The translations under genes and the position numbers were made by a program. Of a DNA stretch of 64,000 nt, positions 1 through 64,000 are shown one piece after another (position 1 is the first letter of the stretch; each line of letters opens with the position of its first letter). The stretch spans positions 1-64,000 of the forward strand of contig JAGYJQ010000003.1 of the NCBI GenBank assembly GCA_018401935.1. Reading direction: 5' to 3'. The notes beneath the pieces were generated by a model. The model was not told the DNA's origin. It did not search any database and saw only the letters and a list, made by a program, of their open reading frames with translations. Source of the stretch: Balneolaceae bacterium (GTDB taxonomy: Bacteria; Bacteroidota; Rhodothermia; Balneolales; Balneolaceae).

Positions 1-6
1 TTAAAA

Positions 7-21
7 TTAATGAGACATTTT
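7..21. repeat. Inverted copy of a 15-bp dyad (left member)
   Basis: TTAATGAGACATTTT. Its partner at 982-996, read on the other strand, is TTAATGAGACATTAA, matching 13 of 15 positions. Each copy is itself a near-palindrome (TTAATG, 3-nt spacer, CATTAA). Together the two bracket the small surface-protein gene in opposite orientation. Function unknown; it could be a pair of protein-binding sites or chance in AT-rich DNA. Confidence 0.35.
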
Positions 22-162
22 TACTGTACGATACTTAGTAACTTAACCTAGTTCAAAAAAATACCATTGTTGGATATACACAAATTATGTTCAGCCAATA
101 TCATGAAAAGAATCGACACTAAAGTCAAACTCAGTCAGCACAGACCTAGTAAAATTCACTCT

Positions 163-693
163 ATGATTCATCTTTTACGATTACCATTATTGCTTCTCTT
201 AATAGTGAGTGCAACCCTTCCAGTTCAAGCCCAAATCATGATGCAAGCTGATTCGAGTAAACAGTCTGGTATAAACAATTTAGAACAAAGCTTCTTTCTT
301 AGTTCTAACGGACGCACCATCATTTGTTCTAGTGCTGAGTTTAATGAAAGTGGCGAAGTTGATGGCGTGATCTACACTAAACGAAATAAACAAGACATCA
401 CCGTAAAAAACGCCTCTACAACATGCACCTCTGGCGTATTCGACTTGTCATATGTTTTCTACTCTCAAAGTTCGTTCAACGAAGATATTACTCATTGGGA
501 TGTGTCAAGTGTGTACGATATGAGTTACATGTTCTATGACGCAAAATCCTTTGATCAAGATCTGTCAAGCTGGTGTGTTTCAAATCTTGCAACTACACCT
601 GTTAATTTTTCTGAAGGTTCAGGATTACGAGACGATTTTCTACCTAAATGGGGTACATGTCCTTCAGTAGCTGAGACTAATCAGGAAAATTAA
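163..693 (+). CDS. Small secreted BspA-like (DUF285) surface protein
   Basis: Predicted 177-residue exported protein. The frame is open from a TTG at 67 and has ATGs at 103 and 163. I prefer 163 because MIHLLRLPLLLLLIVSATLP directly forms a signal peptide ending in VQAQ. The middle and C-terminal part carry the DUF285/BspA-type repeat pattern (WDVSSVYDMSYMFYDAKSF, then FDQDLSSWCVSNL), which in this family forms short leucine-rich-like surface repeats. Only about two repeats are present, so it is much shorter than most members, and it ends soon after the last repeat with CPSVAETNQEN, without the T9SS sorting tail common on such proteins. Several Cys residues could form disulfides. It may be a truncated member of a larger family or a small periplasmic/surface protein. 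It stands alone on the plus strand. Role unknown; binding or adhesion is only inferred from the family. Confidence 0.6.
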   Translation: MIHLLRLPLLLLLIVSATLPVQAQIMMQADSSKQSGINNLEQSFFLSSNGRTIICSSAEFNESGEVDGVIYTKRNKQDITVKNASTTCTSGVFDLSYVFYSQSSFNEDITHWDVSSVYDMSYMFYDAKSFDQDLSSWCVSNLATTPVNFSEGSGLRDDFLPKWGTCPSVAETNQEN

Positions 694-814
694 CGCCCAA
701 GAGGGGTTTAGTGCCCTCATGTTAAAGGAAGTACTTTTTCTAAGTCATCCTTACGCTCTAACTAATCGTGGGTCAATTCGTACAACAATCCGGTAGGATA
801 GAAGAATTAAAAAA

Positions 815-845
815 ACCCTAATCAAGCCTCAAACTTAATTAGGGT
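815..845 (-). terminator. Rho-independent terminator for the minus-strand surface-protein operon
   Basis: ACCCTAAT at 815-822 pairs with ATTAGGGT at 838-845; after one mismatch AAG (824-826) pairs with CTT (834-836), leaving a 7-nt loop. Read on the minus strand the stem is followed by a run of T (complement of the A-run at 809-815). It lies about 235 nt beyond the stop of the last gene of the minus-strand operon. Confidence 0.7.
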
Positions 846-981
846 GGTCAGTTATTGTACGAGAATAATAACCCGAAATGTTGTATTAACTACATTCTTC
901 ACTAATACAAACATACAGGTTTATCGGGCATTAATAATTATCAGATACTTTAGAAATGATTATTAGGTAATTACAAACAAA

Positions 982-996
982 TTAATGTCTCATTAA
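982..996. repeat. Inverted copy of a 15-bp dyad (right member)
   Basis: TTAATG-TCT-CATTAA, a perfect 6-bp dyad with a 3-nt spacer. It is the inverse of the sequence at 7-21. It lies in the 3' region between convergent genes, so a promoter operator role is not obvious. Confidence 0.35.
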
Positions 997-1080
997 ATAG
1001 TACTTTGAAGATATGAATAAGTACTTTTATAGCATTCTAGCTAAAAACGAGAGACAAATAATAAGAAAGACTAGCCGTTT

Positions 1081-2772
1081 CTAAAATCGTATCCCAATAG
1101 AATATTTGACCATAAGATCAGGTATGGCTAAGACAGTAACCCCTACATCAACCTGATCAAAAATGCTATACTGTCGCCCAAGACTAAACGATTGTGGGAA
1201 TGCCTTGCCTAAAAGCTCAGCATACCCTTCTACATCTTCACGTGTGTCTATCCCAACACCCGTCATCATCTTTCCACCGAATCGAAAATGACTATTTGAG
1301 TATCCTGTAGTATTCTTAAATGCTTGAAATAGCATACCATCAATATCCAATAGAAGTAATCTTAGTGGAATAGTTGCATAAGATACAAAAGACCCGAAAC
1401 GGTCTTCTAATCGAATGTCCATACCAAAGCCTATCCCATGACTAGCCTCTTTGCCTATTACATTACTTCCATGCCCATAACTTAACTGGCCATTGTAATA
1501 ACTATAATTGAATACGATGGTATGTAGACCCACATTGAAGTCTAACCCTAAACTTAATGAGGAGGGTAGATTTAAACTTCCATTACTCACAAGAGAACCT
1601 ATGTTTCGTTCGGTAGTTAGATTTGGCTTATTTGCCTGTAAACTATCTAAGGCAACCCCCACTTCCCCTTGTAATAGCTCATCACCTGTACCCGTAACAA
1701 AGATGGGTAGAAATGCATTTGCATAGGCTCCTTCCTCCGCAATCAATTCAAAATTAGGCATGTTTTTATATACCAGAGAAGCATTGATACCTTGGTAAGT
1801 TTGGTAAACAAAGCCAAGGGTGTACCCATATCCAACAGAACGATAATTGCCATACGCATTCATTGAAAAGGTGTTGATCTCACCTAATTCACTATTAAGA
1901 TTAGGATCTGCAGGATTGTTGAAATACCGTTCGTCAGCACCACCAACGACTACCATACCCGATAAATCGGCCTGTAGGCGTCGTACATTATCTACCTGAT
2001 ACCTACTAATAGATAAACCAGCTGATATCTTTTTTGCAGGAGTATCAACCAGGGTATAACCTCCGCCAATAGTGAGATTACTCATTTGAAGTTGCATTTG
2101 CATGAGCAAGGAAATATTCATGAGTACGTCGAATCGTATGGCTACCTCGTCGGTTCCCTGTTCTTGTGCTAGTTTAGCTGAAATTCCGGTTATACCCATG
2201 TCAAGGTTCATACTCATAGGGTAGTTATACGATGCTGCTACGGTCAATTCTTCTGTAATAGGCATCGAAAAGGCCATCAAACCAATATTTGGAGTAAGCC
2301 CTACATCGAGGTTTCTCATTTTGGTTGGCTGGATATAGGTCTCTGGAAACTGAGTCCAGGCATCGGTATCACTAAATGTATCCGTAATAGAGCTATCAAA
2401 ACTGGTATTAAGTGACTGTATAATACGTTTATTCAACCCGGCATTCATGTCTGTTCCAAGTCCAATCCGACTATCAAACACCATATGACCACTGGTATTA
2501 AAGGCTAACATGGCGGGATTTAGATTAACGTTCAAGGCCCCATTGTATACCTTGGAGGACAACAGCCCCCCCATTCCACTTGATCCAAGGCTTCCACCAA
2601 TGGTATTTAGATTAAGCCCAAAGGTAACATCCATGTATCCACCTCGGAACAGGTGCAATTCACTGGGTTCTGCGTCATCTTCTTCCCCTCCACTTTGTGC
2701 ATAAAGCTCAGGACTAAAAATGCCAAATAAGACAAATAAATAAGTGAATAAAAAGAATAACCGTTGTTTCAT
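1081..2772 (-). CDS. Predicted outer-membrane beta-barrel protein, last gene of giant-surface-protein operon
   Basis: 563 residues with a signal peptide (MKQRLFFLFTYLFVLFGIF, cleavage near LYAQ). The mature part is rich in alternating hydrophobic and polar beta-strand segments and glycine (for example NLTIGGGYTLVDTPAKKISA) and ends in an aromatic-terminated strand (KYSIGIRF), a typical outer-membrane barrel C-terminus. I do not recognise a specific family; overall texture resembles FadL/PorP/PorV-like barrels of the T9SS phyla. The ATG overlaps the stop of the preceding PorV-like gene by one base (TGATG on the minus strand), so the two are translationally coupled. It is the third gene after the ~2400-residue repeat protein, which suggests a role in export or anchoring of that protein; this is inference from gene order. 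Confidence 0.6.
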   Translation of the reverse strand: MKQRLFFLFTYLFVLFGIFSPELYAQSGGEEDDAEPSELHLFRGGYMDVTFGLNLNTIGGSLGSSGMGGLLSSKVYNGALNVNLNPAMLAFNTSGHMVFDSRIGLGTDMNAGLNKRIIQSLNTSFDSSITDTFSDTDAWTQFPETYIQPTKMRNLDVGLTPNIGLMAFSMPITEELTVAASYNYPMSMNLDMGITGISAKLAQEQGTDEVAIRFDVLMNISLLMQMQLQMSNLTIGGGYTLVDTPAKKISAGLSISRYQVDNVRRLQADLSGMVVVGGADERYFNNPADPNLNSELGEINTFSMNAYGNYRSVGYGYTLGFVYQTYQGINASLVYKNMPNFELIAEEGAYANAFLPIFVTGTGDELLQGEVGVALDSLQANKPNLTTERNIGSLVSNGSLNLPSSLSLGLDFNVGLHTIVFNYSYYNGQLSYGHGSNVIGKEASHGIGFGMDIRLEDRFGSFVSYATIPLRLLLLDIDGMLFQAFKNTTGYSNSHFRFGGKMMTGVGIDTREDVEGYAELLGKAFPQSFSLGRQYSIFDQVDVGVTVLAIPDLMVKYSIGIRF

Positions 2773-3827
2773 CAGAAGTGGATTGAAAAACTAAACCGTT
2801 GAGAATCTTTAATTGGGTCCATTACATAGGTGAAGTCGGCTTTTATGCGTAGGGCCTGTTGAATAGAAATATCGAGTCCGGTGCCCAAAGTGATTTTATC
2901 GTCCTCCAAATTATTGATCCCTTGTTCGGTTCCTCCTCGAATCATTAAGACCTTAGCTAAGCGCTTTTCAAAACCCGCGCGCACCCAAGTAGTTCGATCA
3001 TTTTCTAGAGCAGGCACATAATCGGCGACTAAAGTTAATTCATCCCCAATTCTCCCCGATACACCAAACAAAAGTTCCATGGGCAAATCCTCAGCGTAGT
3101 CACCCTTTGCAGAATACACACTACTTTCAACAGCAGAGGAACTCCATTGCATAGGGGCCCTATAGTCGCGAGCCATTATTCCAATTTGAATAGATTCGTT
3201 AATATGGACTAATAATCCAAGATCTAATCCTAAGCCAAACGCATTACCTGTAACCTGCTGCCCCATTCCAATAGATATTTCTTCTGGATCGAATACTATA
3301 TAGGTGTTTTCAGAAAGAGTGTTATTTCCGAACGATGCACTTCGATATTTTATAGAAGCACCTATGGATACGAATCGCACACGAAATCCATACGCGGCGT
3401 GCACAGATAATTCACTCATCATATCGTCCCCTGAAGAAATCACTGCAATCCCTAACGCTTGGTTTTGGCCAAATGAAGGAACTGTGATAGCAGCATAGTT
3501 ATAGGTAACCAAACCCCAATGGTCTAGCTGAGATAAACCCACTTGAAACCCATCTGCTTTTGTTAACCCAGCAGGGTTCCAATATGTTGCATTTTCATCA
3601 TCCGCTAAGCCCACAAAGGCATAACCCATGGCCACCGGCCGGGTTCCAAAACCCACATCAACGAAAGACCCAGGAATGGTAGATATTTGCTGAGCGAATA
3701 AAATGGGGCCATTCCCAATAGGAAGCACGCTTATACATAGTGCAAGGAAGGGGATCAAGGTAGCCTGTGTGACCAAGGTCTTAAACCCTCTGAAAGCATC
3801 ACTATTATGTTGTTTAACGCTATTCAT
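2772..3827 (-). CDS. PorV/PorQ-family outer-membrane protein
   Basis: 351 residues. An N-terminal hydrophobic segment (LIPFLALCISVLPIGNG) acts as a signal sequence. The family hallmark follows: PGSFVDVGFGTRPVAMGYAF, then ADDENATYWNPAGLTK, as in PorV/PorQ/UPF0164 proteins, a FadL-like 14-strand barrel fold. The C-terminus FSFSIHF is a barrel-end strand. PorV is known in Porphyromonas and Flavobacterium as the shuttle that carries T9SS cargo to the attachment complex, and PorQ as a surface cargo-processing partner. Here the gene starts 6 bp after the stop of the giant repeat protein and overlaps the next barrel gene by one base, so a dedicated partner for that protein is plausible. Other PorV paralogs would be expected elsewhere in the genome. 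Family assignment is confident; the specific role is inferred. Confidence 0.8.
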   Translation of the reverse strand: MNSVKQHNSDAFRGFKTLVTQATLIPFLALCISVLPIGNGPILFAQQISTIPGSFVDVGFGTRPVAMGYAFVGLADDENATYWNPAGLTKADGFQVGLSQLDHWGLVTYNYAAITVPSFGQNQALGIAVISSGDDMMSELSVHAAYGFRVRFVSIGASIKYRSASFGNNTLSENTYIVFDPEEISIGMGQQVTGNAFGLGLDLGLLVHINESIQIGIMARDYRAPMQWSSSAVESSVYSAKGDYAEDLPMELLFGVSGRIGDELTLVADYVPALENDRTTWVRAGFEKRLAKVLMIRGGTEQGINNLEDDKITLGTGLDISIQQALRIKADFTYVMDPIKDSQRFSFSIHF

Positions 3828-3833
3828 GATATC

Positions 3834-6800
3834 CTATTTAATGAGTACCACCGGTAACAGCTTCACTACTTCCGCTGACTGATCTTTCGCTTTAATTTGA
3901 ATAATATAGCGTCCATTTCGAGCCCATGTGCCACTATCTGTTTTCCCATCCCAGAGTAATTCTTTTTGAGAAGAAGCAGAGCCATAACGCCCTGGTTGTT
4001 GTAAATCATCCTCTAGCAAAGTTCGAACTAACTCGCCTTTCATATTGACTATTTGGATGTCCACTTTCACTGGTGGGTAAGCCGAATCCAGCCAATAACC
4101 TATGCGCAAAGGTGCGATTTCAGGACTAAAAGGACTGGGAAGAACGGCGGCATACTTAATCCCTAAGGGTTCATTTTCTGCCATTACAGCAAATTGCCCC
4201 AGTTTTGAAATACTAACCGTTCCTGCTGTCTCAACATTATTTCGCAGCACAGAAGACTTAGAATGCTTAGCCTGAGTAGCTTCCAATAACTCCCACTGCA
4301 AAGTAGTAAAATTAAACCTCCCTATCTCCCGTATGCCTGTATTAAAGGTCATTGTGGTGTCGTCTGGTAAGGTTAGAACAGCCTCTTTCATAAGGGGACT
4401 ACCCGAAAAGGAGAGTATATAAATCAAATCCGATACGGTATATGAGATATCCGTTCCTTGGGCAAACACAAATTTCTTCGTTTTTGGAGGTACGGTTTCA
4501 CCCAAAGACAACTGAGAAGGGATCTCTACCGATCCTTCCGGTAAACTAAGTTGCATTCCACTCCCATTGGTCAGAGTGTAGGTTTCTTCCGGAAGTATTC
4601 GAGCTACCAATTCTACCACATCCGATTTGGATTGAATACCACTCACCGGATCGGTTACCTCAACCGAAAATGACCCTATGGTGCTATTATTTGCGGGGGT
4701 AAACACACCTCTATTATCCACGGTCCCTACCGCACTTGGATTCACCTGCCACTCTAGACTATTCCCTAGAACAACACTACTACCCGATGTATCTATGGCA
4801 GTATAGCCAAACAGATGCGTACTAGCGTTTGAAATCTGCTTAGCTGGTCTACTCACGACCATACTGTCGATTGGCATACTTTGAATTTCAACATCTATGG
4901 TTTCGCTTATACTCGTACCATTATATTCGGTGGTTACTCTAAATTGATAGGTGCCCGCTGCTAGGGTTTCCAAGGTGGCTTGAGTGCCCTCTAATGTACT
5001 AAGTCGAATACCCGACGAATTATTAATCAGTGACCATCGAACGGTTCCTTCCGTGGTGTCTCCTTCAAATTTATCCTGAAGGGATTCATTAATTCCATCA
5101 CGCAATTCTACATTGAGATCATAGGTATCACCTAGGCGTATTTTTTTTCCTTTTAGCCCTGGTGTGATACGTACCGTGCTAAGTATACCACTGGCCAAAG
5201 GGGTGATCGTTTCCTGATTGCTTTGATAGCTTATCTCCGTTTCGATATTTTGTACAGACGTATATAAGGTGATCGGATCAACGGTTCCTTGAACGGGGAT
5301 GGTTGCCCGCAGGGTATCAACTCCCGCTGAACCACCATCTATTGTTTGCATGGTTAGGGACTGAAAAGAGCCTGTTGACCCAACTCGATAATAGAGCTGC
5401 GCCGAGACGGAGGCATTATCCAGTTCTAAGCCTGCAGGACTAACTACCGAAACAGCAGTAGGTTGATCAGCCAAAATATCTCCCACCGGTAATTGCACAT
5501 AAGGTAAACTGAAGGTGCTGTCTAATACAGTGGTATCGGTTTCAAGAGCAATTCGAATGGTATTTTCCGGGTATAAATAACCTTCTTTAAACAAACTTAA
5601 GGTATACTCCGCTTGTTTCAGGTTCGATTGAGAAGCATAGATACCCTCACTGCCCGTAATTATTTTCTGTGATTGCCCACCCGAAACACCAAACACCAAC
5701 TCCGTACCAGCTAAGGGATCCTTGCCATCATTCACTCGAATCGTAATCTGACCACTAGGAACATACGTATCCGGTAGCACAATTTGCTGAGTAACCTGAT
5801 CCGGCTTAATCACCCGAGTATAGGTTTTCGAAAAGACCCCTGAACTCACCGTAAACTGATAGGTTGTAGAATCCCCTTCTTCAATTGAAATCGGCAATGT
5901 CCCAAAACGATAATTCCCATTCGCATCTGAGAGTGTAGACAAACTGGTTGATGATTGCGCCCGAATGCTTGCCCCCTCGAATCCAGCCGACCTCAACAAC
6001 ACCTTCCCACGCACATCCACATAACGTGGTGCCAGTACTAAATTATCCACCGATTTGTTGTCTCCATCAACCAGAGTGACATCTACACTGTCCTGAGTAA
6101 ATCCTTCGCGTTCGGCTTTTACTTTATAGATACCAGCGGCAACTCCGTCAAAGCTGTACTGTCCAGAGTTATTTGATAATGCGGTAAAACTCTGGCCCGT
6201 ACTTACCAAGGTGGCTTGGATGTTGACGCCAGAAAGCCCATTTCCTGTGGAATTGACGACTCGCCCGGAAAATTGCGCATTATTAGAAATCATGGTGAAG
6301 CTAACCGTGGTTGAATCACCCGTTTGCAATACCTGTACTAGCTGCGCAGGATCGGAGCTAAAGTCGGTCTTAGATGCTCGAATCGTGTAGGAAGTGGCTT
6401 TTATACGTGAAAATCTAGCAATACCATCGCTTCCCGACTTTTGGGATAGCACAATGGCTGTATCCGCGGAGATAATACTCACGTCTACATTTGAGAGTGC
6501 TTCGCCCTCTGATAAGACCTTCACATCCAAGGTAGCAATATTGGCCTGCGCTGTAAAATTTGCCGTTTCTGAACTTTTATTTCCCAAAGCAATGGGGCCT
6601 CTCTGCGCAGGGCTAAACTCGTAGCCAAGGAGTTGTGCTTGAACTAGGTAATTGCCCGCAGGAAGGAAGGTGAAACTATAATTCCCCGAAGGATTTGACT
6701 GAACCAAGTCAATAATTTCTTGGGTATCGGCATTGATTAAGCGCATGGTGGCCCCCGCAACACCGGCCGTTCCAGTGATAGAGGCCTGCGTAACAGTAAC

Positions 6801-9800
6801 CTCCAAGTTTTCGCTCAAAGTGGCTGCCGATTCCCCCGCGGTAATGGATTCGGTCAGGCTTCCATTTTCATAGCCCTCCCGATAAATATCTGTTTGCAGA
6901 TTATAGGTTGTTCCATTTTCAATTTCATTAAACTGGAAATTTCCAGCAGCATCACTCTTGGTGGTGTAGGAATTAACGTCATTTGAGGCAATAACCGTCA
7001 CATTAAATCCTAGGGCGTTCCCACTTTTATCCGTCACTTTCCCCGCAAGGGAACCAATATTTGGGGACAGCTGCACATCTTCTGAAATCGTCGATCCAGC
7101 AGTTAGAACCACTCCTATAGTATCACTCTCAAACCCTTCCTTAGAGGCTATTAGCAAAAAGCTTCCCGGGCTCATATCAGATATAGTATAAGCCCCGCTT
7201 GCATCGGATACGGTAAAACTAGACCCATTGCCTTCTCTACCAATCAAAGATACTTCAGCTCCTTTGATGCCTGCATTGGTCACCTCTTGTTCAATAGCAC
7301 CCGTAATACCTGCATTATTGAGAACCAAGCCATCTATATTAAGCTGCGTTAACTCCGTTTCTTCTGCGCTGAGAGTAAATGTTTCATCCGCAGGAGAGCT
7401 ATAGCCGGTTTTAGTAGCGTTGATCGTGAAATCTCCCAATTCCAAGCTACTAAGGCTGTACTCGCCTTGCGCATTCGCAATAGCTGTATAGGTAGTTCCA
7501 GAACTATGAGTAGCGGTCACTGTAGCCTCGGGGAGTTGTGCCCCACTAAGATCCTGAACAAGGCCCGACACCCGACCATCCTTAATTGTGAGCTGCTGAT
7601 CTAGACGAATAGTCGCCCCATCCGACGCTGTCTGAGCCACTTCTTTACTGACATAGCCAGTTTTCGAATAGCTAATCACGTAGCTACCCCCAACTAAACC
7701 CTCAAAACTGTAGGCACCCTCGGCATCCGACACAGCTGTGGCACCCCCTCCACCTGTCTTGCTCGCATTTACCAACACCTGGTTCAATGCATTTCCCTCC
7801 GAATCGGTGATGCTTCCTGATATGAATACAAAATTTTCACTAACCGAAAAATTAACCCCTGTAAGGTTCTGACCAATACTCAAGGTAGTCGCTTTTTGGG
7901 CGGTGGTATAACCGGCCTTCTGAACCCTAAGGGTATAACTATTAGGATTCAAACCCAGCACATAGGTTCCGTCGGACTTACTGGTCGTTGAATCTACTTT
8001 TTGACCCGAACCGTTTAGCGCATAAATTTTTGCCCCCGCCAAAATACCTCCACCCGACACATTCACCGTCCCAGCTACAGAAGACGGATTCGAACTCAGG
8101 GTAAAATCACTCACTCTGGTAGATCCAGCCGACTGAACTCCTGAGGTGCCACTCGCACTTTTATACCCATCTTTTTCGACTAGTATCGTGTAATTAACCC
8201 CCGCAGGAATACTAAAGGCATAGGTACCATTAATCTGCGTTTGAGTTGTCTGGCTAAACCCATCCCCATCACTAATCGATACACTGGCGTTTCTAATCGC
8301 ACTGGTTCCATCGGTCACCGTACCCCTAAGCGTAAAGGTATTTTCCACCAACGAAAAATTCTGATTAATCACCGATTGGCCCGGCCCAATGGTTATGGTA
8401 GAGCTTGAATCAGCCAAAAAACCCGTTTTCTGCGCCAAAATAACCCAGCTACCCGACTGCAAGTTAAACGTATAGCTCCCATCACTACCATTGGTTAGGG
8501 AAACCACCTGACTGGTTGATGTATTTCTTGCCCTTAATTGGGTATTGGTAAGCGCTAAACCACTCGAACTTACCTTACCTGAGATGGAGCCGGCGTTCGG
8601 CGTCATTTCAAAATTAATACCTGTTAAATCTTGACCTGCGGATAAACTGACTGTTTTTGGAGAAGGTGATACCAATCCTGTCTTACTTACCGAAATCCGG
8701 TGACTACCGTTTGGCACACTCATTGAATAATAACCACTACTGTTGGTTTGAGTAGTACCCACATTCAATACCGAAACGGTTGCACTCGAAACTCCATTTC
8801 CATTAGGTAAACTCACAGTCCCTGAAACCGAGCTCGCATTTGGAACCATTTCAAAATCCATACCCGAAATAGTTTCACCCACGGCGATACCAATAACCAA
8901 CTCCCTTTCTTGATTAGAAGCATAATTTTCCTCTAACGCCACAATAGAATACGAACCACTCTTCAGTGAAAGTGTATATTGTCCATTTCCAGATGTAGTG
9001 GTGCTAATAGCCGTTCCAACACTGGGAACCGCACGCACCTCAACATTCCCAAAAGGACTTAATCCAGTGGAGCCATCTTCGTTGGTTATCCGCTCCCGCA
9101 CAAATCCAGTTACCTGGTTTGCATTCCCTGTTAATGTAAAATCTTGACTCTGTAAAATATCACCGGTAGAAAGAGATACGGTAGCGTCTTCAGGTTTAAC
9201 GAACCCAATTTTTTCTACTGAAATGGTCCAATTTCCACTCGACACCGTAAATTGATAGGCACCGGATCCATTACTTTGGGCTTCATATTGTTGACTTCCA
9301 TTAGTAATACGTACCGTTGCCCTAGAAACCGCATCGCCGTCCTCGTTAAATATAGTGCCAGATACCGTCGCTTGGTCATTGGTTAAAATAAATGGATCCG
9401 AAAGATTCTTTTGCTCGTCTAACCCAAGAGTAACCGTTCGATTACTTGGACTAATATAACCTGACTTAGAAACAGAGATCGTATAGCTTCCCTGATTTAA
9501 CGATAATGAGTAATCTCCATTAACCCCTGTGGTAGTGGTTTTCACACTTCCATCATCAGATTTAACTGTACGAACTACAGCATCCTCCACGGTTTGTCCT
9601 GCATTATCTTTAACCACCCCAGATACCGAAGAAGGTAAGGGATTCATTTGCATCTGCACGTAGGTTGTGCGTTGATCGCGTATAACCGATGTGGTGGAAG
9701 TGGTTTCAAACCCTTGTTTTTCAGCTGTGAACTCATAGGTTCCTGCTACCAAACTATCCGAATAACTGTCCGATTGAACGAAATAAGGAAGGGAAGGAGT

Positions 9801-11027
9801 CACCCCGCCAGATATCGCCCGCGCGGAAAGCTCGACCCCGAGGAGGCTGGAATTATCAGACGCGCTTAGCACACGGACGCTAAACTCACCCGTTTCGACA
9901 TTATACTGAAAAAAGTGACTACTGGATGTAGTTCCACCACCCTTAGTATTATTGGAGACCACATTCCATTGATACCGACCACTCTTTAGGGTTTGTAGGG
10001 CAGGAAACTCAATCAAGTTATTAGTCGTAGTCCCTGACCAGATAGGAACCGTGACGTCAATACCTTGCTGTTTCATCACTTGAAAAAGATTGACCGTATA
10101 ATTAGAAGCCTCAGGAACATTGGTCCACTCAAACGTTATGGTCTCTTCTGCAAATAGTTCAACATTGTTATTCGGTCGTACAAGTGTTGTTTTAGGTACC
10201 GCATTTGGGTCAACGTAAATAAAAGGAACTATACCTCCAAATACCGGACTGGTGTATACTGGATTATTCTCTTCGTACACATTTAAAACCGTATAGCTAT
10301 ACTCTTGATTCGCATTTAACGGCGGAGCTTCGTCTGTGAAAGGAGATGCCCGATTAATATCACCATAATCAGCTGTCGTCGTTTTAGTGATGTATTGCCA
10401 AACTACGGTTGCGCCCTCAATGGTAATTCCACCTCCATCATCTTCTACTATATCGAAGGGTGTGCTGGACACAATTAACCAGTAGGATGGAACCCCAGAA
10501 ACCGCCGTCCATTGAAAGGTTGGGGTGGCATTGGTGGTATTTCCACGTGGAGCGATGATAGAGGGAGCCTCACCTGCCTCTATAATAATCTGGACTTCGT
10601 TGGAATAAAAGATACTTTCTGGATTAGCGGTGTAATCCTGTTGAATTTCCCCAGCGGTGCGAGCCGTTGAATTGGTGATTCGGGCAAAATATCGCCCTAC
10701 ACTAAGACCTATGTTATTAGGGACCAAATCGGTTCGGTTTCCATTGACGTCAAGTGATAGCGTCTGGTAGGTATTGGACGCCCTACCGATAATTAATTTT
10801 GCATTCCTACCTGTTAAATTCAATGCAGAAGCATCTAAATTAGTCCATTCTAGACGGAATTCTGCATCCTGTTTCAACAGCAGTTTTACTTCGTAATCCC
10901 CATCCGATTCCTGCGCGGTAGGTGGTTTCAGAATCATAGTTTGCGCTAATACCGTATCCATGAGCATAAAAAAGCTCATAAACAAAGCAATACATACCCA
11001 AATATATTGTGCAAATAGGTTGCGCAT
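3834..11027 (-). CDS. Giant surface protein with ~17 carboxypeptidase-regulatory-like repeats
   Basis: 2397 residues from the ATG at 11027; the frame extends to a TTG at 11048, but the ATG gives a clean signal peptide (29 residues ending TVLAQ). Order: an N-terminal beta-sandwich region with fibronectin/Ig-like segments (about 30-375, e.g. TFEWTNVPEASNYTVNLFQV); about 17 consecutive modules of roughly 85 residues (about 379-1845) of the carboxypeptidase-regulatory-like type, each with a VSGTV start, a DG.Y core, a G.Y.I..SK.GY strand and a loosely conserved tail; a BIG2-like and hydrophobic-strand region (about 1900-2200); and a C-terminal FlgD-Ig-like domain of about 110 residues (NGRYIIQIKAKDQSAEVVKL...VVLIK), used as a secretion/anchor tail in several T9SS phyla. 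Repeats are diverged, so this is an old array, not a recent expansion. First gene of an operon with PorV-like and barrel proteins. Likely a long adhesive or matrix stalk; ligand unknown. Confidence 0.8.
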   Translation of the reverse strand: MRNLFAQYIWVCIALFMSFFMLMDTVLAQTMILKPPTAQESDGDYEVKLLLKQDAEFRLEWTNLDASALNLTGRNAKLIIGRASNTYQTLSLDVNGNRTDLVPNNIGLSVGRYFARITNSTARTAGEIQQDYTANPESIFYSNEVQIIIEAGEAPSIIAPRGNTTNATPTFQWTAVSGVPSYWLIVSSTPFDIVEDDGGGITIEGATVVWQYITKTTTADYGDINRASPFTDEAPPLNANQEYSYTVLNVYEENNPVYTSPVFGGIVPFIYVDPNAVPKTTLVRPNNNVELFAEETITFEWTNVPEASNYTVNLFQVMKQQGIDVTVPIWSGTTTNNLIEFPALQTLKSGRYQWNVVSNNTKGGGTTSSSHFFQYNVETGEFSVRVLSASDNSSLLGVELSARAISGGVTPSLPYFVQSDSYSDSLVAGTYEFTAEKQGFETTSTTSVIRDQRTTYVQMQMNPLPSSVSGVVKDNAGQTVEDAVVRTVKSDDGSVKTTTTGVNGDYSLSLNQGSYTISVSKSGYISPSNRTVTLGLDEQKNLSDPFILTNDQATVSGTIFNEDGDAVSRATVRITNGSQQYEAQSNGSGAYQFTVSSGNWTISVEKIGFVKPEDATVSLSTGDILQSQDFTLTGNANQVTGFVRERITNEDGSTGLSPFGNVEVRAVPSVGTAISTTTSGNGQYTLSLKSGSYSIVALEENYASNQERELVIGIAVGETISGMDFEMVPNASSVSGTVSLPNGNGVSSATVSVLNVGTTQTNSSGYYSMSVPNGSHRISVSKTGLVSPSPKTVSLSAGQDLTGINFEMTPNAGSISGKVSSSGLALTNTQLRARNTSTSQVVSLTNGSDGSYTFNLQSGSWVILAQKTGFLADSSSTITIGPGQSVINQNFSLVENTFTLRGTVTDGTSAIRNASVSISDGDGFSQTTQTQINGTYAFSIPAGVNYTILVEKDGYKSASGTSGVQSAGSTRVSDFTLSSNPSSVAGTVNVSGGGILAGAKIYALNGSGQKVDSTTSKSDGTYVLGLNPNSYTLRVQKAGYTTAQKATTLSIGQNLTGVNFSVSENFVFISGSITDSEGNALNQVLVNASKTGGGGATAVSDAEGAYSFEGLVGGSYVISYSKTGYVSKEVAQTASDGATIRLDQQLTIKDGRVSGLVQDLSGAQLPEATVTATHSSGTTYTAIANAQGEYSLSSLELGDFTINATKTGYSSPADETFTLSAEETELTQLNIDGLVLNNAGITGAIEQEVTNAGIKGAEVSLIGREGNGSSFTVSDASGAYTISDMSPGSFLLIASKEGFESDTIGVVLTAGSTISEDVQLSPNIGSLAGKVTDKSGNALGFNVTVIASNDVNSYTTKSDAAGNFQFNEIENGTTYNLQTDIYREGYENGSLTESITAGESAATLSENLEVTVTQASITGTAGVAGATMRLINADTQEIIDLVQSNPSGNYSFTFLPAGNYLVQAQLLGYEFSPAQRGPIALGNKSSETANFTAQANIATLDVKVLSEGEALSNVDVSIISADTAIVLSQKSGSDGIARFSRIKATSYTIRASKTDFSSDPAQLVQVLQTGDSTTVSFTMISNNAQFSGRVVNSTGNGLSGVNIQATLVSTGQSFTALSNNSGQYSFDGVAAGIYKVKAEREGFTQDSVDVTLVDGDNKSVDNLVLAPRYVDVRGKVLLRSAGFEGASIRAQSSTSLSTLSDANGNYRFGTLPISIEEGDSTTYQFTVSSGVFSKTYTRVIKPDQVTQQIVLPDTYVPSGQITIRVNDGKDPLAGTELVFGVSGGQSQKIITGSEGIYASQSNLKQAEYTLSLFKEGYLYPENTIRIALETDTTVLDSTFSLPYVQLPVGDILADQPTAVSVVSPAGLELDNASVSAQLYYRVGSTGSFQSLTMQTIDGGSAGVDTLRATIPVQGTVDPITLYTSVQNIETEISYQSNQETITPLASGILSTVRITPGLKGKKIRLGDTYDLNVELRDGINESLQDKFEGDTTEGTVRWSLINNSSGIRLSTLEGTQATLETLAAGTYQFRVTTEYNGTSISETIDVEIQSMPIDSMVVSRPAKQISNASTHLFGYTAIDTSGSSVVLGNSLEWQVNPSAVGTVDNRGVFTPANNSTIGSFSVEVTDPVSGIQSKSDVVELVARILPEETYTLTNGSGMQLSLPEGSVEIPSQLSLGETVPPKTKKFVFAQGTDISYTVSDLIYILSFSGSPLMKEAVLTLPDDTTMTFNTGIREIGRFNFTTLQWELLEATQAKHSKSSVLRNNVETAGTVSISKLGQFAVMAENEPLGIKYAAVLPSPFSPEIAPLRIGYWLDSAYPPVKVDIQIVNMKGELVRTLLEDDLQQPGRYGSASSQKELLWDGKTDSGTWARNGRYIIQIKAKDQSAEVVKLLPVVLIK

Positions 11028-11083
11028 AAAACCCCAAAGATAAATCAAGATAATAACAAGTAGCGTTTTAGATAGCTAAATAG

Positions 11084-11115
11084 CCTGTACTTCAAACTAA
11101 CCTGTACTTCAAACT
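11084..11115. repeat. Tandem direct repeat, 15 bp, period 17
   Basis: CCTGTACTTCAAACT occurs at 11084-11098 and again at 11101-11115. The array is 57 bp upstream of the giant protein's ATG, in its 5' region. Two helical-turn-spaced copies could be activator or repressor sites; a local duplication is the alternative. Confidence 0.7.
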
Positions 11116-11329
11116 TTGTGACTAAATTAACTATTTATAATGGAGCCAACAAATTAAGCTATTTATTTGTAACTGCAAATGCTTGATTTTAGTATTCATA
11201 CTGTTTTTTATAAAATGAGAATTCGAAGAAATCAAAAAAATCACACTTTTTTTGTAACAAATAGTCATAAATCGACTCCTTATTAGTGTGAATAAGTAAA
11301 ATTAAACCAATAAGCACGAATAAATAGTC

Positions 11330-11356
11330 AGTTTACACCTTAATTAGTTTACACCT
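11330..11356. repeat. Direct repeat AGTTTACACCT, spacing 16
   Basis: AGTTTACACCT at 11330-11340 and 11346-11356. A nearby dyad GATAGT-N6-ACTATC sits at 11374-11391. All lie upstream of the orphan terminator and could belong to a promoter or a small transcript. Confidence 0.6.
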
Positions 11357-11432
11357 CAAGACTGAATTAACTCGATAGTAACTAAACTATCTTGAACAAC
11401 GAATCACTCAACCTTTTTTAATTGTACCCCAG

Positions 11433-11468
11433 GCCTCATCTTGGTTGAACCCGATGAGGCTTTTTTTT
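11433..11468 (+). terminator. Strong rho-independent terminator without upstream protein gene
   Basis: GCCTCATC (11433-11440), 12-nt loop, GATGAGGC (11453-11460), then eight T. This is a textbook intrinsic terminator in the plus direction. No plus-strand coding gene precedes it in the 400 bp back to the divergent giant-protein start, so it must end either a small RNA or a leader transcript of the ABC operon, whose ATG is 125 bp further on. Confidence 0.8.
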
Positions 11469-11593
11469 CATTTTTCAAAATAAAAATGAACCTGATGTGA
11501 CAAACACAGATTAACAACGTAAATATTCGTTCTAAACAAAGAAAATGGTATTTTAAAGGGCTTTTATAACAGCCATGATATTTATACGCACCT

Positions 11594-12508
11594 ATGGAAT
11601 TACATCTTTCACATTTATCTAAAACGTACTCAAATGGAGTTCAAGCCTTAAATGACGTCTCCATTACGATATCCAATGGTATGTTTGGCCTGCTAGGCCC
11701 TAACGGAGCTGGTAAATCAACCCTTATGCGAACCATCGCTACCCTGCAAGAAGCCGATACAGGGGAAGCACGACTAGGCGATATTGATTTATTTAGTGAG
11801 CCCATAGAATTGCGTAAGATATTAGGCTATCTACCACAGAGTTTTGGGGTGTATCCTAAAATGAACGCCTATGATTTGTTGCATTACATGGGAGAGCTTA
11901 AAGGTATTTCAAATAAGAAAGAGCGGGATCGTATAGTGGCTTCTGCGCTTGAACTCACCAATTTATACGATGTAAGGTTTAAAGAAGTGGCGGGTTATTC
12001 CGGGGGGATGAAACAGCGTTTTGGTATAGCCCAATTGCTCCTGAACAAACCAAAACTCATCATTGTAGACGAACCCACCGCTGGTTTAGACCCAGCAGAG
12101 CGCCAACGATTCTTGAACGTTCTCAGGGAAATTGGCACCGATAACATTGTGATTTTTTCTACTCACATTGTGGATGATGTCAAAGAATTATGTACCGATA
12201 TGGCCATTATGAATGGGGGAGAAATTCTACTCCATAACACTCCAAAAAAAGCCGTTTCGTCCATCGAAGGATGTATTTGGGGGGCTAATGTTCTCCGCGA
12301 CGAGCTTGAGCGCTATGAAGAACAGTTTTCTGTAATCTCCTCTGGCTTTAATGATGACAATAGTTTATTTGTCCGGGTATTTGCTACCGAACAACCCGCA
12401 GAGGATTTTGAGGCGAAACAACCAAATTTAGAAGACGCCTATTTTGTTGCTTTAAAGCAGCTCGAACCGCATGAACCAGAAGGAAAAATATACGAGGAAG
12501 AGGGCTAA
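11594..12508 (+). CDS. ABC transporter ATP-binding protein
   Basis: 304 residues. All nucleotide-binding motifs are present: Walker A GLLGPNGAGKST (about residues 32-43), Q-loop near LPQSFGVYPK, signature YSGGMKQR (about 136-143), Walker B LIIVDEPTAGLDP (about 155-167) and the switch His in FSTHIVDDV. Length and the C-terminal extension after the core fit the ABC-2 export type (CcmA/NatA-like). It ends with TAATG, the stop sharing a base with the start of the permease/peptidase gene, so the two are coupled and form one transporter. The ATPase is cytoplasmic. The transported substrate cannot be told from sequence. Confidence 0.95.
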   Translation: MELHLSHLSKTYSNGVQALNDVSITISNGMFGLLGPNGAGKSTLMRTIATLQEADTGEARLGDIDLFSEPIELRKILGYLPQSFGVYPKMNAYDLLHYMGELKGISNKKERDRIVASALELTNLYDVRFKEVAGYSGGMKQRFGIAQLLLNKPKLIIVDEPTAGLDPAERQRFLNVLREIGTDNIVIFSTHIVDDVKELCTDMAIMNGGEILLHNTPKKAVSSIEGCIWGANVLRDELERYEEQFSVISSGFNDDNSLFVRVFATEQPAEDFEAKQPNLEDAYFVALKQLEPHEPEGKIYEEEG

Positions 12509-15500
12509 TGGGTTCTTTTATTACCATTTTTCTTTTTGAACTAACACAGTGGTTTAAGCGCCCGAGTTACTATGTGTACCTATCGGTGATGTTTTTTCTG
12601 GCCATGTTTTTGATGGCGAGCTCCGCGGGTATTTTTGATGCTATTTCGGTTTCTGTGAATTCAGCCACAATTGCTAATTCTCCCTCGGCAATTAATGGGC
12701 TGTTGAATTCCATGAATGTATTTATTTTTTTCCTGCTCCCAGCCTTAATAGGTGGGACCATTTACAAGGATTTTAAACACGAGATGCACTCGGTATTGTT
12801 TTCGTATCCTTTTGGTACAGGATCGTATCTTTTTGGGAAATTTTTAGGTGGCTACATGGCAACATTAGGGGTTTTAGTAGCTGCCACTTTGGGTATTATT
12901 ATCGGAACTTTTCTACCGGGCACCAATCCCGATTTACTTGCTCCTTTTGCCTTTAGTGCCTACACGCAGTCCTTCTGGATGTATTTAATCCCAAATACCT
13001 TTTTCTTAGGTGCCTTTGTATTTGCTGTGGTGACCTTTACGCGTAGTATTAGTGTAGGATTTCTGGCTATACTAGGCCTCATTATTGTTCAAACCATTGC
13101 TGACACACTATTGACCGATTTGGACAATAAAATAGTAGCAGCCATGTTGGACCCTTTTGGGTTTAATGCCAACGTAATTTATACCGAATATTGGACCGTG
13201 TACGATCAGAATGAAAACCCGCTGCCTTGGGAAAAATGGGTGATTTGGAACCGGTTATTGTGGTCCATAATTGGAGCAGGTATTTTTGCAGGGGTGTTTG
13301 CAAAATTTAAATTCCACCAACAAGCCCTTAGCATACGGTGGCCTTGGCAGAAAAGAGGCGAGACCGAAACCAAGAAGAATTTTGGAGTGATTGGCCGGGT
13401 TAGCTTGCCCTCGGTATCGCTGAGATTTGATAATAAAGAAGCGATAAGGCGTCTATGGTTAATGGCCAAGAACGATGTAGGCTACATTATAAAAAGTTGG
13501 CCGTTTATCATTATTGTGATTTTAGCCATGCTGTTTTCTCTTATCAGCATAACCACCGGCAGTGAAATTTATGGTACGCAAACCTTACCCGTAACCTGGC
13601 AAATGCTAGAATTACCAGGCACCTTCTTTGGGCTTTTCATTAATTTGTTGACCTTCTTGTATGCCGGCATGGTGCTACAGCGTGACCACACAACTGGAAT
13701 GGCTTCATTATTGCATAGCACCCCTATTCCTACTTGGGTACTACTCGGGTCAAAATTATTGGCCATCAGTGTCATGCAAATTATATTGCTATCAACAGTA
13801 ATGGTCTTAGGAATGGCTATTCAGACCTACCAAGGCTATTACCACTTTGAAATAGGTTTGTATCTAACCCAACTCTTTGGCATTCAGTTTGTCCACCTAT
13901 TCATTTGGTCTTTATTGGCCCTATTCATTCATACGCTGTTCAAAAACTATTTTGTAGGCTTTTTTATTCTTCTTTTGGTATCCATTGGGCTTAGCTTTTC
14001 GTCTCAAATTGGCTTAGAGCAAATGATCTTTAAGTTCAATCAAGCACCGGCAACCCCCTACTCAGATATGAATGGGTACGGGCATTACCTATCGGGCTAT
14101 TTTGGGTATAAAATGTATTGGTTGGCTCTAGGGCTAAGTTTGTATATAATGGCGCTTTGGTTGTTTCCGCGGGGATCATATCCATCTTGGAAAGAACGTT
14201 GGCAGATAGCAAAGCAGCGAAGCAATGCAGCAAACGTGAGCATAGTTGCCGGCCTGTTGGTGTTTTTCTTAAGTATGGGGTCGTACATTTATTACGTAGA
14301 TAATATCAAGTATGACCGGCAATCCTCCAAAGAACAAGAGGCATCAGCGGCTGAGTGGGAAAAGACCTATGGAAAATACCGCTCCATTCCACAGCCAAGG
14401 ATTACCGCTTCGTACATTGAAATGGACCTGTATCCTGAAACTCGTGACCTGGTGGTTCGTGGTAGTTATACCTTAAAAAACAAAACCGCTGTTACCATTG
14501 ATTCCATTCATATTGACCATGGTAATTTAAAAACTGATTTTAGCTTTAACAGAGTTTTTGAACGCGTACTGGAAGACAGTGTGTTTAACTACGATATCTT
14601 CACCGTCTATCCCCCTCTTGAGCCTGGTGATTCAATTAGATTCGAGTTTGAATTAGCCAATACACCCAACGAATGGCTACGTAATAATTCACCGGTATTG
14701 GGTAACGGAACCTTTCTAAACAACAGTATTCTACCACGAATCGGGTATAACCCAGCTGGAGAACTTATTGGTAGCGAATCTAGGTCAAAGTTTAACCTAC
14801 CGCCTAAAGATCGTATGCCCGACGCAACGGATTCTTTAGCACGTATGAATAACTATATTTCGTATGATGCCGATTGGATTGATTTCGAAACCATCATAAG
14901 CACCGACTCCAAACAAATTGCCATAGCCCCCGGTTATCTAGAAAAGGAGTGGATGGATAATGGCCGTCGCTATTTCCACTATAAAATGGACAGCCCTATT
15001 CTGAATTTTTATTCCTTTATTTCTGCAGAATTTTCCACTGCCCAAGATTACTGGCTTCGAACAAATGGTGACACGGTTGCCATTGAAATATACCATCATC
15101 CCGCGCATAATTATAATGTCGAGCGAATGATCAAAGGCATAAAAAAAGCCTTGGACTATAGCACCCAAGAATTCTCGCCCTACCAGCACCGGCAAGTTCG
15201 TGTCATTGAATTCCCTCGAACTAGCGGTGGTTTCGCTCAGTCGTTTGCTAACACCATTCCATACTCAGAAGCCATTGGCTTTATCGCAGCAGTGGATGAG
15301 GAAGATGAATCGGGAGTGGATTATCCTTTTAGTGTTACCGCTCACGAAGTAGCTCATCAATGGTGGGCCCATCAGGTCATAGGAGCGAATGTAAAAGGGG
15401 CTACGCTTATGTCGGAGAGTATGTCAGAATATGTCTCACTAAAAGTGCTAGAGCGCGAATATGGTGAGGATAAAATGCGCATATTTTTAAAGGACGCCTT

Positions 15501-16209
15501 GGATCGTTATTTAGCAGGACGCGCCTTTGAAGGTATCAAAGAGCGACCTTTAATGTATAATGAAAACCAGCAGTATATCCATTACAACAAAGGATCCTTG
15601 GTACTTTATGCGCTAAGTGATTATTTGGGCGAAGAAACATTGAATAAGGCTATCCAGTTATACCTGAACAAGGTGGCTTTCCAAGAAGCCCCTTACACCA
15701 TTGCAGAAGAATTTGTGGATGAAATCGCCATGGCCACCCCAGATAGCCTTGATTATCTTATCCATGATTTGTTCCGAACCATTACCCTCTACGATAATCG
15801 GATAGATAAAGCGGAATGGTGGATGAATCCGGACAGTACCTATGAGGTTGAGTTTACACTACTAGCAGCTAAGTATGAGAGTGACGAAAAAGGAAAACGA
15901 CGCTATAAAGATGCTGCTGGAGACAGTTTACTATTGGAAAAAGAAGAACTTCGAAGACCCATCCAATCTCTTCCCCTTCGCGATTATATAGATGTGGGTA
16001 TTTTCACCAAAGATTCGCAAGGGCAAGATTCTGTGATTTATTTGCAGAAACATCGATTTAACCAAATCGAAAATACCTTACGATTCACGGTTGGCGCCGA
16101 ACCATCAGAAGTAGGCATAGACCCCTATAATAAACTCATTGATACCCAGTCGATGGACAACAGACGGGACGTATTGTTACGCAAAGAAACAGCAGAAATC
16201 TTGGAATAA
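12508..16209 (+). CDS. ABC permease fused to M1-family aminopeptidase domain
   Basis: 1233 residues. The N-terminal half is two ABC-2-type permease segments with many membrane helices (about 10-260 and 330-560), e.g. VYLSVMFFLAMFLMASSAG. A further helix near 573-592 is followed by a soluble C-terminal domain with the zinc metallopeptidase motif HEVAHQWW (H946, E947, H950) and a downstream Glu in LMSESMSEY, as in M1 aminopeptidases. The canonical GAMEN motif is not seen; TSGGFAQSF stands in that position. Such ABC permease/M1 fusions are a recognised but poorly studied class in Bacteroidota-type genomes. The peptidase is probably on the far side of the membrane from the ATPase. One transporter with the preceding ATPase is certain by overlap; the coupling of peptide cleavage and transport is inferred. 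Confidence 0.9.
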   Translation: MGSFITIFLFELTQWFKRPSYYVYLSVMFFLAMFLMASSAGIFDAISVSVNSATIANSPSAINGLLNSMNVFIFFLLPALIGGTIYKDFKHEMHSVLFSYPFGTGSYLFGKFLGGYMATLGVLVAATLGIIIGTFLPGTNPDLLAPFAFSAYTQSFWMYLIPNTFFLGAFVFAVVTFTRSISVGFLAILGLIIVQTIADTLLTDLDNKIVAAMLDPFGFNANVIYTEYWTVYDQNENPLPWEKWVIWNRLLWSIIGAGIFAGVFAKFKFHQQALSIRWPWQKRGETETKKNFGVIGRVSLPSVSLRFDNKEAIRRLWLMAKNDVGYIIKSWPFIIIVILAMLFSLISITTGSEIYGTQTLPVTWQMLELPGTFFGLFINLLTFLYAGMVLQRDHTTGMASLLHSTPIPTWVLLGSKLLAISVMQIILLSTVMVLGMAIQTYQGYYHFEIGLYLTQLFGIQFVHLFIWSLLALFIHTLFKNYFVGFFILLLVSIGLSFSSQIGLEQMIFKFNQAPATPYSDMNGYGHYLSGYFGYKMYWLALGLSLYIMALWLFPRGSYPSWKERWQIAKQRSNAANVSIVAGLLVFFLSMGSYIYYVDNIKYDRQSSKEQEASAAEWEKTYGKYRSIPQPRITASYIEMDLYPETRDLVVRGSYTLKNKTAVTIDSIHIDHGNLKTDFSFNRVFERVLEDSVFNYDIFTVYPPLEPGDSIRFEFELANTPNEWLRNNSPVLGNGTFLNNSILPRIGYNPAGELIGSESRSKFNLPPKDRMPDATDSLARMNNYISYDADWIDFETIISTDSKQIAIAPGYLEKEWMDNGRRYFHYKMDSPILNFYSFISAEFSTAQDYWLRTNGDTVAIEIYHHPAHNYNVERMIKGIKKALDYSTQEFSPYQHRQVRVIEFPRTSGGFAQSFANTIPYSEAIGFIAAVDEEDESGVDYPFSVTAHEVAHQWWAHQVIGANVKGATLMSESMSEYVSLKVLEREYGEDKMRIFLKDALDRYLAGRAFEGIKERPLMYNENQQYIHYNKGSLVLYALSDYLGEETLNKAIQLYLNKVAFQEAPYTIAEEFVDEIAMATPDSLDYLIHDLFRTITLYDNRIDKAEWWMNPDSTYEVEFTLLAAKYESDEKGKRRYKDAAGDSLLLEKEELRRPIQSLPLRDYIDVGIFTKDSQGQDSVIYLQKHRFNQIENTLRFTVGAEPSEVGIDPYNKLIDTQSMDNRRDVLLRKETAEILE

Positions 16210-16222
16210 TCGCTAATAACAG

Positions 16223-17284
16223 CTAATCTTTTAGTCCTAATATCTGCCGATTAAGCGTTCGATCTACTCCACCGCCACCAGCAAAGTCATCGAAAGCTTT
16301 TTCAGTAGCTTCAATAATATGATCTTGTATGAAGGAAGCACCCTCTCGTGCGCCTTGCTCAGGAGACTTGATACAACATTCCCATTCTAGTACCGCCCAA
16401 CCATCGAATCCGTATTCCGTTAGTTTGGTGAAAATTCCTTTAAAGTCTACCTGACCATCTCCGGGTGATCGGTAACGACCCGCTCTATCTCTCCAGTCTC
16501 CGTACCCACCGAAGGTTCCTTTTTTTCCTGTTGGATTGAACTCTGAGTCCTTTACATGAAAGGCTTTAATGAATTCATGATAATGATCGATGTAGGCTAG
16601 ATAATCGAGTTGCTGCAATACAAAATGCGAGGGATCATACAATATACTCACCGCTTTGTGATTGTTTGTTGCCGCTAAAAATCGCTCGAAAGTAACCCCA
16701 TCGTGTATATCCTCTACTGGATGAACCTCATAACAGCAAGCCACCCCATTATCTTCAAACACATCCAAAATGGGAATCCAACGCTTAGCAAGTTCAGCGA
16801 AGCCCTCATCAATGAGTCCCTTAGGCTGTTGTGGCCATGGATGAACCATTGGCCAAAGTAAAGACCCAGAAAAGGTGGCATGCGCGGTTAACCCAAGGCG
16901 CCGGCTGGCTATCGCAGCCTTCTTTACTTGATCAATAGCCCACTCTCGTCGTGCGGGTTCATTACCTTTTAGTGGTTCGGGAGCAAATACATCGAACATA
17001 GTGTCGTGAGCAGGATGGGTTGCGACCAATTGGCCTTGTATATGAGTGGATAACTCCGTGATTTCAAGGCCATAAGAGCCTACTTTGCCTTTAAGTTCGT
17101 CGCAGTAATCTTGACTTTCAGCTGCGGTATCCAAATCAATCATAAAATCTACGTTACTTGGGATTTGAACTCCTTTGTACCCTAGATCAGCCGCCCATTG
17201 GCATAAACCATCCAGTGAATTAAACGGTGCAGATGAGTCAATAAACTGTGCAAAAAAAATGGCTGGGCCTTTAATAGTTTTCAT
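16223..17284 (-). CDS. Sugar phosphate isomerase/epimerase-like TIM-barrel protein
   Basis: 353 residues, xylose-isomerase-like TIM barrel (AP-endonuclease family 2). Putative metal ligands appear in the usual strand-end positions: Glu in CYEVHP, Asp/His in DPSHF, His in FHVKDSE and Glu in VLEWECC. No signal peptide, so cytoplasmic. It is last of a three-gene minus-strand unit with a Gfo/Idh/MocA oxidoreductase and an NHS-type MFS transporter, an arrangement common in T9SS phyla for import and modification of glycosides, perhaps through 3-keto sugars. The precise sugar is unknown. An imperfect inverted repeat (TTAACGAA/TTCGTGTTAA, 17291-17311) sits directly upstream. Confidence 0.8.
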   Translation of the reverse strand: MKTIKGPAIFFAQFIDSSAPFNSLDGLCQWAADLGYKGVQIPSNVDFMIDLDTAAESQDYCDELKGKVGSYGLEITELSTHIQGQLVATHPAHDTMFDVFAPEPLKGNEPARREWAIDQVKKAAIASRRLGLTAHATFSGSLLWPMVHPWPQQPKGLIDEGFAELAKRWIPILDVFEDNGVACCYEVHPVEDIHDGVTFERFLAATNNHKAVSILYDPSHFVLQQLDYLAYIDHYHEFIKAFHVKDSEFNPTGKKGTFGGYGDWRDRAGRYRSPGDGQVDFKGIFTKLTEYGFDGWAVLEWECCIKSPEQGAREGASFIQDHIIEATEKAFDDFAGGGGVDRTLNRQILGLKD

Positions 17285-17354
17285 ATCGATTTAACGAAGT
17301 ATTCGTGTTAAAATTAAATGACAGAGTGCCTGAAGAAATCCATTCCTCGAAACG

Positions 17355-18518
17355 TTAATGAGCTACCTCTATCCATTGATTAGCTGAACTGGTCGATTCC
17401 ACCATGGCATCTACCAAGGCCATTCCATGAACGCCGTCATCAATATCTGGAAAATCGTATACAGGGTTGTGTGCTGACCCTGAAAAATGAGCTCGAACTG
17501 CCATAGCAAAATTCCTGTAAATATTGGCAAAAGCCTCTAAATACCCCTCAGGATGCCCAGAAGGAACTCGTGCATGTACCAACGCTGCCTCTGCCAAATA
17601 GGAATTATCTACTCCGGTTCTGTAGATTTGGTTCGGGGCCCCGTGCCGTTTAACCAAAAGAGTATTTTCGTCTTCCTGACACCATTCTACTCCTCCCTTC
17701 GTTCCATACACCTTAACCTTCAGCGCATTCTCCTCACCGGCAGAAACCTGGGAACAAATCAATACCCCAGGTACCCCCCCCTCAAACTCTAAGAGTGCCG
17801 AGGTATCATCATCCAGTAAACGCCCCTCAACCACCTTGGACATCTGAGAAAGCACCTTAATTATCTGCAAACCTGATACATATTCGGCCATATTAGCAGC
17901 ATGCGTTCCAATATCCCCATAGGCACCCGCTTTGCCCGCTTTGGCTGGATCGGATCTCCAAGCAGCCTGTTTTTGCCCCTGATCTTCTAACTTGTCCGTT
18001 AGCCAGCCCTGTGGATATTCCACCACCACCTTGCGAGGCGGCCCTAACTCGCCCGATGCAATCATATGCCGTGCCTGTTTAACCATTGGATAACCCGTAT
18101 ACGTGTGGGTTAGCGCAAAAGGTAAACCAGATTTTTTTACCGCTTCTTTAATTTCTAATGCCTCTCTGGTTGATAAGCACAAGGGTTTATCACAAATAAC
18201 AGCAAAACCATGCTCTAAAGCCATAATTGCAGGAGCAGCATGCAAGTGATTAGGCGTCACAATAGAGACCATATCCATACGATCACCTTCTTTGCGTCGG
18301 GCTTCCTGACGAATCATTTCTTGCCAAGTGGTATATACTCGTTCTTCTGGTAGAAATAACTCATGCCCCGTCTCTTTACTTTTTTCAGGAGAACTACTAA
18401 AAGCGCCGCAAACCAACTCGATATGGCCATCTAAGCGCGCTGCAATTCTATGGACCGACCCAATAAATGCTCCTGTTCCACCGCCAATCATCCCCATGCG
18501 TATTTTTCTATGCTGCAT
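17355..18518 (-). CDS. Gfo/Idh/MocA family oxidoreductase, cytoplasmic
   Basis: 387 residues. N-terminal Rossmann fold (MGMIGGGTGAFIGSVHR) for NAD(P), the family motif ICDKPLCLS with the conserved catalytic-region Lys, and a C-terminal alpha/beta substrate domain with GDIGTHAANMAEY carrying the conserved His. No export signal. The start abuts the stop of the MFS gene without a gap. The likely reaction is oxidation or reduction of a sugar or inositol-type hydroxyl of a compound imported by that transporter, with the downstream TIM-barrel protein acting next. Substrate not identifiable. Confidence 0.85.
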   Translation of the reverse strand: MQHRKIRMGMIGGGTGAFIGSVHRIAARLDGHIELVCGAFSSSPEKSKETGHELFLPEERVYTTWQEMIRQEARRKEGDRMDMVSIVTPNHLHAAPAIMALEHGFAVICDKPLCLSTREALEIKEAVKKSGLPFALTHTYTGYPMVKQARHMIASGELGPPRKVVVEYPQGWLTDKLEDQGQKQAAWRSDPAKAGKAGAYGDIGTHAANMAEYVSGLQIIKVLSQMSKVVEGRLLDDDTSALLEFEGGVPGVLICSQVSAGEENALKVKVYGTKGGVEWCQEDENTLLVKRHGAPNQIYRTGVDNSYLAEAALVHARVPSGHPEGYLEAFANIYRNFAMAVRAHFSGSAHNPVYDFPDIDDGVHGMALVDAMVESTSSANQWIEVAH

Positions 18519-19808
18519 TTATGCTGCTGCCTCCGCAGGATTTTCTTGATCAGTGGTCTTGTCCCAAAATAGTGCAAAGAAAAAGGCAGCTACTATTAAG
18601 GCTACGATACCAGGCATCACCCAAAAGCTTTGAGCACCAGCTAGCCAGCCCTCCATAGTGGACCCATCAAGTGAAATTCGATCTCCCCACCATCCCAACA
18701 CATAATTACCGATGAGCATACCCGCACCATAGGTTAACAAATTGAAGAAGCCTTGGGCACTTGCTCGCAGATGTTTAGGCGCTTTTTTATCCACATAGAG
18801 TTGACCCGTAACAAAAAAGAAGTCGTAACAAATACCGTGGAGTGCTATACCCAAAACAACAAGTGCGGTTGATCCAGGAAAAAGACCAAATAACAAATAT
18901 CTAGCCGTCCAAGCCAACATACCCACTAGGAGCATCCATTTTATTCCTAGGCGTGCCAAAAATAGAGGAATAGCCAACATGAATAACACCTCACTCATTT
19001 GCCCAATAGCCATAAACGAAGGGGATTGCTCACCAAAGGCTACGGCTGCTATAAAATCATTGGTACGAGCATAGTAAAATGCCAATGGAATACTAATCGC
19101 AAAACTACTAAAAGAAAAAATAGCAAAGTTTTTTTCGCTCAGTAATTTTAGTGCATCTAATCCAAATGCCTGCTTCACATCAAATTTTTCCCCTCTTGCC
19201 GAGGGCGGAGTGGCAGGAAGGGTAAAGCTGTACAGTCCGTATAGAACCGAAATAACCGCGCTCACTTTAAGAGGAATGTTCGTGGATTGAATGTTACTTT
19301 CTACCCCCGTGAGCCAACTAAGTAAGGGGATTTGAACAAAACCAAGTACGGTTCCAGCAACAATAAATCCAGCAATGATCCATCCAACAGTACCCCAAAC
19401 ACGAATCCTAGGAAATTCGGAATCTGGATCAGATATATTAGCAAAAGCAATGGCGTTAACTAACGCTAAGGAGGGCATATACACCATAAAATACGCCAAC
19501 ATGACCCATATAAAGGTACCAGGATCTGTAATTCCCGCAGCAATCCACAAAAGCACTGCGCCTAAAAGGTGGGATATTCCATTTACCTTTTCGGCATTAA
19601 AATATCGATCAGCCAGTAAGCCTACGAATACAGGAGCTAGTAACCCTGCCCAGTTGTGGGTAGCATATGCACTCCCTATTATACTATTTAAACTCTCTTC
19701 TCCCTCAAACACCTGCAAGAGATAGGCGCCCATCGTCACAAAAAATGCGCCCCAAATAAAAAATTGAAGGAACATCATAAGACTCAAACGAAACCGTAAT
19801 GACTGCAT
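18519..19808 (-). CDS. MFS transporter, nucleoside:H+ symporter (NupG-like) family
   Basis: 429 residues from the ATG at 19808; the open frame continues to a TTG at 19844, but the ATG begins the conserved N-terminus MQSLRFRLSLMMFLQFFIWG typical of the family. About twelve hydrophobic segments span the protein (e.g. WVMLAYFMVYMPSLALVNAI, MLLVGMLAWTARYLLFGLF). NHS-family members in E. coli move nucleosides with protons; members next to sugar oxidoreductases and isomerases in this group of bacteria more probably move a sugar or glycoside. Heads the three-gene operon and is divergent from the GroES-like gene. Confidence 0.85.
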   Translation of the reverse strand: MQSLRFRLSLMMFLQFFIWGAFFVTMGAYLLQVFEGEESLNSIIGSAYATHNWAGLLAPVFVGLLADRYFNAEKVNGISHLLGAVLLWIAAGITDPGTFIWVMLAYFMVYMPSLALVNAIAFANISDPDSEFPRIRVWGTVGWIIAGFIVAGTVLGFVQIPLLSWLTGVESNIQSTNIPLKVSAVISVLYGLYSFTLPATPPSARGEKFDVKQAFGLDALKLLSEKNFAIFSFSSFAISIPLAFYYARTNDFIAAVAFGEQSPSFMAIGQMSEVLFMLAIPLFLARLGIKWMLLVGMLAWTARYLLFGLFPGSTALVVLGIALHGICYDFFFVTGQLYVDKKAPKHLRASAQGFFNLLTYGAGMLIGNYVLGWWGDRISLDGSTMEGWLAGAQSFWVMPGIVALIVAAFFFALFWDKTTDQENPAEAAA

Positions 19809-20100
19809 AATTGTATTGAATTGGTTAGATTTTTCCGCCTGCAAATAAAGAAATCTACCCCATAATTGAAAGTATTAAAACGAACAACTTTCTGGTCAAT
19901 CATGGCGGAAGAAGAAGGGTTCACAGGTAATTTACCTATAGTTGGCACTCCTAGAATGACCTCACACTATACAGGCAGTTTTCATGCTTTGCTGTTTTTA
20001 TTCGTATCTTTAGCATTATGTAGTATTGTTGAATAATGCACCGATACAGCATTCTTTACAAATTCAGGTACATGTTGCCACAAATAGAAACCGTTCATAG

Positions 20101-20472
20101 ATGATTCAAGAATACCTTAATTCGATTGATAATTTCATTGTAGTGGGTGATCGCGTACTCATTAAGCCTCGCGATATGGAAACACACACTCGAAGCGGAT
20201 TGGTCTTACCGGCCTCTGTAAAGGAAAAAGAAGAGATACAAAGTGGGTATATCTTAAAAACTGGGCCTGGTTACCCTATTCCCAATACCGACGTTGAAGA
20301 GGCATGGAAAGTGACCGAGGATACAAAATACATCGGTATGCAAGCCTCAGCAGGGGATTTAGCAATTTTTCTAAAGAGCCGTTCTCATGAAATTGAGTTT
20401 GAGAATGAAAAATACATCATCGTCCCCCACTCCTCAATATTATTACTCATACGAGATGAACTAGAGGTATAA
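20101..20472 (+). CDS. GroES-like (Cpn10-fold) protein
   Basis: 123 residues. Cpn10-like core: VVGDRVLIKPRDMETHTRSG, followed by LVLPASVKEKEE in place of the mobile loop, GYILKTGPGYPIP, and a C-terminal strand pair (YIIVPHSSILLLIRDELEV). It is longer than a normal GroES and shows an insert around residues 60-85 (NTDVEEAWKVTEDTKYIG). No GroEL gene is adjacent, so this is an orphan Cpn10-type protein rather than part of groESL. Cytoplasmic. Followed 56 bp later by a YitT-family gene in the same direction. Function beyond the fold is unknown. Confidence 0.75.
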   Translation: MIQEYLNSIDNFIVVGDRVLIKPRDMETHTRSGLVLPASVKEKEEIQSGYILKTGPGYPIPNTDVEEAWKVTEDTKYIGMQASAGDLAIFLKSRSHEIEFENEKYIIVPHSSILLLIRDELEV

Positions 20473-20528
20473 CGATCAAAAAAATAGAACCTACAAATAC
20501 ATTTGAGAGGAAACCTAGCGACTCCGCG

Positions 20529-21140
20529 ATGCCTAAAGGTGTCTCTCATAGTCTATTTGACGATGTACAGGCTATACTTCTAGCTAGTTTATTTATGTCA
20601 TTTGGAGTGGCTTTGTTCACCCAGCAAGAATTTTTAATTGGGGGAACAGCTGGTGTCGCCTTTTTAGGATCTTATGCAAGCTCATGGAGCTTTGGTCAAC
20701 TCTTTTTTGTCATTAATATCCCATTCTACGGTTTAGCATTGTGGCGGTTGGGCTGGTTTTTCACTGTAAAAACATTTTTTGCCGTTGGCTTAGTATCCAT
20801 ACTTTCCGATTGGATTCCACAATGGATTGTAATCGACTCTTCCATACCCCTTTTTGCTGCAATTTTTGGTGGTTCTATGATGGGGGCAGGCTTATTGATG
20901 CTGTTCCGCCATAAAGCTTCCCTGGGTGGATTAAATATTTTGTCGCTATACCTGAGTAAATACCACAATGTGAATGCAGGCCGCTTTCAGATGGTGGTGG
21001 ATGTGGTTATCATTATTTTAGCTATCTATATTGTAGATATATGGGCTACCATATATTCTGTGATTGCCGCCATATGCATGAATGCTGTACTGGCTATTAA
21101 CTTTAAAAAAGGTCGGTACCTAGCTTCCTTAGACTCTTGA
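20529..21140 (+). CDS. YitT-family integral membrane protein
   Basis: 203 residues with five to six hydrophobic helices (AILLASLFMSFGVALFT, FFVINIPFYGLALWRLGWF, VVIIILAIYIVDIWATIYSV). The pattern FLIGGTAGVAFLG near the N-terminus and GASLGGLN-like KASLGGLNILSLYLSKY match the YitT/DUF161 family of bacterial membrane proteins of unknown function. It lacks the C-terminal DUF2179 cytoplasmic domain found in many members, so it is a short form. Possibly co-transcribed with the GroES-like gene. Confidence 0.75.
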   Translation: MPKGVSHSLFDDVQAILLASLFMSFGVALFTQQEFLIGGTAGVAFLGSYASSWSFGQLFFVINIPFYGLALWRLGWFFTVKTFFAVGLVSILSDWIPQWIVIDSSIPLFAAIFGGSMMGAGLLMLFRHKASLGGLNILSLYLSKYHNVNAGRFQMVVDVVIIILAIYIVDIWATIYSVIAAICMNAVLAINFKKGRYLASLDS

Positions 21141-21221
21141 ATTTTAAGAGAGTACTGAAACCGATTGGTTACTTATCTGGGAAATAAGTTCTACATGCGC
21201 GATATAGAATAAATGGTTTAA

Positions 21222-22256
21222 CTAGCGCTCTACACGCCCAGATCCCCCACTTTGAACTAATTTTTCCACTTCATCCACACGCATCAAATTAAAATCACCC
21301 GGTATGGTATGTTTTAGACATGAGGCGGCAACTGCAAATTCCAATGCATCTTTGCTGTTAGACTTATTCAATAAACCATAAATTAGACCCGAGGCAAATG
21401 AGTCACCACCACCCACTCGATCCACAATATGTATTTCATACCGAGTAGAGCGAGTTGGTTCAAGACATTCTTGATCATCATGTAGCATTGCACTCCAGCC
21501 ATTCATGGTTGCTGAAAAACTCTCTCTTAGAGTGATGGCAACAGTGGTAAAATTAAATTGTGCCTTTAATTCTTTACAAAGCTGCGCGTAGCCTGATTCA
21601 TCTAGATTAGCCCCTTCTACATGAGTGGTTCCCGCTTCAAAACCTAAGCTTTTCTGAGCATCCTCCTCATTAGCAATACAGACATCAACATACTCCATCA
21701 AAGGAACCATGACTGCTTGAGCTTGTTGTTCGGTCCATAGCTTAGATCTAAAGTTTAGATCACAACTAATTTGCACCCCTTTAGATTTCGCTACCTGACA
21801 AGCTTTTTTTAACGTTTCTTGCAAATTAACTGAGATTGCAGGTGTAATACCAGTCCAGTGAAACCAGTCAACTCCATCAAAAACAGTATCCCAATCAATC
21901 ATGTCAGGCGTCATTTCCGAAACAGAAGAATCGGCACGGTCGTAAATAACTTTAGAAGGTCGCTGACTCGCTCCCGTTTCTAAAAAATACGCTCCTAATC
22001 GCTTACCGCCTCGTATCATGTAGTCCGTATGTACCCCAAATCGCTGTACTGCTTGTATTGCGGCTTCACCAATTTCATGACTAGGTACACGACTCACAAA
22101 CGTACTTTCCAAACCATAACCCGATAAGGCAACAGCAACATTTGCTTCTCCTCCTCCGTAGGTAGCCTCAAAATGAGAGGCTTGAACAAAGCGTTGATGA
22201 TTACTTGTAGCTAATCTGAGCATTATTTCACCAAAAGTGACTACTTTTTTCGACAT
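21222..22256 (-). CDS. kdgK: 2-keto-3-deoxygluconate kinase (PfkB family)
   Basis: 344 residues, PfkB/ribokinase fold. N-terminal GEIMLRL and YGGGEANVAVALSGYG substrate-side motifs, and the C-terminal ATP/catalytic motif RVGGGDSFASGLIYGLL with the catalytic Asp. KdgK phosphorylates KDG to KDPG with ATP. The assignment over other PfkB sugars is supported by context: the next upstream gene is the KDPG aldolase and mannonate dehydratase precedes it. Last gene of the uronate operon read on the minus strand; convergent with the YitT gene. Cytoplasmic. Confidence 0.9.
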   Translation of the reverse strand: MSKKVVTFGEIMLRLATSNHQRFVQASHFEATYGGGEANVAVALSGYGLESTFVSRVPSHEIGEAAIQAVQRFGVHTDYMIRGGKRLGAYFLETGASQRPSKVIYDRADSSVSEMTPDMIDWDTVFDGVDWFHWTGITPAISVNLQETLKKACQVAKSKGVQISCDLNFRSKLWTEQQAQAVMVPLMEYVDVCIANEEDAQKSLGFEAGTTHVEGANLDESGYAQLCKELKAQFNFTTVAITLRESFSATMNGWSAMLHDDQECLEPTRSTRYEIHIVDRVGGGDSFASGLIYGLLNKSNSKDALEFAVAASCLKHTIPGDFNLMRVDEVEKLVQSGGSGRVER

Positions 22257-22299
22257 GTTGCGTTCTCTTTACTTCGTTAGTTTTTAAGTGATTTGGTAG

Positions 22300-22953
22300 T
22301 TAAGTTCTATTTTTCCAATTGGCTAGTACTTTATTCAGGGCTTTAGCGTTAGCCGCTATTTGTGCAAAATTTCCGGCACGAACGGCTTTCATATCGACCA
22401 GTGCGCTTCCCATTCCTAGGGCAGCACAGCCTGCATCTAACCAAGTAACCATGTTTTCTAGTGTTACGCCACCCGTTGGCATGAGTTTAAGATGTGGCAT
22501 TGGCGCCCTTACGCCTTTTATAAATGAAGGTCCTAAGGTGTCTGCTGGAAATACTTTTACAATATCTGAACCTGCCAAGTAGGCCTGTTGAATTTCAGTG
22601 GGCGAATAGGCTCCAACAGATGCTAAGGTGTTCCTTTCTTGAGCTTTACGTAATATTTCTGTATCCATTATTGGACTTACTATGAAATTAGCTCCAGCAC
22701 GAATGGCATCCTCGGCCATATGTTCATTAAGTACCGACCCAATTCCAAAAATAATTTGTTCACCATAGTTCTGCAGGTAATCAGGCACTACCGGTAAAAG
22801 TCCGGGTATTGTCATCGTTGCTTCTACTAGAGATACACCTCCTTCAATTAATGCTTCGGTAACCTGATACAATTGCTTTGTATCGTCCACTCTAACTACG
22901 GCAACTAATTTATCTCGCTGTAAGCGCTCTACAATTTCAGATTTATTCAACAT
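22300..22953 (-). CDS. eda: KDPG / 4-hydroxy-2-oxoglutarate aldolase
   Basis: 217 residues, class I aldolase of the KDPG family. Catalytic Glu44 lies in LVEATMTIPG and the Schiff-base Lys133 in SDIVKVFPADTLG; LMPTGGVTLENM is the phosphate-binding region. Cleaves KDPG to pyruvate and glyceraldehyde-3-phosphate. It lies 43 bp upstream of kdgK in the same direction, closing the pathway from uronates to central metabolism. Length is standard for the family. Confidence 0.93.
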   Translation of the reverse strand: MLNKSEIVERLQRDKLVAVVRVDDTKQLYQVTEALIEGGVSLVEATMTIPGLLPVVPDYLQNYGEQIIFGIGSVLNEHMAEDAIRAGANFIVSPIMDTEILRKAQERNTLASVGAYSPTEIQQAYLAGSDIVKVFPADTLGPSFIKGVRAPMPHLKLMPTGGVTLENMVTWLDAGCAALGMGSALVDMKAVRAGNFAQIAANAKALNKVLANWKNRT

Positions 22954-23046
22954 AGTGGCTTATACATTGTTTTAGCCTACATTAATTGGGCTATATAAGG
23001 TTATTAGAATGTTTAGCAAAACAGATTATTGGATAATAATTCATGA

Positions 23047-24240
23047 CTAAAGACTACGCAAAATACCCATTTCAAGTCCACGTAACTCAGCAAGACCACG
23101 CAATCGGCCTATTGCACTGTATCCTGGATTCGTTTTTTTAGTTAAATCGTCGAGCATTTTATGTCCATGATCCGGTCTGAAGGGGATAGCATATTCGCGA
23201 TTTTGTTGTTCCAAGCAGAGTTGTTTCACCACCTCATACATATCAGTATCACCACTCAAATGATCTGCCTCCATGAAGTCACCCTGGGAATTACTTAATG
23301 TATTTCTTAAGTGTATAAAACCTATTCTATTCCGAAATGCCTTCACCATTTCAACCACATCATTATTCGCTCCTACTTCTAGTGAACCAGTACAAAAACA
23401 AAGCTGATTTGCTTTTGAAGGTATTCGGTCAAATAAGGCTGAAAAATCGTCATAGCTTCCCATCACCCTAGGGAGTCCGAATAAAGAATATGGTGGATCA
23501 TCGGGATGGATTGTCAACGTAATTCCGCTTAATTCAGCAACCGGAATGACTTCCTCTAAAAAAAGGTATAGGTGTTCTCTTAAATGATCCGGCGTTATAT
23601 CTGCATAAAAATCTAAGATATGTTGGAAGGTCTGAACGGTATAACTTTCCTCAGAGCCTGGTAAACCAGCAATTATGGTGGCTACTAAATTTTCTTTCTT
23701 TTCTTCCGTTACACTTTCTAACCAAGACTCAGCCTCATTTATTTCAGATGAGGTGTATTCTAACTTTGCTCCTGGCCGCTTTAACAGAAAAACATCAAAA
23801 GCTACCAATTCTTTCTTAGTAAAAACTAAAGCTTCACTACCGTCATGAAAGGAGTAGGATAGATCGGTACGGGTCCAATCCAAAACTGGCATAAAATTGT
23901 AACAGACGGTTCGAATTCCACATTGCCCTAAATTTTCAAGGGTCTGCTTATAATTATCTATATACTTTTTATAGTTTCCAGTACGCTGTTTAATGTGTTC
24001 ATGAACCGGTACACTTTCTACTACCGACCAAGTCAAACCAGCTCCGGCTATTGTCTGTTGATGTTTTCGTATCTCATCAATAGGCCAGATTTCCCCATTG
24101 GGGATGAAATGAAGAGCAGACACCACTCCCGTGGCGCCTGCTTGCTTGATATGCGACAACGGAACAAGATCATGTACGCCATACCAGCGCCAAGCCTGTT
24201 CCATCCTCTTTTTTCCATCATAATGATCTTTTAAAACCAT
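23047..24240 (-). CDS. uxuA: Mannonate dehydratase
   Basis: 397 residues from the ATG at 24240; the frame is open further (TTG 24276, ATG 24273), but 24240 follows the upstream stop by one base and fits the family N-terminus (KKRMEQAWRWYGVHDLVPLS). Conserved pieces: AGATGVVSALHFIPNGEIWP, WSVVESVPVHEHIK, LTIHPDDPPYSLFGLPR, FCTGSLEVGANND, FIHLRN and RPDHGHKMLDD, with the His, Cys and Asp metal ligands of the xylose-isomerase-like fold. UxuA dehydrates D-mannonate to KDG (Fe2+/Mn2+). It follows the SDR gene that would supply mannonate. Cytoplasmic. Confidence 0.95.
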   Translation of the reverse strand: MVLKDHYDGKKRMEQAWRWYGVHDLVPLSHIKQAGATGVVSALHFIPNGEIWPIDEIRKHQQTIAGAGLTWSVVESVPVHEHIKQRTGNYKKYIDNYKQTLENLGQCGIRTVCYNFMPVLDWTRTDLSYSFHDGSEALVFTKKELVAFDVFLLKRPGAKLEYTSSEINEAESWLESVTEEKKENLVATIIAGLPGSEESYTVQTFQHILDFYADITPDHLREHLYLFLEEVIPVAELSGITLTIHPDDPPYSLFGLPRVMGSYDDFSALFDRIPSKANQLCFCTGSLEVGANNDVVEMVKAFRNRIGFIHLRNTLSNSQGDFMEADHLSGDTDMYEVVKQLCLEQQNREYAIPFRPDHGHKMLDDLTKKTNPGYSAIGRLRGLAELRGLEMGILRSL

Positions 24241-24241
24241 T

Positions 24242-25045
24242 TTATACTCCACTAAAGGCAGAAAATCCGCCATCAATTGGGATAATTACTCCCGTTATAA
24301 AATTTGAATCTGAACTCAACAACCATTTTACTGTTGACACTATATCTTCAGGCTTACCAAACCGCCCAGCGGGGGTATGTGCGATGATTTGTTGCCCACG
24401 CTCGGTCAAATCTCCTGATTCTTTAGTCAGTAAAAATCTATTCTGATCTGTTAGTAAAAAGCCAGGAGCAATTGCATTGACCCTAATATTTGGGGTATAC
24501 TCTTGGGCCATATGTACCGCTAGCCATTGAGTGAAATTGCTAATAGCAGCTTTTGCAGCAGAATAAGCAGGAATTCGAGTCAAAGGGGTAAAGGCATTCA
24601 TAGAGGATATATTGATAATGTTACCAAACCCTTGTTGTGCAAATAACTTCCCAACAACCTGCGATGGCAAAAAACTACCCATAAAATTTAGGTTGAAAAC
24701 CCAATCAATTGCTTCTTTAGGTAAATTGAAAAAGTCCATATCGGCAGAAGTAGTTGCATGCTTTTTATTTCCACCTGCCCCATTAATTAGCACATCGATA
24801 GTGATATATTTGGTAACTAATTTATCTATCACCTCTACAATACTAGATTTATCAAGTACATCACAAGGAATACCCTCAACCTGTACATTCCTTTCTCGTA
24901 AAAAGATTTCCTGTTCTTTTAACGCTTTTTCATTGATATCTAAAAGGATAATTTTCGCCCCTTCTAAACCTAAGTGTAATGCGATTTCACTACAAAGAAC
25001 ACCGCTCCCACCTGTTATAACTATTATTTTATCTTTTAGACTCAT
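24242..25045 (-). CDS. SDR oxidoreductase, probable D-mannonate/fructuronate oxidoreductase
   Basis: 267 residues, short-chain dehydrogenase. NAD-binding TGGSGVLCSEIA at the N-terminus, NGAGG for the cofactor, and the catalytic Ser-Tyr-Lys set in ISSMNAFTPLTRIPAYSAAK. Reads directly into uxuA with one intervening base. SDR proteins of this kind (B. subtilis YjmF-like) replace the long-chain UxuB dehydrogenase and reduce fructuronate to mannonate. Function is assigned from the position before uxuA and the family resemblance. No glucuronate isomerase (UxaC) gene is in the window, so fructuronate must be formed by an enzyme encoded elsewhere. Confidence 0.8.
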   Translation of the reverse strand: MSLKDKIIVITGGSGVLCSEIALHLGLEGAKIILLDINEKALKEQEIFLRERNVQVEGIPCDVLDKSSIVEVIDKLVTKYITIDVLINGAGGNKKHATTSADMDFFNLPKEAIDWVFNLNFMGSFLPSQVVGKLFAQQGFGNIINISSMNAFTPLTRIPAYSAAKAAISNFTQWLAVHMAQEYTPNIRVNAIAPGFLLTDQNRFLLTKESGDLTERGQQIIAHTPAGRFGKPEDIVSTVKWLLSSDSNFITGVIIPIDGGFSAFSGV

Positions 25046-25060
25046 TTATCCGGATTTATA

Positions 25061-26356
25061 TTAGTAACCAAACAATGTTGGTAGGAATAAACTTATTTGT
25101 GGTACAAATATGACAATGACCAGCACCACAATTAAAGCTAAAAATAGTGGCAGTAGTGGCCTTATCACTTTAACAATGGGTAAATCGGCAATACCACAAC
25201 CCACAAATAGCACGCTTCCTACAGGTGGTGTACACAGACCGATAGAAAGGTTCATTATTAGAATTATACCAAAATGAATAGGACTTATACCCATATCTAC
25301 AACCAAGGGTAAAAAAATTGGTGTAAATATGAGTACTGCAGGTGTAATATCCATAAATGTTCCAACCGCAAGCAGGATCAAGTTTATCAGTAATAATATG
25401 ATTATTGGATTATCTGATATACTTAGTAGTGTATTACTAACTGAGGTAGGAATATTTTCGTACGACATTATCCAGGACATCGCCATTGATGTAGCAATTA
25501 ACAGAGCTACTATGGCCGTAACTTTAGTACTCTCAAGCAATACTTTCTGCAGTTGTTCCCAATTCATAGATCGGTATAACACAGACAATACAAGTGCATA
25601 AACTACTGCTATTGCAGACGCTTCCGTGGCTGTAAAAACACCAATTACAATACCACCTATAACTAAAATGATTAGAAAGAGAGATGGAACTGCTCGCCAA
25701 AATGTTATGACCATGTCTTTAAAAGAAAAACTACCTGTAGTTGGAAGTTTCTTACGAATTGCCACATAACCGGAAACTAGAATTAAGGATAAACCCATTA
25801 GCAGTCCCGGCAAATAACCTGCTAAAAATAACGCCGCAATAGATACACCACCAGAAGCCAAAGAATAAACGATAAGCACATTGCTTGGTGGAATAATTAA
25901 GCCTGTGATCGAAGAACTTATATTCAGCGCTGTCACATCTTCCTTATCAAAACCTTCTTCCTCCATTTGGGGCCCCATAACTCCGCCAATTGCTGAAACA
26001 GTTGCCACAGCTGATCCTGAAATAGCTCCAAATAACATGGCGGCAATTACCTGAACATAAGCCAAGCCTCCGGGTAACATGCCCACAATAGATTTTGCAA
26101 AGTCAATCAATCGTTTTGCAATACCCCCTTGATTCATGATTTGCCCAGCAAGAATAAAGAAGGGAATGGCTAAGAGAGTAAAACTATCTAAACCTGTTGC
26201 CATTCTTTGAGCAACTGTAGTGACAGCAGGGTCAAAAGGGATATTAACCAGCATTGTAGCTAGTGTAGCCATACCAATACAAAAAGCAACCGGCACACCC
26301 AAAACAAGCAATAACACAAAAACACCAATTAAAACCAACACTCCTAGCATTTCCAT
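25061..26356 (-). CDS. TRAP transporter large permease (DctM)
   Basis: 431 residues, about twelve hydrophobic segments, standard length. Family motifs include LLAIPFFILAGQIMNQGGIA and SAVATVSAIGGVMGPQM. It is the ion-coupled transport subunit of a tripartite ATP-independent periplasmic transporter in the inner membrane. Abuts the small permease gene. With the uxu/kdg genes downstream, the cargo is most likely a free uronate or aldonate. Confidence 0.95.
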   Translation of the reverse strand: MEMLGVLVLIGVFVLLLVLGVPVAFCIGMATLATMLVNIPFDPAVTTVAQRMATGLDSFTLLAIPFFILAGQIMNQGGIAKRLIDFAKSIVGMLPGGLAYVQVIAAMLFGAISGSAVATVSAIGGVMGPQMEEEGFDKEDVTALNISSSITGLIIPPSNVLIVYSLASGGVSIAALFLAGYLPGLLMGLSLILVSGYVAIRKKLPTTGSFSFKDMVITFWRAVPSLFLIILVIGGIVIGVFTATEASAIAVVYALVLSVLYRSMNWEQLQKVLLESTKVTAIVALLIATSMAMSWIMSYENIPTSVSNTLLSISDNPIIILLLINLILLAVGTFMDITPAVLIFTPIFLPLVVDMGISPIHFGIILIMNLSIGLCTPPVGSVLFVGCGIADLPIVKVIRPLLPLFLALIVVLVIVIFVPQISLFLPTLFGY

Positions 26357-26839
26357 TTAGCGCTCCTGCTGATAATAATCGTTAATAAAATTCATGGCGT
26401 ATATGACCATGAGTAAACCAGATATTGGAATAATTGCATACACATAAGCCAAGCGTACACCAAGCGAAGCAGACACCTGATTCAGCTCCCAAGTAAGTAG
26501 CGCCAACTTTAATCCACCCCAGCAAAGTACCAGCCCAGCAAAAATGGCAATCACTGAATGAATAAATAACTGCAACATTCTTTTTTGTGCATTATTCACT
26601 TTTTGCAGTAGCAAATCAAAAGACAAGTGCATGTTATGTCTATACGCTAAGGTGGCACCAAGTAAGCCTATCCAAATTAACAGATAACGAGCTAATTCTT
26701 CCGTATATGAGCTGGGTGATGATAACGCATAACGTGTAATAACTTGCCAGGTAACATCTAATACCAACACAGCCATCATGAAAATGATAAACTTCTCAAT
26801 TATGAAATCGCAAACTTTTATGAGGGTATTCAGCTTCAA
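26357..26839 (-). CDS. TRAP transporter small permease (DctQ)
   Basis: 160 residues with four hydrophobic helices (FIIEKFIIFMMAVLVLD, LLIWIGLLGATLAYRH, LFIHSVIAIFAGLVLCWGG, IIPISGLLMVIYAMNF). Family features QVITRY and SYTEELARYLLIW are present. The start is a TTG at 26839; no in-frame ATG keeps the first helix, so a non-ATG start is likely. One base from the large permease. It scaffolds the permease in the inner membrane. Confidence 0.9.
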   Translation of the reverse strand: MKLNTLIKVCDFIIEKFIIFMMAVLVLDVTWQVITRYALSSPSSYTEELARYLLIWIGLLGATLAYRHNMHLSFDLLLQKVNNAQKRMLQLFIHSVIAIFAGLVLCWGGLKLALLTWELNQVSASLGVRLAYVYAIIPISGLLMVIYAMNFINDYYQQER

Positions 26840-26869
26840 AAGTGTATAATTTTAATTTAATGGCAAGGA

Positions 26870-27853
26870 TTATTGATTTACTTGCTTATCAAGTATCGAC
26901 TTAATTACTCGTTCCATTTCTGGACTTTCTTCGTAATAATCCTGATACATTGACTCAAGCTTATCTTTGAAAGGTTTTTTGTCAGGTCTTATTACCGTTA
27001 CTCCTTCTTTTACTACATTTTCCAATGCCTCTAAAGTGGACTCAGCCCAAAGCACTCTTTGATATTTAGCAGATTCTAAAGCAGCCTTACGAATTATTTT
27101 TTGATCCTCTTCAGACAGTCTATTCCATGTATATAAACTCATAAACAACACATCTGGAACTGCTGTGTGCTCGTTTAAACTATAGAATTTAGCCACTTCA
27201 TAATGTTTGGAAAGGTAAAAACTAGGCGGGTTGTTTTCAGCGCCGTCAACAACACCCTGCTGCAAGGAAGTGTATAACTCACCCCAAGAAATAGGGGTTG
27301 CAGATCCACCAAGATTATTCACTAAAGCTATTGCCGCAGGACTTTCTTGCACTCTTATTTTTAATCCATCTAAGTCAGAAGGCTCTTCTATTGGGTATTC
27401 TTTCGTATAAAAGCTCCTAGTACCAGCGTCGTAGTAGGTCAAACCTTTGAGCCTTATTGATGATGCCGACGCCAAGATATCCTCACCAATTTGTCCATCT
27501 AAAATTTCAAATCGTATAGAATCATTCTCAAACAAAAATGGCACACTAAATACTTTATATAATGGTGCAAATCCCTCTACAATACTTGAGGAAACTTTAG
27601 TTAAGTCTAGGCTACCTATTTGCAATAATTCTAGAGTTTCTCTTTCGGTCCCCAATTGCTGTGATGGATATATATCCAAGCGAATTCGCCCATTTGACTC
27701 TTTATAAATCTGTTCACCCATGTAAACCATGGCTTTATGAACCGGGTGCGTTACATCTAAACCATGACCAAGCTTTAACACTCTTTCAGGTTTTTGCTGA
27801 CCCGTGCCTAGAGTCGAGATAAGTAATAGTAGTGTGAAGATTAGTTTATTCAT
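26870..27853 (-). CDS. TRAP transporter substrate-binding protein (DctP)
   Basis: 327 residues with a signal peptide (MNKLIFTLLLLISTLGTG). Family features: LGHGLDVTHPVHKAM at the N-terminus, LKIRVQESPAAIALVNNLGG with the conserved Arg that binds the substrate carboxylate, and WGELYTSLQQGVVDGAEN. Periplasmic receptor for an organic acid; the operon points to a hexuronate. The perfect 16-bp palindrome at 27861-27876 ends 7 bp before the ATG, so repression by the adjacent LacI-type regulator is expected. Confidence 0.95.
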   Translation of the reverse strand: MNKLIFTLLLLISTLGTGQQKPERVLKLGHGLDVTHPVHKAMVYMGEQIYKESNGRIRLDIYPSQQLGTERETLELLQIGSLDLTKVSSSIVEGFAPLYKVFSVPFLFENDSIRFEILDGQIGEDILASASSIRLKGLTYYDAGTRSFYTKEYPIEEPSDLDGLKIRVQESPAAIALVNNLGGSATPISWGELYTSLQQGVVDGAENNPPSFYLSKHYEVAKFYSLNEHTAVPDVLFMSLYTWNRLSEEDQKIIRKAALESAKYQRVLWAESTLEALENVVKEGVTVIRPDKKPFKDKLESMYQDYYEESPEMERVIKSILDKQVNQ

Positions 27854-27860
27854 TAGACTG

Positions 27861-27876
27861 ACTTAACCGGTTAAGT
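27861..27876. promoter_or_regulatory. Perfect LacI-type operator ACTTAACCGGTTAAGT
   Basis: A 16-bp perfect palindrome with a central CG, the form bound by LacI-family repressors. It lies between the LacI-type gene and the first TRAP gene, immediately before the dctP ATG. Near-matches occur at 29175, 38755 and 57337, all at gene starts of this catabolic region. Confidence 0.8.
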
Positions 27877-27938
27877 TATCAGATATTAGCGAACAGCGAA
27901 TAAAATTGCAATGCTAAATAGAATAAATTTTTAACTAC

Positions 27939-28955
27939 CTATGCTCGCAAGACCACCGGTGTATCATCTATCACATTACATGCCATTTCAATAATCTTGG
28001 ATTGTTTAGTTTTCTTAGATTGCATTTCGTCCAAAAGAACTTCAAATGCCCTTCTACCTAAATCAAATGAAGGCTGATCAATACAAATAAATGGATGGCT
28101 TAAATACTGATTGAATTGAGAGGTACCAAATGCCAAAATCTTGACTTTGTCACCTGGTATTCCGTGGTCTTTCATATACTCCAAAACCCCTAAACCAACA
28201 GGATATGTAACGACAAATACTGCTTCTGGGATACCATCTTTCTCAACTAATTTAGAGAAGCCTTTGTAGCCATCTGCCGAACTAAATCCACCTTCAATTA
28301 CTGCGTCCTCGCTGTAGTCTAGCCCTGCCTGTTCGAGCGCATCTTTATAACCAGCACGTCTTTCAGAACCTATTTCTGTTGTTGAACGACCTGCTAGATG
28401 AGCAATTTTTTTGTACCCTAATTTAATTAGGTGATTAACTCCGTTCATCGCGCTAATTCTATCTGCTACCTTCACAAAGCTAACATCTGACCCTACGAAG
28501 CCTCGGTCAAAAAAAACTAAATCGATACCCATGTTTTTAACAGCCTCAAAAATACTTGGGTCTTGAGTTAAATCACACACGGTAACGAGTAAGCCATCGA
28601 CCCGAAGGTTCATCATGGACTCTATATTTTTCCGCTGCAGTTCTTCTGACTCAAATGATACACCTAAAAGTATTTGATATCCTCTTTCATCTGCAGCTCT
28701 ATAAATTCCCTCAACTACAGAAGCAGAGAAATAATGGGCTATTTTAGGCATTACTAGACCAATTGTATTGGTCTTTTTAGAAGTTAAGGATTGAGCCAAG
28801 CGATTAGGTCGATAACCTAATTCTTCCGCCACTATTTTCACTTTTTTTATAGTTTCTTGTGAAATATCGGGATGATCTCTAAGAGCCTTCGAAACACTTA
28901 CTTTGGTTAGGTTTAGCTTTTTCGCTATATCGTCTAGTCGAACTGTTTTTCTCAT
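27939..28955 (-). CDS. LacI-family transcriptional regulator of the uronate genes
   Basis: 338 residues. N-terminal helix-turn-helix (VRLDDIAKKLNLTKVSVSKA) and hinge helix (YRPNRLAQSLTSKKTN), then a periplasmic-binding-protein-like sensor domain (IGLVMPKIAHYFSASVVEGI). Standard length. Upstream of and parallel to the TRAP/uxu operon, divergent from the ApbE gene. Its operator is probably the palindrome at 27861-27876, with a half-conserved copy in its own promoter region (29175-29190) that would allow autoregulation. The effector is likely KDG, a uronate or an aldonate; this is inferred. Confidence 0.93.
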   Translation of the reverse strand: MRKTVRLDDIAKKLNLTKVSVSKALRDHPDISQETIKKVKIVAEELGYRPNRLAQSLTSKKTNTIGLVMPKIAHYFSASVVEGIYRAADERGYQILLGVSFESEELQRKNIESMMNLRVDGLLVTVCDLTQDPSIFEAVKNMGIDLVFFDRGFVGSDVSFVKVADRISAMNGVNHLIKLGYKKIAHLAGRSTTEIGSERRAGYKDALEQAGLDYSEDAVIEGGFSSADGYKGFSKLVEKDGIPEAVFVVTYPVGLGVLEYMKDHGIPGDKVKILAFGTSQFNQYLSHPFICIDQPSFDLGRRAFEVLLDEMQSKKTKQSKIIEMACNVIDDTPVVLRA

Positions 28956-29288
28956 ATTTTACCTAAGGGTATAAATTGTCACACATACATTTATTGGTGC
29001 TATATAATAGGAGTTGCTCTTTTTTTAATCTAATTATTTTTTGAAACTACAGTAAAACTTCTGCATTGTTTTACAGTCACAGCAACCGACCACGATAGTT
29101 CTTTTGCTAGTTTTACATTTATCAATGGATGAATATCGACAAAAAACGTAGTATGTAAAATAAATTCGTTCTATACTTAACCGGTACCTACAATATAGCT
29201 GGTCAATGTTTAAAATTCAATTAATTGAATGAATAATAAAGACTTATGCCCTTTTTGAATCCTTTTGCACTATAATTTTTACTCGTTT
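28956..29288. other. Divergent intergenic region, 333 bp
   Basis: Promoter region between the LacI-type gene (minus) and the ApbE-like gene (plus). Contains an imperfect inverted repeat ACAGTAAAAC/GTTTTACAGT (29049-29058 and 29068-29077, 9 of 10 pairs) and the half operator at 29175-29190. No coding sequence of its own seen. Confidence 0.6.
29175..29190. promoter_or_regulatory. Partial LacI-type operator ACTTAACCGGTACCTA
   Basis: The left half and centre (first 11 bases) equal the palindrome at 27861-27876; the right half is diverged (11 of 16 overall). It lies 114 bp before the ApbE ATG and 220 bp before the regulator's ATG, so it could serve either divergent transcript. Confidence 0.5.
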
Positions 29289-30176
29289 ATGAATGCAAAC
29301 ACCCACACTTTTTCATGTATGGGAACAAGATGTACAATTGCTGTTCCTAGTAGAGATGTTGATTCAGCCAATGAAATTCAACATAAATTAAAGCATGAGT
29401 TGTTTCGCATACAACATATGCTAAGTTGGTTTTCACCCAATTCTGAGTTGTTTCAACTAAACAGACATGCACATATAAGTCCTGTTAAAGTATCCAAGGA
29501 GTTGTTTAATCTTGTTGAGTATAGCATTGAGTTCCACAAAACTACCAATGGCTATTTTGACCTAACCACTAGGTCCTTCAAGCATGCACCAAATGAAACT
29601 ATGCGCTCTGAACTTGTTCAGTATATTGGTATGAACAAGCTTGTTTTGGATAACAAGGAGCAATCCATATTTTTCAAAAACGAATACATAGACTTAGATT
29701 TGGGCGCAATAGGTAAGGGCTATGCGTTAGATTGTTTAGGGAAAATTTTGCAAAATCATTCGATCAAACATGCATTTATATCGTTGGGAGATAGTTCTAT
29801 TCTTGGGTATGGAACACATCCTGCAGGTGATTCATGGCCGGTAGGACTAGCAAAAGACCAAAAAAGTAACCCCAATCTCAGTGGTAACGACCCTATCTCT
29901 ACTTTTAATCTTTATAACGAATCTCTCTCTATTTCTGAAAGCTATCGATATAACCAAAACAGTCTTCGAGTAGCCCATAACCATATTTTTAATCCTAAAA
30001 CAGGTAGTGTCATTGATAGGCAGGAACAAGTAATTGTACAACATAAAAGCGCATTAATCGCTGAATTTTGGTCTACTTCCTTGTTAAGTATGCCTAAAAA
30101 AGAACAAGCAAAGTTCTTGGAAAACTATCCAAAAGACACAAAAATATGGATTAACACCCATAACAACATTGCTTAG
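29289..30176 (+). CDS. apbE: ApbE-like FAD:protein FMN transferase, divergent and without export signal
   Basis: 295 residues from the ATG at 29289 (the frame is open to a TTG at 29265). ApbE landmarks in order: FSCMGTRCTIAV, YFDLTTRSFKHAP, LDLGAIGKGYALD, ISLGDSSILGYG, HNHIFNPKTGSVI and AEFWSTSLLSM. The family transfers FMN from FAD to Thr/Ser of flavin-carrier proteins. Deviations: the usual SG-x-Y is SESY, and the Mg-ligand motif D-x-x-x-T is E-x-x-x-T. No signal peptide or lipobox is visible, whereas most Gram-negative ApbE proteins are exported. No clear flavinylation target lies nearby. It overlaps the region before a Gfo/Idh/MocA gene, so the two are co-transcribed. Family call is good; activity is uncertain. 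Confidence 0.8.
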   Translation: MNANTHTFSCMGTRCTIAVPSRDVDSANEIQHKLKHELFRIQHMLSWFSPNSELFQLNRHAHISPVKVSKELFNLVEYSIEFHKTTNGYFDLTTRSFKHAPNETMRSELVQYIGMNKLVLDNKEQSIFFKNEYIDLDLGAIGKGYALDCLGKILQNHSIKHAFISLGDSSILGYGTHPAGDSWPVGLAKDQKSNPNLSGNDPISTFNLYNESLSISESYRYNQNSLRVAHNHIFNPKTGSVIDRQEQVIVQHKSALIAEFWSTSLLSMPKKEQAKFLENYPKDTKIWINTHNNIA

Positions 30177-30186
30177 AGACCTAATT

Positions 30187-31461
30187 ATGCCTGTATCTCG
30201 CAAAGAATTTATGACCCTATTATTTGGCTTTACTAGTACTGCTTGGATAAGTACTCATGCGCCTTGGCTAGAAATCATTACACAACGTGACACGAAATTA
30301 GATTCCGAGCCATTAAGAATTGGGTTTATTGGCGTTGGATCAAGAGGCAAAACCCTTTTATTAAATGTGTTAAGCTTAAATGAACAACATAATTTTGAAG
30401 TTGTTGGCCTCTGCGATACCTATGAACCGCACCTCAAAGAAGCAATGGAATTAACTGGTGGCAGTGCGAAAAGATTTAGTGACTATCGCGTTATGTTTGA
30501 CCAAATAAAGCTAGACGCGGTAGTTATTGCAACTCCCTTGCACGAACATGCTCAAATGTCTATTGACGCACTTGACTTAGGAATACATGTTTATCTAGAG
30601 AAAGCGATGGGACGAACACTCACAGAAGTGAAAGATATTTACGATGCCCATAAGCGAAATAATACGGTCCTGCAAATTGGTCATCAACGAATGTTTAGCC
30701 CTGTATATCTAGAAGCTATGAGTAAGCTCAATAACGAAGATACTATAGGAACCATCACTATGTTGAGAGGTTGTTGGATGCGAAACACCGAATGGTTGTT
30801 TTACAACACTCCAGGTGGCAGAAATACACCACTAGACCGAATTAGGAATTGGAGACTTTACTGGGAGAGTTCTGCTGGCATGATCACTGAACTAGGGTCG
30901 CATCACTTTCAAGTGGCAAACTGGATTCTTGGAAAGCAACCAATAAGTGTAGTTGGAAATGGGAGTCTTAATTACTTTAAAGACGGAAGAGAAGTACATG
31001 ATACCTTATCACTTATTTTTGAATATCCAGATGGAATCCAGTTTTCCTATGATTGCCTAAACAGCAATAGGCACAATGGTATGAGTTTTCAAGCACTGGG
31101 AAGCAAAGCCACTTTAGACCTAGAGCACAACAAACTTTATCTGGAAGACCCACCGGAACCACCTGCTATCAGAAGCCTTATTCATTCGATTGAACAGAAT
31201 CTATTTGAAACTATTCCCATAGGAGGATCTACTTGGATACCTGATGAGCCGGTTGATTATGGTGGATCCTACATTAGCCCAGACTACCAATTAAATGATA
31301 CTCAACTTGCTCTAGACGCATTTTTGGGCTTTGCAAAAAAAGGAGAAGCCCCAGAAGAATTACCCTTAGAGGGTTATCATGCATCGATTTGGTCATTACT
31401 AGCTGAGCAAGCCTCAAGAGAAGGCCGTCGAGTCTACTTACCAGACGAATATAAATTATGA
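30187..31461 (+). CDS. Gfo/Idh/MocA family oxidoreductase with Tat-like N-terminus
   Basis: 424 residues from ATG 30187 (TTG 30169 is the open-frame limit and would overlap apbE). The N-terminus SRKEFMTLLFGFTSTAWIST resembles a Tat signal with RK in place of RR. Then LRIGFIGVGSRGKTLLLNV (nucleotide binding), a family Lys motif changed to YLEKAMGRT, LQIGHQRMF, and TELGSHHFQVANWILG with the conserved His. Probably exported or membrane-attached. Sits between ApbE and a two-helix membrane protein, the latter overlapping its stop by ATGA. May oxidise a sugar outside the cytoplasm and pass electrons to the membrane; this is inference. Confidence 0.8.
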   Translation: MPVSRKEFMTLLFGFTSTAWISTHAPWLEIITQRDTKLDSEPLRIGFIGVGSRGKTLLLNVLSLNEQHNFEVVGLCDTYEPHLKEAMELTGGSAKRFSDYRVMFDQIKLDAVVIATPLHEHAQMSIDALDLGIHVYLEKAMGRTLTEVKDIYDAHKRNNTVLQIGHQRMFSPVYLEAMSKLNNEDTIGTITMLRGCWMRNTEWLFYNTPGGRNTPLDRIRNWRLYWESSAGMITELGSHHFQVANWILGKQPISVVGNGSLNYFKDGREVHDTLSLIFEYPDGIQFSYDCLNSNRHNGMSFQALGSKATLDLEHNKLYLEDPPEPPAIRSLIHSIEQNLFETIPIGGSTWIPDEPVDYGGSYISPDYQLNDTQLALDAFLGFAKKGEAPEELPLEGYHASIWSLLAEQASREGRRVYLPDEYKL

Positions 31462-31706
31462 ATGGAATCCTTATAACCCCACAAATCATCAAGAAAGAAT
31501 TCCTCATTTTAATGGGATGCCTATCGGCTGGAATTCTACTAAATTTCATAGCTATCATTATCTATGAAGCACCTATATCTGAACTTTGGACTCAAATGCC
31601 CTTTGTTTTAGTATTAAGTGTGGTTATTTATGGTTTTCTGGCTTTAATTCGAACGATATTTTCGGCCTTTTCACATTGGCGATCTAAAGCCAAACACAAA
31701 GATTAG
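31458..31706 (+). CDS. Small two-helix membrane protein
   Basis: 82 residues with two clear transmembrane helices (LILMGCLSAGILLNFIAIII and PFVLVLSVVIYGFLALI) and a basic C-terminal tail (HWRSKAKHKD). Start overlaps the stop of the Gfo/Idh/MocA gene (ATGA), so translation is coupled. I do not recognise a family. Coupling suggests a membrane subunit or anchor for the oxidoreductase. It is the last gene before a convergent sulfatase-maturation gene. Confidence 0.75.
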   Translation: MNGILITPQIIKKEFLILMGCLSAGILLNFIAIIIYEAPISELWTQMPFVLVLSVVIYGFLALIRTIFSAFSHWRSKAKHKD

Positions 31707-31763
31707 TAAAGGTATAATCAATTGGATAAAGGTATCCTAAGGATACGGTGAATAGCTAAATGG

Positions 31764-33641
31764 TCAGGATGCCGTAAGGACATCAAAGACCTCAAAATCA
31801 CTAAACACATGGTGACTTTTCAATAATCGAAAACCGAACCAACCCTCCAGATACGGTGTAAAACTTTTGGAAACCGTTTGCATTTCTGTACGCCCATCCC
31901 TTTCATTTTGAATTTGTTGTTCCAATTGATAGTCTAACTCATACACCAGTTTTCCATCAACTACGTACTGAACAAAACGGTTCGTAGCAAGCAATTCTAC
32001 TTGGTACGTTTTTCCTGGCTCCAATAAAAATTCAGCCTGACCATCTTTATCATTTAAGTAGATATGATCGACATAATCATCTTGAATCGATCTTGGATAG
32101 CGCCGAAAACGAGTCGTTGTATTATTAGCCCCACCCATACTAGCATAGTACCCTTTCTGTTTGTTATAGCTACTGAATTGTCCCGTATACCTTTTCCGAT
32201 CCAATCGAGCAGACCTAGAGTTTGGTGTGACTGGGTCGCTTGCATGCCAAAACACATTTACGTCCCTTGGAGTAATTAAGGCCGAAGGTAAATGCAAACT
32301 ATCTTCTGGTAAGTGAACCTTATACCTGAACAGTTTAGCTCCCTTAAAATGGTGATCCAACCAAATGGTTGCCCCTTTACCTGGCATGAACACCTCCAAA
32401 GCATCAGGATAATTAATTCCATCGAATCGTATTCTAGGTGCCAAAGAATTTTCTTTATTTTCAATCTGAAAAACCCATTCCTGTGGTTCATTAAAGTTAC
32501 TTTGGTATACTTTTTCTCCTACCTTCCAAAATTCATTAGCTACACCAGTTAATGTGGGTTTATTGACCGTGGTGTCATGTTTTTGTGAATTTTGGGCTAA
32601 ATAATGTTGAGGATTCGAGTCATCTCCCCTTGTTAGTTGAAGATCTTTGAATGGATGTTGAACATCTTTTACACCCCTAAAACCGATATGAAACATGGTG
32701 TTGCTTGGTGGGGTAGAGCTGCGTGCTGAAACCCTATAACCGTGACAATAAGAGGTATGACACATAAACGAACCTCCTCTTAGCACCTTTTCACTGGTTG
32801 ATTCAACCACAAATTCATCCGAATAACGTTCATAAGGACGGTACCAGTCAGAGGTCCATTCCCAAACATTCCCCCCCATGTCACTTAATCCAAATTCATT
32901 GGTTCCAAACATTCCTACCGGGGAAGTAGTAAAAAAACCATCTTTTCCAGTATTCATCATAGGGAAGAATCCATTCCACGTATTGGCCATGTAGATAGAA
33001 TCATTTACAATAAGTTCTCCTCCCCAACTATAAGGCTTTTCTCTATCAGTGATACCACGAGCCGCATGCTCCCATTCAATCTCGGTGGGTAAGCGTTTGC
33101 CAACCCAATCCAAATAGGACACTGCATCTCGATAGGAAAGCATGGTCACTGGGTGATCATTATTAGCAGCGGGCTCGTTTGGCCCTAGTGGATATTCCCA
33201 TGTTGCTCCAGAAACCAGTGTCCATTCAGACTGTCTAAAACTAAAGACAATACCATCGCCTATTTCCTGTGCTTCAGTTATGTACCCAGTAGCTTCGACA
33301 AACTCACGAAATTCACTGACTGTTACCATGTTTTTATCCATCAGGAAAGAAGGTAGGCGAACTTCAAAAGTTGGCTTTTCATTTGCTAATCCATCCTCGG
33401 AGCCTATCCAAGTGGTTCCACCAAGAACAAGGCTCATCCCGTCAGGTATGTCTAATTTACTACTATAGTTCTTTAACCAGTTATCATACTCACTTTTAGA
33501 ACTTATTCGTACCGAATCAGGGGTGTAACAACACCCCTTTAGTGCGAGCTCTTCTGTTCCTCGGGTAGCCTTTGATTCAAACGAAGTACAATGAATGAAA
33601 AAGGAACAAAATAGCAGGCCAAAAAGTACTTGTTTATTCAT
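31764..33641 (-). CDS. Lipoprotein formylglycine-generating enzyme fused to DUF6250-like domain
   Basis: 625 residues. Lipobox FFIHC at the end of the signal (about Cys18). Residues ~65-350 are a SUMF1/FGE-sulfatase domain: GGTTWIGSEDG, VTVSEFREFVEATGY, RLPTEIEWEHAARG, FGLSDMGGNVWEWTSDW, and the catalytic copper-binding Cys pair in RGGSFMCHTSYCHGYRVSAR, closely like true FGE (human CHRSYC). So it should convert sulfatase active-site Cys to formylglycine, unlike the Cys-lacking GldK-type homologs. Residues ~400-625 form a second beta-sandwich resembling DUF6250 (GKGATIWLDHHFKGAK, NNTTTRFRRYPRSI, LEGWFGFRLLKSHHVF), likely sugar-related. It follows three sulfatase genes in the same operon. The lipoprotein form and fusion are unusual. 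Confidence 0.85.
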   Translation of the reverse strand: MNKQVLFGLLFCSFFIHCTSFESKATRGTEELALKGCCYTPDSVRISSKSEYDNWLKNYSSKLDIPDGMSLVLGGTTWIGSEDGLANEKPTFEVRLPSFLMDKNMVTVSEFREFVEATGYITEAQEIGDGIVFSFRQSEWTLVSGATWEYPLGPNEPAANNDHPVTMLSYRDAVSYLDWVGKRLPTEIEWEHAARGITDREKPYSWGGELIVNDSIYMANTWNGFFPMMNTGKDGFFTTSPVGMFGTNEFGLSDMGGNVWEWTSDWYRPYERYSDEFVVESTSEKVLRGGSFMCHTSYCHGYRVSARSSTPPSNTMFHIGFRGVKDVQHPFKDLQLTRGDDSNPQHYLAQNSQKHDTTVNKPTLTGVANEFWKVGEKVYQSNFNEPQEWVFQIENKENSLAPRIRFDGINYPDALEVFMPGKGATIWLDHHFKGAKLFRYKVHLPEDSLHLPSALITPRDVNVFWHASDPVTPNSRSARLDRKRYTGQFSSYNKQKGYYASMGGANNTTTRFRRYPRSIQDDYVDHIYLNDKDGQAEFLLEPGKTYQVELLATNRFVQYVVDGKLVYELDYQLEQQIQNERDGRTEMQTVSKSFTPYLEGWFGFRLLKSHHVFSDFEVFDVLTAS

Positions 33642-33662
33642 TGTGTAACATATTTTACATGC

Positions 33663-35252
33663 TTATAAATCATAATCTACATAATTCTGATCTGCCCATT
33701 CTCTCCACATATCGGAAAGTTCATTAACCTTCTCTGGATATAAGTAAGCAACATCGTTCCGTTCTACAGGATCTTCTGTGATTTGGTAAAGTTCCCAAGG
33801 TTCTCCATTTTTTGCCACTAATTTCCAGTCTCCTTTGCGGACTGCTTTATTACCTAAATGTTCCCAAAACAAAGCTCTAGATCTAGACTCACTGAACAAG
33901 CTTTGACCTTGAAAGGGTGCTACAACTCTATTCTTATACTCACTAGGATACCTAGCACCAGCCGCAGCTACAAGAGTAGGCATAATATCAATGACATGAG
34001 CTGGCGTACGCACAATCGATGCTTCTTTTATTTCTCTAGGCCAATGAATAAGTAATGGAGATATGATACCCCCTTCATGACTATAGGATTTGAAGAGTCG
34101 GTATGGGGTATTTGAAACGGTTGCCCAGGTAGGTCCGTATGATGCATATGTATCGGGTTGGCCTGGAAGTACATCTGTTCGAGTCCCCCCATTTTCAAAA
34201 TAACCGTGTCGTGTATCTACACCATTAATAATCTCTGGGCTACCACCATTATCCGACAGAAAGATTATCATTGTATTATCAAAGAGATTCAATTCCTTCA
34301 ATTTAGTTATTAATTTACCAATCCCCTGATCGACCAACTCAAGTTGTGCAGCATACACCGCCATACGATATATCTGCCATTCTTTAAATTCTTCGTCTTC
34401 CCACTTATTTTCCAATGCTGGGAGTTGATTATAGTTTACCGTAGTTTCAAAAATCCCAAGAGCTAATTGCTTATCCAAACGCGCCTTACGTACTTCGTCC
34501 CAACCTGCTGTATATCGTGTAACATATTTATCGATTAAATCTTCCGGGGCATGAAGTGGCCAATGTGGAGCTACATGAGCCATGTAAAGAAAAAAGGGAG
34601 TATTTGAGTCGGCATCTTCAAGGAAAGCAATAGCCGTATCAGTAATAGCTGTAGTATAATAAAAGGAGTCCGCAGGAGTGATAAAAGTGTTTCCACTCAT
34701 CAAACTTTTGGGGGTATAATAACTACCTGCACCTGATATAGTACCAAAAAAACGATCAAATCCCCGCTGTAAAGGCCACGTTTCTTTATGCAAGACCGTC
34801 GTATCTCCACTATAATCATAATGCGTAACATGCCACTTACCGCTCATAAAAGTTTGATATCCTGCTTCTCGCAACACTTCTGCAGTGGTTACAGACTCCT
34901 CACTAAGTCTACCATAATACCCGGGGCGATTTTCAGGGGTTACCATCTCTCCAACTCCTGCTTTATGAGGATACAAGCCTGTCAGCAATGAGGCTCTTGT
35001 TGGCGCACAACGTCCAGCATTATAAAATTGAGTAAAAAAATAACTCTGCTGTGAAAGTTCTTCTAAATATGGTGTCTCAATTTCACCTCCATATGGGCTT
35101 ATATCTGAAAACCCCATATCGTCCACCATTATAACTATAAAATTAGGAGGAGCTGAATCATTAAAGGATTGATTACAACCCATTACTATGATCAACATAC
35201 CCACCACAGTGAATGGTAGAACCCATTTCTTAGTCCACGTAAAACATTTCAT
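33663..35252 (-). CDS. Sulfatase (S1 family), lipoprotein, Cys-type
   Basis: 529 residues. Signal and lipobox IVMGC (Cys26). N-terminal metal-binding FIVIMVDDMGFSDISPYGG and the catalytic motif GRCAPTRASLLTG with Cys82 in C-x-P-x-R, to be converted to formylglycine. Further family motifs MSGKWHVTHYDYSGD and FLSDNGGSPEIING. Arylsulfatase-like, releasing sulfate from a sugar; sub-specificity is not readable. Third of three consecutive sulfatase genes, followed by the maturation enzyme 21 bp later. Confidence 0.93.
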   Translation of the reverse strand: MKCFTWTKKWVLPFTVVGMLIIVMGCNQSFNDSAPPNFIVIMVDDMGFSDISPYGGEIETPYLEELSQQSYFFTQFYNAGRCAPTRASLLTGLYPHKAGVGEMVTPENRPGYYGRLSEESVTTAEVLREAGYQTFMSGKWHVTHYDYSGDTTVLHKETWPLQRGFDRFFGTISGAGSYYTPKSLMSGNTFITPADSFYYTTAITDTAIAFLEDADSNTPFFLYMAHVAPHWPLHAPEDLIDKYVTRYTAGWDEVRKARLDKQLALGIFETTVNYNQLPALENKWEDEEFKEWQIYRMAVYAAQLELVDQGIGKLITKLKELNLFDNTMIIFLSDNGGSPEIINGVDTRHGYFENGGTRTDVLPGQPDTYASYGPTWATVSNTPYRLFKSYSHEGGIISPLLIHWPREIKEASIVRTPAHVIDIMPTLVAAAGARYPSEYKNRVVAPFQGQSLFSESRSRALFWEHLGNKAVRKGDWKLVAKNGEPWELYQITEDPVERNDVAYLYPEKVNELSDMWREWADQNYVDYDL

Positions 35253-35254
35253 TA

Positions 35255-37201
35255 TTATCCCCAGATCTCATATAGATAGGCCGCTATTCTTCTTGAGTAA
35301 CCTTCAGGCCCTATCAATTCATAATTCTCGTCAAAAGCTACCTCATACATTTTAGGTACCAATTTTTTCTGAATAGCTTCCGATAGCTTAGCATAATGCA
35401 AGCCATTTAATAAGTACAGTAGCCCAATATCATCGTTAGTCTCAAGTGCCACATTGATCCATTCTTGCATTTGAGATTCAGAAATTCTTTTTTCACTAGC
35501 TAAATGTGTGTTAATGTGACTCATTGCTTCAAATAAAGATGCTTTCACACTTGAAAATGGTTCTTCTTTCACACGGTCAATGAGCACATCGGGCATCTCA
35601 TTTATGGTTGTGTATTTACTACTTAGTGAAGCTAAACCAACCGCGGCCCAATATCGTATCACTGGCTCTGTTACCTGAATTCGATCTAAAAAATAAGACC
35701 AATTCTGGAGATCCATTTCTATCACTTTATTAGCAACTTCAAGGGCATATTCAATGGGATATTCATCACTTTGCAGGTAATCGTAAACCGTTTCAATTGC
35801 ATCCGTATCTGATTTCTTAATTACATATCCAAACATGTCCTCAGGCAAAAATGTGCCATCTCTATACTCTAGTATGTACCCATCTAAAGCTGATTTTGCG
35901 AAGGCTAACATTTCCATTTTATCTGCTTCCAATGAACCATTCATTGGTGCTAATAGGTTTTCTACTTCCCATGGATCTTCTGCTGTAACAAAAAACTGTT
36001 CTGAAGGGACTGGTTCCCAGAATTGAGACTGAATTTCATTAGTCATTCCATTTTTCCAAAGTTCATACCACTCCTGTGTGGATTGGGCTTTAAACAGAAA
36101 GGTCAAATGTTGACCGTTAGGTCGATGAGGCATAAAGTTTTTAACATATCTAAATTGTCCATTGGTTACTCCTCTTTTGGCATCGTACCATTCATCCATA
36201 CGATCCCGATACAAATATATCCAGTCTCTATTTTGGGTGGATGTTTCAAAAATCGATGCTCCTTGATACACCTCCGGTATTTCGATTCCTGCTAAAGCTA
36301 AAACTGTTGGGGCCAAGTCTACAAAGCTTACAGGCTCATCAAGAGTCATTCCACTTTCTAAACCCAATTCACTTTTCCACCTATCGGGTACATGAACAAT
36401 CATTGGTACCCGAGTACCCGTATCGTACATAAATCGCTTGCTCCTAGGTAAAACCCCCCCATGATCTGCGTAATAAAATACAATGGTGTTATCCTCTAGT
36501 CCTTGCGCCTTAAGCCGCTCTAATTCTTTTTTCACCCATTGATCTACTTCATTAATTTTATCATAATAGTGAGCCCAGCTTTTCTTCATATGCTGGGTAT
36601 CTGGATGGTACGGTGGTAGTGTAATTTTTTCTGCCGATGTGGTAGTTTGATGAGCAGCTAAATCTATATGCATTCTAGACTCATGCGACTCATGAAAATT
36701 ATGAATGGCAAAAAATGGCTGGCCTTCTTCTCTATTCGTATAATCCGCTGAGGGACTACTCTCTGACCAAAACCTGGCATGGTCGCCTGTTAAATTATAG
36801 TCTGTTTTGGCGTTGTTCGTTGTATAATACCCTTCCTCCTTCAGTAAAAGAGGGAAAAAGCTTTGTTCCAACTGCAAAGGGATATCTATTCTTGATCGCA
36901 TGTGTTGAGTACCATTTGTACCGGCGTACATTCCGCTTAAAATAGTTGAACGTGCTATTGCGCATACTGGCGCATTAGAATAAGCGAATTTGAATAAAAC
37001 ACTAGCTTGTGCAAGAGAATCTATAGTAGGTGTTTTGACAAGTGTATTTCCATATGCACCTATGGTACTCGCACTGTTATCTTCACTGACTAACCACAGT
37101 ATATTAGGTTTTTCACTGGGATATTGTATCTCTTTTTTTGTTGTGCAATTAAAAAAAATAACTGTTAAAAAGGTGAGTAAAATAGGGTATTTGCTCACCA
37201 T
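35255..37201 (-). CDS. Sulfatase (S1 family) with helical C-terminal extension
   Basis: 648 residues from ATG 37201 (ATG 37216 is also in frame and would overlap the upstream sulfatase by 22 bases). Signal with lipobox FFNC. NILWLVSEDNSASTIGAYGN carries the first metal ligands, and SNAPVCAIARSTILSGMY has the catalytic Cys with Ala at position +3 (C-x-A-x-R form); VFYYADHGGVLPRSKRF is the second metal site. The last ~170 residues are alpha-helical with HEAT-like character (RYWAAVGLASLSSKYTTINE), not typical of short arylsulfatases. Exolytic sulfatase action on an oligosaccharide is probable. Confidence 0.9.
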   Translation of the reverse strand: MVSKYPILLTFLTVIFFNCTTKKEIQYPSEKPNILWLVSEDNSASTIGAYGNTLVKTPTIDSLAQASVLFKFAYSNAPVCAIARSTILSGMYAGTNGTQHMRSRIDIPLQLEQSFFPLLLKEEGYYTTNNAKTDYNLTGDHARFWSESSPSADYTNREEGQPFFAIHNFHESHESRMHIDLAAHQTTTSAEKITLPPYHPDTQHMKKSWAHYYDKINEVDQWVKKELERLKAQGLEDNTIVFYYADHGGVLPRSKRFMYDTGTRVPMIVHVPDRWKSELGLESGMTLDEPVSFVDLAPTVLALAGIEIPEVYQGASIFETSTQNRDWIYLYRDRMDEWYDAKRGVTNGQFRYVKNFMPHRPNGQHLTFLFKAQSTQEWYELWKNGMTNEIQSQFWEPVPSEQFFVTAEDPWEVENLLAPMNGSLEADKMEMLAFAKSALDGYILEYRDGTFLPEDMFGYVIKKSDTDAIETVYDYLQSDEYPIEYALEVANKVIEMDLQNWSYFLDRIQVTEPVIRYWAAVGLASLSSKYTTINEMPDVLIDRVKEEPFSSVKASLFEAMSHINTHLASEKRISESQMQEWINVALETNDDIGLLYLLNGLHYAKLSEAIQKKLVPKMYEVAFDENYELIGPEGYSRRIAAYLYEIWG

Positions 37202-38775
37202 TCGTGTGTACTCCATGTTTCATCCAAGGGTTTATTTAGAAATTGATTTGCGTCTATTTTCCACTGCTCTACTCGCTCTCGAACAAAAGAATTTTGCCGA
37301 TAGTAACCATTTTCTACTAATGGTGGCCAAGAAGATGGAATATACGCTGACACATTTTTTACATCATTCAAATAGGAAGACGGTATTACAGCGTTTATGA
37401 TCAAATTCGTTTGCTCTTCTGGGTCCAGTTCATGATCATATAATTCTTGGGAGCCGTCTTCGTACTGTATAAATCTAATGGTCTCCGTTCTCAGACTAAT
37501 ATTGCCCGGACCAAATTCGGTAATAGCTGGTCTTGGCCAAGGAATGTTTTTTTGTTGTACAAGTGGTGCCAGACTAAGGCCTTCGTTATCCGGATTTTCC
37601 GACAGGCCAGCTAATTCTACCAAAGTCGGATAAATATCAATTAAACCCACAGGCTTTGCACTAAGGGTATTTTTGGGAATACTTGGACCTGAAAAAATTA
37701 ATGGAACTCTGGTATCCCGCTCCCAGAGAGACATTTTTGCAAATCTGTTCTTTTCACCAAGGTGATAACCGTGATCTGAAAAAAGCACAACGATGGTATT
37801 ATCTTTATAAGAACTATTATCCAAAGCGTCTAAAACCCTTCCTACTTGATAATCTGTCCACGTAACAGAAGCTAAATAGGCACGGACAGCTTGTCTCCAC
37901 TCATCTTTTTCCAAAAGATACTCCGTTGTAGGCATCGGTGGGGTATGGGTTAAAAGTTTAGCATACTGTGGAATATCTGCCAAGTCTTTTGGATTGTAGC
38001 TAGGCATAGAAATTGAATCAGGATTATACATATCTAGCCATTTTTGAGGCACATACCATGGAACGTGAGGCCGAACAAAACCAACTCCCAAAAAGAAAGG
38101 TTTTTCGTGATCTTTCTGAAGTTGATCTATCGCCCAACTTGCATAATAATAATCGGACATATCTTCATCTTTCTCTGGAAAAGCACCCCAATCTGTGTTT
38201 GTACTGTTCACCCCATCATAATTCGGTCCTTCCTCGGGTACATATACCATACGCTCATCCGGCCTTGGTCCAAACCACTCTCTTCGTTCTCCATATTCCT
38301 GAAAAGTGTTGGCTTCATCGTTGCCATGCCAAAGCTTACCTGCCCCCATAGTTTTATAACCATAACGCTCAAAATATTGAGGTAAATAAACTGAATTAAG
38401 GGTTTGATCACTCGCTTCTCGAACAAATTCATCTTTTATTTGAAAATAAACACCCGTCGTATGAGGATACTTACCTGTCATTATAGATACACGACTTGGA
38501 GCGCAAATTGGTGCTTGAGTGTGGGCGTTAGTAAATAACATACCACGTTCGGCTAATCGATTAATATTCGGTGTTTTAATATCTGGGTTTACCTTCAACA
38601 CCTCTACCCAATCATTAAGATCATCAATAGCTATAAAAAGTATGTTGGGCTTTTGTTCGTAAGTTAGTTCCACTTTTGAGGTGCAGCTACTTAATAAGCA
38701 AAGGGGAAACAGAAAAAAAAGAACAGAATTACGAAAAAAGGTTTTGAAGAAATAAAGTAATCGGTTAAGTTCCAT
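37195..38775 (-). CDS. Sulfatase (iduronate-2-sulfatase-like), lipoprotein
   Basis: 526 residues. Signal with lipobox LLSSC (Cys31). Motifs: NILFIAIDDLNDWVEVL, QAPICAPSRVSIMTGKYPHT with Cys91 in C-x-P-x-R, GAGKLWHG, and VLFSDHGYHLGEKNRF. The IDDLNDW and GKLWHG forms resemble iduronate/choline-type sulfatases, which fits a 2-sulfated uronate, though family resemblance is not proof. First gene of the four-gene sulfatase operon. An operator-like sequence (38755-38770) covers codons 2-7, so a LacI-type repressor would sit on the start. Confidence 0.9.
   Translation of the reverse strand: MELNRLLYFFKTFFRNSVLFFLFPLCLLSSCTSKVELTYEQKPNILFIAIDDLNDWVEVLKVNPDIKTPNINRLAERGMLFTNAHTQAPICAPSRVSIMTGKYPHTTGVYFQIKDEFVREASDQTLNSVYLPQYFERYGYKTMGAGKLWHGNDEANTFQEYGERREWFGPRPDERMVYVPEEGPNYDGVNSTNTDWGAFPEKDEDMSDYYYASWAIDQLQKDHEKPFFLGVGFVRPHVPWYVPQKWLDMYNPDSISMPSYNPKDLADIPQYAKLLTHTPPMPTTEYLLEKDEWRQAVRAYLASVTWTDYQVGRVLDALDNSSYKDNTIVVLFSDHGYHLGEKNRFAKMSLWERDTRVPLIFSGPSIPKNTLSAKPVGLIDIYPTLVELAGLSENPDNEGLSLAPLVQQKNIPWPRPAITEFGPGNISLRTETIRFIQYEDGSQELYDHELDPEEQTNLIINAVIPSSYLNDVKNVSAYIPSSWPPLVENGYYRQNSFVRERVEQWKIDANQFLNKPLDETWSTHEW
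38755..38770. promoter_or_regulatory. Operator-like site at sulfatase operon start
   Basis: AAGTAATCGGTTAAGT, 13 of 16 matching the palindrome at 27861-27876 and differing by one base from the site at 57337-57352. Overlaps the first codons of the leading sulfatase gene, 195 bp from the divergent GH88 ATG. Confidence 0.6.
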
Positions 38776-38964
38776 TTAATAGTACTTGAGCATTGGTTTA
38801 GAATAAGAGTTTAAGCCTTTCATTGTTCATTTCACAATACAAAAACGAATTTTCAAATGAAAGTATAATCATGTACGATCTAGTCCACCTACACACTACA
38901 AATAACATCATTTGATGACCACTATTCATTCAATTATTCACCCAAGCCACTTAAGCCACACCTT

Positions 38965-40158
38965 ATGAAATCTTTTATTATTTCTTTATTCACCCTTTTA
39001 ATTGTTTCCTCTGGCTGTATAACACAAGTTGAAACCATTCCTACCCTTGAGTTTGCTTCCCAACAACTAGAACTCTTAATTGCAGAATCGGATGCCAATC
39101 TTGACGCAGAGAACCGATCTAACCGAGGCAGACTTATTGCGCCAAGAACGGTTGAGGGCGGGGAACTTCATTTTGTTCATTCCGGTGACTGGACCAGTGG
39201 ATTTTTTCCCGGCGTTTTATGGCAAATGTATGAACTCACCGGTGAGGAGAAATGGGCTGAAAGCGCTAAAACCTACACCTCCCTTGTAGAGCGTGAAAAA
39301 CGAAATGGTCGCACACACGACATGGGCTTCAAAGTGTATTGTAGTTTTGGCCAAGGATATCGTCTCACCAAAGATATGGACTACAGAGATGTTATTATTG
39401 AGTCGGCAAATACACTTATTACTCGATTTAACCCAACCATTGGCGCTATTCGGTCATGGGATCACAATACAGACAAATGGGAACATCCTGTCATTATTGA
39501 TAACATGATGAATCTTGAATTATTATTTAGAGCCACACAAGAAACCGGTGATTCAACTTACTATAATATTGCTGTTAGCCATGCAAACACCACTCTTCGT
39601 GAGCATTTCCGAGAGGATAACAGCTCATATCATGTAATTGATTTTTATCCAGAAACTGGCGAGGTTCGCAAACGAAATACGCATCAAGGATATGCTCATG
39701 AATCGGCTTGGGCTCGCGGTCAAGCTTGGGGGCTTTATGGGTTCACTATGAGTTACAGGTTTACTCAAGATCCAGCTTACCTAGAACAAGCTCAAAAAAT
39801 TGCGGCTTTTATCCTCACCCATCCGAATATGCCTGATGACTTAGTTCCATATTGGGATTTCAACGCACCTGACATACCCAATGAAGCTAGAGATGTCTCC
39901 GCCGCTACGATTATTTCCAGTGCCTTATTCGAATTGAGTTCGATGATTGAAGGTGAACAAGCCACTTATTATGAAAATGTGGCAAACAAAATTTTAGCAA
40001 ACATCGATGCTAAATATCGTTCAGATATTGGAGATAATTTTGGGTTTTTATTGGACCATTCAACCGGTAATCATCCCAAAGATAGTGAGGTAGATGTGCC
40101 TATAAACTACGCTGACTACTATTATTTAGAAGCTTTTTCCAGATCCTTAGGAAATTAG
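38965..40158 (+). CDS. GH88 unsaturated glucuronyl hydrolase, lipoprotein
   Basis: 397 residues. Lipobox VSSGC (Cys18). (alpha/alpha)6-barrel GH88 features: HSGDWTSGFFPGVLWQMYEL, the catalytic region RTHDMGF with Asp119, IIDNMMNLELL with Asp179, and HESAWARGQAWGLYGF. These enzymes hydrate the double bond of the 4,5-unsaturated uronate left by lyases, so the sugar opens to 5-keto-4-deoxyuronate. That product feeds KduI and KduD encoded at 54293-56015. Heads a plus-strand operon with GH43, a HAD-like protein, a beta-helix protein and an esterase. Confidence 0.93.
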   Translation: MKSFIISLFTLLIVSSGCITQVETIPTLEFASQQLELLIAESDANLDAENRSNRGRLIAPRTVEGGELHFVHSGDWTSGFFPGVLWQMYELTGEEKWAESAKTYTSLVEREKRNGRTHDMGFKVYCSFGQGYRLTKDMDYRDVIIESANTLITRFNPTIGAIRSWDHNTDKWEHPVIIDNMMNLELLFRATQETGDSTYYNIAVSHANTTLREHFREDNSSYHVIDFYPETGEVRKRNTHQGYAHESAWARGQAWGLYGFTMSYRFTQDPAYLEQAQKIAAFILTHPNMPDDLVPYWDFNAPDIPNEARDVSAATIISSALFELSSMIEGEQATYYENVANKILANIDAKYRSDIGDNFGFLLDHSTGNHPKDSEVDVPINYADYYYLEAFSRSLGN

Positions 40159-40179
40159 GAAGGCCCTAATGAAAACTCC

Positions 40180-41862
40180 ATGATCATGGGTACTAAAAAA
40201 AATATTATTCGGAGGTATTGTACCAGGGTCTTCTGGTTCATTGCCTGGGGATCCGTTGTATCCTGTTCTCAGGAATCATTAACTCGAGATGCCTCTAGTC
40301 TTCCCGAAGGCCATTTTAAAAATCCACTTTATTATGCTGATTTTCCAGATCCAGATATAGTAAAAAGTGGCTCGGATTTTTACATGGTAACTTCTAGCTT
40401 TCCATATAGCCCCGGCCTTCCCATTCATCATTCTACGGATTTAGTTCATTGGGATTTAATTGCCAACGCATTTGAAACACAACATAGTAGCCACTATGAT
40501 ACTCCTCGACATGGGGATGGGGTTTTTGCTCCATCAATAAAAGAACATAATGGCACCTTTTATATCTACTATGGGGATCCTGATTTCGGAATTGTAATGA
40601 TGAAATCAACCCATCCAAGCGGCCCTTGGACTCCTCCTAAAGTGATCAAAGAAGCAAAAGGATGGATTGACCCTACTCCATTTTGGGATGAGGATGGTAA
40701 TGCATATATGATTCTAGCCTATGCCAAAAGTAGAGCGGGAATCAATTCAGTTTTAGTATTGCACAAACTGAGTTCTGAAGGAGATCAAATTCTGGATGAC
40801 GGGGTTATCATCTATGATGGTACCGATGAAAACCCAATAATTGAGGGACCAAAGTTGTATAAAAGAGGGGAATACTATTATATATTTGCTCCCGCTGGGA
40901 GTGTTCCTTATGGTTGGGAAACGGTTCTTCGGTCTAAAAATATTTATGGGCCTTATGAATTTCGAAAAGTATTACATCAAGGTAGAACCTCCATTAATGG
41001 CCCTCATCAGGGATCTTGGATTGCCTTAGATTCCGGTGAAGATTGGTTTTTACATTTTCAGGATTTTGACTCGTATGGAAGAATTCCACATTTGAACCCA
41101 CTAAGTTGGACTGAAGATGATTGGCCGATCATAGGAATTGACTCCGATAATGATGGAATTGGTGAGCCCGTAATGAGTGCCCCGTATCCCAAAGTGGCAA
41201 ATCCAACCCCTCCAAAAGATCCTAAAACCTCGGATAGTTTCAATGACCTTGCAAGTACACCAAGTTATCTTCAACCTCAGTGGAGATGGCACGGAAATTA
41301 TAATCCTGAGTGGTTCTCATTAAGTGAACGCATTGGGCATCTAAGACTTTTCGCATTACCTGTAGACAACGGGGATATAAATTTGGTTCAAATGCCGAAC
41401 TTTTTATCCCAAAAATTTCCCGATATAGCCTTTGAAGTTGTGGCAAAAATAGACGTTTCTGAGTTAAAAGAGGGTGGGGAATTTGGAATGGGGGTTAGTG
41501 GCGAAACCTATGCTGCACTTACTATTCGGAAAACTCCCACCCAAACACATGCCAGTTTTAAAACCCGTTATCAAGCTCGGAATAGCGCAATAGAACAAAC
41601 TCTACATAAGGTGCATTTCAACAATGATACTAATCAAGAATTTTTTATAAAACTCGTAGTGGAACAGGGAGCTCTATGTGACTTTTATATAAGCCAAGAT
41701 GGGCAGGAATATTACAAAATGGGATCAGATTTTAAAGCGAGTAAATTACGTTGGGTCGGTGCTTCTTTCGGTTTTTATGCGGCAAGCAGTCAAGATTCTG
41801 ACCGCGGTTATACCGACATTGATTACGTAGAGGTATCCTACACTCCCCAAAATAAACGCTAA
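40180..41862 (+). CDS. GH43 glycosidase, beta-xylosidase/arabinofuranosidase-type
   Basis: 560 residues. Signal region RVFWFIAWGSVVSC suggests a lipoprotein. Five-bladed propeller with the GH43 triad: base Asp57 in ADFPDPDIV, pKa-tuning Asp164 in GWIDPTPFWDEDG, and acid Glu222 in IIEGPKLYK. The C-terminal ~200 residues form the beta-sandwich found behind GH43 xylosidases (WRWHGNYNPEWFSL). Removes a pentose, probably xylose or arabinose, from the polymer. 21 bp after GH88. The 1466-residue fusion at 45079-49479 carries a second GH43 unit. Confidence 0.92.
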   Translation: MIMGTKKNIIRRYCTRVFWFIAWGSVVSCSQESLTRDASSLPEGHFKNPLYYADFPDPDIVKSGSDFYMVTSSFPYSPGLPIHHSTDLVHWDLIANAFETQHSSHYDTPRHGDGVFAPSIKEHNGTFYIYYGDPDFGIVMMKSTHPSGPWTPPKVIKEAKGWIDPTPFWDEDGNAYMILAYAKSRAGINSVLVLHKLSSEGDQILDDGVIIYDGTDENPIIEGPKLYKRGEYYYIFAPAGSVPYGWETVLRSKNIYGPYEFRKVLHQGRTSINGPHQGSWIALDSGEDWFLHFQDFDSYGRIPHLNPLSWTEDDWPIIGIDSDNDGIGEPVMSAPYPKVANPTPPKDPKTSDSFNDLASTPSYLQPQWRWHGNYNPEWFSLSERIGHLRLFALPVDNGDINLVQMPNFLSQKFPDIAFEVVAKIDVSELKEGGEFGMGVSGETYAALTIRKTPTQTHASFKTRYQARNSAIEQTLHKVHFNNDTNQEFFIKLVVEQGALCDFYISQDGQEYYKMGSDFKASKLRWVGASFGFYAASSQDSDRGYTDIDYVEVSYTPQNKR

Positions 41863-41869
41863 TAAAACC

Positions 41870-42163
41870 ATGGTTATTTATGTTGATATCGATGAGACTA
41901 TTTGCGTCTATAGACATCTGAGAGATTATCAATTTGCGGAGCCAGTTCTAGAACATATTCAAAAAATTAATGATTTATACGAGGATGGTAACACCATTGT
42001 GTATTGGTCATCTAGAGGTGTCATGAATGGTACAGACTGGACTGAATTAACTCAACAACAATTGGAAATGTGGGGTTGTAAATACCATGAGCTAATTATG
42101 AATGAAAAACCCCACTACGACTTACTCATTTGTGATAATTCGATTCGTATCGATGACATTTAA
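41870..42163 (+). CDS. Small HAD-like hydrolase
   Basis: 97 residues. Starts with the HAD motif YVDIDETICVYR (D-x-D-x-T nucleophile region, Asp6/Asp8); YWSSRG gives the Ser/Thr motif position, and the Asp-rich end LLICDNSIRIDD the metal site. It lacks a cap domain and is very short, like small HAD proteins near sugar-nucleotide or capsule genes. Tightly packed between GH43 and the beta-helix gene in the operon, with 7 bp and 29 bp gaps. Cytoplasmic, which is odd among secreted enzymes. A role in dephosphorylating a sugar phosphate is a guess. Confidence 0.65.
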   Translation: MVIYVDIDETICVYRHLRDYQFAEPVLEHIQKINDLYEDGNTIVYWSSRGVMNGTDWTELTQQQLEMWGCKYHELIMNEKPHYDLLICDNSIRIDDI

Positions 42164-42192
42164 TCCTACTAACCCAACCAAACAAAGCAGCC

Positions 42193-44115
42193 ATGGAGTA
42201 CACAACACAAAAAATCACGCTTTCAACACTACTCATTTTGTTATTTTCGGTTTGGATTCCGAGTAGTTTTCATACACAAGCCCAACAATCTAGTCTTGTA
42301 TATGAAGGGATAGATGGAAAATTACAATACTCACCGTATGCCAACTATGGAGAAGAGGAAGATACTACCAATATAATCCCTGACTTTTCATGGGCTGGGT
42401 ATAAATTTAGTGAAGTACCAATTCCCGATGTCGAGGTAAAGATTGTTTTGGAACCCCAAGATGGGGATGATCATTCTCGAATTCAGGCTGCCATAAATGA
42501 ATTGTCTACTTATCCTATTGACTCAACAGGGTTTCGTGGTGCTATACTTTTAAAAGCTGGTTATTATGAAGTAAGAGGTTCCTTGTATATCCGCCATAGT
42601 GGTATTGTGATTAAAGGAGAGGGCCAGGCTTCTGCTGAGGAGGGTGGTACCCATATTATGGCCACCGCTCGCACCAGTCATGATCTATTCAATTTTTTTG
42701 GTCCTGACGAGCCTGATGGAGTTAAAGGTGAATCGGTGAGAATACTTGAAGACGCACCAACGGGTACTACTCAGCTCATTTTAGCAGATGCAAGCTCCTT
42801 TTCGGTAGGAGATCTTATTCACGTGCTACGTACGCCAAATCAAAAATGGATTGATGATATAGAAATGGGTCCGCTAGGATGGACTCCTAGTTCCTATAGT
42901 ATACCCTACGAACGAAGCATCCATAAAATTAATGGGGATACTGTATATATAAACGTCCCCTTAGTACAGGCTATGACTGAAAAATATGGTCTTGGGGAGG
43001 TGTATAAGTATGATAATTCATACCGCATTAATAATGTAGGTATAGAAAATATGTATCTAACCTCTATTTACACTCATCCTACCGATGAAAACCATGCAAA
43101 TAGGGCAACCTATTTTCAAAATGTGGAGGATGGTTGGGTTCGAAGAGTTACTGCAAAACATTTTATACGGGGTACGGTCACTATAAATTGGTCCTATAAA
43201 ATTACAGTTGAAGACTGTGCTTTAGTAGATCCCATTTCTAAGATTTCGGGTAGCCGTAGATATTCGTTTGAGGTAAACAAAGGGTCATTCAATTTATTCC
43301 AAAGAATATATACCCGAAATGGTCGACATGACCAGGTTACTGGCTCACGCGTTGCCGGCCCAAATGTTTTCGTCGATAACTATTCGGAAAACACTCATGC
43401 CGAAACCGGGCCTCACCATCGATATGCAACGGGTTTACTGTTGGATAATGTGCGCGCTGGAGACATTCGTGTACGAAATAGAGGATTCACGAGCGGTGGT
43501 TCAGGTCATGGCTGGAGTGGCGCACAGGTTATGTTTTGGAATGTTATTTCTGCACCCGGTTATCAAGTTCTTGCCTCACAGCCCTATGGATCGCGCTCTT
43601 GGGCGATTGGAGCAAAGGGTGATCGTGTCGGAAATGGTTTTTTTGAAATAAATGGAGAAGATGCCGAGCCAAGAAGTTTATTCTATAGGCAGTTAGAAGA
43701 TCGAATTGGAAAGGAAGCCGTAGACGCTATGACCACCGAAACTCAAAAGAATGGCACTATTTTACGAGCACTTAAGGAGTGGAAGGGAGAAGGTTTTTTT
43801 GACCCCGCTTGGGTTACATCAACTGAAGATAATCCCACTTCTGATCAGCCTCAAGGTTATTATCTTGGACCAAATTATCCAAATCCGTTCAACCCTAGTA
43901 CAAAAATTCAATTTGGATTTCCTAGTGCAGGTCATGCTTCATTAGATGTATACAATTCGATTGGACAACAAGTCCAAACACTGGTTGATGGATTTGTGCC
44001 TAGTGGCCATCATGAGTTTACCTTTAATGCAGAGAATTTACCTTCTGGACTTTATTTCTACACCCTCAAATCAGTCGGATTTGAGGAAACACGGTCTATG
44101 TTGCTAATTAAATAA
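42193..44115 (+). CDS. Right-handed beta-helix protein (putative polysaccharide lyase) with T9SS tail
   Basis: 640 residues. Signal segment LLILLFSVWIPSSFHTQAQ. Residues ~75-520 form a pectate-lyase-3-like beta-helix (GFRGAILLKAGYYEVRGSLY). A strongly conserved central block reads NGRHDQVTGSRVAGPNVFVD and GPHHRYATGLLLDN. The last ~80 residues are a T9SS type A sorting domain (NYPNPFNPSTKIQF, LPSGLYFYTLKS). So it is secreted through T9SS and probably surface-attached. The same helix block occurs in the N-terminal part of the 1466-residue protein at 45079-49479, so they are paralogs. Cleavage chemistry is not shown; a lyase or hydrolase on a uronate polymer is inferred from context. Confidence 0.85.
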   Translation: MEYTTQKITLSTLLILLFSVWIPSSFHTQAQQSSLVYEGIDGKLQYSPYANYGEEEDTTNIIPDFSWAGYKFSEVPIPDVEVKIVLEPQDGDDHSRIQAAINELSTYPIDSTGFRGAILLKAGYYEVRGSLYIRHSGIVIKGEGQASAEEGGTHIMATARTSHDLFNFFGPDEPDGVKGESVRILEDAPTGTTQLILADASSFSVGDLIHVLRTPNQKWIDDIEMGPLGWTPSSYSIPYERSIHKINGDTVYINVPLVQAMTEKYGLGEVYKYDNSYRINNVGIENMYLTSIYTHPTDENHANRATYFQNVEDGWVRRVTAKHFIRGTVTINWSYKITVEDCALVDPISKISGSRRYSFEVNKGSFNLFQRIYTRNGRHDQVTGSRVAGPNVFVDNYSENTHAETGPHHRYATGLLLDNVRAGDIRVRNRGFTSGGSGHGWSGAQVMFWNVISAPGYQVLASQPYGSRSWAIGAKGDRVGNGFFEINGEDAEPRSLFYRQLEDRIGKEAVDAMTTETQKNGTILRALKEWKGEGFFDPAWVTSTEDNPTSDQPQGYYLGPNYPNPFNPSTKIQFGFPSAGHASLDVYNSIGQQVQTLVDGFVPSGHHEFTFNAENLPSGLYFYTLKSVGFEETRSMLLIK

Positions 44116-44125
44116 CCATCATGAT

Positions 44126-45082
44126 ATGAGAGTCATTACCTCTGGTACTATTTTTATACTACTTCTTTGCACAGTCTTTCAAACCACAACTGCAAAGGCT
44201 CAAAGCATCTATAATTCAGATGCTCTACTAGAATTATGGCCAGAACGCGCTCCCTTACAGATGAAGTGGGACTTTGATGAAGTTCACGAGCGAACAAATA
44301 AACTCCGGATTAGTAATATACATACCCCAACTATTGAAATATTTCTTCCACAAAACGCCGGCCATACAACACCAGCTGTAGTCATGTTTCCAGGTGGAGG
44401 ATATTCCGTCTTAGTGTATGAAGAAGCAGGTACTAACTATGCTGAGTGGTTAAACAAAAGAGGTATTGCAGGAATTGTTGTGAAATATAGATTACCCGAT
44501 TGGGAAGTACAGTCACAAGCAAAATTTGTTCCTTTAATAGATGCCCAACGAGCACTTAGAATGGTTCGGTATCACTCAGAAGAATGGAATATTGATCCAG
44601 ATAGAATAGGAATTATGGGTTCTTCAGCTGGAGGACATTTAGCATCGTCCTTAAGTACCTTATTTTCTGTGGATACCTTAGTTACACTGAAAGATTCAAT
44701 ACAGAGCATCAGTGCACGTCCCAATTTTAGTATTTTAGTATATCCAGTAATTTCAATGTATGACCCATATGCTCATAAAGGGTCACGAAGAAATCTACTA
44801 ACCGAGAATTTTACCGAGGAAGATCAAGCTTATTTCAGCACCTTTAGACAGGTTTCCGGTGGAACACCTCCAACATTTATAATTCACAGTTCAGATGATA
44901 AAAGTGTTTCGGTAGAAAATAGTATTCAATATTATACTGCCCTAATTGACAACGGGATATCCTCTACAATGCATGTATATCAAGATGGTGGTCATGGATT
45001 CGGTATGGGCAATGGCCAAAGTTCCGTACAGGATTGGCTTGATGTATTAGACAAATGGCTACAATTCAATGGATACCATTAG
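44126..45082 (+). CDS. Secreted alpha/beta-hydrolase esterase (acetyl xylan esterase-like)
   Basis: 318 residues. Signal segment (FILLLCTVFQTTTAKAQS). Oxyanion-side VMFPGGGYSVLVYEEAG, nucleophile elbow GIMGSSAGGHLASS (G-x-S-x-G with the catalytic Ser), and a late DGGHGFGMG with the catalytic His. Lipase/esterase of the BD-FAE/Aes type, common in polysaccharide loci, likely removing acetyl groups from the polymer before cleavage. Its last codon and the stop of the convergent 1466-residue gene overlap by 4 bases. Confidence 0.85.
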   Translation: MRVITSGTIFILLLCTVFQTTTAKAQSIYNSDALLELWPERAPLQMKWDFDEVHERTNKLRISNIHTPTIEIFLPQNAGHTTPAVVMFPGGGYSVLVYEEAGTNYAEWLNKRGIAGIVVKYRLPDWEVQSQAKFVPLIDAQRALRMVRYHSEEWNIDPDRIGIMGSSAGGHLASSLSTLFSVDTLVTLKDSIQSISARPNFSILVYPVISMYDPYAHKGSRRNLLTENFTEEDQAYFSTFRQVSGGTPPTFIIHSSDDKSVSVENSIQYYTALIDNGISSTMHVYQDGGHGFGMGNGQSSVQDWLDVLDKWLQFNGYH

Positions 45083-48000
45083 TTCTCGAATCGGGGCTGA
45101 TTAAATTCGAAGTCAGCCCAGTTTACCTTTAATAAGCTATTGGACTTATTTCCATTAGATGTACCATAAAGTCCAACGTAACTACCCGTAAAACGGCCCC
45201 CACCTAAATCCATTCCAAGAAAAGTGCCATCCACAGTTATTGGGAGTTCGAACCAGTTTTCAGCAGTGGGAATACGATAATAAAATCGGTACTTACCCAT
45301 TTCACTGCTCATTTTTAAACTCAGATTCGAAAGATTCATTTTAGTTTGGTAAAGAACCTGTACCTGTGACTGTTCGTCAAATTGTTGTGCAATTACTAAG
45401 TGAGGCTCACCTGATACCTGTTTGACTGAAAACGTAATATGTCTGTACTGTTCTCTAAGCGCAACAATGCCAGCCTCTTCACCTTCTACCTTTGGCTGGA
45501 AATCAATATTGGTGGTAAATGTAAAGTCAACTTGTTCCATCCGGACCCCAATAAAAGAAGGGTTAACCGGTTCTTGTAAAGTTTCAGGGCGGATTTGAAT
45601 AAGCAGTTGTTCATTTTCCGAATCTATCTCATACCACTTGTATTTTGGTATTCTAATAAAGTTCCAGCGAGTGTTTAATGTTGTTCTGGTAAAATAATCC
45701 GTGAAACGAGTGGTCCCACTATTAGTTTTCCCATCAATCAACCTATGTGTTAATTCGGCTCTACCAACAGCACCTGTTGGGTTCACAATGGGCCAATCAG
45801 AGCTCCAATCTACCGGCGATAGCATTGTTTCTCTACCTAATGGGTATGATTGAACTAACCCAGATCCATAATATGGATCTTCAATCAACCCATAAGGACG
45901 TTTACCATGATACACAGTCCACCACTGATCTAAATGATCCTGAATTAAAGAGGCGTGACCGGTAGATGTGATGGGATGTGAAAAATCCAAGTCCCGGTGA
46001 GTTAAAATTGGATTCTCTGGATTAGACTCATACGGCCCGGTAATACTCTTACTTCTAAAGATGGAAACAGCATGATATTCCTCTGTTCCACCATGGGCTA
46101 TGAGTAAATAGTAATACCCATTTTTTTTATACAAATGGGGTCCTTCAAAATTATTTACCCCCCTAGCATAGCCTCCATCTAGGGTTCCATTTTGATAGTA
46201 ATCTCCTGCATCAATCAATGTATGCTGTTCACCAATAAACTCTTTTTTGTCTAAATCAAACTCTCTTAACCATATTATACGTTGTTTATTCCACTTTGCA
46301 TTCTCTGGCCTCAAATTCCCTAACAGATATAAGCTTCCATCATCATCAAAAAAAAGTGATGGATCTATCCCACCAGCTTCATCTAACCATATGGGATCAG
46401 ACCATGGCCCTTCTGGTTTTTTTGCAGTTAGAATGAACGAACCTTTCTTTTGGGGAGTACCAATGAGACGGGTAGCTATATAAAATGTACCATCATGATA
46501 TTTAAAGGATGGAGCAAATATACCTCTAGAATTAGTTACATCACCATATGATAGTTGCTCAGTTCGATGAATTGCATGTCCAACTAATGACCAGTTCACC
46601 AAATCGTTGCTTTTATAGATGGGTAAACCTGGAAAATATTCAAAGGTTGAGGTAGTTAAATAATACGTTGAATCTTTTTTTGTAATGGATGGATCCGGAT
46701 TAAAACCTGGCAATATTGGATTATGGTAGATGCTAGGTACAGGGTCACGCTCACTCAAATGAAGGGCTGATTCTGATTTCTCAGAAATAGAACCTAATTG
46801 CTCATTGGGGTATTGCTGTAAAAGTGGCAGCCAAAGAAGAATATTCTTTGCCGAAAGATTCCTTTTATCTTCGGTACTTAATTCAGGCCAACCTTTCTGT
46901 TTCCACGAATTTAACCAATTAATATCTTGCTCGTAATACGAAAGTAGAGGAAAAAACAGGAATCGATTGGGTTGCGAGGCCCATTCTGACACATCTGCTT
47001 CATACGGCCATAACTCCTTATCTATAAGAAATGGTTTCAAGAACTGTATGGATCTAAGAAGTAACGCTCGTTCTTTTTTAACTGGAAATATAGATTCTTG
47101 TTCATTGGAAAGAAGTAGTGATAGTAATACAAAGGCCTCCAAATTGTACTGACTATAGGCATAGGGTTTCGTTCTAGAAACCTCAAAAATATATTCACCT
47201 TTTTTAGAAATTTGATTAGGGACTAACACCTGCTCTAATCGGTTTCTTATATCTTCTAGGATAGCTGCATTATTGGTAACCCTAGCAAAAGCAGCCGCCT
47301 GTACGTGCCACCAAGTGCCATGATTGTTTCTCCAATTCATTTCCTCTATACCATTTGGATGTGTAGTCAACCAGCCAAGATAGTCTCTAAACCAGCTTAT
47401 CACTGGCTCTAATCTATTTAGAGGAACCAGATGATTATCCCTCAATATTTCGACCACTCTAGCTACATCAACTAGGTGGCCTGTATCTATTATTCCTATC
47501 CCCCGTCCCTTGCTTATACCTTGTATAGCCTGGGCATAAAGTAGATGTGGGTTCATCTTAGTTTCTTTATGAACAAACCAAGCTTCTAAGTGATTAATCA
47601 CCTTATTTAAGTAGCGAGCATCCTCTGTTATTAGATAGGCGGAGAGTAAGACCCCTACTTGATATGAAAAATTTTCAAGTACAATGCGATGGTAATCAAA
47701 ATTATTAGGGTTTGTTTCACCATCACGTCTTATGTAAGCTCCTTCTGGGTCGTTAGGATTCGGCCACCAATAGGTACCTTCTGAATAATAGTTATGAAGC
47801 CCACCCGAACTTCGTACACTCTGATATGCGGTTATCGTTTTAGGCGGTAGCCCAAGAAAATGATTTGCATTCTTTATAAGCTCAGGCCTCTCCCTATCAA
47901 CAATTAAGCCTTGAATCGTCTCCCTTGATACACGGTGACGCTCGTTCAATTGTGCTAGGTACAATGAATTCGGGAAGAGTCCTACTTTATTATGCCCCTC

Positions 48001-49479
48001 CCAAATTCCATCTGGACTATTTGGACTAAACCCTTCCACTTTTTCGGTTTGTAAGCCAATTGCATAATTCTTTCCAGAAGCTATTGGGCTTTGAATTACA
48101 GAAGATCTTGAAATAGAGTTCCATACTACATGGTTTACTCCAGCCCATCCATGCCCACTACCACGATTACCTCGATTTTGAACGTTTAATTGGCCGTCAG
48201 TTTGTATGTTATCATAGAGCGTGCCGGTTGCCCACCGATGATGTGGTCCCGCATCGTTATGAGCATTTTTTATGGTGCAATCAAAAAAAACATTGGGCCC
48301 GGAAACACGAGCCCCTGTGACTACGTCATGCCTTCCGCCTAAAGTCTCACAATGTTTTACTAAGTTGAGTTCTCCATCAATATTAAATGAATATCTACGA
48401 CCACCGGTTATTTTAGACTTGGGGGTAATATTCCGAGCGTATTGTACGGTAATATGCTTTGAGTTTTTTTCAATAGAGACAGCAGAATAACCAAAATACT
48501 GGGCTGTTATGAATTGAACCCAAGAGTGTGAAACACCATCTATGAATATAGCATCCCAGCCATGTTTTTCGTCTATTTCATGTTGATATTCGGATTCTAA
48601 CCGAAGATATTCAACGCCTACATTAGAAATACGGCCAGGATATTCTGTTTTGTAGACCCATGTTGTATCATGCCTTTTATCTAACGCCATTACGATGGGG
48701 TTCCGAAAAAAAAGTGTATCACTGTTCACCCTAGAAATTACCCGCTCAAAACTTAGTGCATAACTTTCCGGATCCCAGGCAAATACCGGCCTATCATCTG
48801 GTCTCGGTGGAATTGTGTCCATGTTAATATCTTTGATCCACTGAGCATTCCCTTTTCTATATATAACAATTTCTTCGCCCGGATTAAACAGTGCTCCATG
48901 TTCAACTACAACAAATTGTTGACCGACAGGAACATATTCTTCTGTAATTAGCTGGGCTGTTTCTTTTATAATTTCTCTTTCTCCTTCACCCTTCAGATAA
49001 ATAAGAGGTCTTTTTTTATTCCCAGTTGCCCTTATTACCGTTCCATTCTTAGCATCAGAAACTCCACGTAGAACTATTCCGCTTTCATCGATCACTAGAG
49101 AATCCTCCACTAGATATAGTCCCTGATGGAGTAAAATAGCTCCCCTAAACCCTTGCTGGTTTACAGGTAAACTACCTACAGAATCAATCACTTGCTGAAT
49201 CCTTTTGGCATCGGTATTTGAAGCAAACAGTTCAGCAACCACCTCCACTTCAGGGATAGAGGTATCTCCATAGTTATATCCTACATGACTGAAATCGGGA
49301 ATCCTATTACCTAATGAATCTGACTTATACCCTAGCTTGTTGTCTTGATCATAAAAAACATACTCTGACTGCCAAGTAGCCTGTTGGGCTATCAAATTGG
49401 ATGTTTCTAGCGAAATAATACAGGATATTATTATGGCTATGATCTGAATTGGCTTTGGATTATAAGTCTTAAATGTCAT
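45079..49479 (-). CDS. Three-module protein: beta-helix + alginate-lyase-like + GH43
   Basis: 1466 residues with a signal (ISCIISLETSNLIAQ). Module 1 (about 60-520): beta-helix as in the paralog at 42193-44115 (GGRHDVVTGARVSGPNVFFD, GPHHRWATGTLYDN). Module 2 (about 555-880): alginate-lyase-like alpha-barrel (PL5/PL38-type) with MNWRNNHGTWWHVQAAAF, His720 in the NNH-x-x-W motif, and KPYAYSQYNL with candidate Tyr775. Module 3 (about 915-1466): GH43 propeller with Asp929 (PGFNPDPSI), Asp1039 (GGIDPSLFF) and Glu1112 (NFEGPHLY), plus a C-terminal beta-sandwich. No T9SS tail is seen, so it is probably periplasmic. No frameshift divides it. One chain with two presumed lyase units and a pentosidase is unusual. 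Stands alone on the minus strand. Confidence 0.9.
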   Translation of the reverse strand: MTFKTYNPKPIQIIAIIISCIISLETSNLIAQQATWQSEYVFYDQDNKLGYKSDSLGNRIPDFSHVGYNYGDTSIPEVEVVAELFASNTDAKRIQQVIDSVGSLPVNQQGFRGAILLHQGLYLVEDSLVIDESGIVLRGVSDAKNGTVIRATGNKKRPLIYLKGEGEREIIKETAQLITEEYVPVGQQFVVVEHGALFNPGEEIVIYRKGNAQWIKDINMDTIPPRPDDRPVFAWDPESYALSFERVISRVNSDTLFFRNPIVMALDKRHDTTWVYKTEYPGRISNVGVEYLRLESEYQHEIDEKHGWDAIFIDGVSHSWVQFITAQYFGYSAVSIEKNSKHITVQYARNITPKSKITGGRRYSFNIDGELNLVKHCETLGGRHDVVTGARVSGPNVFFDCTIKNAHNDAGPHHRWATGTLYDNIQTDGQLNVQNRGNRGSGHGWAGVNHVVWNSISRSSVIQSPIASGKNYAIGLQTEKVEGFSPNSPDGIWEGHNKVGLFPNSLYLAQLNERHRVSRETIQGLIVDRERPELIKNANHFLGLPPKTITAYQSVRSSGGLHNYYSEGTYWWPNPNDPEGAYIRRDGETNPNNFDYHRIVLENFSYQVGVLLSAYLITEDARYLNKVINHLEAWFVHKETKMNPHLLYAQAIQGISKGRGIGIIDTGHLVDVARVVEILRDNHLVPLNRLEPVISWFRDYLGWLTTHPNGIEEMNWRNNHGTWWHVQAAAFARVTNNAAILEDIRNRLEQVLVPNQISKKGEYIFEVSRTKPYAYSQYNLEAFVLLSLLLSNEQESIFPVKKERALLLRSIQFLKPFLIDKELWPYEADVSEWASQPNRFLFFPLLSYYEQDINWLNSWKQKGWPELSTEDKRNLSAKNILLWLPLLQQYPNEQLGSISEKSESALHLSERDPVPSIYHNPILPGFNPDPSITKKDSTYYLTTSTFEYFPGLPIYKSNDLVNWSLVGHAIHRTEQLSYGDVTNSRGIFAPSFKYHDGTFYIATRLIGTPQKKGSFILTAKKPEGPWSDPIWLDEAGGIDPSLFFDDDGSLYLLGNLRPENAKWNKQRIIWLREFDLDKKEFIGEQHTLIDAGDYYQNGTLDGGYARGVNNFEGPHLYKKNGYYYLLIAHGGTEEYHAVSIFRSKSITGPYESNPENPILTHRDLDFSHPITSTGHASLIQDHLDQWWTVYHGKRPYGLIEDPYYGSGLVQSYPLGRETMLSPVDWSSDWPIVNPTGAVGRAELTHRLIDGKTNSGTTRFTDYFTRTTLNTRWNFIRIPKYKWYEIDSENEQLLIQIRPETLQEPVNPSFIGVRMEQVDFTFTTNIDFQPKVEGEEAGIVALREQYRHITFSVKQVSGEPHLVIAQQFDEQSQVQVLYQTKMNLSNLSLKMSSEMGKYRFYYRIPTAENWFELPITVDGTFLGMDLGGGRFTGSYVGLYGTSNGNKSNSLLKVNWADFEFNQPRFEN

Positions 49480-49504
49480 GTGTTTTTTAGGTTATGAAAT
49501 AGAA

Positions 49505-49538
49505 AAAGGGATAACCATATATCAGTGATTATCCCTTT
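49505..49538 (-). terminator. Rho-independent terminator of TonB-receptor/beta-helix operon
   Basis: AAAGGGATAA (49505-49514) pairs with TTATCCCTTT (49529-49538) around a 14-nt loop; read on the minus strand the stem runs into T (complement of the A-run before 49508). It lies 51 bp after the stop of the beta-helix gene and 26 bp ahead of the next minus-strand ATG. Confidence 0.8.
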
Positions 49539-49588
49539 GTGCTTTATTTATTAGTACAACAGATACATGTCCAATAAATGGTCTTTTA

Positions 49589-51193
49589 CTACTTAATTAG
49601 TGTGATAGTTTGGCTTCTAACCTCTGCGCCTGCTTGCATTCTAATGATATACACACCACTGGATAAATTGCCTGCATTGAATCGCATAGTATGTCTACCT
49701 GAATTTTTTAGACCTAAATTTTCAGTATAAACTTCCTGTCCCAAGACCGAGTACACAGTGTAACGGACATTACTTGGTGAACTTAGTTCAAAGGATAACT
49801 GAGTACTAGGGTTGAATGGATTTGGGTATGCATTCTCCAACACAAAAGCATTGGGTAGTTCATCACCTAATTCACTTGAGGTAACCATTTCTTCCCATTC
49901 AGCTTTTTTATCTGGGAACCAATTTAAATCACCTAAAGGAAGCCCATTCATAGCTGCTGAATACGATGCGGCTGTAGTAGGGTAGCTCGCGTCAATAAAT
50001 GGGGCGCCAATAACATCAGTTTCTTGCCATCTTGGATATGGATCTGGCCGGGGATCGGCAAAAAGATTATTCATATAGTCAGCCATATCTGTTAAGGTTG
50101 GAATCTCGGTTAACTCTACAAACTCTTCCTCTATGAATGCTGCATTGAAAGCCTCGGTACCCATCACATTTTCCAGAGAAGGTATCATTAAAGGTGGCTT
50201 TGATGTAAATGCACTGTTTGTTTCCCAATATGTATACACAAGAGGACTCCAGGCTGCATTATTATGACTGATTTCCACCTCTAAATCTGCAACAAGAGTA
50301 TCTAGAGTAATTAAATAATGACTATCATTCTCTTTTTGTGTTTGCTCGGCAACATTAGGATGCGCTCCTTTCCACTGTGCATCTAAAAATAGGTTATTCG
50401 TAACTTTGGCTTTATCATATACCGTTCCTAATTGAAGCATCCCGTGCTCCCCTTCATGATTAAAGACCGTGTTATGATCAAATTCAAAGTAACCAATTGA
50501 AGCGCCCTGAGTCCGAACAATTCTATCCATAATCATGTACATAGTGTTGTTAGAAAATACAAGAGAATCAACCGGCCTTGCATCACGTATATCAATAGGA
50601 CGGCCATTTCCACCTGGAGTAGAACGTTGTCCCATTCTTCCAATCACAGAGTTTTTGATATACCACTTTTGATTATTCCCGTATACGGCTAATCCCGTAC
50701 CACGTGCATTTACTAAGTAACAGCCATCTATAACTATTCTAGAACTATCAGCTAAGGCTCTTATTGGCCGACCTTCATTTCTGTTTTCACCGTTTTGGGT
50801 ATCTATCCAAATTCCTTCTAGAATTAGATCTCCTCGTTGTCGAATGATATCTGGGAATCCACCTCCTTCTGCTTGCAAAGGTAAAATCAAGGGAGGGGTT
50901 CCTTCTCCTTCCTCTGCTCGTATGTGCAACGTAGTTCCATCCTTACCAAGTTGACTCGAGACAAAGTAAAAAGAATTTCTCTGTAGCTCGTATATTCGCT
51001 CTGCGAACTCCCCGTTTTCTAAGGTATCATTATTAATGATTGGTGTAAGATCTAATCCGGTTTGGGTAGCCTCAATCACCATCACATCTTGTGCTTGTAT
51101 TGCGGAATGAAAGCTGCTGCCAAAACCGATTAGCGCAAAAGCTAACAGGCTCAAACAACTTTTATTGCTTATTCTTTGTATTAGTTTAATCAT
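49589..51193 (-). CDS. Right-handed beta-helix surface protein with T9SS tail
   Basis: 534 residues from ATG 51193; a TTG at 51253 would overlap the receptor gene. Signal ends SAIQAQ. Beta-helix repeats include IVIDGCYLVNARGTGLAVYG, WYIKNSVIGRMGQ and HNTVFNHEGEHGM, the pattern of chondroitinase-B/DUF4957-like polysaccharide lyases. C-terminal T9SS type A domain: NAYPNPFNPSTQLSFEL, LSSGVYIIRMQAG. Secreted to the cell surface. Immediately follows the TonB-dependent receptor, replacing where SusD would stand in a classical polysaccharide locus. Could bind or cut the polysaccharide; catalytic residues not identified. Confidence 0.8.
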   Translation of the reverse strand: MIKLIQRISNKSCLSLLAFALIGFGSSFHSAIQAQDVMVIEATQTGLDLTPIINNDTLENGEFAERIYELQRNSFYFVSSQLGKDGTTLHIRAEEGEGTPPLILPLQAEGGGFPDIIRQRGDLILEGIWIDTQNGENRNEGRPIRALADSSRIVIDGCYLVNARGTGLAVYGNNQKWYIKNSVIGRMGQRSTPGGNGRPIDIRDARPVDSLVFSNNTMYMIMDRIVRTQGASIGYFEFDHNTVFNHEGEHGMLQLGTVYDKAKVTNNLFLDAQWKGAHPNVAEQTQKENDSHYLITLDTLVADLEVEISHNNAAWSPLVYTYWETNSAFTSKPPLMIPSLENVMGTEAFNAAFIEEEFVELTEIPTLTDMADYMNNLFADPRPDPYPRWQETDVIGAPFIDASYPTTAASYSAAMNGLPLGDLNWFPDKKAEWEEMVTSSELGDELPNAFVLENAYPNPFNPSTQLSFELSSPSNVRYTVYSVLGQEVYTENLGLKNSGRHTMRFNAGNLSSGVYIIRMQAGAEVRSQTITLIK

Positions 51194-51230
51194 AGTTTTT
51201 CGTTTATGTTTGGATTTATTGGTGTAGATA

Positions 51231-54197
51231 TTAGAATGTATATCGAATACCAAAATTCGTGATTGCTCCGTAATGACTTATAGATCGAGGGTACCTTAGT
51301 TCATAATTCCTATAGGTTTGTTCCCGCATACCCGTTAGATTGGAGATACTAAAGTGAGCAACTAGATTGTCATTAATCTTTTGCTTAAGCGCCAGGTCCC
51401 ATCTCCAGAATTCTCCACTATTTGTGTCTTGAATTTCACTTTGGCCAGCTCCTACTAGATAATCGCTTTGATAATTGCCAGATATTCTTCCAGAAAAACC
51501 CTTTAAATCGTAACCTACTGAAAGATTAAATATTAACGGTGGCTGTCCAGGCATGTCAATTTCTCTTGTTTTTTTTACAACAAATTTTTCAAAAACAGGA
51601 CGGCCTCGTACAAACCCAACTAAGCTATCTTCGGTGGTAAAATTGTACTTAGTTGTTTCCGAAAATTGTCTCGTCACGTTCAAACTTAGAACGACACCAC
51701 TTAGGGGGGAATCTAAAGCACTTAAGTTTGTCTGTAGGTCAACTTCAATTCCACGCACCATCGCCTCAGGACTGTTATCATAAGAGGTTAGATCATAGCC
51801 GGCTCGACTAGGAAAACCCCAAACTGCAGCTAAACTATCACTGGCTAGATAAAGCCCTGAAACCGGGAAGAAGATGTTTTTGAGTTCTTTATAAAAACCT
51901 GAAACAGAGAGTAGGCCTAATTTAGGACTAAAAAATGTGGCTGTAATGTCATAATTATCCGCCGTCATATGCTTTAATTCTGGATTTCCAGCCGTTATTC
52001 TGGATCGTTCCGCATTAATATTGGCTTTTGGAATAACCATGTTGTAGTCAGGTCGAGCCAATGTTTGTGCATAGGATAGTCTTAGATCAAACCAATCTAC
52101 TGGTTGAATTTTCACATGCAGATGCGGCATTATTTCCTTATAACTTTTGGTACGTGTCGTATCATCAATGGTACCCTGTTGGCCGTAGCGCTCTTGAAGC
52201 CGTGAATACTTTGCCGTCATATCATTAAAGGTATCCTCAAAACGTACACCTGATATTATTTTTACATAATTCCCGACGTTCACATTAACCATCCCATAGT
52301 AGGCGTCAATATTTTCATCATACAGATAATTATCTTCAAGACCGTACCGATCGATATGCAGTATCTCTTTTTGAGTATCAATCCAATTTTTTATTAGGCC
52401 GGCACTTAGTGGATTAGTCATTCTATAATCCCCCCCTAAGAAGGTTCCAACCTCATATGGATTGCTGCCGATAAAATTGTTCAAGGCAATACGCCCATCT
52501 GGGGTTAAAGAGAGCACATCATTGGTTTCTTGCCATAGATCAATAGCGGTTCTCATTTCAAGTCCGCCTAAGTAGTAAAATGTTTCTGCTAATGTAGCAT
52601 CATCCTTTTCTCTTCCCATTCTTTGTGCCTTGGCACCCATTTTGAATGAGCTTTCTATAAAACCTTGGCTTAGAGGTATTTCGATGTTAATTAAGGCGGT
52701 TAGATTATCTTCGATTTGTGAACCCGTATTAAAACTACCATTGCGTAATCTTGACCTAGAGAAATCTGTTCTGGCAGAATCTACCCACTGAGCCATAGGG
52801 ACATCATTAAGTATGGGGTCATGACTGTATGCTTCAATATCTTCAAAAAGCATGTAATAGGAGCCCGGACTCTCTCCTTTGGTTCTTGAAAAGGAGGTAC
52901 TCCAGTCTACATCAATCCCTTTCCAATTATGTTCCCCACTGACCATGTTGGTAAGTAAACTTATCTCACGCTCACTCACACTCATCGAGTACTGAACAAT
53001 ATTATCCTCTATTGGACGATAATTTTCGTTTCTACTCTCCATATCTCTACCGGTACTGGCATAGTAAGAATACAATGCTAAGTTTCCGTTCTTTAAACGA
53101 TAATCTAAGTTCAAATTGAAAGATGAACGAGTTCGAAATTCTATCTGATCACTTAGGTTGAAGTTTAAAGGTTGTATATCTTCTAATATTTGATAGCCAC
53201 CACCAAAGTCATTTGAACTTCGTTCGATTCCCTCGACATTACCCTGAAGTATTACGCCTAATTTTTGATCTAAGTATCTCCTGCTTAGATTGGCAGAGGC
53301 CTTATAATTACCAAAAGTAGATTTTAACCCGTTATAAGCTCCTTCTAAACTAAGCTTACTTGTGTTAACATTTGGCGCTTCTCGTAAGACAAGATTGACT
53401 GTACCACCTATGGCATCCGCATCCATATCGGGAGTAGGTGATTTATAAACCTCAATACCTGCCAATGCCTCCGTTGAAATCATACTTAAGTCTACCGACT
53501 TGTTAGAGCCTGAATTGGAGGGTACTTTAACACCATTAATGGTGATGTTGGTGTACTTAGGATCTAAACCTCTAATAATTACTTTTTGTCCTTCACCATT
53601 GTTACGTTGAAGAGCGATACCAGGTAATCTGCCAATTGCCTCTGCAGCATTTACATCCGGTAATTCTCTCATTTTTTCTTCTGAAACTATATTTACTATA
53701 GCATCGGATTCTCTTTGTTGATTAATGGCTTTGACCTGTCCAATTGCTTGCCCATATACCAACACATCTTCCCCCGTCAATGCAATCGGCATCAAATTAA
53801 AAACCAATGCCTCATACTGGCCGTCTTGTATAGTTATGTTTACTTCCTGCTCCTGATAGCCTAAATACCGAATTAATAGGGTATAAGATCCATCCTCAAC
53901 ATTTCTAATGATAAAATTTCCATCCAAATCTGTTGAGGCTCCTTTTGTCGAGTCTTTTATTAAGACCGTCGCACCTATTAGTGCTTCTCCTGTCGCTGCA
54001 TCTAGTACCTGACCTTTTATATCGGTAGCTATCTGATAAGATCTATTTAAAGCTAATTTATCGGTTACTTTAATATCAAAAATATTTTGTGCTAGAGATT
54101 GATCAGCACCTATAATGAACGCAAAAGCTGTCACTAAACTTGCAATAATGGTCCGTTTGAATGGATTTTTTAGCATTTTAAGTTTTTGATTATTCAT
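51231..54197 (-). CDS. TonB-dependent receptor with carboxypeptidase-regulatory-like domain
   Basis: 988 residues from ATG 54197 (ATG 54257 and TTG 54266 are in frame upstream; 54197 gives MNNQKLKMLKNPFKRTIIAS leading into the signal AFAFIIGADQSLAQ). Residues ~60-140: carboxypeptidase-regulatory-like domain (IKGQVLDAATGEALIGATVL). Then the plug (MRELPDVNAAEAIGRLPGIA, IRGLDPKYTNITINGV, GGTVNLVLREAPN), then a long barrel ending NFGIRYTF. Imports oligosaccharides across the outer membrane with TonB energy. No SusD gene lies nearby, so this is a stand-alone TBDT, like CirA/FpvA-type receptors. First membrane gene after the KduI-like gene; a palindrome AAAGCGCTTC sits 45 bp upstream. Confidence 0.93.
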   Translation of the reverse strand: MNNQKLKMLKNPFKRTIIASLVTAFAFIIGADQSLAQNIFDIKVTDKLALNRSYQIATDIKGQVLDAATGEALIGATVLIKDSTKGASTDLDGNFIIRNVEDGSYTLLIRYLGYQEQEVNITIQDGQYEALVFNLMPIALTGEDVLVYGQAIGQVKAINQQRESDAIVNIVSEEKMRELPDVNAAEAIGRLPGIALQRNNGEGQKVIIRGLDPKYTNITINGVKVPSNSGSNKSVDLSMISTEALAGIEVYKSPTPDMDADAIGGTVNLVLREAPNVNTSKLSLEGAYNGLKSTFGNYKASANLSRRYLDQKLGVILQGNVEGIERSSNDFGGGYQILEDIQPLNFNLSDQIEFRTRSSFNLNLDYRLKNGNLALYSYYASTGRDMESRNENYRPIEDNIVQYSMSVSEREISLLTNMVSGEHNWKGIDVDWSTSFSRTKGESPGSYYMLFEDIEAYSHDPILNDVPMAQWVDSARTDFSRSRLRNGSFNTGSQIEDNLTALINIEIPLSQGFIESSFKMGAKAQRMGREKDDATLAETFYYLGGLEMRTAIDLWQETNDVLSLTPDGRIALNNFIGSNPYEVGTFLGGDYRMTNPLSAGLIKNWIDTQKEILHIDRYGLEDNYLYDENIDAYYGMVNVNVGNYVKIISGVRFEDTFNDMTAKYSRLQERYGQQGTIDDTTRTKSYKEIMPHLHVKIQPVDWFDLRLSYAQTLARPDYNMVIPKANINAERSRITAGNPELKHMTADNYDITATFFSPKLGLLSVSGFYKELKNIFFPVSGLYLASDSLAAVWGFPSRAGYDLTSYDNSPEAMVRGIEVDLQTNLSALDSPLSGVVLSLNVTRQFSETTKYNFTTEDSLVGFVRGRPVFEKFVVKKTREIDMPGQPPLIFNLSVGYDLKGFSGRISGNYQSDYLVGAGQSEIQDTNSGEFWRWDLALKQKINDNLVAHFSISNLTGMREQTYRNYELRYPRSISHYGAITNFGIRYTF

Positions 54198-54240
54198 TTC
54201 AATTATGATTTCTTTATTTGGGAAAATTCGTTTTAATCTT

Positions 54241-54251
54241 GGAAGCGCTTT
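54241..54251. promoter_or_regulatory. Palindromic AAGCGCTT site upstream of TonB receptor
   Basis: Minus strand AAAGCGCTTCC, containing the perfect 8-bp palindrome AAGCGCTT, 44 bp before the receptor ATG and after the KduI stop. A similar TGAAAGCGCTTCAA lies at 58490-58503. The form is like LacI/CcpA-family sites. Confidence 0.4.
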
Positions 54252-54292
54252 TGTCATTGTATCCAAAAATTACCTGTTTGTTCATTTTGTAA

Positions 54293-55231
54293 TTACCATT
54301 CTCCATCGTAACCGGGTTTATTAACCACTTCCGCCCAATCTCTAACATTCTCAGTAAAAGATGCCAAGCACCAATGGAACATAAATTTCATTGACGGCGG
54401 GGCTAAGGTGTCATGATATCCAGGCGTGACATTAATGGCATATTCATCAAAAATATGTACATAAGCACCTACATCTTCACCAGGGCGGGCACAATTTTGC
54501 ATAACATAGCCTACATCATTGGGTATATCTGATTCTACTCTGAAATGATAAATCTCTTCCTTAGCATTGGCACCTAAACCGAATGGGCCATCTGGGCCAT
54601 GAAAATGGGGTGGGTAACTACCAACACCACCTGCTTTGTCCATGTAGGTATCACCTGAAAGTAACCGGCAAGCTCGTATATTAGACCCATCAACCAGTTT
54701 ATATACCGTTCTCTTTGTCATGGGTCTCTTAGTGCCTACATGTGCTGCTAAATCTCCTTGTTCTATTTCTGCGTGACGAACCAACTGTACTGGATATTTA
54801 TGAGTGCATTTCACAGCTCTAAATTCAATTATATCACAATCAGATTTTGAACTCACTTTAACCGCCGAATCTATTCCGACGTATAAACAATCACCCCAAA
54901 CTAAATCTACCTCTTCACCGTCAACCTGTATTGTTGCAATACCTCTGTGCACATAAAAAACCACCTCTTCCTGTTTCCATGACAAATCAACAACTTGATA
55001 TCCATCTTCATTTACATCCAAAAGAATACGCGCCATTCTCAAGAATTGAAAACTGGAATTGTCACCCGTAATCACTTCAGATCGCTCATTTAAAGTGGGG
55101 ACGGCATCAAACATCTCCATTTCCCGTAATTCTTCTTGGCCTGGCACTACTACACGGCCATTAAACCTACGTTCATTCGGTTGTTTACTTGCACTTCTTA
55201 GAATTGATCCTATTTGATATGGTTTTACCAT
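54293..55231 (-). CDS. kduI: KduI/IolB-type cupin, probable 5-keto-4-deoxyuronate isomerase
   Basis: 312 residues from ATG 55231; a GTG at 55273 would overlap kduD. Bicupin of the KduI/IolB superfamily. Metal-site pieces: SYPPHFHGPDGPF (two His), AKEEIYHFRV (Glu and His region) and PGYHDTLAPPSMK (His). N-terminal cupin has QEEVVFYVHRGIATI and GDCLYVG. Follows KduD immediately. KduI turns 5-keto-4-deoxyuronate into 3-deoxy-D-glycero-2,5-hexodiulosonate, the KduD substrate. IolB-like deoxyglucuronate isomerase is the main alternative, but GH88 and KduD context favours KduI. Cytoplasmic. Confidence 0.75.
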   Translation of the reverse strand: MVKPYQIGSILRSASKQPNERRFNGRVVVPGQEELREMEMFDAVPTLNERSEVITGDNSSFQFLRMARILLDVNEDGYQVVDLSWKQEEVVFYVHRGIATIQVDGEEVDLVWGDCLYVGIDSAVKVSSKSDCDIIEFRAVKCTHKYPVQLVRHAEIEQGDLAAHVGTKRPMTKRTVYKLVDGSNIRACRLLSGDTYMDKAGGVGSYPPHFHGPDGPFGLGANAKEEIYHFRVESDIPNDVGYVMQNCARPGEDVGAYVHIFDEYAINVTPGYHDTLAPPSMKFMFHWCLASFTENVRDWAEVVNKPGYDGEW

Positions 55232-55253
55232 TCCTTTTCTATTTTGTTTTGAA

Positions 55254-56015
55254 TCATCTCGCCATCCATCCACCGTCTACAGTGAGTACATGTCCATTAA
55301 TGTAATCGGAAGCTTTTGAAGCTAAAAATACAGCAGCACCTGCTAACTGACCCGGCTCGCCCCACTTACCTGTAGGTATTCTGGTTGATATTTGAGCAAA
55401 TCGCTCTTCATTATCCTGGAGAGCTTGAGTATTGTCCGTTTTAAAATAACCTGGTGCAATGGCATTTACTTGTATTCCGTATTGCGCCCATTCATTAGCT
55501 AAAGCTTTAGTCAAACCAGCGATTCCGTGTTTACTCGAAGCATACGATGGAACAGTAATGCCACCTGAAAAACTTAGTAATGAAGCCGTATTTATTATTT
55601 TACCTTTTCCGTTTTTGACCATTTCTCTTGCAAAATGCTGAGCAATGATGAATGGCGCTGTCAAATTTATATCGAGCACTCTTTTCCAGGAATCTAAAGG
55701 TGTATCAATAGCTGGATAACGTTCTATGGTTCCTGCATTATTTACAAGTATTTCTACAAAACTGTGTTGCTTATCGACTTCTTTCAGTACAAGATTTAAT
55801 TCTTTTTCATTAGATAAATCAGCCGAATATGCCCAGGATTTCACCCCTAATTCTTGTATTATTTTTACCGTTTCATCAGCTGAACCTGGGCGCGATCCCA
55901 AACAAATTACATCGGCTCCAGCTTTTGCTAAGGCAATAGCCATTGCTTGTCCTAAACCTCTGCTTGCACCCGTAACCAAAGCGGTTTTTCCCGATAAATC
56001 AAACAATTCCTGCAT
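55254..56015 (-). CDS. kduD: 2-keto-3-deoxygluconate 5-dehydrogenase (SDR)
   Basis: 253 residues, short-chain dehydrogenase. TGASRGLGQAMA binds NAD, NNAGTIERYPA follows, and the catalytic Ser-Tyr-Lys set is in NTASLLSFSGGITVPSYASS followed by Lys. RYPAIDTPLDSW and the C-terminal VLTVDGGWMAR are typical of KduD. It reduces 3-deoxy-D-glycero-2,5-hexodiulosonate to KDG. Neighbours KduI and the DUF4861 gene; start of KduD overlaps the end of the DUF4861 gene closely. Confidence 0.9.
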   Translation of the reverse strand: MQELFDLSGKTALVTGASRGLGQAMAIALAKAGADVICLGSRPGSADETVKIIQELGVKSWAYSADLSNEKELNLVLKEVDKQHSFVEILVNNAGTIERYPAIDTPLDSWKRVLDINLTAPFIIAQHFAREMVKNGKGKIINTASLLSFSGGITVPSYASSKHGIAGLTKALANEWAQYGIQVNAIAPGYFKTDNTQALQDNEERFAQISTRIPTGKWGEPGQLAGAAVFLASKASDYINGHVLTVDGGWMAR

Positions 56016-57221
56016 TTAATTCACCACTACATTTATCGAATTACTTAAAACTCCAACTACATCCATACTGTATGTTTTAAACCAATCGTAATTTATATCC
56101 CCAGTGCGATTCCAATCGGCAGCATAGGCATACTCTAAGGTTCCATTACTTGGTTGCATCAAAATCAAATTAGTTGTCTTATGCTCAGAATGGAACTTTG
56201 GTTTATATCGATTAGCGACCATCAAACTCATTCCCAAAGAATGGCCTTGATCTGATTGATTTCCATTACTTAATAGAACGAAACCCTCACCAACCACCTC
56301 CTCATATTCAATCTCAGCTTGAGGATGTTTGACAATACCGGTTGCAAATAATAAACCTTCACTATCACCTTCTATCACAATGTGTTGTTTTGCATAATGA
56401 TGATCTGCATACACTTCAACTTTCATAGTGACTGTTAATGTTTTATTAAATACCTCCCAGTCCCTCCATATCAGCTCAAAACTACTTTTATGAGAAGTGT
56501 TTTGTAGAATTTTAAAATGCCTACTAGTCCAGTTATCAATTACCTTATATTTTCCATCTTGATAAGCAGAAAATGCCCCAAGACCTAAAGAGGTACCCAC
56601 TTTTAATACATCCGCACCCCAATCTTGAATCTGATGGTAATCTGTACTCACTGTATCTAACACAAGCGCTTCCACCGTTTTTCCAAAAATGTCCATTCTA
56701 CTTCTTTTATCTAAATATAATCTATATCCCACTTTATTAGACTCCCAAACTGGGCCTTCCATATGGGCATACCCACTTTTTTCTGTGGCATCGTCTGGAA
56801 TTAGTACATCCGTTTTGAATTCGAATTCTTTATCACTTAAAGAATACTGATCATCAATTGACGCAAGTAAAAATACCTGTGTCTTGTCCACAGATCTATT
56901 TTCAAGACTATTTCGCTGTACAATTAATTCTAGTTGAGCACTAGACAAAGTCGGGATCTGAACGTATAGGTAATCAACAAGTCCATTTTGGTCGGTATCA
57001 TCACAGCTGTAGTTAAATTTTATTTCGTTATTAGAAACACTATAAGCACACTCTGTATGCTGTAAACTAGTCTTTAATGGTATTTCTGCAATTACATTAT
57101 CAACGGTGTCATCCCCAGAAAATTCAACAAAAACCTGTTGACTGGAATTACCTGAACAAGTAATGATAAATGGTACTAAAACCAATACTAATAATTGTAT
57201 TTCTAGGAAATTTTTAAACAT
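56016..57221 (-). CDS. DUF4861 lipoprotein/periplasmic protein
   Basis: 401 residues. Signal with a Cys (LVPFIITC) fits a lipoprotein. The main part is the DUF4861 fold: SGYAHMEGPVWESNKVGYRL, LDKRSRMDIFGKTVEA, QDWGADVLKVGTSLGLGAF, and a late DWNRTGDINYDWFKTYS. DUF4861 proteins recur in PULs for ulvan, pectin and other uronate polymers, but their reaction is not established to my knowledge. First gene of the operon with KduD and KduI. A 13/16 LacI-type site lies 116 bp upstream. Confidence 0.8.
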   Translation of the reverse strand: MFKNFLEIQLLVLVLVPFIITCSGNSSQQVFVEFSGDDTVDNVIAEIPLKTSLQHTECAYSVSNNEIKFNYSCDDTDQNGLVDYLYVQIPTLSSAQLELIVQRNSLENRSVDKTQVFLLASIDDQYSLSDKEFEFKTDVLIPDDATEKSGYAHMEGPVWESNKVGYRLYLDKRSRMDIFGKTVEALVLDTVSTDYHQIQDWGADVLKVGTSLGLGAFSAYQDGKYKVIDNWTSRHFKILQNTSHKSSFELIWRDWEVFNKTLTVTMKVEVYADHHYAKQHIVIEGDSEGLLFATGIVKHPQAEIEYEEVVGEGFVLLSNGNQSDQGHSLGMSLMVANRYKPKFHSEHKTTNLILMQPSNGTLEYAYAADWNRTGDINYDWFKTYSMDVVGVLSNSINVVVN

Positions 57222-57336
57222 ATGGGCACGAAATTATACAAAAGCATCGAAATAATTGGATGTGTATATGTATCTGTTATTAGACTGTCTTTTTTACATG
57301 AGTTTGTTACTAATAATAAAAGATGTTTTTAATTAA

Positions 57337-57352
57337 AAGTAAACGGTTAAGT
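57337..57352. promoter_or_regulatory. Operator-like site upstream of DUF4861-KduD-KduI operon
   Basis: AAGTAAACGGTTAAGT, 13 of 16 matches to the palindrome at 27861-27876 and one mismatch to that at 38755-38770. It is 116 bp before the DUF4861 ATG, in the 174-bp gap after the beta-propeller gene. Confidence 0.6.
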
Positions 57353-57395
57353 AACTTTTTTTTAAACATACCAATTAGACCTATTTTACTTACTC

Positions 57396-58466
57396 TCAGT
57401 ATGAGTCGCACGATTTAATAAAAGACCCTTCTACATCTAACTCAGCCCCGGCGATTCCATATTCACCAGCAATAGAATAATACACGTATAAGCGCCCATC
57501 ATCGTATAAAATTGCTGGGTCTCTAAGCTCGTGTACCCTATGTTTTGCTGCCCCAGAAACAGATGATGTAATCGGCAAAGTACTTCCTTCATATTCAAAT
57601 TCAGTGGATATCAAATCAAATTCTACCCCCAATGTTATGTCTCCACTTTCATAATTACCTACATTTAAACTTCGCACTCGAATTCTCTCAGGTGTGTCTC
57701 CAATGATGGAATAGAGTACTATAATTTCATTTTCACAAGGTAAAACAGCAGTGTGACGTACCCCCTCAAAGAAGTAATAAGCTTCTGTTGGTGAATTAAA
57801 AATGTATTTAGAGTTCTGCCCTTTATATAGAACCCCTCCTATATTTTTATTTTTTGCAAGAGCAAACCATTCTCCTTGATACCGAAATACTCTAAAATAT
57901 GAGTGACCTAACAGATCTTCTGTTGGCTTAAATTTTAGTCCATTATCTGAAACAGCTACAAATGACCCCTGATTTCCAATTATCTCTACTTCTTTTTCCA
58001 AAGTCCGATGATAGTACATAATTATTTGTTCGGTTTCATGATCTACATGAACATCAGGGCTAGCTAAATGCCCCCTTTTTCTATTCCAAGAAGGGGCTAC
58101 ATCTTCAAAATCTAAAACACCTCCATCGTACCATTTCCAAGGCCCTTGTGGGGTTTCAGAATAAGCCAATCGAATAAATCGGCCACTATGATGACTAAAA
58201 TACATGTAATAAGCACCTAGTGGTTCTTTTACCCATTTTGGGACTCGTATCACAGATGGACCATTAACATTATCTAAAAAAGCAGCCTCATCGGGATGGG
58301 TTTCACCCGTTATTAATGGATTGTTTTCAAATCTATGCACAGAAAAAGAGTCACCGGTTAAGTAATTTTTCAAATTACTCTCTTTAGTCCCTTGAGCATA
58401 AAGCTCAAATCCACCCTGTATAAGGGTACATAAAAATAATAAATACAAATATTTATAACTGTTCAT
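57396..58466 (-). CDS. Secreted beta-propeller protein, putative polysaccharide-active enzyme
   Basis: 356 residues, signal ending FELYAQ. Repeated propeller blades: YYMYFSHHSGRFIRLAYSET, GHLASPDVHVDHETEQIIMY (His133, His140), IIMYYHR with His153, SYFRVFRYQGEWFALA (Tyr190), VRHTAVLPCENEI and VHELRDPAILYDDGRLYVYY. The blades resemble GH32/43/117-type propellers, and the His...His...Tyr layout recalls PL24/PL25 ulvan lyases from memory; I cannot confirm either. It follows a CRE-like palindrome (58490-58503) and stands at the 5' end of the minus-strand set, possibly separately transcribed. A 12/16 operator match lies inside its coding start (58348-58363). Confidence 0.7.
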   Translation of the reverse strand: MNSYKYLYLLFLCTLIQGGFELYAQGTKESNLKNYLTGDSFSVHRFENNPLITGETHPDEAAFLDNVNGPSVIRVPKWVKEPLGAYYMYFSHHSGRFIRLAYSETPQGPWKWYDGGVLDFEDVAPSWNRKRGHLASPDVHVDHETEQIIMYYHRTLEKEVEIIGNQGSFVAVSDNGLKFKPTEDLLGHSYFRVFRYQGEWFALAKNKNIGGVLYKGQNSKYIFNSPTEAYYFFEGVRHTAVLPCENEIIVLYSIIGDTPERIRVRSLNVGNYESGDITLGVEFDLISTEFEYEGSTLPITSSVSGAAKHRVHELRDPAILYDDGRLYVYYSIAGEYGIAGAELDVEGSFIKSCDSY

Positions 58467-58489
58467 TTTGCCCTTTAAAAAGTTGCTTT

Positions 58490-58503
58490 TGAAAGCGCTT
58501 CAA
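58490..58503. promoter_or_regulatory. Palindromic TGAAAGCGCTTCAA site
   Basis: Near-palindrome with core AAGCGCTT, in the form of LacI/CcpA-type sites. 23 bp before the beta-propeller ATG and 131 bp before the DUF1080 ATG on the other strand. Shares AAAGCGCTTC with 54241-54251. Confidence 0.4.
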
Positions 58504-58633
58504 TTATTTTTTAATTCAATTCCCGCCTTAATATATTAATCTATAGATAAACACAAAGTATTAGGCTAGCTACCATTTTTTTGTCTAATCATTATTAATA
58601 AAACGATTGCATCAATTACTAAGATTACTAACC

Positions 58634-59989
58634 ATGAAACAACATTCTCCTCTATTAGTTTTTTTCGCACTACTCATGTTTACCACAACTCAGTGTCAAT
58701 CGGCACAAGAACCTTGGGTCCCTTTGTTTGACGGACAAAGCCTTTCTGGCTGGACTCAGTATGGGGGACAAGCTGATTACGAGGTAGTAAATGGCGAAAT
58801 TCACGGATTTACTGTACTTGACTCCCCAAATAGCTTTTTATCTACTGAAGAAAACTATGGCGATTTCATCCTTGAATATGAGGTTTTCCCAAATCCAAAA
58901 TTCAACTCAGGGGTGCAAATTCGGAGTCAGGTAAATGAAAAAAATGTAGTATTTGGATATCAAGTTGAATTAGATCCTTCTGACCGTGCTTGGAGCGGTG
59001 GAATCTATGATGAACAACGCAGAGGTTGGTTGTACCCCCTCAGTAAAAATGAACCTGCTCAAAAAACTTTCCGACTTAATGACTGGAATAAAATTCGAGT
59101 AGAGGCCATTGGAAACTCGATTAGAACATGGATTAATGGAGTAGAAGCCTCTAGTATCCTTGATAATCAGACAGCCGAAGGATTTATTGGACTTCAAGTA
59201 CACTCTGTGCGTGGTGGAGAAGAAATGAAGGGCTTAGTTATCAAATTCCGAAACATAAACATTATCACAGAAAACCCGGAATTGTACACAACTGCTAAGC
59301 GTACTATAGAACAAAAAAATTATCTCATGAATACCATTAGTGAGGCAGAAGCCAAGAATGGATGGAAATTGTTATGGGATGGTAAGACAACAGCAGGTTG
59401 GCGAGGGGCAAAAATTAATGAATTCCCTGAGATCGGCTGGAAAATTGAAGAAGGGATATTGAAAGTAGTCGATTCTGATGGAGCCGAAAGTGCGAATGGT
59501 GGAGATATTATAACCACAGAAGCCTATGAAAATTTTGAATTAATGGTAGATTTTCGAATTACTGAGGGAGCCAACAGTGGCATTAAATATTTTGTAGATC
59601 CAACACTGAATATGGGCGCCGGATCCGCCATTGGTTGTGAATTTCAAATTCTTGATGACGCTCGTCATCCAGATGCAAAAATGGGGGTAAATGGCAATCG
59701 AACAATGGCTGCCCTTTATGATTTAATACCACCGGGCTACCGTAGAGTGAGTCGAATTGGACAGTGGAATAGAGCTCGTATTGTTGTGAATGGTAACCAT
59801 GTGGAACATTGGCTAAATGGAGTGAAAGCATTGGAATATACCCGTAATACCCCAATGTGGGATGCATTGGTAGATTACAGTAAATATGCCGATTGGCCCA
59901 ATTTCGGAAACTTCACTTCTGGTCACATTTTACTTCAAGATCATGGTGATGAAGTTCACTTTAGTTCCATAAAAATTAAAACACTGTAA
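58634..59989 (+). CDS. Tandem DUF1080 (3-keto-disaccharide hydrolase) protein, exported
   Basis: 451 residues from ATG 58634 (TTG 58607 is an alternative). Signal MKQHSPLLVFFALLMFTTT with Cys at QCQS. Two DUF1080 domains: one from VPLFDGQSLSGWTQYGG (about 35-200) and one from KLLWDGKTTAGWRGAKIN (about 230-451), each with GVQIRSQ/GIKYFVD and a late GFIGLQVHS/GHILLQDHG. Pfam names this fold 3-keto-disaccharide hydrolase; members act on 3-keto glycosides. Followed 12 bp later by a Tat-exported oxidoreductase that could make 3-keto sugars. Position outside the cytoplasm is indicated by the signal. Substrate unknown. Confidence 0.85.
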   Translation: MKQHSPLLVFFALLMFTTTQCQSAQEPWVPLFDGQSLSGWTQYGGQADYEVVNGEIHGFTVLDSPNSFLSTEENYGDFILEYEVFPNPKFNSGVQIRSQVNEKNVVFGYQVELDPSDRAWSGGIYDEQRRGWLYPLSKNEPAQKTFRLNDWNKIRVEAIGNSIRTWINGVEASSILDNQTAEGFIGLQVHSVRGGEEMKGLVIKFRNINIITENPELYTTAKRTIEQKNYLMNTISEAEAKNGWKLLWDGKTTAGWRGAKINEFPEIGWKIEEGILKVVDSDGAESANGGDIITTEAYENFELMVDFRITEGANSGIKYFVDPTLNMGAGSAIGCEFQILDDARHPDAKMGVNGNRTMAALYDLIPPGYRRVSRIGQWNRARIVVNGNHVEHWLNGVKALEYTRNTPMWDALVDYSKYADWPNFGNFTSGHILLQDHGDEVHFSSIKIKTL

Positions 59990-60001
59990 AAAAATACGTT
60001 C

Positions 60002-61330
60002 ATGAATTCATTAAACCGTAGATCTTTTTTAAAAAAGGGAGCAGCAGCTACCGCAGGTGGTATTCTAAGTCTCTCACTACCCTCGATCATTAGAGCATCT
60101 GCAAATGATCATATTCAATTTGCAGTTGTAGGTGTTCGAAGTCGAGGTAAAGCACTAAGTCAGGCAATCAATGCAACACCAAATTGTGATATTTCTTGGT
60201 TTTGTGACGTAGACGATACAATAATTGATGAACATAAAGCCTTCCATCAAGAACGAATTGGCTATGTTCCAAAGGTAGAAAAAGACTACCGAAAACTCTT
60301 AGAGAAGTCCGATATTGATGTAGTAGCGATTGCAACCCCAGAGCATTGGCATGCCCCAATGGCAATCATGGCCTTAATGGCAGGAAAACATGTGTACATC
60401 GAAAAGCCTTGCAGTCACAATCCTTGGGAAAATGAAATGCTTGTAAAAGCGCAGCAAGTATCGGGAAAATTATGTCAAATGGGGAATCAGCAACGCTCAT
60501 CCATTACTTCCAATATGGCTATCCAGGAAATTAGGGCTGGAATTATTGGGAAACCATATTATGGAAAAGCCTGGTACTCAAATACTCGCGGACCCATTGG
60601 TATTGGGAAAGAAATACCTGTACCTAGCACATTAGATTGGGATTTATGGCAAGGTCCGGCTCCGAGAGAGGCCTACAGAGATAACGTTCATCCCTACAAT
60701 TGGCATTGGTTTAAAACGTGGGGAACTGGTGAGATTCACAATAATGGAACTCACGAAATTGATATTTGTCGTTGGGCACTTGGGGTTACCATACCTCATA
60801 AAGTTACTTCATCTGGTGGCAGGTATCATTATAGTGACGATTGGGAATGGTTCGATACCCAAAATGCTGATTTTGAATTTGAAGATGGAAAAATGATTTC
60901 ATGGGAGGGTAAAAGCTGTAATGGACAAACTTTCTATGGCAGGGGGCGTGGTGCTATGATCCATGGCACTGAAGGAAGCATATTATTAGACCGTGCAGGC
61001 TATCTATTATTCGATTTAAAGGGAAATCTTATCAAAGAAGAAATAGAGGGAGAAAATAATGCAACCTCCACCGCTGATACTCTTGGTTTTGGGGGACTTA
61101 CGGTAAATCATATGCATAATTTCGCCGATGCCATACGAAATGGAGTGGCCTTAAATGCACCCATTGAGGATGCAAATATTTCAACTCTATTATGCCACTA
61201 TGGAAATATAGCATTAGAAACATCAGGAACACTTGAAATAGACACGAGCACCAGTAAAATCCTCAATAATCCAGCCGCAATGGAGCTTTGGAAACGAGAG
61301 TATGCTCCGGGTTGGGAGCCAAAAGTCTAG
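60002..61330 (+). CDS. Tat-exported Gfo/Idh/MocA oxidoreductase
   Basis: 442 residues. Clear Tat signal NRRSFLKKGAAATAGG followed by a hydrophobic stretch. Then AVVGVRSRGKAL (nucleotide site), VYIEKPCSHNPW (family Lys), GQMGNQQRS-like CQMGNQQRS, and HNNGTHEIDICRWALG with the conserved His. Like glucose-fructose oxidoreductase of Zymomonas it would be exported folded with bound NAD(P). Paired with a double DUF1080 protein, it suggests oxidation of glycosides at C3 outside the cytoplasm followed by cleavage. Redox recycling of the cofactor is unknown. Confidence 0.9.
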   Translation: MNSLNRRSFLKKGAAATAGGILSLSLPSIIRASANDHIQFAVVGVRSRGKALSQAINATPNCDISWFCDVDDTIIDEHKAFHQERIGYVPKVEKDYRKLLEKSDIDVVAIATPEHWHAPMAIMALMAGKHVYIEKPCSHNPWENEMLVKAQQVSGKLCQMGNQQRSSITSNMAIQEIRAGIIGKPYYGKAWYSNTRGPIGIGKEIPVPSTLDWDLWQGPAPREAYRDNVHPYNWHWFKTWGTGEIHNNGTHEIDICRWALGVTIPHKVTSSGGRYHYSDDWEWFDTQNADFEFEDGKMISWEGKSCNGQTFYGRGRGAMIHGTEGSILLDRAGYLLFDLKGNLIKEEIEGENNATSTADTLGFGGLTVNHMHNFADAIRNGVALNAPIEDANISTLLCHYGNIALETSGTLEIDTSTSKILNNPAAMELWKREYAPGWEPKV

Positions 61331-61393
61331 TGTGAGCTAAACTTCATTTGACTATATTCAATGTGCTTTAACCCACATCCAACCCATAGTCCT

Positions 61394-62347
61394 ATGATCA
61401 ATCGAAAAAAGTTTCTATCAACCAGTCTAAAAGGAATAGCAGCTGGGGCTACCTCACTTAGTTTATTTCCTAATGTGATTGCCAGGCCATCACCAACGAA
61501 TACGCTTAAGGATCCTATGGATGGTTCGCGTCAGCTTAGTGGATTTCAAGAACTGCGCAGAAATGTAGGACTGTTTACTGGTCGCGGAGGCACCATTGGA
61601 TGGCTCCATAATTCGGAGGCATTGGTAGCCATAGATACTCAGTTTCCGGATACTGCAGAGACCTTCATTAATGGAGTTAAAGAGCGCGGTGCGTCCTCTA
61701 TGGATTTGTTGGTAAACTCTCATCACCACAATGATCATACCGCTGGTAATGGAGTTTTTGCCCCATTTACCCAACATATTATTGCGCATGAAAACGTACC
61801 CGGCTATCAACGAAGTAGCAACCAGGATGCAGACGCAACACCAATAACAGCAGATCAGCGGTTTTCTTCGAAATGGTCTGGGGATTTTGGGGATGAAACA
61901 TTACATCTTATGCATTATGGTGCGGCACATACCGGTGGCGATACCGTTAGTTTTTTCGAAAAAGCACAGGTCGCACATCTTGGTGATTTGGTGTTTAACC
62001 GCGCTTATCCTTACATAGATCCCAGCTCAGGGGCTTCGGTTCAAAACTGGGTTAGAGTATTGAACACCATCGTGGAAGAACTACCTAAGGATACCTTATA
62101 TATATTTGGCCATGGACACCCTGAGTTCGGAATCACTGGAACTTGGGAAGACATTAACCGAAAAAAGGCCTTCCTTGAAGAACTACTGACGCTAGGAAAT
62201 GAGGCTATACTGGCAGGGAAATCAAAAGAGGAATTCGCACAAATGGAGGTTATACCCGGATTTGAGGAATTTGCTGCCCCAGGATGGCGACTACCCTTGT
62301 CCTATAACTTGAATATTGTGTATGACGAACTTCGTTCTGAATCCTAA
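61394..62347 (+). CDS. Exported metallo-beta-lactamase-fold hydrolase
   Basis: 317 residues from ATG 61394 (ATG 61361 in frame). The start is followed by INRKKFLSTSLKGIAAGATS, a Tat-like signal with RK. Metal motif SHHHNDHTAG (HxHxDH), then His in HTGGD, Asp in HLGDLVF and His in FGHGHPEFG. MBL-fold enzymes are usually Zn-dependent hydrolases; this one resembles the secreted glyoxalase-II-like/ SoxH-type group. Third of the plus-strand operon and convergent with the lipoprotein gene. Substrate unknown. Confidence 0.85.
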   Translation: MINRKKFLSTSLKGIAAGATSLSLFPNVIARPSPTNTLKDPMDGSRQLSGFQELRRNVGLFTGRGGTIGWLHNSEALVAIDTQFPDTAETFINGVKERGASSMDLLVNSHHHNDHTAGNGVFAPFTQHIIAHENVPGYQRSSNQDADATPITADQRFSSKWSGDFGDETLHLMHYGAAHTGGDTVSFFEKAQVAHLGDLVFNRAYPYIDPSSGASVQNWVRVLNTIVEELPKDTLYIFGHGHPEFGITGTWEDINRKKAFLEELLTLGNEAILAGKSKEEFAQMEVIPGFEEFAAPGWRLPLSYNLNIVYDELRSES

Positions 62348-62458
62348 ACAAGTTTTAGCTAAAAGAGGGGTAGAATACCTGCAGCCAAGGCTTTTTTAGA
62401 GGGCATCAAAAAGGCTTGTTTGCTTTTGGGATACTTCGGTGTTTTCAGCATGACTCTA

Positions 62459-62977
62459 TTAGTAATCTCTTCTGTACTGAAGGTCAATTCCTTCTCTGGA
62501 ATCTCCTGATTGGGTAAATACAACATCCCAGTACGGCTTTATTGAGGTCTGTAGTAAAAAGAACGTGTTGGGAGACCTACCAGCTAATTCATTAATAATA
62601 AAAAACTGCGACCGTTCCGAAAGGATCCATCCCGTTTTTAATGCTGGACCTCTGCCGTCAAAACCAGTTTGGTCAAATTCAATAATATCCATCCCCAAGC
62701 CCTGCATGGCCAATTCTTCAACTTCACTTTTTAACAACTCTTCCCATAAATAGGAATCCTGACTCACATAGCTAAAATAATCAGCTTGCCATATAGAGCT
62801 TGTATCTGTCGGGAATATTCTTTGTGTATCCATTAAACCTCTTTGAATGGGCGAAGGACTTATATACAAACCATCTTCGGTAAAGCCTTGATACGCTCCG
62901 TAATTAGCACATCCCAGACCAATGCTCAGGGACACCATCATTAAGATGAAAACTGATTGGATTCGTTTAATGCCCAT
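62459..62977 (-). CDS. Hypothetical lipoprotein
   Basis: 172 residues. Signal VFILMMVSLSIGLGC with the lipobox Cys at about position 23. Then mixed alpha/beta sequence (SSIWQADYFSYVSQDSYLWE, TGFDGRGPALKTGWILSERS) without a family I recognise. It follows the Omp85-family gene on the same strand with a 99-bp gap, so it may be part of an outer-membrane assembly unit. Function unknown. Confidence 0.65.
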   Translation of the reverse strand: MGIKRIQSVFILMMVSLSIGLGCANYGAYQGFTEDGLYISPSPIQRGLMDTQRIFPTDTSSIWQADYFSYVSQDSYLWEELLKSEVEELAMQGLGMDIIEFDQTGFDGRGPALKTGWILSERSQFFIINELAGRSPNTFFLLQTSIKPYWDVVFTQSGDSREGIDLQYRRDY

Positions 62978-63076
62978 ATGATATGTTGTACGGTATAGGT
63001 TGTAGTATTAGTACTAAATAAGAGATCACAAAAGTCGACATGTCAAACCTCCATAAATTATTCCTTAGAATCCTCA

Positions 63077-64000
63077 TTAAAACGCCTCACCAATAGACAG
63101 ATACAATGCCCACCTTGCCCATGGTTGTTTGCCTCGTACTCCAGGGATTATACCTAAATCTTCGGAACTAGGATTCAGCTTATAGGCTACATCCATCCTA
63201 ATAGGGCCAAATGGAGCGCGATATCTGATTCCAGCGCCTAACGCCCATTGTATACTTGTTATGGTAATGCTTTCTGTATTCGCCCAAACTTGCCCACCGT
63301 CCAAAAATACAACTCCATAACCACCCTTCCATTTATCAAACTGCTCACGCCATTCTAGGTTTAGCGTTAAAGAGGCCTTTCCCCCAGTGGGGACAAAACT
63401 ATACCTGCTTATTTCACCGTTTGATGAACTATCTACTCGTTCTACCCACTCTTTAGGGCCTAAGCTATGTCTTGCCCAGCCCCGAACAAGGGTACTGCCA
63501 CCGTTATAAAACCGTACATCGGATGGAAGGCTATCACGATTTTGTTCAAAAATCCATCCCCCTCGAACTCGACTTGCAAAAACAGATTTATTCCCTATTG
63601 GACTGTATTTTCGTATATCTAGTAATAAACGTTGATAGCTAAAATCACCCTCTCCAAAAAGTCCTGATAATTCTATAGTGGGTTGAACTGAAAACGTATT
63701 ATACCCGATAACGCCCTTCGAATGATACCTAGAACTAAAATTAAAGACCGATAGATTATAGGTAAGTAGACTATCCGGAATGCTCTGACCCGCCTCTACA
63801 TTCGACTCATCGTTACGTGCAAAACGGTAGGAAAATGTTCCTGTTAAACGATTGTTCGCTACATAACTGAAAGAATTCTCAATACCTGAAGAAGTAATAT
63901 TATAGGCACGTTCGTCACGGAACTGCATAAATGGGTGAATACGAACACTACTTCGTGTATTAAAAACATAAGGAAAAAGGTACTCCGCTTCTAGGTATCG
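63077..64000 (-). CDS. Omp85-family outer-membrane protein (BamA/TamA-like), C-terminal part
   Basis: Partial: the frame is open to the right edge, so the N-terminus (expected POTRA domains) lies outside the window. An internal ATG at 63928 is not the true start. Visible barrel strands include FYNGGSTLVRGWARHSLGP with the V/L-RG-[FYW] Omp85 hallmark, GYGVVFLDGGQVWA and GAGIRYRAPFGPIRMDVAYK, ending with SIGEAF (terminal Phe). Role in outer-membrane protein insertion or export (BamA, TamA) is likely by family; which one is not decidable. Confidence 0.85.
   Translation of the reverse strand, partial: RYLEAEYLFPYVFNTRSSVRIHPFMQFRDERAYNITSSGIENSFSYVANNRLTGTFSYRFARNDESNVEAGQSIPDSLLTYNLSVFNFSSRYHSKGVIGYNTFSVQPTIELSGLFGEGDFSYQRLLLDIRKYSPIGNKSVFASRVRGGWIFEQNRDSLPSDVRFYNGGSTLVRGWARHSLGPKEWVERVDSSSNGEISRYSFVPTGGKASLTLNLEWREQFDKWKGGYGVVFLDGGQVWANTESITITSIQWALGAGIRYRAPFGPIRMDVAYKLNPSSEDLGIIPGVRGKQPWARWALYLSIGEAF

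Follow-up and report, generated by a model that had tools for sequence, protein, structure and literature searches.

We identified a single open reading frame that joins a right-handed β-helix (M1), a PL38-type alginate-lyase-like module (M2) and a GH43 glycosidase (M3) in one chain. It is probably a real, exported multi-catalytic enzyme that arose when neighbouring genes of a single polysaccharide-utilization operon became fused. The gene lies in the 64,000-nucleotide stretch of DNA analysed here (hereafter the window), which opens a 249-kb contig of a Balneolaceae genome (G000; 94% complete, with 2.6 Mb spread over 71 contigs). The parts are familiar, and the exact M1-M2-M3 combination was found nowhere else in the genomes or papers searched.

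Architecture of the fused protein

The frame encodes 1466 residues, starts with ATG and contains no internal stops. Its features, given with the evidence used, are:

45079..49479, minus strand: fused ORF M1-M2-M3 (ORF reading and Pfam)
49384..49479, minus strand: signal peptide, residues ~1-32 (read from sequence)
47932..49383, minus strand: M1, right-handed β-helix, residues ~33-516 (AlphaFold2, Foldseek, conservation)
47902..47931, minus strand: M1-M2 linker, residues ~517-526 (sequence and alignments)
46825..47901, minus strand: M2, PL38-type alginate-lyase module, residues ~527-885 (Pfam, alignments)
46729..46824, minus strand: M2-M3 linker, residues ~886-917 (Pfam, sequence)
45790..46728, minus strand: M3, GH43 catalytic domain (Pfam, alignment to solved enzymes)
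45106..45699, minus strand: GH43_C2 concanavalin-like domain (Pfam)

The first-pass annotation had described one 1466-residue chain of three modules, a description borne out by the ORF, the Pfam matches and the fold predicted by AlphaFold2. Pfam recovered Alginate_lyase (PF05426) at residues 551-824 (E 3.6e-63), Glyco_hydro_43 (PF04616) at residues 918-1230 (E 6e-86) and GH43_C2 at residues 1261-1458 (E 5.5e-37), the last being a domain absent from that annotation; no Pfam family matched M1 (residues 33-516). All domain and motif matches of the fused ORF are far past the chance level. On reading the sequence, its leader is likelier to be an SPI signal peptide, and a lipobox-like IISC is also there. 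A predicted two-module model of M1 and M2 (pTM 0.58) had poor joint alignment and is unusable for judging their interface. In the gap that separates the fused ORF from its upstream neighbour lies a hairpin with an associated T run (window 49485-49585: AAAGGGATAATCACTGATATATGGTTATCCCTTTTT), and the fused gene may therefore have a promoter of its own.

The β-helix module and its family

AlphaFold2, supplied with 42 homologues, predicts M1 to be a right-handed β-helix with high confidence (pLDDT 95, pTM 0.94). Its best PDB matches in Foldseek searches are phage or bacterial polysaccharide depolymerases and lyases at the low TM-scores of 0.4-0.45, which defines its fold clearly but not its family. 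The best viral structural match of the model is a Mimivirus AB-566-O17 protein annotated as a "putative dihydrofolate reductase" (TMq 0.59, E 2.8e-15); this label is probably wrong, the protein being a β-helix. The M1 family shows a conserved cluster comprising E290, H306, R362, H384, D385, H413, R415, R436 and H443, and the polar cluster is kept in the M1 of the window. Glu290, Trp445 and Arg436 never vary across the 42 members; Arg362 and His306 are almost as constant, and His384 is kept in 36. His413 is lost solely in nine DUF6298-type members, and His443 is lost in the same nine, with Gln in one further member. Pfam found the DUF6298 domain in a relative (L047) and not in the fused ORF, which places the latter outside the DUF6298 type. 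Judged from sequence conservation, these residues would fit, rather than prove, a catalytic groove.

A more specific connection is offered by the NCBIfam model NF058554, built on BT3328, a surface endo-lyase of family PL29 acting on HA/CS (PMC6994673). This model is matched by 25 of the 42 M1 members (best E 4.5e-14, best 51.6 bits) over about 200 residues (~90-300 of the module) that miss most of the conserved cluster; the M1 family stays far below the full-length family cut-off of 1100 bits. The M1 of the window itself has no significant match to the model and is not assigned to PL29, and no solved PL29 structure came up among its structural matches. Of the two lyase-like folds claimed in the first-pass annotation, the β-helix and the PL38-type module are both present, and a lyase role for M1 is plausible, because of the distant PL29 relation over part of the helix and the conserved His/Arg/Glu cluster, but unproven.

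It is also quite possible that M1 is non-catalytic, a carbohydrate-binding or scaffolding β-helix that keeps an acidic polymer in place for M2 and M3. M1 behaves like many binding modules in that its fusion partners include several unrelated catalytic domains, namely BNR_4 (L045:3149-7504), a glucuronyl esterase domain (L046:6211-9318) and DUF6298 (L047:6375-9539), and the DUF6298-fused members have lost H413, R415 and H443, which implies that the fold persists lacking that cluster. However, stand-alone T9SS-secreted M1 proteins with no other catalytic domain are common and stand first in the operon, the His/Arg cluster is retained by most members, including that of the window, and the closest solved structures are those of depolymerases or lyases. 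The most elaborate version of the catalytic reading, in which M1 belongs to an unclassified β-helix lyase family and opens a strand that M2 then shortens and M3 debranches without release, we regard as rather doubtful.

The M1 family is widespread and lacks a Pfam model; its members are found alongside PL38, GH88, sulfatases and genes of uronate catabolism, and it may represent an undescribed lyase family. We consider this unclassified family the most interesting part of the protein, meriting biochemistry more than the fusion does.

The PL38-type and GH43 modules and their locus

The five catalytic residues named in the first-pass annotation were numbered correctly and all fall in conserved motifs. 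In M2, H720 lies in RNNHGTWW and Y775 in SRTKPYAYS; N718, N719 and H720, together with R769 and Y775, correspond in the alignment to the NNH and R..Y motifs of 8BDQ and are invariant in 24 homologues. In phmmer comparisons M2 matched 3NFV with E 3e-44 and 8BDQ with 1.4e-30 over 292 aa. The module is helical in the predicted model, and its PL38 similarity extends over the (α/α) toroid, as judged by the phmmer match. It is the sole PF05426 domain of the genome and groups in the tree with a set of 12 rows including L097 (support 100/99), on a long branch (1.93 changes per column); hence its specificity may differ. The known activities of PL38 are directed at alginate, glucuronan and hyaluronan/chondroitin, RiPL38 being the enzyme that acts on the last of these (PMC13027841). 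As they span several polymers, sequence alone cannot give the exact substrate of M2.

In M3, D929 (in NPDPS), D1039 (in GGIDPSLF) and E1112 (in FEGPHLY) align with the three acidic motifs of solved GH43 β-xylosidases, identifying it as a GH43 catalytic domain. Its closest solved enzymes are the β-xylosidase 5Z5D and the arabinofuranosidase BoGH43B; in the tree it forms a clade with L093 and L097 (support 100/100), apart from the GH43 proteins of its own family.

The neighbouring genes in the window are:

21222..27853, minus strand: PfkB (KDG) kinase, KDPG aldolase, UxuA, SDR and TRAP transporter, for uronate catabolism and uptake (annotation)
33663..38775, minus strand: three S1-type sulfatases (annotation)
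38965..40158, plus strand: GH88, of the unsaturated uronyl hydrolase family (Pfam)
40180..41862, plus strand: second GH43 with GH43_C2 (Pfam)
42193..44115, plus strand: M1 paralogue with a T9SS tail, 40% identity (Pfam, comparison)
44126..45082, plus strand: BD-FAE/acetylesterase-like, convergent, with a 4-nt overlap with the fused ORF (Pfam)
49589..51253, minus strand: BH2, T9SS-tailed β-helix-like protein, upstream neighbour (Pfam, relatives)
51231..54266, minus strand: TonB-dependent receptor (annotation)
54293..57221, minus strand: KduI, KduD-like SDR and DUF4861 (annotation)

The M1 paralogue next door agrees with what had been noted from the sequence in the first pass. BH2 occupies the place beside the TonB receptor where a SusD would be expected (window 49589-54266), and the same pair is also seen in L048, L087, L093, L202 and L204. 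The window additionally contains a 2404-aa ORF (3834-11048, minus strand).

Going by known pathways, we infer that this gene set would handle a sulfated polymer containing uronate as well as pentose, and the activities and their order may be envisaged as follows. The long chain would first be opened by M1, most likely a groove-binding β-helix depolymerase and perhaps an endo-lyase with a distant relationship to PL29. M2 would most likely cleave the uronic-acid polymer by PL38-type β-elimination, with Tyr775 serving as base/acid and His720, Asn719 and Arg769 assisting, yielding unsaturated uronates. M3 most likely strips xylose or arabinose by the inverting hydrolysis of GH43 (putatively Asp929 as base, Asp1039, and Glu1112 as acid). 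The products would enter via the adjacent TonB receptor, GH88 would take off the unsaturated uronate, the sulfatases and acetylesterase would remove decorations, and KduI, KduD, the kinase and KDPG aldolase together with UxuA would burn the uronates.

That the fused protein is specific for ulvan appears improbable. Sulfatases, GH88, GH43, KduI/KduD and a TonB receptor are the typical set of ulvan loci and all are found in the window, but neither RhaA nor a BNR_4 (PL24/25-type) lyase is present anywhere in the 94%-complete genome, and ulvan is accordingly the less likely substrate.

Unfused relatives and the origin of the fusion

Many Bacteroidota encode the modules of the fused protein in separate neighbouring genes that share a strand and the order of the fusion, as in L048 (TBDT > BH2 > M1 > M2) and L093 (TBDT > BH2 > M1 > M3). 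Comparable orders are seen in L202 (TBDT > BH2 > GH88 > M1 > M3), L203 (M1 > M3) and seven loci with M1 > M2 > GH88 (L084, L085, L086, L109, L111, L180 and L187). The order in the window is TonB receptor > BH2 > [M1-M2-M3], so the fused protein keeps the gene order of its unfused operon. Since the modules are separate yet adjacent in these relatives, the protein looks like a fused operon for an acidic sugar polymer. Partial fusions also exist, the modules being promiscuous in their partners: L097 (JAIFNN010000001.1, a separate Bacteroidota MAG) encodes a 952-aa PL38-GH43-GH43_C2 protein 44% identical to each of M2 and M3, its M1 carrying a CBM96 and a T9SS tail; L130:3607-6651 encodes a 1015-aa fusion of heparinase II/III-like and PL38 domains; and GH88 is fused to PL38 in L083:7872-10145, L181:5645-7513 and probably L103. 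GH88 is the unsaturated-uronyl hydrolase expected to act on the product of a lyase, and the last fusions join both. Three other long frames proved to be of a different nature: the 1042-aa frame of G800 (M1-M2) and the 1527-aa frame of G631 (M1-M3) are read-throughs of separate adjacent genes with stops between them, and the 1474-aa frame of L045 is M1 with BNR_4 rather than a PL38 fusion.

No second M1-M2-M3 protein was recovered in 1,645 overlapping genome searches covering every rank from family to phylum, plus the classes or families to which the best relatives belong (the phylum and large classes as samples), among the best 80 of at least 580 PL38-like loci in a GTDB scan, or in searchable papers. 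No description of a PL38-GH43 fusion was found in the literature outside subscription papers and CAZy. The claim of novelty stands for the three-module order and was overstated otherwise, as same-order neighbouring genes, PL38-GH43 and other fusions exist. None of the modules occurs in eight genus mates, from which we infer that the locus was probably acquired.

The full fusion was found in one genome only, a 71-contig assembly, and relatives encode its modules as neighbouring separate genes, but a false join of two or three genes during assembly is highly improbable: the frame, domain ends and short linkers are intact, the ORF retains neither a second signal peptide nor a T9SS tail, 15-mers of the M1-M2 junction do not recur elsewhere in the window, GC is even across the modules (0.38-0.41), an M2-M3 fusion is also carried by a separate MAG (L097), and an artefact would need in-frame deletion of both the M1 T9SS tail and the M2 leader. 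The misjoin feared in the first pass at residues ~890-915 is largely answered by L097, and one at the first junction (~516-527) is unlikely in view of the in-frame join, the complete domain ends and the colinear unfused operons. With the same enzymes seen as separate colinear genes, two-module fusions and a three-module fusion, the genuine fusion that we favour offers a case of condensation of an operon into a protein.

In comparison with known systems, the M1 family has in common with PL29 (BT3328) a profile stretch of ~200 residues, and differs in lying far under the cut-off of that family, the window's M1 having no significant match. M2 shares its fold and the NNH and R..Y motifs with the PL38 lyases (the alginate lyases BoPL38, 8BDQ, and 3NFV of B. 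ovatus, the glucuronan lyases CUL-I and TpPL38A, and RiPL38), but is flanked in one chain by a β-helix and a GH43, and is nearer to the uncharacterised clade to which it belongs (34-47% in the alignment) than to these characterised members. M3 resembles the GH43 β-xylosidases and α-L-arabinofuranosidases with GH43_C2 (5Z5D, BoGH43A/B 5JOW/5JOZ) in its catalytic domain, C-terminal β-sandwich and three acidic residues; unlike them, it is the C-terminal part of a multi-enzyme, in the small clade with L093 and L097. L097 likewise has the M2-M3 fusion, with four sulfatases downstream, and differs in that its M1 is unfused, encoded by a separate gene upstream.
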